Source: a virus. Taken from it: a DNA stretch of 23,380 bases. A program made the translations under genes and the position numbers. The stretch is from positions 1 to 23,380 of the IMG/VR virus record IMGVR_UViG_3300031250_000224. The stretch is one strand, 5' to 3'. The notes under the pieces are model-generated. The model did no database searches, was not told the DNA's origin, and saw only the letters and a list, made by a program, of their open reading frames with translations. Shown in pieces: positions 1 through 23,380 of the stretch (positions are counted from its first letter, which is position 1; each line of letters opens with the position of its first letter).

Positions 1-195
1 ATGGCACGCACGTTCCAGGAACTTCTCGACCTGTTCTATCCGAACTTCGGCAAGGGCCCGATCGGCCCGGTCGGCCCCACCGGCGCCGTCCCCAACCTCG
101 GCCCGATGGCCAAGTCCAAGCCGAAGCCGAGCGCTCCGTTCGACACCCTGCTCGGCGGCACCGTCGATCCGCTGTCGGTGCCGCGGCGCAAGTGA
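1..195 (+). CDS. Small phage protein, unknown function
   Basis: This is a 64-residue ORF that opens with the first base of the window, so an upstream start or ribosome binding site cannot be judged and the gene could be 5' truncated. The N-terminus contains a hydrophobic LLDLFYPNFG stretch that resembles the C-terminal tail LDILFPNFAK of the scaffold-like protein at 4710-5351. A short run of Gly-Pro-X triplets follows (GPIGPVGPTG), then a basic, proline-rich middle with a TLLGG motif that echoes the KTLLG ends of the next two genes. It lies in line with the portal operon. I do not recognise a named family. A role in virion assembly is inferred from position only. Confidence 0.55.
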   Translation: MARTFQELLDLFYPNFGKGPIGPVGPTGAVPNLGPMAKSKPKPSAPFDTLLGGTVDPLSVPRRK

Positions 196-232
196 CGCCG
201 TCCCCTCCCCTCCAGACCGCATGAGGTCCCCC

Positions 233-451
233 ATGTGCATCGGTTCCGCACCAAGCATTGCCGCCCCGCCCCCGCCACCGCCGGCCCCGCCGCCGTCGCC
301 GCAATTGCCCGACAAGGCGGTGCAGCAGGCCGGCAATGACCAGCGCGCCCGCGCCCTGGCGGCGGCCGGGCCGATCTCGACCATCAACACCTCGCCGGAA
401 GGCCTCACCACCCCGCCGGACACCGCCTACAAGACCTTGCTGGGAGCATGA
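233..451 (+). CDS. Small proline-rich phage protein with MCIG start and KTLLG end
   Basis: The protein is 72 residues from the ATG at 233. An in-frame ATG exists at 221, but GAGGT at 223-227 sits 5 bases before the ATG at 233, and that start gives the same MCIG N-terminus as the next gene. Residues about 8-18 are almost all proline and alanine, and the C-terminus ends KTLLGA. From memory, many podoviruses carry small proteins of this plan beside the portal gene (Met-Cys-Gly start, polyproline, a STI/ST motif, KTLLG end). Their role is not established to my knowledge. The stop codon overlaps the ATG of the next gene (ATGA), which indicates translational coupling. Confidence 0.7.
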   Translation: MCIGSAPSIAAPPPPPPAPPPSPQLPDKAVQQAGNDQRARALAAAGPISTINTSPEGLTTPPDTAYKTLLGA

Positions 452-741
452 CCATGTGCATCGGCGGATCCTTCGAACAACAGCTGTTCAACCCCATCGC
501 CGGGGCCATTACCGGCGACCCCATCACCTCGCAGATCATCGACAAGGCGGCGCCCCAGCCGGTCCAGGACGTCCTGATGGCGCCGCAGCGCGCCGCCGGC
601 GCCGCCATCGACGGCATCGCCGGGCCGGGCACCGCCCAGGCCCTGGTGCAGGCGGGCGATCCCCGCGGCCTGTTCGACCAGGGCCAGAGCTGGAATTCCC
701 CGGCGGCCCAGGGCCAGGCCAAGACCCTGCTGGGGCAGTGA
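448..741 (+). CDS. Small phage protein, second MCIG...KTLLG protein
   Basis: This 97-residue ORF starts in an ATGA overlap with the gene before it. A second ATG at 454 is 8 bases behind a GGGAG and would begin exactly MCIGG, so 454 may be the true start. The protein shares the MCIG N-terminus and KTLLG C-terminus with the preceding gene, while the middle is unrelated, rich in Gly, Ala and Pro, and has no transmembrane segment. The two genes look like divergent members of one small-protein family in the portal operon. The function is unknown; a minor structural or assembly role is inferred from position. Confidence 0.7.
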   Translation: MTMCIGGSFEQQLFNPIAGAITGDPITSQIIDKAAPQPVQDVLMAPQRAAGAAIDGIAGPGTAQALVQAGDPRGLFDQGQSWNSPAAQGQAKTLLGQ

Positions 742-777
742 CCCTTCCCCCATCACCCACACCAACGGAGTAGACCC

Positions 778-2472
778 ATGCCTCCCCTGTCCAACACCCG
801 GCCCAAGGCCGGCGACGAGGTCGTCGCCCTGCGGCAGCACGTCGACCGGCGAATGGCAAGCTTGCGCGACGAACGCCTGTCGTACTGGAACCACTGGCGC
901 GAGCTGTCCGAGCACATCCTGCCGCGCCGCGGCCGCTTCCTGCAGAGCCCCAACCAGGCCAACCGCGGCGATTCCCGCAACCAGAAGATCATCGACAGCA
1001 CCGGTACCCTGGCCGCCCGCACCCTGGCGTCCGGCATGATGGCCGGAATCACCAGCCCGGCGCGGCCGTGGTTCCGCCTCACCGCCGCCGGCGGCTTGAC
1101 CGACAACCAGGCGGTCAAGCAGTGGCTCGACGACGTCACCAAACGCATGCTGCACGTCTTCGCCAAGTCCAACTTCTACAACGCGCTGGCCGTGATGTAC
1201 GAGGAGCTGGGGGTGTTCGGCACCGCGGCGATGGTGATCCTCGACGATCCCGTGGACACCATCCGCTGCCATCCGCTCACCGTCGGCGAGTATTTCCTGT
1301 CCAACTCGCCCCGGCTGTCGGTCGACACCCTCTACCGCGAGTTCGCCCTGACCGTCGGCCAGGTGGTCGGCCAGTTCGGCCTCGACGCCTGTTCGTCGAC
1401 GCTTCGCGGCCTGCACCAGAGCGGCCAGCTCGACCGCGAGGTGATGATCGGCCACGCCATCGAGCCGAACGACACCCAGGTCCTCGACGATCCCACCTTC
1501 CGCGGAATGGCCTGGCGCTCGGTCTATTGGGAGATCAACGGCGGGCAGACCCAGGTGCTGGCCCGGCGCGGCTTCAACGAGTTCCCGGTGTGCGCGCCCC
1601 GCTGGCATCTGGTCGGCAACGACGTCTACGGCCGCAGCCCCGGCATGGACGCGCTGGGCGACGTCAAGGCGCTGCAGATCGAGCAGAAGCGAAAGGCCCA
1701 GGCGATCGAGAAGATGGTCAACCCGCCGATGGTCGCCGACGTTTCCATGAAGAACCAGCCGGCCACCCTGCTGCCCGGCGGCGTCACCTACCTGCCCGGC
1801 TCGGCCGCCGGCATCGGCTTTCGCCCCGTCTACGAGGTGACGCCGCCGATCCAAGGGCTGGTCGAGGACATTCGCGAGGTGCAGCAGCGGATCAACCAGG
1901 CCTTCTACGCCGACCTGTGGCTAATGATCTCGCAGCTCGACACCGTGCGGACCGCCACCGAGATCGCCGAGCGCAAGGAGGAGAAGCTCTTGATGCTGGG
2001 ACCGGTGCTCGAGCGCTTCCACGCCGAGTGCCTGAGCCCCGCGGTGCATCGCACCTTCGCGATCATGACCCGCACCGGCCAGCTGCCGCCGCCGCCGACG
2101 CCCAAGCTGCTGCCCCATATCCAGGTCGAGTACATCTCGATGCTGGCCCAGGCGCAGAAGGCCACGGCGACCGGCTCGATCGAGCGGCTGGCCTCGTTCA
2201 TCGGCAGCATCGCCGGCAGCCACCCCGCCGTCCTCGACAAGATCGACTTCGATGAGGCCGTCGACGAATACGCCGACATGCTGGGGGTGCCGCCGAAGAT
2301 CGTGCTGCCCTCCGACCAGGTCGCCGCGCTGCGCCAGGCCCGCGTCCGGCAGGCCGCCCAGCAGCAGGCGATCGCCACCAACATGGCCTTGGCCAAGGGC
2401 GCCCAGACCCTGTCGAACATCAACGTCGGCGGTGGCCAGGACACCGTTCAGGCTCAGGGAGGTTTGCGATGA
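778..2472 (+). CDS. Portal (head-to-tail connector) protein
   Basis: The protein is 564 residues, close to the usual length of T7 gp8-type portals (about 530-560). It matches the 'bacteriophage head to tail connecting protein' family. The signature block is in residues about 35-105: YWNHWRELSEHILPRRGRF, then NQKIIDSTGTLAARTL and GMMAGITSPARPWF. Family members form the ring at one capsid vertex that takes DNA in during packaging and later joins head and tail. The start at 778 has a CGGAG about 10 bases upstream. The C-terminus is Gln/Ala-rich and helical, as is common for the inner barrel and crown. The stop overlaps the next ATG (ATGA at 2469-2472), which couples it to the Bbp19-like gene. 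Confidence 0.93.
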   Translation: MPPLSNTRPKAGDEVVALRQHVDRRMASLRDERLSYWNHWRELSEHILPRRGRFLQSPNQANRGDSRNQKIIDSTGTLAARTLASGMMAGITSPARPWFRLTAAGGLTDNQAVKQWLDDVTKRMLHVFAKSNFYNALAVMYEELGVFGTAAMVILDDPVDTIRCHPLTVGEYFLSNSPRLSVDTLYREFALTVGQVVGQFGLDACSSTLRGLHQSGQLDREVMIGHAIEPNDTQVLDDPTFRGMAWRSVYWEINGGQTQVLARRGFNEFPVCAPRWHLVGNDVYGRSPGMDALGDVKALQIEQKRKAQAIEKMVNPPMVADVSMKNQPATLLPGGVTYLPGSAAGIGFRPVYEVTPPIQGLVEDIREVQQRINQAFYADLWLMISQLDTVRTATEIAERKEEKLLMLGPVLERFHAECLSPAVHRTFAIMTRTGQLPPPPTPKLLPHIQVEYISMLAQAQKATATGSIERLASFIGSIAGSHPAVLDKIDFDEAVDEYADMLGVPPKIVLPSDQVAALRQARVRQAAQQQAIATNMALAKGAQTLSNINVGGGQDTVQAQGGLR

Positions 2473-2786
2473 CCGATGATACCGAGGTGTTCAACGCCGC
2501 CGATCCGGCGGCGGTCGACAAGAAGACGCGCAAGGCCGACCGGGTCGAGAACCGCCGGCTGGCCGCCTTCAAGACGGTGATGGCAAGCCGGGAGGGCCGC
2601 CGCTACGTGTGGTGGCTGCTGGAGCAAACCGGGGTGTTCCGCTCCAGCTTTACCGGCAATTCCACCACCTTCTTCAACGAGGGCCAGCGCAATGTCGGCC
2701 TGATGCTGGTCGCCGACATCAACGCGGCGGCGCCCGAGCTTTACATCGTCATGCTCGACGAGGCCAAGGACGATTCCAACGTCTGA
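2469..2786 (+). CDS. Bbp19-like phage structural protein
   Basis: This 105-residue protein is translationally coupled to the portal gene by an ATGA overlap. Its core (residues about 25-100) has the pattern I associate with the Bbp19 family of BPP-1-like podoviruses: a basic helix, GRRYVWWLLEQTGVFRSSF, a T/F-rich NSTTFFNEGQRNVGL segment, and a C-terminal helix ending in acidic residues. In related phages it follows the portal gene directly, as it does here. The biochemical role is not known to me; presence in the virion or in assembly is inferred from the family. It is the last gene before a strong hairpin terminator at 2802. Confidence 0.82.
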   Translation: MTDDTEVFNAADPAAVDKKTRKADRVENRRLAAFKTVMASREGRRYVWWLLEQTGVFRSSFTGNSTTFFNEGQRNVGLMLVADINAAAPELYIVMLDEAKDDSNV

Positions 2787-2801
2787 CCCTGCCGGCCATC
2801 C

Positions 2802-2840
2802 AGGGCGCCCGGAGGATACCTTCGGGCGCCCTTCGTTTGC
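2802..2840 (+). terminator. Rho-independent terminator after the portal operon
   Basis: A 12-bp stem (2802-2813 with 2821-2832, one G-U pair) and a 7-base loop are followed by a T-rich tail CTTCGTTTGC. It lies 15 bases after the Bbp19-like stop. The stem core GCGCCCGG and the tail recur at 7329-7361 and 15343-15379, which defines hairpin family 2 of this window. Confidence 0.75.
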
Positions 2841-3013
2841 GATGGGGCCGGAAGGAAGGATCCTTGTCGCACGACAATCAAAACTGCGCTTCAGCGACAA
2901 TCTGCCGCCATCCTGAATACCGATGATCGCCAGCCGGACGGCGTCAGGCGCAAGCCCGGCGCGCCCCCGCTGCACCAATGGATGAAATTTTATGACGCGC
3001 GGCAATCTTACCG

Positions 3014-3071
3014 CTTGACGGCCGCGCCGGAATGTGACTTGACTCTCTGCACGGCCACACGAGCGCCCGGA
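3014..3071 (+). repeat. 58-bp recurrent element, copy 1
   Basis: This block aligns without gaps to 3124-3181, 7281-7338 and 15295-15352. It begins CTTGACGGC, has AATGTGA at offset 18 and a second TTGACT at offset 26, and ends CACACGAGCGCCCGGA. The end is the left arm of hairpin family 2, but here the right arm is missing. It may be a promoter or regulator-binding site; no good -10 hexamer follows at 17 bases. The rest of 2841-3230 shows no gene, only a small inverted repeat (TTGTCG-CA-CGACAA near 2865). Confidence 0.6.
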
Positions 3072-3123
3072 CCCGTCGTCATCCTCACGCCCACCGACGC
3101 TACCGTGTTCCTTAATCTCTCCG

Positions 3124-3181
3124 CTTGACGTAGGCGTGCGAATGTGAGGTGGCTATACATGCTGTCATACGCGTGTCCGTA
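3124..3181 (+). repeat. 58-bp recurrent element, copy 2 (diverged)
   Basis: It starts CTTGACGTAGGCG and keeps AATGTGA at the same offset as the other copies, but the second TTGACT is changed to GTGGCT and the GCGCCCGG end is degraded. It contains TATACAT, a possible -10-like box, about 50 bases before the lipoprotein start. It sits 110 bp after copy 1 in direct orientation and may drive the lipoprotein gene at 3231. Confidence 0.5.
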
Positions 3182-3230
3182 GATTTACGTCTCCGGCGCC
3201 TCCGTTATTCCTGGTGCCATGGAGATCGAC

Positions 3231-3827
3231 ATGCATCCCGCTCGCCTGGTCACTGTCCTTGCCGCCCTCGCGATCGGCGGGTGCAGCCAAAATGAGCACC
3301 ATCGGGTCGACTACCAGGCCCTGGCGGCGGAAACCCCGTGGAAGATCGAACAGAATGGCAGCGAGACCCGATCGATTCCCCTCGGCGGCGGCGTGATCCG
3401 CCACCAAGACCGCAAGGACGGCAAAGTCTACAACCTCGACATGGATGAAAGCGGGCTGGGTGCCGTCGGCTGCGTATGGGAACTTTATGTGCAGATAAGA
3501 ACTGACATGGAGATTTGCCACAAAGAAGACATCGAGTGGAAAACTCTAATGTCAAACGCGATCAATGACATCAACTCATTCATTGTTGACAACAGCATCG
3601 ATGATACGACAAGAAACTACCTCGATGCCGTTTTGTCCGACAAGATGTCTGCGATAAACAAAGTCGCAGCTTCTGCTCCGAAAGAATTTATAGAAAAAGC
3701 GTGCTCATGGAACACATCAATGAGAATGCTTTCTCATCTGAAAGAGAATGGTCCGGCTGAGTTCAACTACTCTGTCAGGAAACTTTTATCCGTTCCAAGG
3801 CCGCCTGTTTCGATGCCTTGCTTATAA
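3231..3827 (+). CDS. Putative exported lipoprotein, phage cargo gene
   Basis: The protein is 198 residues from the ATG at 3231, chosen over 3219 because GGAG lies 6 bases upstream and the resulting N-terminus is a clean lipoprotein signal: Arg5, a hydrophobic run LVTVLAALA, then IGGC with the lipid-accepting Cys at about residue 18. Ser at +2 would favour the outer membrane by the usual Gram-negative rule. The mature part is hydrophilic and contains a few Cys and charged helices. From about 3490 onward the DNA is much more AT-rich than the flanking virion genes, which suggests recent acquisition. It lies between a terminator and a hairpin and near the 58-bp elements, like a moron. Superinfection exclusion or host surface change is inference only. 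I do not recognise the family. Confidence 0.7.
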   Translation: MHPARLVTVLAALAIGGCSQNEHHRVDYQALAAETPWKIEQNGSETRSIPLGGGVIRHQDRKDGKVYNLDMDESGLGAVGCVWELYVQIRTDMEICHKEDIEWKTLMSNAINDINSFIVDNSIDDTTRNYLDAVLSDKMSAINKVAASAPKEFIEKACSWNTSMRMLSHLKENGPAEFNYSVRKLLSVPRPPVSMPCL

Positions 3828-3844
3828 GGGCTTTCCGAGTAAGT

Positions 3845-3866
3845 GCGTGAACCAGATGGTTCGCGC
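3845..3866. other. Hairpin without U-tract in the 222-bp gap
   Basis: GCGTGAACC and GGTTCGCGC form a 9-bp stem (one G-U pair) with the loop AGAT, 17 bases after the lipoprotein stop. No T-run follows, so it may end or stabilise the lipoprotein mRNA. The rest of 3828-4049 has no coding signal except an AAGGAG before the ATG at 4050. Confidence 0.4.
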
Positions 3867-4049
3867 CGGGGCATGGCTTCCGCCTGCCCTCGCTCATGCC
3901 GCGCGGTCGAATTCCAGCCGACGACCGCGGCCACGCCGTCCGGACAACCATTGTCGGCGGCGCAATCTATCGATTCACAATCGGTCATCGGCCAAGTCCG
4001 CAGCCTCATCCCGAGCGCAATCCACTTCGCATGACACAAGGAGAATGCC

Positions 4050-4625
4050 ATGTCTTCCATCGAGCTTATTCGCACCCCAATCGCCAGCCCAGCACCGTCT
4101 GCGCCTGCTCCGGCGGCGGGTTCCGACGGCAGCAATGCGCCGCAGGCGGCGACGCAGTCCAACAGCTTCGCCCCGGTCTCCGCCGACCAAATCATGAATT
4201 CGGCGAATACCTGGAAGAACCACAGCCCCTATGGCCTCAGCGCCATCAACAAGGACATGGGGGCCGGCCAGGCCAAGGACCACCAGTGGGTCGGCGACAC
4301 CCTGACCCAGGCGGGCACCGGCAGCTTCGACACGCCGCAGACCCGGCCGTCGATCGCCGACTGGGCCGACAAGAACGCCGACATCCCCGGATGGAATGTC
4401 GTCGACGGCCCGGCCCGGAAGGGCGACGTGCTGGCGATGGCCAAGCCCAACAACCCGGTGTTCGGCATGCGCCTCGGCCAAATGGGCATCGCCACCGGCG
4501 ACGGCACCAGCATCGGCATGCCGATGGGCGGCGACATCATGGAGGGCGACATCGGCCTTGCCGACGGCGACAACGCCACCATCCGACGCTACGCCAACCT
4601 CGCCGACGGCGACGACGTCGCCTGA
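4050..4625 (+). CDS. NlpC/P60-like virion protein lacking catalytic residues, copy 1
   Basis: The protein is 191 residues, with AAGGAG 7 bases before the ATG. Residues 1-45 are a Pro/Ala/Ser-rich linker. Residues about 48-185 follow the layout of phage NlpC/P60- or amidase-like domains: N-SANTW, a helix ending in WVGDTLTQAG, SIADWADKNADIPGW, GDVLAM, MGIATGDGTSI and TIRRYAN. At the place where I expect the catalytic Cys (usual K-C-N-x-F-V) this protein has K-D-H-Q-W-V (Asp77), and the expected His of GHVGI is Gln144. If this alignment is right it is a structural pseudoenzyme. The alignment is from memory and moderate. A near-identical copy lies at 8785-9358. The stop is 22 bases before a 14-bp hairpin, and the scaffold-like gene follows. 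Confidence 0.65.
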   Translation: MSSIELIRTPIASPAPSAPAPAAGSDGSNAPQAATQSNSFAPVSADQIMNSANTWKNHSPYGLSAINKDMGAGQAKDHQWVGDTLTQAGTGSFDTPQTRPSIADWADKNADIPGWNVVDGPARKGDVLAMAKPNNPVFGMRLGQMGIATGDGTSIGMPMGGDIMEGDIGLADGDNATIRRYANLADGDDVA

Positions 4626-4683
4626 CCGTTCCAACCAATTTGACCTTCGACGACGGGCGCCCTTGCGGCGCCCGTCGTCGTTT
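4082..4683 (+). repeat. Long direct repeat, copy 1 (NlpC-like gene plus hairpin)
   Basis: About 600 bp from CGCCAGCCCAGCACCG through the hairpin at 4648-4683 is nearly identical to 8785-9417. The main differences are a 27-30 bp insertion in copy 2 (GlyAsn/SerAsp-rich linker) and scattered substitutions. Recombination between the copies would delete or loop out about 4.7 kb. Confidence 0.85.
4648..4683 (+). terminator. Hairpin family 1, copy 1
   Basis: A perfect 14-bp stem CGACGACGGGCGCC / GGCGCCCGTCGTCG with the loop CTTGC is followed by TTT. It lies between the NlpC-like stop and the scaffold-like start. The same hairpin occurs at 9382, 10914 (loop lost), 14605 and 17133. It could be a terminator or an RNA-processing site. 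Confidence 0.7.
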
Positions 4684-4709
4684 CAACCTCGCGAGCAAAG
4701 GAATTGACC

Positions 4710-5351
4710 ATGTCCGACCAGATCGTGTCCCAGAACGCCGATCCAGGAAACCTGCAGGCTGGCCCCGCGCCCGCCCCCGCCTCTCCCGACGCGGCGATGG
4801 GCGGCACGGCGGCACCCGAAACCTCTCCCGCCGTCGGCGAAGAGGCCCCCGACAATGCGGCCGCCACCGGCACGGCATCCGGCCCTCCGGAATCCTATGC
4901 CGACTTCACCGTGCCCGACGGCCTTGTCGCCGACCCGCAGCTCGCCGCCGAGTTCAAGGTCCTGGCCAAGGAATGCGGCCTGCCCCAGGAGGCGGCGCAG
5001 CAACTGGTCGACCTCTATGCCGAGCGGGTGCGCGACCTCGCCGAGTCCCCCAACCGCCTGTGGCAGCAGACCCAGGGCGAGTGGCGCCAGCAGGCGCGAT
5101 CCGACCGCGAAATCGGCGGCGCCCGATTCGCCGCCAATGTCGCCCTCGCCAACAAGGCCGTCGACACCTTCGGCGGCCCGGCCCTGCGCCAGGCCTTGGG
5201 GCAGACCGGGGCGGGCAACCACCCCGAGGTCATCCGCTTCTTCTGCCGCGTCGGCAACGCGATCTCCGAGGACGCCATGGTCGCGCCGCACTCCGCCGCG
5301 TCCCGCCGCAGCACCCTCGATATCCTCTTCCCCAATTTCGCCAAGGAGTGA
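4710..5351 (+). CDS. Scaffold-like phage protein
   Basis: The protein is 213 residues from the ATG at 4710, with AAAGGA 7 bases upstream. The first 65 residues are disordered and Ala/Pro/Gly-rich. The C-terminal part is helical and has the pattern of podoviral capsid-assembly or scaffold proteins encoded just before the major capsid gene: YADFTVPDGL, LAAEFKVLAKECGLPQEAAQQLVDLY, TQGEWRQQARSD, FGGPALRQALGQTGAGNHPEVIRFFCRVGNAISED. Scaffolds of this kind guide procapsid assembly and leave the head. The tail SRRSTLDILFPNFAKE is probably the capsid-binding end. Unusually, the capsid gene is 4.4 kb downstream, with cargo genes and a decayed second scaffold copy in between. The scaffold call rests on pattern and context. 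Confidence 0.72.
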   Translation: MSDQIVSQNADPGNLQAGPAPAPASPDAAMGGTAAPETSPAVGEEAPDNAAATGTASGPPESYADFTVPDGLVADPQLAAEFKVLAKECGLPQEAAQQLVDLYAERVRDLAESPNRLWQQTQGEWRQQARSDREIGGARFAANVALANKAVDTFGGPALRQALGQTGAGNHPEVIRFFCRVGNAISEDAMVAPHSAASRRSTLDILFPNFAKE

Positions 5352-5467
5352 TCGGCAGCAAGAACATCTTGAGAACGCCAGCAACATATGCTAGGAAATT
5401 TGATATCGACGCCTCCGGCTTGCGGGCCGGACGTGAAGAAGTAGGCGTAGACATCGTGGAGGAGGAG

Positions 5468-6685
5468 ATGCGTGCGTTCGCGTTGGTACTGTCGTGCGTC
5501 ATGCTGGTTGCAGGAGCTGCCTCGGCCCGCGACCGGGACCCGCCGGAGATCCGGCACATGATCTTCGACACCAGCGCGGATTGGGCGGTTCCCGAGGCCC
5601 CCCGGTCGTCGGGGTTCTATGCGGACTGGAAAGTGCCGGAATCACGCGATCTCCTCTTCCAACTCTACGATCTCGGCGATCCGCTCGCCCGCTTTCAGCA
5701 GTACTGGTATTGGTGGATGGCGGATCCAAGCAAACGCCAGGCCTTGCGTGATGAAATCGCCAAGAAGAACGATCCCGGCCTCGCGGATGTCGATTTGCGT
5801 GACGCCACCGTTCGGCTTGCCGCCGGTGAGGCAACGATGGAAGAGATGCGCATCGCCGTCGGCAGGCTGCCCAAGGGCAGTTCCGATCCCAATATCGGCG
5901 CCGACGAGGCCAGCGTCCTTGACACCGATCCCGGGCTCAAGGCCACGGGATGCCGATATTTTCTTCAGCGGCGGACGATCAGTCCCGACCACATCGTCGG
6001 ATGCCGGAAGGGCGCCCGGGACGGACAAGCGGCCTCGGCCTACCGGCTGGGGATGGTCTATCAGCGCCGCGGCGACGATTTCGACCGTGGATTGCTGCCA
6101 CAGATGCAACGCGCCCTCCACTTCCGCCCCGACCTGAAGACGGCCGTGCGCTATTTCCGCCAGGCCGCCGGCGCCGGCCATCCTGCCGCACAGGGGCGCA
6201 TGGCCCAGTTGTACGCCATCGGCCACGGGGTGAAGCGCGACGTGGCGGAAGCCGTGCGCCTCGCCCGGCTCGCCGCCGCCACGGACGATCCGGAAGGCCT
6301 CGCGGTGCTTGGGTTGCTGACCCTGCAGGGGCGCGGAGTGCCGGAAGACATCGCCGCGGGCGTCGCCTTGATCCGCAAGGCGGCCGAGCGCGGCAACCGC
6401 ATGGCGCAGTACACCATGGCAACCCTCTGTTTCCGCGGCCACGGCGTCGAGGCCGATGGCGTGGAGGCGCTGACCTGGCTGCGCCTGATCCACCTGGACA
6501 TCAAGAGCGGTGTGCGCGGCGACGCCGATCCTGCGGATTACGGTGACCTGATGGTCGAACCCTGGCCGCGCACCACTCAGATCGGCAATTACTACCGCCA
6601 GGTGCCCGACGCCGACCTCGAAGCCATCGCCAGATCGGCCGCCTTGCGCAAGAAATTGGCGGCAGATGGAACTTGGCCGTATTAA
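5468..6685 (+). CDS. Exported Sel1-repeat protein, phage cargo gene
   Basis: The protein is 405 residues. The start at 5468 is chosen because GGAGGAGG lies immediately upstream and the N-terminus MRAFALVLSCVMLVAGAASA is a signal peptide with an ASA cleavage site near residue 21. The reading frame stays open far upstream, but that stretch overlaps other genes. The second half holds Sel1-like (TPR-type) repeats, for example TAVRYFRQAAGAGHPAAQGRMAQLYAIGHGVKRDVAEAVRL and similar units at about residues 220-360. Such repeats bind other proteins, often at the cell envelope. It is not part of any virion family I know and sits inside the head gene cluster, so it is read as lysogenic cargo. A weak TTGAGA-17-TAGGAA promoter may lie at about 5370-5398. 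Confidence 0.75.
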   Translation: MRAFALVLSCVMLVAGAASARDRDPPEIRHMIFDTSADWAVPEAPRSSGFYADWKVPESRDLLFQLYDLGDPLARFQQYWYWWMADPSKRQALRDEIAKKNDPGLADVDLRDATVRLAAGEATMEEMRIAVGRLPKGSSDPNIGADEASVLDTDPGLKATGCRYFLQRRTISPDHIVGCRKGARDGQAASAYRLGMVYQRRGDDFDRGLLPQMQRALHFRPDLKTAVRYFRQAAGAGHPAAQGRMAQLYAIGHGVKRDVAEAVRLARLAAATDDPEGLAVLGLLTLQGRGVPEDIAAGVALIRKAAERGNRMAQYTMATLCFRGHGVEADGVEALTWLRLIHLDIKSGVRGDADPADYGDLMVEPWPRTTQIGNYYRQVPDADLEAIARSAALRKKLAADGTWPY

Positions 6686-6778
6686 AACTAATGTTCCAGA
6701 GTTCCTGAACTCGATGGCGAATATGTCGCATGGCACATCACCGACACATAATATTCTGCGGCAAAAGACACGGGCCCA

Positions 6779-7150
6779 TCATTGTCGAGCGGATCGCAGG
6801 ACGCCAACCACAACGTCGCATGCTGTGCCTTTCCCCCCCGGTCTTGCCTCATCTGCCCCCTTCACATCGTAACGGCATTTCTCGGTATTTACGTTAAAGT
6901 GCCGGTTTATTCCACCCGCATCAATATCCAGAACATATTCTGCCGGGCGCTCCTCTGAGCCGATAATGACGGCTTGACGCCGCTTGCAGTATAAATTCCC
7001 AGGGCAATACAGCACTGCGAACGGAATGCCACCTTCCGAGCGGGACAGAGTGACTGAATAGACATCAGCCGAATGCGCCTCAAAAGCAATTGTCGTGGAC
7101 AAAAGCGTAAATAGTGCCCTTGCGAAACCAGGACTTTTTCTTATCCCCAT
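6779..7150 (-). CDS. Small exported protein of unknown function, only minus-strand gene
   Basis: The protein is 123 residues from the ATG whose complement is 7148-7150. This start is chosen over upstream ones because a GGGG lies about 7 bases before it and it begins a signal peptide, MGIRKSPGFARALFTLLSTT, with AHS-A as the probable cleavage site. The mature part has four Cys (LYCPGNLYC, EKCRYD, GTACD), which suggests disulfides, and the phrases DIDAGGINRHFNV and KGADEARPGGKG look like a conserved domain, but I do not recognise the family. It faces the Sel1 gene tail-to-tail. It is AT-richer than the virion genes and oriented against them, both typical for a moron expressed from its own promoter. 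The 93 bases between it and the Sel1 gene show no clear terminator. Confidence 0.6.
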   Translation of the reverse strand: MGIRKSPGFARALFTLLSTTIAFEAHSADVYSVTLSRSEGGIPFAVLYCPGNLYCKRRQAVIIGSEERPAEYVLDIDAGGINRHFNVNTEKCRYDVKGADEARPGGKGTACDVVVGVLRSARQ

Positions 7151-7280
7151 GGCACACCCCATCAACAGCGGACACATTCCGCCATAACTATTTTCGCCAT
7201 ACAATGCATGCCCGATCACGCGTTGAAATTAGCAATCTGCCTCTACCGCGAGCCCACCGTAATTTTTGAACAACCATTAG

Positions 7281-7338
7281 CTTGACAGCAGCGACGGGAT
7301 GTGATTTGACTGTGCGCATCGCCACACGAGCGCCCGGA
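7281..7338 (+). repeat. 58-bp recurrent element, copy 3
   Basis: This ungapped match to 3014-3071 has CTTGACAGC, ATGTGA, TTTGACT and then GCCACACGAGCGCCCGGA. The last 10 bases form the left arm of the hairpin at 7329-7359. It lies between the divergent minus-strand gene and the exported CarG-like gene. Confidence 0.65.
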
Positions 7339-7361
7339 GAGAGACGTCCGGGCGCTTTTCG
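7329..7361 (+). terminator. Hairpin family 2, rightward terminator
   Basis: A perfect 10-bp stem AGCGCCCGGA / TCCGGGCGCT has an 8-base loop, then TTTTCGTTTG. The hairpin overlaps the end of the 58-bp element, so any rightward transcript begun in the element would meet it at once. Confidence 0.65.
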
Positions 7362-7465
7362 TTTGCCTGATCGCCAGTTCCCGCAAAGGTCGACGTTTCC
7401 GTTGACATTGCCCAGCCCCCAGCGCTGGGATTCGTCCAGCCAACGCATGGTCGAGGGGAACCGCG

Positions 7466-8623
7466 ATGACCGCGTCAAGGAAATGGATGAACGCCGCCAT
7501 GCTGGCCGGGCTCGGCCTGATGGCGAGCCTGTTGGCGGCAATGCCGGCCCGGGCCGAGGACGCCATCCCCAAATTCGATCCCAAGGACATGGTGCCGCTG
7601 GTCCATGGTCCCAATTGGGTCGATCTGGACGGTGATGGCAAACGGGACTTAGTGATGAAGGCGAGATCTGAAGTAAACGGCCCACACAGCTTTTCAATTT
7701 ACAGTTTTTTTATATTCGCCGACTCACGGAGCTACAAACACGAAGACCATGGCTGGGACTATGGCGAACCGCCATTCCGTTGGAATGCTGTTTCTTTCTC
7801 TGGTGAAAAACCACCACCTGACGAATTCATATTTTCAACCCACGAAAACGGTGACTGCTTGCGCAGGGACCTTCGTCTGGTAATAACGAAAGACAACAAC
7901 AGACAATCGAACTCGTATGTCATTACAGCAGAGAGAGATGATGTTGACAATTATTACAACCCGCAGCCGGTAACATTTGTTGTCTATAAACTAGAAAGGG
8001 ACAAAGAATTGGCATACGGCGGATTTTCGTTCATTGAGCAATCACGTTTTCAGACGAAGAGAAGGTATTGCTCGGTACTGAACGCATTTCAGACGGAACT
8101 CGGCCTGCAGAACCAGGATCGCGCTCTTAATCTGGATTACGAGGCAGGACCGATGACCCCAACCACAAGTGAATTAATGGAGCCTACGATGGACACTGCC
8201 GCCGAACAGACCGGCAATCGGACAATCGTCTACTATGACGATGAGGGCAACCCCACCCGGACACACAGCGGCGGGAATATCCAGTGGCGCAACAACAACC
8301 CCGGCAATCTGATACTTACACCTTTTACTCGTTCCATGGGGGCAATCGGGCGGGATAGTGCTGGGTTCGCCATTTTTCCAGATGCTGAAACTGGCCTGAG
8401 AGCCAAGGGCGCCCTTCTTCGGGAGGGACGCGGCTACAAAGGAAAGACCATTGCCGAAATGATGCCGGCCTATGCCGGTCTAAAGGACGATCCCGACAAA
8501 GCCAAACGGTACATCAAGGACATTGGGGATTTTTCCGGCCTTGACGTGAACCGCGAATCGGGCACCTTCACCGACGAGGAATGGGATCGATTGAACAAGG
8601 CAATCGCTCGGCGCGAGGGATAA
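7466..8623 (+). CDS. Exported CarG-like protein fused to a lysozyme-like domain
   Basis: The protein is 385 residues. A signal peptide (MTASRKWMNAAMLAGLGLMA to about residue 30, ending PARA-ED) is followed by a domain at about residues 45-220 with NWVDLDGDGKRDLVMKAR, HENGDCLRRDLRLV, NPQPVTFVVYKL and KRRYCSVLNAFQTELGL. From memory this pattern matches proteins named 'carbapenem self-resistance CarG family'; the match is moderate. Residues about 242-385 are a different module, with YYDDEGNPTRTHSGGNIQWR, NNNPGNL, FAIFPDAETGLRAKGALL and TIAEMMPAYA, as in phage lysozyme-like virion domains. An internal ATG at 8189 with GGAG 6 bases upstream could make the second module alone (144 residues). The CarG-like part is AT-rich. 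The frame remains open after the TAA at 8621. Confidence 0.65.
   Translation: MTASRKWMNAAMLAGLGLMASLLAAMPARAEDAIPKFDPKDMVPLVHGPNWVDLDGDGKRDLVMKARSEVNGPHSFSIYSFFIFADSRSYKHEDHGWDYGEPPFRWNAVSFSGEKPPPDEFIFSTHENGDCLRRDLRLVITKDNNRQSNSYVITAERDDVDNYYNPQPVTFVVYKLERDKELAYGGFSFIEQSRFQTKRRYCSVLNAFQTELGLQNQDRALNLDYEAGPMTPTTSELMEPTMDTAAEQTGNRTIVYYDDEGNPTRTHSGGNIQWRNNNPGNLILTPFTRSMGAIGRDSAGFAIFPDAETGLRAKGALLREGRGYKGKTIAEMMPAYAGLKDDPDKAKRYIKDIGDFSGLDVNRESGTFTDEEWDRLNKAIARREG
8189..8623 (+). CDS. Possible internally started lysozyme-like protein (alternative start)
   Basis: This is the same reading frame as the CDS at 7466. GGAG at 8179-8182 followed by CCTACG and ATG gives a good ribosome binding site exactly at the border between the CarG-like module and the lysozyme-like module. 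The product would begin MDTAAEQTGNRT and lack a signal peptide, as expected for a virion protein. It may be the original phage gene start, before the cargo module joined it. Confidence 0.4.
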   Translation: MDTAAEQTGNRTIVYYDDEGNPTRTHSGGNIQWRNNNPGNLILTPFTRSMGAIGRDSAGFAIFPDAETGLRAKGALLREGRGYKGKTIAEMMPAYAGLKDDPDKAKRYIKDIGDFSGLDVNRESGTFTDEEWDRLNKAIARREG

Positions 8624-9358
8624 CTTGATAAGAACGGTAACGTCATTGGGGTTGGCCAAGTCGTCAATCACCAGCCCCCCGCCCCGCCGCAGGCGACCGC
8701 CCCCGACGGCCAGGGAACCAACCCGCCGCCCTCTCCCTCCCCCGACAAGCCTTCGGATTCGGGAAATTCGGGCTCTGCCCCACCCGCCAGCCCAGCACCG
8801 TCTGCGCCTGCTCCGGTGGGTTCCGACGGTGGCAACGCCAGTGATGCCAATCCGGCCGGCGGCGGCAATGCGCCGCAGGCGGCGACGCAGTCCAACAGCT
8901 TCGCCCCGGTGTCGTCCGATGCCATCATGGATTCGGCGAATACCTGGAAGGGCCACAGCCCCTACGGTCTCAGCGCCATCAACAAGGACATGGGGGCCGG
9001 CGAGGCCAAGGACCACCAGTGGGTCGGCGACACCCTGACCCAGGCGGGCACCGGCAGCTTCGACACGCCGCAGACCCGGCCCTCGATCGCCGACTGGGCC
9101 GACAAGAACGCCGACATCCCCGGCTGGAATGTCGTCGACGGCCCGGCCCAGAAGGGCGACGTGCTGGCGATGGCCAAGCCCAACAACCCGGTGTTCGGCA
9201 TGCGCCTCGGCCAGATGGGCATCGCCACCGGCGACGGCACCAGCATCGGCATGCCGATGGGCGGCGACATCATGGCGGGCGATATCGGCCTTGCCGACGG
9301 CGACAACGCCACCATTCGACGCTACGCCAACCTCTCCGACGGCGACGACGTCGCCTGA
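8624..9358 (+). pseudogene. NlpC-like copy 2, separated by an in-frame TAA from the lysozyme-like module
   Basis: The reading frame of the preceding CDS stays open for 244 codons after its TAA at 8621-8623 and ends at 9356-9358. It reads LDKNGNVIGVGQVV, a long Pro/Ser-rich linker, then the complete NlpC-like domain (about 95% like 4050-4625, with the same Asp and Gln in place of Cys and His). No ATG with a ribosome binding site exists; the only early start is a GTG at 8816 inside the linker, without a Shine-Dalgarno sequence. The simplest reading is one ancestral protein, lysozyme-like - linker - NlpC-like, broken by a single nonsense mutation. Readthrough or reinitiation could still express it. 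Confidence 0.6.
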
Positions 9359-9417
9359 CCGTTCCCGACCTTTTCGAGCTTCGACGACGGGCGCCCTTGC
9401 GGCGCCCGTCGTCGTTT
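8785..9417 (+). repeat. Long direct repeat, copy 2
   Basis: This is the partner of 4082-4683 and includes the family 1 hairpin at its right end. After it, homology to the first locus continues, in decayed form, into the scaffold gene. Confidence 0.85.
9382..9417 (+). terminator. Hairpin family 1, copy 2
   Basis: The 14-bp stem and CTTGC loop are identical to the hairpin at 4648, followed by TTT. It stands between NlpC-like copy 2 and the scaffold remnant. Confidence 0.7.
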
Positions 9418-9420
9418 GAA

Positions 9421-9715
9421 GTCCAGCCTGCCGGGAACCTGCCCCAGAACACCGACGCAGGATTCCCATAGGCTGGCCCACCGGCCGCAGAGCCCGCCCC
9501 CGCCATCGCCGACGCGGCGGCGACGGGCCGCCGGTGGACACCGCCCGAAGCACCTTTTTCCTCGCCCGCCGCGTGCGGCGAGGGCCTGGCCGCTTCGGCG
9601 CACTCCCGCGTCGGCAAAGCGATATCCGAGGATGCCAAGGCGGCACGCCACTCCGCAGCGGCCCGCCGCAGCCCCCTCGATATCCCCTTCCCCAACTTTT
9701 TAGGAGTAATTTCAC
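9421..9715 (+). pseudogene. Decayed, internally deleted second copy of the scaffold-like gene
   Basis: There is no open frame, but the DNA follows the scaffold gene at both ends. Near 9440-9530 it has CCCAGAACACCGA, GCAGG, GGCTGGCCC, GCCCGCCCCCGCC and GACGCGGCG, in the order found at about 4730-4800. Near 9606-9705 it has CGCGTCGGCAAAGCGATATC, GAGGATGCC, CACTCCGC, GCCCGCCGCAGC, CTCGATATCC and CTTCCCCAACTT, as at 5247-5341. About 350 bp of the middle is missing and the frame is broken. Its last bases carry the TAGGAG used by the capsid gene. It shows where a scaffold gene once stood directly before the capsid gene. Confidence 0.75.
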
Positions 9716-10756
9716 ATGGCAACCATAGGCGGAACCGCCCTCACCTATGCCGACTGGGCCCAGCGCGTCGGCGACGACGGCACCATCGAGGTCGTCAACC
9801 TGTTGTCCCAGACCAACGAAGTCCTCCAGGACATGCTGGTGGTCGAGGGCAACCTGCCCACCGGCCACAAGACCACGGTACGCACCGGCCTGCCGCAGGC
9901 AGCCTGGCGCCTACTGAACTACGGCGTGCCCAAGGCCAAGTCCACCACCGCCAATGTGGTCGACACCTGCGGCATGCTGGAGGTCTATTCCGAGGTCGAC
10001 AAGGGCATCGCCGATCTGAACGGCAGCACCCAGTCGTTCCTGCTTTCCGAGGAACTGTCGTTCCTCGAGGGCATGAACCAGCAGATGGCGCAAACCCTGT
10101 TCTACGGCAACACCGCGGTCAACCCCGAGCGCTTCCTCGGCCTCGCGCCGCGCTACACCACCGTCAACACCAGCAACGCCCAGAACGCCGCCAACGTCAT
10201 CGACATGGGCGGCACCGGCTCGACCAACACGTCGATCTGGCTGGTGGTGTGGGGTCCGCACACCGTCCACGGCATCTTCCCCAAGGGGACCAAGGCCGGC
10301 CTGCAGCGGAACTTCAAGGGCGAGTGGACGGTCCAGGACGCCCAGGGCGGCCAGTACCAGGCCTACCGTACCCACTACAAGTGGGATTGCGGCCTGACGG
10401 TGCGTGACTGGCGCTACGTCGTTCGGCTGGCCAACATCGACGTCTCGACCCTGTCCGGCGGCACCCCGCCCGACCTGATCAAGGCGCTGATCCGCGGCCT
10501 GCACCGCCTGCCCACCCAGCCGGTCTCGGCCGGAAACGAGCAGGGCAGCGACAGCAACGACATCGCCGCGACCATGGGCCGCACGGTGATCTATTGCAAC
10601 CGAACCGTGCGCTCGTGGCTGGACATCCAGGCCAGCTACAAGTCCAACCTGCTGCTCAGGATGGACGAGTTCGGCGGCAAGCCGGTCACCACCTTCCGCG
10701 GCGTGCCGATCAAGACCTGCGACGCGCTCTTGAACACCGAGGCACGCGTCGTCTGA
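9716..10756 (+). CDS. Major capsid protein
   Basis: The protein is 346 residues, with AGGAG 9 bases before the ATG. The sequence pattern is that of major capsid proteins of BPP-1-like podoviruses: LTYADWAQRVGDDGTIEVVN with LLSQTNEVLQDMLVVEGN near the N-terminus, TGHKTTVRTGLPQAAWRLLN, a middle KSTTANVVDTCGMLEVYSEVDK, FLEGMNQQMAQTLFYGN, WDCGLTVRDWRYVVRLANID, and a C-terminal part ending in FRGVPIKTCDALLNTEARVV. It should adopt the HK97 fold and build the icosahedral head together with the Bbp16-like cement protein encoded next. The length fits the family. The gene is complete and shows the GC-rich codon use of the backbone. Confidence 0.9.
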   Translation: MATIGGTALTYADWAQRVGDDGTIEVVNLLSQTNEVLQDMLVVEGNLPTGHKTTVRTGLPQAAWRLLNYGVPKAKSTTANVVDTCGMLEVYSEVDKGIADLNGSTQSFLLSEELSFLEGMNQQMAQTLFYGNTAVNPERFLGLAPRYTTVNTSNAQNAANVIDMGGTGSTNTSIWLVVWGPHTVHGIFPKGTKAGLQRNFKGEWTVQDAQGGQYQAYRTHYKWDCGLTVRDWRYVVRLANIDVSTLSGGTPPDLIKALIRGLHRLPTQPVSAGNEQGSDSNDIAATMGRTVIYCNRTVRSWLDIQASYKSNLLLRMDEFGGKPVTTFRGVPIKTCDALLNTEARVV

Positions 10757-10958
10757 TACCAACCGGCCAATGAACTGTCCGGTTGTATTGCCCCACGCCG
10801 GGCGCGCGCGTCCGCGCGCTTGGCCGCGGCCTCAACGGCCGCCGGATACCGGCCGCCGAGTCTGTTCGATCGTCGGCCGGTATGAGCGGTCTCTGTTTCC
10901 TCGCCTGCAACCTTCGACGACGGGCGCCCGTCGTCGATTTTTTCACAGGAGTACTTCC
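10757..10958 (+). promoter_or_regulatory. Highly structured intergenic leader before the cement gene
   Basis: No ORF is convincing here. In order there are inverted repeats CAACCGG/CCGGTTG (10760-10785), a GCGCGCG-rich hairpin near 10802-10819, GGCCGCGGCC near 10822, ATACCGGCC/GGCCGGTAT (10846-10883, 20-base loop), and the shortened family 1 hairpin at 10914-10943. The stretch could end capsid transcripts or protect the mRNA. Confidence 0.5.
10914..10943 (+). terminator. Hairpin family 1, copy 3, loop deleted
   Basis: It starts TCGACGACGGG and is a perfect 24-bp palindrome (10914-10937) followed by six T. Compared with the other copies, the loop and one GGCGCC half are missing, so the arms meet. 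The run of T makes it the most terminator-like member of the family. Confidence 0.75.
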
Positions 10959-11411
10959 ATGATCATCGACGCCAATCTTCAGTTCGACCCGACCGGCACG
11001 GCAGTCACCGCCACCGGCCCCTCCACCAACGTCATCGACCTGGGCACCGCCCGCGACATGGGCATCGACGACGACGGGCTGGAGGTCTTCTGCATCGTGC
11101 AGCAGACCTTCACCGCCGCCGGCGCCGCCACCCTGACCGTTCAGGTGCAGTCGTCGGTCGACAATTCGACCTTCAACACCCTGGTCGAGTCCGCCGCCAT
11201 CCCGGTCGCCAAGCTGACGCTGGGCACCGAGATCCTGCGCTGCAAACTGCCGGCCGACCAGCCGGCGCTGACCGCCGGCATCGGCCGCTATCTGCGGCTC
11301 GAGTACGTCGTCGCCACCGGCCCCTTCACCGCCGGCAAGGTGCAGGCCGCCCTGGTGCTCGACCGCCAGGCCAACATCGCCTACCCGCCGGGGGTGGTGG
11401 TCAGCAACTAG
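10959..11411 (+). CDS. Bbp16-like capsid cement protein
   Basis: The protein is 150 residues from the ATG at 10959, with AGGAG 7 bases upstream. The frame is open further upstream through the hairpin region, but no site there supports a start. The pattern MIIDANLQFDPTGTAVTATG, STNVIDLGTARDMG, FTAAGAATLTVQVQSSVDN, a LTLGTEILRCKLP middle and RYLRLEYVVATGPFTAGKVQ is that of the Bbp16 family. In BPP-1 this beta-rich protein sits on the outside of the capsid and staples major capsid subunits. The gene follows the capsid gene as expected, and a small coupled gene comes 10 bases later. Confidence 0.88.
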   Translation: MIIDANLQFDPTGTAVTATGPSTNVIDLGTARDMGIDDDGLEVFCIVQQTFTAAGAATLTVQVQSSVDNSTFNTLVESAAIPVAKLTLGTEILRCKLPADQPALTAGIGRYLRLEYVVATGPFTAGKVQAALVLDRQANIAYPPGVVVSN

Positions 11412-11421
11412 GAGGCATCCC

Positions 11422-11616
11422 ATGGCAAAGTACAAGCTGACCGACACCGCGTATCTCGCCGAGCGCCTGCTGGCGCCCGGCGAGGTCGTCGAGGTCGCCG
11501 ACACCGTCGTCCCCGGACCGCACATGAATCCGGTGGACGATGCGGCGCGGCGCGCCGTCAAGGCGGCCGGCAACCGCATGGTCAGAATCGACCCGGTCGA
11601 GGCGATCATCGCCTAG
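11422..11616 (+). CDS. Small phage protein, unknown function
   Basis: The protein is 64 residues with a strong AGGAGG before the ATG, and it starts 10 bases after the cement gene stop. The sequence (MAKYKLTDTAYLAERLLAPG, then VVEVADTVVPGPHMNPVDDA and a basic helix AARRAVKAAGNRM) looks like a small beta-hairpin plus helix. Similar small ORFs follow capsid genes in many podoviruses, but I cannot name the family. It is the last gene before a triple-hairpin terminator. Confidence 0.7.
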   Translation: MAKYKLTDTAYLAERLLAPGEVVEVADTVVPGPHMNPVDDAARRAVKAAGNRMVRIDPVEAIIA

Positions 11617-11626
11617 GCCGGCTGAC

Positions 11627-11714
11627 GGCCCGCATGCGGGCCGGGCGCAAGGTGCGGAGCCTTGCGCCGGGGCCGCCCGCCCGGATTTCACTCCGACGGG
11701 CGGCCCCATTTTTC
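11627..11714 (+). terminator. Three consecutive hairpins ending in a T-tract
   Basis: GGCCCGCATGCGGGCC (11627-11642) is a perfect palindrome. GGCGCAAGG/CCTTGCGCC (11644-11668) follows directly, then GGGGCCGCCCG/CGGGCGGCCCC (11669-11707) and ATTTTT. The last is a clear rho-independent terminator at the end of the capsid operon. Confidence 0.8.
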
Positions 11715-11806
11715 ACCCATTCGCCATTCGGCCGGCAGGGACTTGATCGCGTCGGGGCGGCAAACGCAAGGCGCAGGGCATCCACCCAGCACAGGGGACC
11801 TATTCC

Positions 11807-14134
11807 ATGGCAACAATTATGCAAGCTTCGTTCGCCGGCGGCGAACTGGCGCCGGCTTTGGCCGCGCGCGTCGACTACAGCAAGTACCATATCGGCGCCA
11901 AGCGGCTGCGAAACTTCTTCGTCCAGGCGTCGGGCGGCGTCGCCAACCGGTCGGGAACCCGCTTCGTCGGGCGGGTCCGCGATTCCGCCCATCCGGTGCG
12001 CCTGATCCCGTTCCAGTTCTCCACCACCCAGACCTACGTGCTGGAGTTCGGGCACCTTTACGTCCGGGTGGTGATGAACGGCGGCCATGTGCTGGAGCCG
12101 CCCTTCGCCATCACCGCCGCCACCCAGGCGTCGCCGTGCACGGTCACCGCCGGCGGCCACAATTTCGCCAACGGCGACGAGGTCTACCTCACCGGGATCG
12201 GCGGCATGACCCAGCTGAACGGCAACCGCTACCTGGTGGCGGGGGTGGCGGGGGCGACCTTCCAGCTCAACACCCTCGACGGGGCGGCGGTCGACGCCAC
12301 CCATTTCGCCGCCTTTGCCAGCGGCGGCACGGCGGCGCGGGTCTACACGCTGGCGACCCCTTATGCCGGCTCCGACCTGGCGCTGCTGAAGTTCACCCAG
12401 TCCGCCGACGTGATGACCTTGACCCATACCGCCTACGCGCCGATGGACCTGACCCGCAGCCAGCACTGGGCGTGGACGCTGTCCGCCATCACCTTCCAAC
12501 CGAAGATCGGCGCCCCCACCGGCGCCACCGCGACCCCGCACGGCGGCGGCGGCCAGTACTATTCCTACCAGGTCACCGCGCTGACCGACAGCCCCGCCGA
12601 GGAGGGCCTGCCATCGGCCGCCTGCGACTGCCAGAATGCCGCCCTCAACCAGAACACCGGGGTGATCAACACCATCAGCTGGGCCGCGGTCAGCGGCGCC
12701 GCGCGCTACCACGTCTACAAGGCGCCGGTGGGCACCACCGGGCCGATCCCCGCCGGCTCGATCTACGGCTATATCGGCACCACCACCGGCACCAGCTTCG
12801 ACGACGCCAACATCGCCTCGGACGCCAGCCAGACCCCGCCGGAAGGGCGCAACCCCTTCGCCGGCGGCAACAATCCCGGCTGCGTCACCTATTACCAGCA
12901 GCGCAAGATCTTCGCCGGCTCGTCCGCCAATCCCGAGAGCGTGTGGATGACTCAGCCGGGCAATTTCTGGAACATGGACACCTCGTCGCCGACCCGGGAC
13001 GACGATTCCATCACCATCACCATCGCCTCGCAGCAGGTCAACGCGGTCAAGCACCTGGTCTCGGTCAGCGCGCTGCTGGTGCTGACCGGGTCGGGCGCCT
13101 TCAAGATCTCGGGCGGCGCGCAGGGCGCCGTCCTCACCCCTGCCCAGACGGTGGTACAGCCGCAGTCCTACAACGGCTGCTCGGACGTGCCGCCGCTGAT
13201 CATCGATTACGACATTCTCTACGTCCAGTCCAAGGGCAGCATCGTCCGCGACCTTTCCTACAACTTCTACGTCGATCTCTACACCGGAGCGGACATAACG
13301 CTCACCGCCAGCCACCTGTTCTTCGGCCACCAGATCGTCGCCTGGGCGTGGGCCGAGGAGCCCTACAAGCTGGTGTGGGCGGTGCGCGACGACGGCACGG
13401 CCCTGACGCTGACCTACCTCAAGACCGAGCAGGTCTGCGGCTGGGCCCAGCACGACACCCAAGGCCGGTTCAAATCGGTCGCCACCATCTCCGAAGGCCA
13501 GGAGAACGCGGTCTATTTCGTCGTCAGCCGCACCGCCCCCGGCGTCGCCGGCGGCCAAAGCGTGCAGTACGTCGAGCGCCTGGCCAGCCGCAACCTGCTG
13601 GTCGACGGCATCGCCGACGTCACCAAGGGCTGGTTCGTCGATTGCGGCCTGCAATATTCGGGAACCCCCACCACCACGGTGAGCGGGCTGGACCATCTCG
13701 AAGGCCTCGCCGTCGCCATCCTCGCCGACGGCAACGTCGAACCGTCGCAGGTGGTCAGCGGAGGCAAGGTGACGGTGCAGCACCCGGCCTCGACCATCAC
13801 CGTCGGGCTGCCCTATTCCTGCGATCTCCAGACACTGGCGATCGACGCCGGCGACCACTCCATCCTCAGCGAGCGCAAGCGGGTCAGCGCGGTGACCCTG
13901 CTGGTCGAGAACAGCCGCGGCCTCAAGATCGGCCCCGACGCCGACCATCTGGTCGAGGTCAAGGAACGGGTGGCCCAGGGCTACGGCCAGGCGGTGCCGC
14001 TGAAGACCGGCAGCGAGCGGGTGGTGATCCCGCCGTCGTGGAACGCCGAAGGCTCGGTGCTGGTGCGCCAGGACAATCCGCTGCCCTGCTCGGTGCTGGG
14101 CGTGCTGCCCGAACTGAGCGCCGGCAATGGCTAG
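11807..14134 (+). CDS. Tail nozzle-like protein (tail tubular protein B type)
   Basis: The protein is 775 residues, close to T7 gp12 (about 790). The N-terminus has the typical pattern of these large tail proteins: ASFAGGELAPALAARVDYSK, RLRNFFVQASGGVANRSGTRFVG, VRLIPFQFSTTQTYVLEFGH, LYVRVV. Residues about 101-182 are an inserted beta domain (NFANGDEVYLTGIGGMTQLN, NRYLVAGVAGATFQL) that annotation pipelines often label 'ubiquitin-activating E1 FCCH domain'. A fibronectin-like region follows at about 230-330. In the family this protein forms the tube tip through which DNA leaves the virion. It is coupled to the next gene by an 8-base overlap. Confidence 0.82.
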   Translation: MATIMQASFAGGELAPALAARVDYSKYHIGAKRLRNFFVQASGGVANRSGTRFVGRVRDSAHPVRLIPFQFSTTQTYVLEFGHLYVRVVMNGGHVLEPPFAITAATQASPCTVTAGGHNFANGDEVYLTGIGGMTQLNGNRYLVAGVAGATFQLNTLDGAAVDATHFAAFASGGTAARVYTLATPYAGSDLALLKFTQSADVMTLTHTAYAPMDLTRSQHWAWTLSAITFQPKIGAPTGATATPHGGGGQYYSYQVTALTDSPAEEGLPSAACDCQNAALNQNTGVINTISWAAVSGAARYHVYKAPVGTTGPIPAGSIYGYIGTTTGTSFDDANIASDASQTPPEGRNPFAGGNNPGCVTYYQQRKIFAGSSANPESVWMTQPGNFWNMDTSSPTRDDDSITITIASQQVNAVKHLVSVSALLVLTGSGAFKISGGAQGAVLTPAQTVVQPQSYNGCSDVPPLIIDYDILYVQSKGSIVRDLSYNFYVDLYTGADITLTASHLFFGHQIVAWAWAEEPYKLVWAVRDDGTALTLTYLKTEQVCGWAQHDTQGRFKSVATISEGQENAVYFVVSRTAPGVAGGQSVQYVERLASRNLLVDGIADVTKGWFVDCGLQYSGTPTTTVSGLDHLEGLAVAILADGNVEPSQVVSGGKVTVQHPASTITVGLPYSCDLQTLAIDAGDHSILSERKRVSAVTLLVENSRGLKIGPDADHLVEVKERVAQGYGQAVPLKTGSERVVIPPSWNAEGSVLVRQDNPLPCSVLGVLPELSAGNG

Positions 14135-14648
14135 GATCGATGTCGTCGCCGCCGCGGCCGGCCATGTCGCCCCCATCGCCGCCCGCATGCGCCATGCCGA
14201 CCGCGAGGAGGCATGGGCCGCCGCCCGGCTGGAGCCGGAGGCGGCGCTCCGGCTGTCGCTGGCGGCGTCGCCGCTGGCATGGACCGGCCGCGTCGACGGC
14301 CGCCCCGAATGCATGTTCGGCGTCGGCGCGGGCGGAATTCCCTGGCTGCTCGGCAGCGATGCGGTCGAGCGATACGCCACGGGATTCCTGCGGCGCAACC
14401 GCCCCTATGTCACGCGGATGCTGGAGACCTTCGGCCACCTTTCCAACTGGGTCGACGCCCGCAATACGGCGTCGATCCGCTGGCTGAGGTGGCTGGGATT
14501 CACCATCGAGGCGCCGCGGCCGTTCGGGCCTTCGAACCTGCCGTTCCATCCGTTCTGGATGACACGGATCGGCGACGCCAACCGTTCCCGACATCTTCGA
14601 GCTTCGACGACGGGCGCCCATGCGGCGCCCGTCGTTTGCAACCCATAG
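14127..14648 (+). CDS. T7 gp13-like protein with acetyltransferase-type fold
   Basis: The protein is 173 residues and overlaps the nozzle gene by 8 bases. The pattern ARMRHADREEAWAAARLEPE, ALRLSLAASPLAWTGRVDGR, PECMFGVGAGGIPWLLGSDA, RRNRPYVTRMLETFGHLSNW, VDARNTASIRWLRWLGFTIE matches the phage gp13 family, a GNAT-like protein needed for normal virion assembly in T7. The natural end of the family lies near FHPFWMTRIGD. Here the last 25 residues are encoded by the family 1 hairpin DNA, because the stop codon that precedes this hairpin in three other places is missing. The extended C-terminus is probably non-functional ballast. Confidence 0.8.
   Translation: MARIDVVAAAAGHVAPIAARMRHADREEAWAAARLEPEAALRLSLAASPLAWTGRVDGRPECMFGVGAGGIPWLLGSDAVERYATGFLRRNRPYVTRMLETFGHLSNWVDARNTASIRWLRWLGFTIEAPRPFGPSNLPFHPFWMTRIGDANRSRHLRASTTGAHAAPVVCNP
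14605..14637 (+). terminator. Hairpin family 1, copy 4, inside the gp13-like reading frame
   Basis: Stem CGACGGGCGCC/GGCGCCCGTCG (11 bp, loop CATGC) is followed by TTT. The right arm lacks one GTC, so it is shorter than copies 1, 2 and 5. Ribosomes reading the gp13-like gene run through it to the TAG at 14646. Confidence 0.6.
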
Positions 14649-14659
14649 CGAGGAAAATC

Positions 14660-15286
14660 ATGGCTTCCGATATCGACATCTGCAATCTGGCCCTGCTGCG
14701 CCTGGGCACCCGTTCCTCGATCTCGTCGCTGTCCGAAAACAGCACCGAGGCGATGACCTGCGCCCTGCTGTTTCCGGTGGTCCGCGACGGCCTGCTGGCC
14801 CGCCACCACTGGGGTTTCGCCAGCCGGCGCACGGCGCTGGCCGACCTCGGCCTGCCGCCCGACCCGTGGGCGTTCCGCTACGCCTATCCCACCGATTGCC
14901 TGCAGGCCCGCTCGATCCACCAGCCGGTGGCCGGCGCGCCGCTGATCCCCTTCGCGATCTCGGGCGACCAGGACGGCGCCGGCAACCCGATCCAGGTGAT
15001 CCTCACCGACCAGCCGCAGGCCGAGCTGGTCTACACCGCCCGCATCGCCTCGGCCGCCCTGTTCGACGCCACCTTCGTCGAAGCGCTGTCGTGGACGCTG
15101 GCCGCCGAACTGGGCGTCGCGCTGACCGGCGACCGCGGCATGGCGACCTACTGCATGCAGGCAGCCGGTGTCGCCGTGGCCGGCGCCAAAGCCAACGACA
15201 GCAACGAGACCCCCGATGTCGTCGACCGCACTCCGGAATGGATCGGAATTCGTGGCGCCACCATGGGCGGCGCGTCTGTCGCTTGA
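14660..15286 (+). CDS. Tail tube adaptor protein (tail tubular protein A, T7 gp11-like)
   Basis: The protein is 208 residues (T7 gp11 is about 196), with GAGGAAAA before the ATG. The N-terminal pattern is diagnostic for this family: DIDICNLALLRLGTRSSISS, then EAMTCALLFPVVRDGLLARH, HWGFASRRTALADLG, YAYPTDCLQARSI. After a beta region (VILTDQPQAELVYTARI) comes FVEALSWTLAAELGVALTGD. Family members form the ring between the portal and the nozzle, completing the tail tube. It is the last virion gene before the AT-rich cargo array, and the 58-bp element begins 9 bases after its stop. Confidence 0.85.
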   Translation: MASDIDICNLALLRLGTRSSISSLSENSTEAMTCALLFPVVRDGLLARHHWGFASRRTALADLGLPPDPWAFRYAYPTDCLQARSIHQPVAGAPLIPFAISGDQDGAGNPIQVILTDQPQAELVYTARIASAALFDATFVEALSWTLAAELGVALTGDRGMATYCMQAAGVAVAGAKANDSNETPDVVDRTPEWIGIRGATMGGASVA

Positions 15287-15294
15287 AAAAGTAC

Positions 15295-15352
15295 GTTGAC
15301 GGCATTAGCAAAACGTGGTTTGACTCGGCGTATCGCCATAGGAGCGCCCGGA
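15295..15352 (+). repeat. 58-bp recurrent element, copy 4
   Basis: It has GTTGACGGC, ACGTGG, TTTGACT and then ATCGCCATAGGAGCGCCCGG, aligned without gaps to the other copies. It starts directly after the tail gene and overlaps the hairpin at 15343. Confidence 0.6.
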
Positions 15353-15379
15353 GGGAAACTTCCGGGCGCTTCGCGTTTG
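15343..15379 (+). terminator. Hairpin family 2 after the tail adaptor gene
   Basis: A perfect 10-bp stem AGCGCCCGGA/TCCGGGCGCT with an 8-base loop is followed by TCGCGTTTGG. It separates the tail operon from the membrane-protein array. The next 98 bases hold no gene. Confidence 0.6.
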
Positions 15380-15477
15380 GCGGATGCGGTCGAGGCCGGC
15401 AGTGGGGCGTGGTTTGTGTCGCCATGCCTTGCGCCTTTCTCAGGAAATTCCTCTGTTTGTTGCCTGATGCCGGACTT

Positions 15478-15526
15478 CACGCTACCATATTGCGGTATTG
15501 CGCGGACGTCGTTAGCGGGAAAAATT
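15478..15526 (+). promoter_or_regulatory. Conserved leader of membrane-protein unit 1
   Basis: CACGCTACCATATTGCGG, then GGACGTCGTTAGCGGGAAAA to the ATG at 15527, matches 15934-15983 and 16550-16598. It contains the ribosome binding site and, in units 2 and 3, an inverted repeat around ACCATA/ATCATA. It may be a promoter-operator or an mRNA leader. Confidence 0.55.
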
Positions 15527-15886
15527 ATGAGACCACCTCTTTACTTCATTTTCGAAAAGGCAGCCGAAAAGCGGTGCCGCTATGAAACTGCGGAAAGCTA
15601 TATCATCCGTCCAAACACGTTATTTGACGATGAATTTCTGGCAGACACAGCGACAAAACGTGCGTTTGTTCATTGTGCATCCATGGTAATGTACGCATTA
15701 TTTGTTCTAAGCGGCATCGCCGCCATCTTGTTTAAACTACTTGTCAGCCCAGACAGCAATGGTTGGTATATATTCTGCGGCACTGGCGCCGCCATATCGT
15801 TAACTATAGAGCGTTATTTGTTTGTCCGCTTTCTCACCAAGAAGCTAGACGGCGCAAACAATTCCAGAAATTTACGCACACGCTGA
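15527..15886 (+). CDS. Two-TM membrane protein, paralogue 1
   Basis: The protein is 119 residues from the ATG at 15527 with GCGGGA upstream; a longer upstream frame runs through the terminator and is rejected. Residues 1-50 are hydrophilic (PPLYFIFEKAAEKRCRYETA, ESYIIRPNTLFDDEFLADTA). Two membrane segments follow: about 53-75 (ASMVMYALFVLSGIAAILFK) and about 80-100 (GWYIFCGTGAAISLTI), then a basic tail RYLFVRFLTKKLDG. Two paralogues follow in tandem. The DNA is AT-rich. The family is unknown to me. Holin, immunity or superinfection-exclusion roles are possible but unproven. The last 10 residues run into a remnant of the small partner ORF seen after paralogues 2 and 3. Confidence 0.7.
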   Translation: MRPPLYFIFEKAAEKRCRYETAESYIIRPNTLFDDEFLADTATKRAFVHCASMVMYALFVLSGIAAILFKLLVSPDSNGWYIFCGTGAAISLTIERYLFVRFLTKKLDGANNSRNLRTR

Positions 15887-15933
15887 CGTCCCCCCATTTT
15901 CGGGAAGATCTCTTGTTTGGTCCTATTATTCTG

Positions 15934-15983
15934 CGCGCCACCATAGCGCGCAATTGCTCGGGCGTCGTCAGCGAGGGAATATT
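15934..15983 (+). promoter_or_regulatory. Conserved leader of membrane-protein unit 2
   Basis: This is homologous to 15478-15526. TGCGCG and CGCGCA flank CCACCATAG (15932-15953), a 6-bp inverted repeat, followed by GGGCGTCGTCAGCGAGGGAA and the ATG at 15984. Similarity to unit 1 extends about 40 bases further upstream (GGAAGATCTCTTGTTTGG). Confidence 0.55.
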
Positions 15984-16310
15984 ATGAAACCGCCGTTGTT
16001 CATCTTTTTCGAAAAGGCTGCGGAGGCGTGCTGCCGGTACGCATCTACCGATAGCTACATCATCCGACCAGACCCCATATTCAAGACAGAATTCGTAGTA
16101 AATATAGACGCCAAAAGAGATTTCGTCACGTACGCATCGCGCGTACTGTACGGGCTGTTTGTATCAAGCGGCATTGCCGCACTTATATTTAAGTTATGCT
16201 TTTATCCTAGCGATCACTCCTGGCTGGCATTCTGCGCATTTGCATTAGTTATCATTATCGCTATGAGAAACATCCTTTTAGTCAGATATCTCAACAGGAG
16301 GATAAAATAA
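15984..16310 (+). CDS. Two-TM membrane protein, paralogue 2
   Basis: The protein is 108 residues with GAGGGA before the ATG. It is the most diverged of the three: KPPLFIFFEKAAEACCRYAS and SYIIRPDPIFKTEFVVN keep the family pattern, followed by TM1 (SRVLYGLFVSSGIAALIFKL), TM2 (WLAFCAFALVIIIAM) and a basic tail LVRYLNRRIK. The stop TAA overlaps the ATG of the small partner ORF (TAATG), and AGGAGG at 16296-16301 serves that start. The AT-rich DNA contrasts sharply with the virion genes. The function is unknown; the conserved hydrophilic N-terminal motif ESYIIRP probably forms a small cytoplasmic domain. Confidence 0.7.
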   Translation: MKPPLFIFFEKAAEACCRYASTDSYIIRPDPIFKTEFVVNIDAKRDFVTYASRVLYGLFVSSGIAALIFKLCFYPSDHSWLAFCAFALVIIIAMRNILLVRYLNRRIK

Positions 16311-16541
16311 TGGCGCCACCGATTACAACCGACGACTCGCTCAACACGCTGCTTGGTCGTCTTCGGCATGCTGAAGACAGATGACGAAAGGGAAGCCATT
16401 TCAACTGGCCTGACTGCGCTATGCCAAGACGCAATTGGTACTAGACCTGCGGCAGCGACAACGGTTGCAACACGTCAGCCGGAAATCGGAATAACCGCGG
16501 CTTTCGCCGCAGCAGCGGCTGCCAAGTCAGGCTGCAAATAA
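16310..16541 (+). CDS. Small partner ORF of unit 2, split by an apparent +1 shift
   Basis: A strong AGGAGG starts MAPPITTDDSLNTLLGRL at 16310, but this frame ends at the TGA at 16382. The +1 frame is open to 16541 and reads GMLKTDDEREAIS, TALCQDAIG and an Ala-rich end with SGCK. The same arrangement occurs in unit 3 (16924-17110). A +1 slip at CTT CGG C (16361) would join the parts; a TTG at 16353 is an alternative start but has no ribosome binding site. The family is not recognised. Confidence 0.5.
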
Positions 16542-16549
16542 TTCGTCGG

Positions 16550-16598
16550 CACGCTATCATAGTGTGCTATTGCCTGGACATCGTCAGCGAGGAATATT
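16550..16598 (+). promoter_or_regulatory. Conserved leader of membrane-protein unit 3
   Basis: CACGCTATCATAGTGTGC, GACATCGTCAGCGAGGAATA and the ATG at 16599 match the leaders of units 1 and 2. GCACGC and GTGTGC can pair (one G-U) around TATCATA. Confidence 0.55.
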
Positions 16599-16937
16599 AT
16601 GAGTCTACCACTTTACTTCTATTTCGAAAAGGCAGCCGAAAAACGCTGCCGATACGAAACTGCGGAGAGCTATATCATCCGTCCGAATACGTTTTTCAAA
16701 GATGAATTTCTCGCAGACACTGCGACGAAACGTGCATTTGTTCAATATGCGTCCACAGTAACGTACGCATTATTTATTCTAAGCGGCGTCGCAGCCATAT
16801 TATTTGAACTATTCGTCAGGCCAGACAACAATGGCTGGTATGTATTCTCGGCATCTTGTGCCGTTACGTTATTAACGCTTGATCGGTACTTGCTGGTCCG
16901 CTTCCTCACCAGGAGGTTAAACAATTCCAGCAATTGA
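16599..16937 (+). CDS. Two-TM membrane protein, paralogue 3
   Basis: The protein is 112 residues with GAGGAA before the ATG. It is very close to paralogue 1: LPLYFYFEKAAEKRCRYETA, ESYIIRPNTFFKDEFLADTA and TKRAFVQYAS are almost identical, followed by TM1 (VTYALFILSGVAAILFELFV), TM2 (GWYVFSASCAVTLLTL) and the tail DRYLLVRFLTRRLNNSSN. Paralogues 1 and 3 are therefore the most recent duplication and enclose the older paralogue 2. An AGGAGG at 16911-16916, inside the end of this gene, precedes the small partner ORF. Confidence 0.7.
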   Translation: MSLPLYFYFEKAAEKRCRYETAESYIIRPNTFFKDEFLADTATKRAFVQYASTVTYALFILSGVAAILFELFVRPDNNGWYVFSASCAVTLLTLDRYLLVRFLTRRLNNSSN

Positions 16938-17110
16938 CACTTTCGACACGCTGCTTGGCCATCTTTGGCGCGCTCAAGACCGATGACGAACGGGAGGCCA
17001 TTTCCGGTCTCATGACGGCCCTCTGTCAACACGCCGTTGGCACAGGAATCGGCACCAGCATCGGCATGCAATTGGGCGGCCAGATCCAGGAGGGCGACGA
17101 CGTCGCCTGA
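16924..17110 (+). CDS. Small partner ORF of unit 3, shifted frame, end fused to the NlpC-like 3' end
   Basis: After AGGAGG (16911-16916) the expected start is ATT (16924), not ATG; its frame reads IPAIDTFDTLLGHL and stops at 16984. The +1 frame continues GALKTDDEREAISGLMTALC, QHAVGTGIGTSIGM, then QLGGQIQEGDDVA and TGA at 17108. The last part copies the 3' end of the NlpC-like gene (TSIGMPMGG, EGD and DGDDVA there). It may be a pseudogene, or expressed by a +1 shift at CTT TGG C (16963), or from a TTG at 16955 (51 residues). Confidence 0.45.
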
Positions 17111-17132
17111 CCGTTCCGACATTTTCGAGCTT

Positions 17133-17167
17133 CGACGACGGGCGCCCTTGCGGCGCCCGTCGTCGTT
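17133..17167 (+). terminator. Hairpin family 1, copy 5
   Basis: The 14-bp stem with CTTGC loop is as at 4648 and 9382, followed by only two T. The 30 bases before it (GCCTGACCGTTCCGACATTT) are also shared with copies 2 and 4. It precedes the sulfotransferase-like gene. Confidence 0.65.
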
Positions 17168-17205
17168 CCGGCCGCCCCATTCCACCTGAAAGAGGAACTA
17201 TCACC

Positions 17206-17781
17206 ATGTCCGATGCGAATCCGTTCGTGATCTACGCCCTGCCGCGGTCGCGCACCGCCTGGCTGTCCCGGTTCCTGACCTACGGGCCATGGACCTGCGG
17301 CCACGACGTCGTCACCGACCTGCACAGCGTCGACGGCCTCCGCGCTTTCTTCGCCACCCCCGGCACGGGCAGCGCCGAGACCGGCATGGTGGTCGGCTGG
17401 CGCCTGGTCCAGGCCTACTTCCCCGACGCCCGCGTCGTGGTGGTCCGCCGTCCGGTCGACGAGGTGGCAGCCAGCCTCGCCCGCTTCGGCATCGTCATGC
17501 CCGAGGGACACCTGGAAACGCTGGACTCGCAGCTCGCCGAGGTGGCGCGTCAGCCGGCCGTATTGTCGGTTTCATTCGCCGACCTCGCCGACGAACGGGT
17601 GTGCAGGCGGATCTGGGAGCACTGCCTGGACCTGCCCTTCGACAGCGACTGGTGGCGGCGCTGGGCGCCGGTCGACGTCCAGATCGACATGCCGGCCCGG
17701 CTGGCCAAGCTGGCCGCCAACCACGCCGGAATCGAGGCGCTGAAGGCCGAGATGGCGGCACAGCTGGAGTGCCTGCCATGA
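17206..17781 (+). CDS. Sulfotransferase-like P-loop protein
   Basis: The protein is 191 residues with AGAGGAA before the ATG. The N-terminus FVIYALPRSRTAWLSRFLTY carries the PAPS 5'-phosphosulfate loop of sulfotransferases (P13-R14-S15-R16-T17-A-W), and ARVVVVRRPVDEVAASL (about residues 75-91) matches the second, 3'-phosphate-binding motif with Arg82 and Ser90. It is short for the family (usually 250-300), and the acceptor-binding half seems reduced. Similar short genes occur beside tail and injection genes of some podoviruses. Transfer of sulfate to a host or virion component is inferred; the acceptor is unknown. It is coupled by an ATGA overlap to the GNAT gene. Confidence 0.72.
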   Translation: MSDANPFVIYALPRSRTAWLSRFLTYGPWTCGHDVVTDLHSVDGLRAFFATPGTGSAETGMVVGWRLVQAYFPDARVVVVRRPVDEVAASLARFGIVMPEGHLETLDSQLAEVARQPAVLSVSFADLADERVCRRIWEHCLDLPFDSDWWRRWAPVDVQIDMPARLAKLAANHAGIEALKAEMAAQLECLP

Positions 17782-18248
17782 TCACCTACCAGGTCGAGCG
17801 CTGGGACACCGCCATGTGCCGCGACACCCGGGATTTGCTGCGCCAGCACCACGACGAGGTCGGCGAGCACGGCGACACCCTCGGCTACGACCCCGATTAC
17901 GACGCCGCCCGGCGGATGGACCAGTCGGGGGCCCTGCACATCGTGACGGCGCGCGAGGACGGCCGGATGATCGGCTACTGCGTGGTCGACATCGGCACCA
18001 GCCTCGAACACCGGGCATTGCTGTGCGCCACCCAGCGCATGTGGTTCGTCCACCGCGACCACCGGCACGGCCGGGTGGGATGGCGGTTGATGACCGAAAC
18101 GATCCGCCACCTCAAGGAACGGGGAGTGCGGCAGTTCTATCCCCATCATCGCGTCGGCTGCCTCACCGAAAGGGTCGGGGCCAAGATGATGACGCGCCTC
18201 GGCGCCACTCCGCTCGAATTGTCATACAGCCTGTGGATAGGAGATTGA
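17778..18248 (+). CDS. GNAT-family N-acetyltransferase
   Basis: The protein is 156 residues, starting inside the stop of the sulfotransferase-like gene. It shows the GNAT order: a helix-rich N-terminus, a strand with DGRMIGYCVVDIG (residues 61-73), MWFVHRDHRHGRVGWRLMTE with the acetyl-CoA loop R-H-G-R-V-G-W (about 96-102), and a C-terminal FYPHHRVGCLTERVGAKMMT region. The substrate is unknown. In phages such enzymes are found near tail and internal virion genes and may modify virion or host proteins. It is a separate protein from the gp13-like GNAT fold at 14127. Confidence 0.8.
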   Translation: MITYQVERWDTAMCRDTRDLLRQHHDEVGEHGDTLGYDPDYDAARRMDQSGALHIVTAREDGRMIGYCVVDIGTSLEHRALLCATQRMWFVHRDHRHGRVGWRLMTETIRHLKERGVRQFYPHHRVGCLTERVGAKMMTRLGATPLELSYSLWIGD

Positions 18249-18249
18249 A

Positions 18250-19059
18250 ATGAACTACTCGGGACCCATAGAAATCCGCGCCGCGCGAGAAAGCCACGAA
18301 GCGCGGCGTTATTGCAGCGTCTGCGTTTCCGTTCCGGCGGTGGTGGGGACTGAAGCCCTTGCCGATGCCGGCGCGACGGCGGCCGTCGGGGCCGGCGCGA
18401 CGGCTGCCACCGATGCCGCAATTGCTTCCGCTCCCGAAATCGTCGCGTCAGCCGCGCCGGAGGTCGCCGCATCGACAGCGCCGGAAATCGCCGCTGCCGC
18501 ATCGAGCGCGGCGCCATGGTCCAGCTTGACGTCTGTCCCCGGCAGCGTCGCCGGCGATTCGGGAGGCGGCCTCTTCCAGACGCTCACCTCGGCGCTGGGC
18601 AGCGGCCTGCAGATGTATGGCAACCAGCAGCAGGCCGACTACAGGGCGGCGCAGTCGACCTTCCAGCAGGAAATGGCGCAACGCCAAGAGGCGATCGCCG
18701 AACAGCAGGCCCAGATGGCGCGCGACAAGGCGGCGGCGGATGTGCAGAACGCCCATATCAAGACCCGCGCCGCCATCGGCTCGCTCCGCGCCCGCGCCGC
18801 CGCCAATGGCGTCGATCTCGATTCGGGCTCGCCGCTGGATCTTCAGTCGGATGCGGCCAGCCAGGGCGAGCTGAACGCCGAGACCATCCAGAACGACGGC
18901 GAACGCCAGGCTTGGAATCTCGATAACGAGGCGGGCAACAGCGCGGCGAGAGCCGCCAGTTTCGGCGCCGACGCCGAAAACGCCCGGCAGATGGGCAACC
19001 TGAATACCATCAGCAGCGCAATCAAGCTGGGTCCAACGCTTTTCAACGCGTTGGCGTGA
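18250..19059 (+). CDS. Internal virion (DNA ejection) protein, T7 gp14-like
   Basis: The protein is 269 residues; the ATG is 1 base after the GNAT stop, with AGGAG upstream. Residues about 25-90 are an Ala-rich low-complexity region. From about residue 105 it follows the pattern of podoviral core proteins: GLFQTLTSALGSGLQMYGNQ, a long Gln/Ala coiled coil (QQEMAQRQEAIAEQQAQMAR), IGSLRARAAANGVDLDSGSP, LDLQSDAASQGELNAETIQN, ERQAWNLDNEAGN. Family members are ejected with the genome and help form the channel through the envelope. No gp15- or gp16-like proteins lie in this window. The N-terminus may not be native: it carries a Cys pair (YCSVC) and unusual sequence. Confidence 0.75.
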   Translation: MNYSGPIEIRAARESHEARRYCSVCVSVPAVVGTEALADAGATAAVGAGATAATDAAIASAPEIVASAAPEVAASTAPEIAAAASSAAPWSSLTSVPGSVAGDSGGGLFQTLTSALGSGLQMYGNQQQADYRAAQSTFQQEMAQRQEAIAEQQAQMARDKAAADVQNAHIKTRAAIGSLRARAAANGVDLDSGSPLDLQSDAASQGELNAETIQNDGERQAWNLDNEAGNSAARAASFGADAENARQMGNLNTISSAIKLGPTLFNALA

Positions 19060-19082
19060 ACCACTGCAATCCGATCCCACCA

Positions 19083-19113
19083 GGGCCGCCCCATCGGGCG
19101 GCCCTTTGCTTTT
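19083..19113 (+). terminator. Terminator between internal virion protein and tail fibre
   Basis: A perfect 9-bp stem GGGCCGCCC/GGGCGGCCC with the loop CATC is followed by TTTGCTTTT. It lies 24 bases after the stop at 19059 and just before the ribosome binding site of the fibre gene. Confidence 0.85.
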
Positions 19114-19125
19114 GGAGTGAAGACG

Positions 19126-21435
19126 ATGACCATTTCCTCTTCCGCATCTGCGGTCACCTATCAAGGCAACGGGGCGACCACGTCGTTCCCCTTCGCCTTT
19201 CCGGTGGCCGACGCCACCGACCTGGTGGTGACCGTGACCGACAACACCGTGTCGCCCGCGGTGGTGACGACGTTGACGTCCGGGCAGTATTCGGCGTCCG
19301 GCATCGGCAATCCGGCTGGCGGCGCCATCACCTATCCGTTGGCCGGCGGCGCTTTGGCCAGCGGCCATGCCTTGACCATCCGCCGGGTGGTCGCCTACGT
19401 GCAGAACACCTCGATCGTCAACCAGGGCGGCTTCTACCCCGACGTGCTGGAGGGCGCGCTCGATTTCCTGACCGAGCAGGCCCAGCAGCTGGCCGAGGGG
19501 CTGTCGCGCGCCGTGCAGGTGCCGCTCGCCTCCGGCCTCGACCCCGCCGACTATCTGTCCACCATCCAGAACGCGACGAACACCGCCACAGCCGAAGCCG
19601 GAGCGGCCTCGACCAGCGCCGCCGACGCCGCCGTCTCGGCGGCCAGCGCGTCGGCCTCGGCGGCGTCGGCGACAACCTCGGCCAACAACGCCGCGGCCAA
19701 CGCCGGCAATTCCTCCGCCTCGGCCGGCTCAGCCAACACGTCGGCAACCAATGCGGCGGCATCTGCGACGTCGGCCAGTTCGTCGGCGACGACGGCGACC
19801 ACCCAGGCCGATGCGGCCGCGACCGCCGCCGCCGCCGCCGCCGCCAGCGCCGCCACCGCCACCAGCCAGGCGAGCACGGCCGCCACGTCGGCGACCAACG
19901 CGGCGACTTCGGCGAGTTCGGCCTCCACTTCGGAGGCGGCCGCAGGCACCAGCGCCGGGGCTGCCTCGACCAGCGCCGCCAATGCGGCAACCAGCGCCGC
20001 CGCCGCCGCAGCCAGCGCCACCAGCGTCAACCTGCGAACCATCAATGCCCAGTCGGGCAATTACACGGTGGTGGCCGGCGACCGCAACAAGCTGGTCGAA
20101 TACACCGGCGGCGGCGGCCATACCTTCGCCTTCACCACAGCGGCCACCCTGGGCAGCGGCTTCGAGTTCCACGTCAAGCATGCCGGCGCCGGCATCCTGA
20201 CGCTCGACCCCTTTGGTGCCGAGACCGTCGACGGCGTCGCCACCAAGACCCTGGCGCCCGGCCAGGCGGTGGTGGCGGTGTGCGACGGGGCGAACTTCCT
20301 CATCACCCAGGCGCGCGGCTATGGCGCCGGCGCCGGCGACATGCTGGCGGCCAACAACCTGAACGACGTCGCCAACGCGGCGACCTCCTGGACCAACCTC
20401 GGCGGCGGAACCGCCGGCAAGCTGACCGCCGGCACCGGCACCGGCCAGGTTCCCACCGCCGACCAGATCCCCGGCCTGGTCGGGCCGATGTTCGACACCC
20501 CCTGCCGCCAGGACGTTCTCCAGAACTTCCTGCTGGATGCGCTGAATGGTGGGTGGGCAGCCGGCGGCTTCGTCGCGTCGAACGGCGGCTACGACGCCTT
20601 CAACAGCGATAGCCTGTCGGGAGTGAGCGGAACCACCAGCCAGACCTACGACGGCGCCAACAAGCTCTACGGCAATCCATCCGGCGGCGGGGTTGTTCAA
20701 GAATCTGCCGCCGCGGGAACGACCCTAGGCGGTGCATACAGTATTGTCGCGGATCATATCGCCACTGCCAACAATAACTATACCATAACAAAGATTGGCG
20801 CTTCCTGTGCGACGTCATGCACGCTTACCGTACTGATTCTGCAACTGGTCAGCGGCACGACATATAATGTCGTATACAGTGAAAGTTTTTCGCATCCGGG
20901 AGGCAGTGCATACGCGGATAAGACACTGACGACACCTTATGTAGTTCCCGCATCTGGCACCTATCGTGTCGGGCTTTATCAGCCAGGCGGCAACGTATTA
21001 CAGGCATCATCCGCCCAGAATTCTCACTATTACTCCGGAGTTGCCAGCGGCAGCGGAGTTAACTTCTCCGGAGCCTCATACGATCCTTGCATCCGCTACA
21101 CGCAGTCGCTTGTTGCTGCGAATATGACGCTGGTCGGCGCCGCCCTCAGCCCGGCCCCGGCATCCGCACCGTCGAAGGCCCTTCTGGTGGCGCTGTGGAA
21201 GGACCTGTCCGGGTCGGCCACCCTCAATACCGACTTCACCGCCGAGATCACCGAGAACGGCGGCACCAACTGGGTCGCCGCGACGCTGGCCGACAGCGGG
21301 CTGAGCATCGCCGGCTTCAAGGTGCTGACCGCCACGGTGACGCTGTCGTCCGGCGGCACCACGGTGCAGTACCGCCTGAAAACCTTCAACAACAAGTCCC
21401 AGCAGGTCAAGGGCATCGCCCTGATGACCCAGTAG
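19126..21435 (+). CDS. Tail fibre protein (T7 gp17-type N-terminus)
   Basis: The protein is 769 residues from the ATG at 19126 (GGAG 8 bases upstream); a GTG at 19117 is in frame but overlaps that ribosome binding site. Residues 1-135 match the virion-attachment domain of T7-like fibres (VTYQGNGATTSFPFAFPV, LASGHALTIRRVVAYVQNTS, DVLEGALDFLTEQAQQL). Residues about 145-305 are an Ala/Ser/Thr repeat that should form a trimeric coiled coil. A beta region follows (SGNYTVVAGDRNKLVEYTGG). The C-terminal third includes an AT-richer block (about residues 520-665), likely a receptor-binding beta domain gained by exchange, and ends in LSSGGTTVQYRLKTFNNKSQ. It recognises the host surface. Confidence 0.85.
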   Translation: MTISSSASAVTYQGNGATTSFPFAFPVADATDLVVTVTDNTVSPAVVTTLTSGQYSASGIGNPAGGAITYPLAGGALASGHALTIRRVVAYVQNTSIVNQGGFYPDVLEGALDFLTEQAQQLAEGLSRAVQVPLASGLDPADYLSTIQNATNTATAEAGAASTSAADAAVSAASASASAASATTSANNAAANAGNSSASAGSANTSATNAAASATSASSSATTATTQADAAATAAAAAAASAATATSQASTAATSATNAATSASSASTSEAAAGTSAGAASTSAANAATSAAAAAASATSVNLRTINAQSGNYTVVAGDRNKLVEYTGGGGHTFAFTTAATLGSGFEFHVKHAGAGILTLDPFGAETVDGVATKTLAPGQAVVAVCDGANFLITQARGYGAGAGDMLAANNLNDVANAATSWTNLGGGTAGKLTAGTGTGQVPTADQIPGLVGPMFDTPCRQDVLQNFLLDALNGGWAAGGFVASNGGYDAFNSDSLSGVSGTTSQTYDGANKLYGNPSGGGVVQESAAAGTTLGGAYSIVADHIATANNNYTITKIGASCATSCTLTVLILQLVSGTTYNVVYSESFSHPGGSAYADKTLTTPYVVPASGTYRVGLYQPGGNVLQASSAQNSHYYSGVASGSGVNFSGASYDPCIRYTQSLVAANMTLVGAALSPAPASAPSKALLVALWKDLSGSATLNTDFTAEITENGGTNWVAATLADSGLSIAGFKVLTATVTLSSGGTTVQYRLKTFNNKSQQVKGIALMTQ

Positions 21436-21446
21436 GAGGTTCACCC

Positions 21447-21674
21447 ATGGACAATATCCTCGATCTTCGCCGGCAGGCGGCCCCGCTCGCCGAACAGGCT
21501 CGCGCCGCCCTCGCCGAGAGCGACATCACCATCCTGCGCTGTGCCGAGGCGGGCGTTCCGGTGCCGCCCGAATGGGCCGCCTTCCGGGCCGGCTTGCGCG
21601 CCATCACCGGCGGGCGGAACGGCGCCCAAGGTGCCCTGCCGGCGCGTCCCGACTATCCGGCGGGGACGTCATGA
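21447..21674 (+). CDS. Small fibre-associated protein, possible assembly chaperone
   Basis: The protein is 75 residues with AGGAGG before the ATG, starting 11 bases after the fibre stop. The centre TILRCAEAGVPVPPEWAAFR followed by AGLRAIT resembles the short C-terminal motif (P-x-E-W-x-x-Y-R-x-x-L-R) of tail fibre assembly chaperones. The position behind the fibre gene supports this. The stop overlaps the next ATG (ATGA). Confidence 0.6.
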   Translation: MDNILDLRRQAAPLAEQARAALAESDITILRCAEAGVPVPPEWAAFRAGLRAITGGRNGAQGALPARPDYPAGTS

Positions 21675-22048
21675 CCATGGCCGACATCGACCAGTTGAGC
21701 CGGATCATCGGCGCCCTCGAGCACGCGGCGGCGGAAGCCAATCGGCAGCAGGAACGCATCTTCGACCTGCTGGGCGAGGTGAAGGATGGCGTCAGCGAAT
21801 TGCGGGCCGATTTCACCACCCATGCCGAAAAGGAGGAGGTGACGGTCCACGCCCTGATCGCCGCCGGCCTCGCCGATCCCGACGCCCAGGACGACATCCG
21901 CGAAATGCGGGGCCTTCTCGACGCCTGGCGTTCGGTCAAGCGCGGCGCCGGGCATGCCGTCGGCAAGATCGCCACCGTCGTCATCCTGGCCGCCATCGCC
22001 GGCGTGCTGGGCTTCAACGGCGGCAAGTTCATCGAATGGGGAAAGTAG
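21671..22048 (+). CDS. Membrane-anchored coiled-coil protein, probable lysis-cassette member
   Basis: The protein is 125 residues, coupled by an ATGA overlap. Residues about 5-55 form an amphipathic coiled coil (DQLSRIIGALEHAAAEANRQ). A second helix (DIREMRGLLDAWRSVKRGAG) leads into one C-terminal membrane segment, VVILAAIAGVLGFNGGKF. Single-TM proteins of this plan are common just before phage endolysin genes. It could be a holin-like or spanin-like protein. I cannot assign a named family. The endolysin-like gene starts 2 bases after its stop. Confidence 0.65.
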   Translation: MTMADIDQLSRIIGALEHAAAEANRQQERIFDLLGEVKDGVSELRADFTTHAEKEEVTVHALIAAGLADPDAQDDIREMRGLLDAWRSVKRGAGHAVGKIATVVILAAIAGVLGFNGGKFIEWGK

Positions 22049-22050
22049 CC

Positions 22051-22506
22051 ATGACCACCACGAACCACCCGAAGGCGGACCCGTGCCCGCGCGGCATCCG
22101 CAACAACAACCCCGGCAACATCCGCAAAAGCGCCATCGCTTGGCAGGGCGGGACGGACGGCGACGATCCCGAATTCGTCACCTTCTCGGCCCCGGTCTAC
22201 GGCATCCGCGCCATCGCCAAGGTGCTGCTGGGCTATGCCGGCCGTTATCACCTGCTGACCCCGAAAGGCATCATCAGCCGCTGGGCGCCGCCGTGCGAAA
22301 ACGCGACGGCCGCCTATGCCGACGACGTCGCCCACCGGCTGGGAGTCGGGCCCGATCAGCCGGTGGCGGTCGACCATCCCGAGGTCCTGAAGATCCTGGT
22401 GGCCGCGATCATCCGTCACGAATGCGGCCGACAGCCCTATGCCGACGACCTCCTCGGCGAGGGCGTGGCGATGGCCCTGGCGCGGCCGATTCCCAGCGCC
22501 GCCTGA
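22051..22506 (+). CDS. Putative endolysin, lysozyme-like
   Basis: The protein is 151 residues. The pattern CPRGIRNNNPGNIRKSAIAW, FVTFSAPVYGIRAIAKVLLG, IISRWAPPCENATAAYADDV, HRLGVGPDQP and IIRHECGRQPY is that of small phage lysozyme-like proteins sometimes called structural or endolysin domains. It is related in layout to the module at about 8189-8623 (shared RNNNPGN), but it has no signal peptide. Cleavage of peptidoglycan is inferred; the exact catalytic residues are not clear to me. It sits between two membrane proteins, as an endolysin would. The start has no strong ribosome binding site and may depend on coupling to the gene before. Confidence 0.75.
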   Translation: MTTTNHPKADPCPRGIRNNNPGNIRKSAIAWQGGTDGDDPEFVTFSAPVYGIRAIAKVLLGYAGRYHLLTPKGIISRWAPPCENATAAYADDVAHRLGVGPDQPVAVDHPEVLKILVAAIIRHECGRQPYADDLLGEGVAMALARPIPSAA

Positions 22507-22532
22507 AAACACTTCCTTTTCGCGCCCACCCC

Positions 22533-22563
22533 ACCGCCCGGCACCAGCCGCGGCGGTATTTTC
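22533..22563 (+). terminator. Weak hairpin after the endolysin-like gene
   Basis: ACCGCC (22533-22538) and GGCGGT (22552-22557) can pair around a 13-base loop, followed by ATTTTC. The short stem makes it a doubtful terminator. Confidence 0.3.
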
Positions 22564-22586
22564 ATGCCCTAAGGAGGGGCAAACCC

Positions 22587-23192
22587 ATGACCACGCCTCA
22601 GTTCATCAACGGCCTCCTGGATTGGCTGCTCGCCGATCCCACCCACATCGTCGCCGCCGCCTCGGTCCTGGCGGCCACCACCCCCACCCCCGATCCCGAG
22701 ACCTGGGCCGGCAAGCTCTACCGGGTGGTCGACATCTTCGCCGTCAACGTCCTGCACGCCAAGGACGCGGGGGCGACTAATCCGCCCACGGCACCCTCGC
22801 CGATCCCCGCCTCCGGCCCGGCGTCCGCCTTCGGCAGCCATGTCGGGACGTGGCTGGCGGCGGCGCTCGGCCTCGCCGTGGCGGCCTGCCAGGGCGAGCC
22901 GCCGGCCACCGCCCTGTTCGACATCCGCGCCGCCTATGACGGCGGCGTGCTGGTCCCGGTGGTCGCATACCACGGGCTCGGCGTCTGCTCGGATGCGGTC
23001 AAGGCGCCCTGCCGCGACGGGGCGATCGATGCCCAGCTGGTCAAGGCCGACCAGGCCGCCAAGGCGGCCCTCGACGCCGCCGAGGACACCATCCGCCAGC
23101 ACCCGCAGATGGATTCCGCCGCCGCCCTCGCCGCCGCCGAGAACGCGGTCAAGGCGGTGCAGACCATCCTCGCCACCTATGCCATCCACTGA
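22587..23192 (+). CDS. Possible fusion of a small phage protein and a lipoprotein-like domain
   Basis: The protein is 201 residues with AAGGAGG before the ATG. Residues 1-62 (FINGLLDWLLADPTHIVAAA, TPTPDPETWAGKLYRVVDIF) look like a small protein common in the phage lysis region. After a Pro/Ser linker comes TWLAAALGLAVAACQGEPP (about 89-107), which has the shape of a lipoprotein signal with a lipobox but lies far from the N-terminus. A soluble part rich in Ala helices follows (QLVKADQAAKAALDAAEDTI). No in-frame internal start is visible before it. It may be a fused lysis protein acting as a spanin or membrane anchor. The function is not recognised. Confidence 0.6.
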   Translation: MTTPQFINGLLDWLLADPTHIVAAASVLAATTPTPDPETWAGKLYRVVDIFAVNVLHAKDAGATNPPTAPSPIPASGPASAFGSHVGTWLAAALGLAVAACQGEPPATALFDIRAAYDGGVLVPVVAYHGLGVCSDAVKAPCRDGAIDAQLVKADQAAKAALDAAEDTIRQHPQMDSAAALAAAENAVKAVQTILATYAIH

Positions 23193-23203
23193 GGAGATCC
23201 GCC

Positions 23204-23380
23204 ATGGACTTCATCGTCGCCGCGTTGCAGCTCGCCCCCGTCGTCGTCACCGCCGGTGAGGACATCACCCAGTTCGTTGCCTGGGCCATCGGCATCTACG
23301 ATTCCGAGAGCGGTCCCACCGATTCCGACTGGGACGCGCTCCACGCCAGGGAGGCCGCGCTCCGGGCCAAGCTGGCCTGA
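23204..23380 (+). CDS. Small phage protein at the right edge
   Basis: This 58-residue protein was too short for most gene finders. GAGGAG lies 7 bases before the ATG, and the gene starts 11 bases after the previous stop and ends on the last base of the window. It begins MDFIVAALQLAPVVVTAGED and ends in SDWDALHAREAALRAKLA, an amphipathic helix with a W-D-x-L motif that I have seen in small genes of phage lysis regions. The N-terminus is mildly hydrophobic but too short to be a sure membrane segment. Its function is unknown. Confidence 0.65.
   Translation: MDFIVAALQLAPVVVTAGEDITQFVAWAIGIYDSESGPTDSDWDALHAREAALRAKLA

Follow-up and report, generated by a model that had tools for sequence, protein, structure and literature searches.

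Two related blocks around cargo genes, and a scaffold remnant beside the capsid gene, in an epsilon15-type phage

The genes for scaffold and capsid stand next to each other in nearly all relatives of the phage described here, whose own intact scaffold gene lies 4.4 kb upstream of its capsid gene. The window analysed covers a virus record in full (23,380 bases). Family profile matches show a gene set typical of short-tailed phages whose capsid is of the epsilon15/BPP-1 type. The phage is probably temperate, since cargo genes are typical of temperate phages. The landmarks of the late operon are as follows.

778–2472, + strand: portal (head-to-tail connector), the fixed point of the late operon (PF12236, E 1e-168; phrog_332, E 1e-169)
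2469–2786, + strand: Bbp19-like gene (PF25181, E 2.6e-14)
4710–5351, + strand: predicted scaffold gene, intact, with a largely helical product of 213 aa (phrog_458, E 3e-49; AlphaFold2)
9421–9715, + strand: scaffold remnant, with a 5′ piece at about 9435–9519 and a 3′ piece at 9603–9698
9716–10756, + strand: major capsid protein, epsilon15 GP7 type (PF20911, E 1.8e-134; phrog_212, E 8e-89)
11807–14134: tail protein (family match)

The intact scaffold gene and its distance from the capsid gene

Position, modelled shape and family all point to 4710–5351 as the scaffold gene. It belongs to phrog_458 (E 3.4e-49, residues 17–211), which PHROG labels ‘protease’, and starts at ATG 4710, the mechanical open reading frame at TTG 4704. 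The AlphaFold2 model (mean pLDDT 77) has the shape expected of a scaffold, a disordered N-terminus followed by long helices (76–89, 93–131, 137–166 and 172–188); searches of the PDB by sequence and by fold gave nothing significant, the fold search having no match at E ≤ 0.001. An alignment of 61 sequences identifies 26 conserved columns, 24 of them within residues 55–177, and the left copy retains all 24 (24/24), which bears out the original prediction of an intact scaffold-like gene at this site.

Relatives were gathered by a search with the capsid (80 viral contigs and 36 bacterial contigs). The nearest by capsid identity are L089 (81%) and L009 (79%), from which the capsid gene of the window differs by a dS of 0.39–0.44. 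In 109 of 112 relatives the scaffold stop lies within 200 bp of the capsid start (median 43.5 bp), the exceptions being L116 (237 bp), L118 (281 bp) and L099 (1345 bp). Since the distance in the window is 4364 bp, the working scaffold gene is truly parted from its capsid gene, as had been proposed. Comparison with L009 and L089 gives the order from which the window departs: a single scaffold gene directly before the capsid gene, with Bbp19, scaffold and capsid set end to end without gaps. In both, the stop codon of the Bbp19-like gene overlaps the scaffold start, and in L089 the capsid ribosome-binding site overlaps the last codons of the scaffold. The gene and hairpin that are repeated in the window (below) are absent from L009 and L089, and no second scaffold was found in any relative compared. 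In L099, a Reyranellaceae MAG, a 1.3 kb stretch (8656–9980) with a minus-strand open reading frame parts scaffold from capsid, an independent example of cargo at this junction.

The scaffold remnant beside the capsid gene

The similarity on which the original prediction depended is present: aligned to 4710–5351, the stretch 9421–9715 scores 67 against a maximum of 25 in 40 dinucleotide shuffles. Self-comparison of the window resolves it into a 3′ piece (5243–5338 vs 9603–9698, 81/96 identical or 84%, E 7e-24) and a weak 5′ piece (4721–4796 vs 9435–9519, 72%, E 2e-5). The weaker 5′ part (9421–9602) by itself scores 33, with a maximum of 28 in 100 shuffles. The remnant has no start codon, carries an in-frame TAG at 9469–9471 and lacks its middle, and all 24 core columns fall in the missing part. 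It had been described as gapped and frame-broken. The decay is evident, but there is no frameshift between the pieces; because both share one frame, the gene was broken by a deletion, a stop and the loss of its start. Towards its 3′ end it is 2 nt short of the left copy, so that its frame reaches the capsid gene without a stop codon. Read from its sequence, it is dead as a scaffold gene.

Through the scaffold–capsid junction the remnant is collinear with L089 (9603–10756 vs 1758–2916). This alignment, together with the spacing rule, indicates that the decayed copy occupies the old place by the capsid gene; with the missing conserved core, it upholds the claim that the capsid-adjacent scaffold was lost. 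At the 15 differences between the copies in their shared 3′ end, the two outgroups (L009 and L089) both match the left copy at six and the right copy at none, and the right copy is therefore the one that changed. Of these six changes in the right copy, five affect the first or second base of a codon, which fits the expectation of decay. The last bases of the remnant contain AGGAG about 10 nt 5′ of the capsid ATG, and the corresponding site in L089 forms the final codons of the scaffold (AAGGAGTAA). We infer that the 3′ end survived because the ribosome-binding site of the capsid gene lies in it.

The repeated blocks and the cargo between them

Upstream of both the intact gene and the remnant lies the same long direct repeat, and the two blocks enclose the inserted genes.

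4050–4625, + strand: left copy of the repeated gene, weakly NlpC/CHAP-like, 191 aa (ATG, ribosome-binding site AAGGAG; no family match)
4075–4686, + strand: left long repeat, comprising gene body, spacer and hairpin (blastn self-comparison)
4648–4680, + strand: GC-rich hairpin of the left block (RNA fold −33 kcal/mol, z −6.5)
5352–8777, no strand assigned: inserted stretch between the blocks (GC content and family matches)
5468–6685: Sel1-repeat gene (Sel1, PF08238, E 1.5e-17)
7466–8623: CarG-like/muramidase gene (CarG-like PF21955, E 8e-7; phrog_873 endolysin, E 1e-9)
8624–9358, + strand: right copy of the repeated gene, within an open frame that continues the frame of TAA 8621–8623 immediately behind it
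8778–9420, + strand: right long repeat (blastn self-comparison)
9382–9414, + strand: GC-rich hairpin of the right block (RNA fold −33.8 kcal/mol, z −5.1)
17050–17167, + strand: third, partial copy, with the last codons of the repeated gene, spacer and hairpin (self-comparison)

A blastn comparison of the window with itself finds 4075–4686 and 8778–9420 homologous (90.0% over 643 columns with four gap openings, E about 0), with a core in which 535 of 565 positions are identical (95%). This confirms the near-identity first noticed between 4082–4683 and 8785–9417. The left repeat begins at codon 9 of gene 4050–4625 and ends just past the hairpin, so that the repeat spans nearly the whole 191-codon gene, its 3′ spacer and the strong hairpin, whose 33 nt are identical in the two blocks. 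The third copy closes a small open reading frame (16934–17110); its 17090–17167 matches 9338–9416 at 96%, and 17050–17098 matches 4502–4550 at 86%.

The GC-rich hairpin forms a family of five copies (4648, 9382, 10914, 14605 and 17133), each 5′ of a gene start; at 10914 the palindrome is shorter and a run of six T comes after it. A second repeated element (3013–3071, 7280–7371 and 15294–15385) stands ahead of three cargo regions, forms a strong hairpin in two copies (GCGCCCGGAG...CGGGCGC) and may be a cargo control element. Exact-pattern searches of viral contigs with both repeated DNA elements gave no match, the exact hairpin pattern is absent from the relatives and from the 190 genomes searched, and a search of Rfam was likewise negative.

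Neither copy of the repeated gene (4050–4625 and 8816–9358) has a match in Pfam, PHROG, NCBIfam or PDB. The label ‘NlpC-like’ given to it at first is weak. Both copies lack a match to an NlpC/P60 or CHAP peptidase profile in Pfam, PHROG and NCBIfam, and profile comparison with the NlpC and CHAP profile sets gave a weak result. The sole distant relative in 289 genomes (L125, E 5e-5) itself matches CHAP at an E of 3e-4, below the cut-off. Both copies contain zero cysteines, among them no catalytic one, so that a product with the NlpC/CHAP fold could not be a cysteine peptidase. No relatives of the repeated gene were found in the viral contigs, genome contigs or phage records searched, and none of L125 in the viral contigs or phages. 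The AlphaFold2 model of the gene product (pLDDT 31) was unusable.

The earliest possible start of the right copy is GTG 8816, which has no ribosome-binding site. As the copy is without a good start and its frame reaches back to a TAA, the whole right block may be silent. After TAA 8621–8623, the end of the CarG-like/muramidase frame, the same frame stays open through a proline-rich linker and then the right copy, with no start until GTG 8816. A fusion that was later broken may have left this arrangement, or it may have arisen by chance. A two-domain origin, with the muramidase joined to the repeated gene, was considered and set aside: seven muramidase relatives end soon after the domain or carry other sequence, and the TAA at 8621 may therefore be an ordinary gene end.

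The extra genes between the two blocks amount to 3.4 kb. GC content is 51–56% over 6500–8500 compared with 64–70% in the phage genes. As expected of morons, L009 and L089 lack all that separates the scaffold gene from Bbp19 on one side and from the capsid gene on the other. Hairpins mark the cargo borders, and positions 7328 and 10914 have terminator-like sites; a sigma-70-like promoter was not found in 2700–11000. Further downstream, a small predicted membrane protein gene, which has no family match, is present in three diverged copies (15478–15886, 15936–16310 and 16550–16937) that are 73–79% alike at the DNA level, a duplicated stretch of cargo.

Origin of the two blocks

Taken as a whole, the arrangement is best explained, and we think probably so, by cargo uptake, duplication of a block, decay of the capsid-side scaffold and gene conversion. 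Cargo genes (‘morons’) would have been taken up into the head-gene operon, and the segment of repeated gene, hairpin and scaffold would have been doubled in the course of this uptake, leaving 3.4 kb of cargo between the copies. The scaffold protein would act in trans, such that the copy 4.4 kb upstream could still serve head assembly; the capsid-adjacent copy would then have become redundant and decayed, its last part being retained for the capsid ribosome-binding site. The repeated genes would later have been kept alike, most likely by gene conversion.

Gene conversion enters because the blocks have not diverged evenly. The original prediction had one duplication at cargo entry followed by scaffold loss. 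The loss stands, but silent divergence is not equal along the duplicated block, as a single tandem duplication followed by decay would have it: dS between the copies reaches 0.37 at the scaffold 3′ end (about 24 silent sites only), whereas the repeated gene shows 0.10 (p = 0.013). In the 96 bp of scaffold, 15 differences are observed where about six are expected (p about 0.001 under a rough model). Within the repeated gene, 12 differences fall in the first 126 bp and nine in the next 363, a roughly fourfold difference in rate (p = 0.002). The unequal divergence disfavours one recent duplication with uniform change, and its variation inside the repeat needs either gene conversion or two parents.

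An origin from two parents, in which the left block of one related phage was joined to the cargo and right block of another, is the less probable of these, though a realistic possibility. Each parent would have carried repeated gene, hairpin, scaffold and capsid; the scaffolds would have differed from the start and the redundant capsid-side one would have decayed. This accounts for the much greater divergence of the scaffold copies than of the repeated gene's core, at a dS (0.37, from few sites) of the same order as the capsid dS of the window against L009 and L089 (0.39–0.44). The hairpin spacer of the right block is also nearer to the copies at 14581 and 17090 (96%) than to the left block (about 90%), and cargo insertion points vary widely across the phage family. 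Against it, a C-terminal sequence (HSAA-RRS-LDI-FPNF) is common to both scaffold copies and missing from L009 and L089, which makes the copies close kin, and the second parent was not found in the collections searched. The history of the repeated gene cannot be dated, because no relative carrying it was found in a phage. We favour duplication with gene conversion over two parents, without strong evidence between them.

It is unlikely that the contig fuses two strain variants of one population at a stretch they share, so that no genome holds both blocks. The window is known here as an assembled virus record, and repeats of 612–643 bp are classic points of assembly mis-joining. However, neither copy is truncated and many positions distinguish the two, the sequence between them (5352–8777) is unique, and mis-joining within the repeat would merge two copies into one and not make two, so that any join would have to lie elsewhere; the remnant is a truly broken gene whatever the join.

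The long repeats had also been proposed to allow loss of the cargo by recombination. As a harmless route this is not supported: a crossover in them would delete a 4.7-kb segment that includes 4710–5351, the one scaffold gene that is intact in the window, and of the scaffold only the remnant would be left. The phage would thus lose its scaffold, unless it has a further one beyond this record. That they are a working device for cargo shedding is highly improbable, for although direct repeats of about 600 bp at 90–95% identity are possible substrates for general recombination, the product would lack 4710–5351, and a long scaffold frame beside the capsid gene would result only if the crossover fell in the 96-bp repeat of 84% identity. 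As shedding the cargo by way of the long repeats would cost the scaffold, the arrangement can be read the other way round, as protecting the cargo. Duplication and loss of the downstream scaffold might have locked the cargo in, if repeat recombinants cannot assemble, a long shot suggested by the gene order. The idea that the cargo is kept from loss via the very repeats made by its entry is testable; if true, gene order alone, without an addiction gene, would guard the cargo.

The processes at work in the window, cargo insertion, duplication and gene loss, are well known in phages; what is unusual is that cargo at the scaffold–capsid junction coincides with a duplicated block, one copy of which is dead. 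There are good descriptions of morons in late operons, and in P22-like phages they occupy one site of the morphogenetic cluster, where genes may be degraded (PMC2629481). The ant moron of these phages resembles the cargo here in consisting of extra, usually independently expressed genes between structural genes, recognized by comparing relatives, and in being often variable and partly decayed; the morons of those P22-like phages lie at a single place (PMC2629481), whereas the cargo of the window splits scaffold from capsid, and a duplicated part of the head operon flanks it on either side. The window shares the epsilon15/BPP-1 head type: a GP7/Bbp17-type capsid, a Bbp19-like gene and a portal, with the phrog_458 gene between (PMC3863775). 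In relatives of that type the phrog_458 gene adjoins the capsid gene (109/112), whereas here that place is taken by the remnant, 4.4 kb downstream of the intact gene. L099 is alike in having its 1.3 kb and minus-strand frame between scaffold and capsid, but a duplicated block and second scaffold piece were not found there. A literature search on phage scaffold duplication had no relevant paper among its hits. The window offers a clear snapshot of the way in which cargo can enter a tightly packed head operon: a duplicated structural gene gives slack and one copy decays, with the outcome that two genes which nearly all relatives keep side by side end up separated.

Downstream of the capsid gene, the match of the tail protein 11807–14134 is broken in many relatives at about residue 353 and around residues 97–178, so that gain or loss of segments a few hundred bases long has occurred at these places. 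The tail gene that follows (14663–15286) is placed ahead of the 11807–14134 homologue in L009 and L089. The internal virion protein frame 14127–14648 (phrog_308) extends about 26 codons beyond the point where the match in relatives ends, and this extension reads through the hairpin at 14605.
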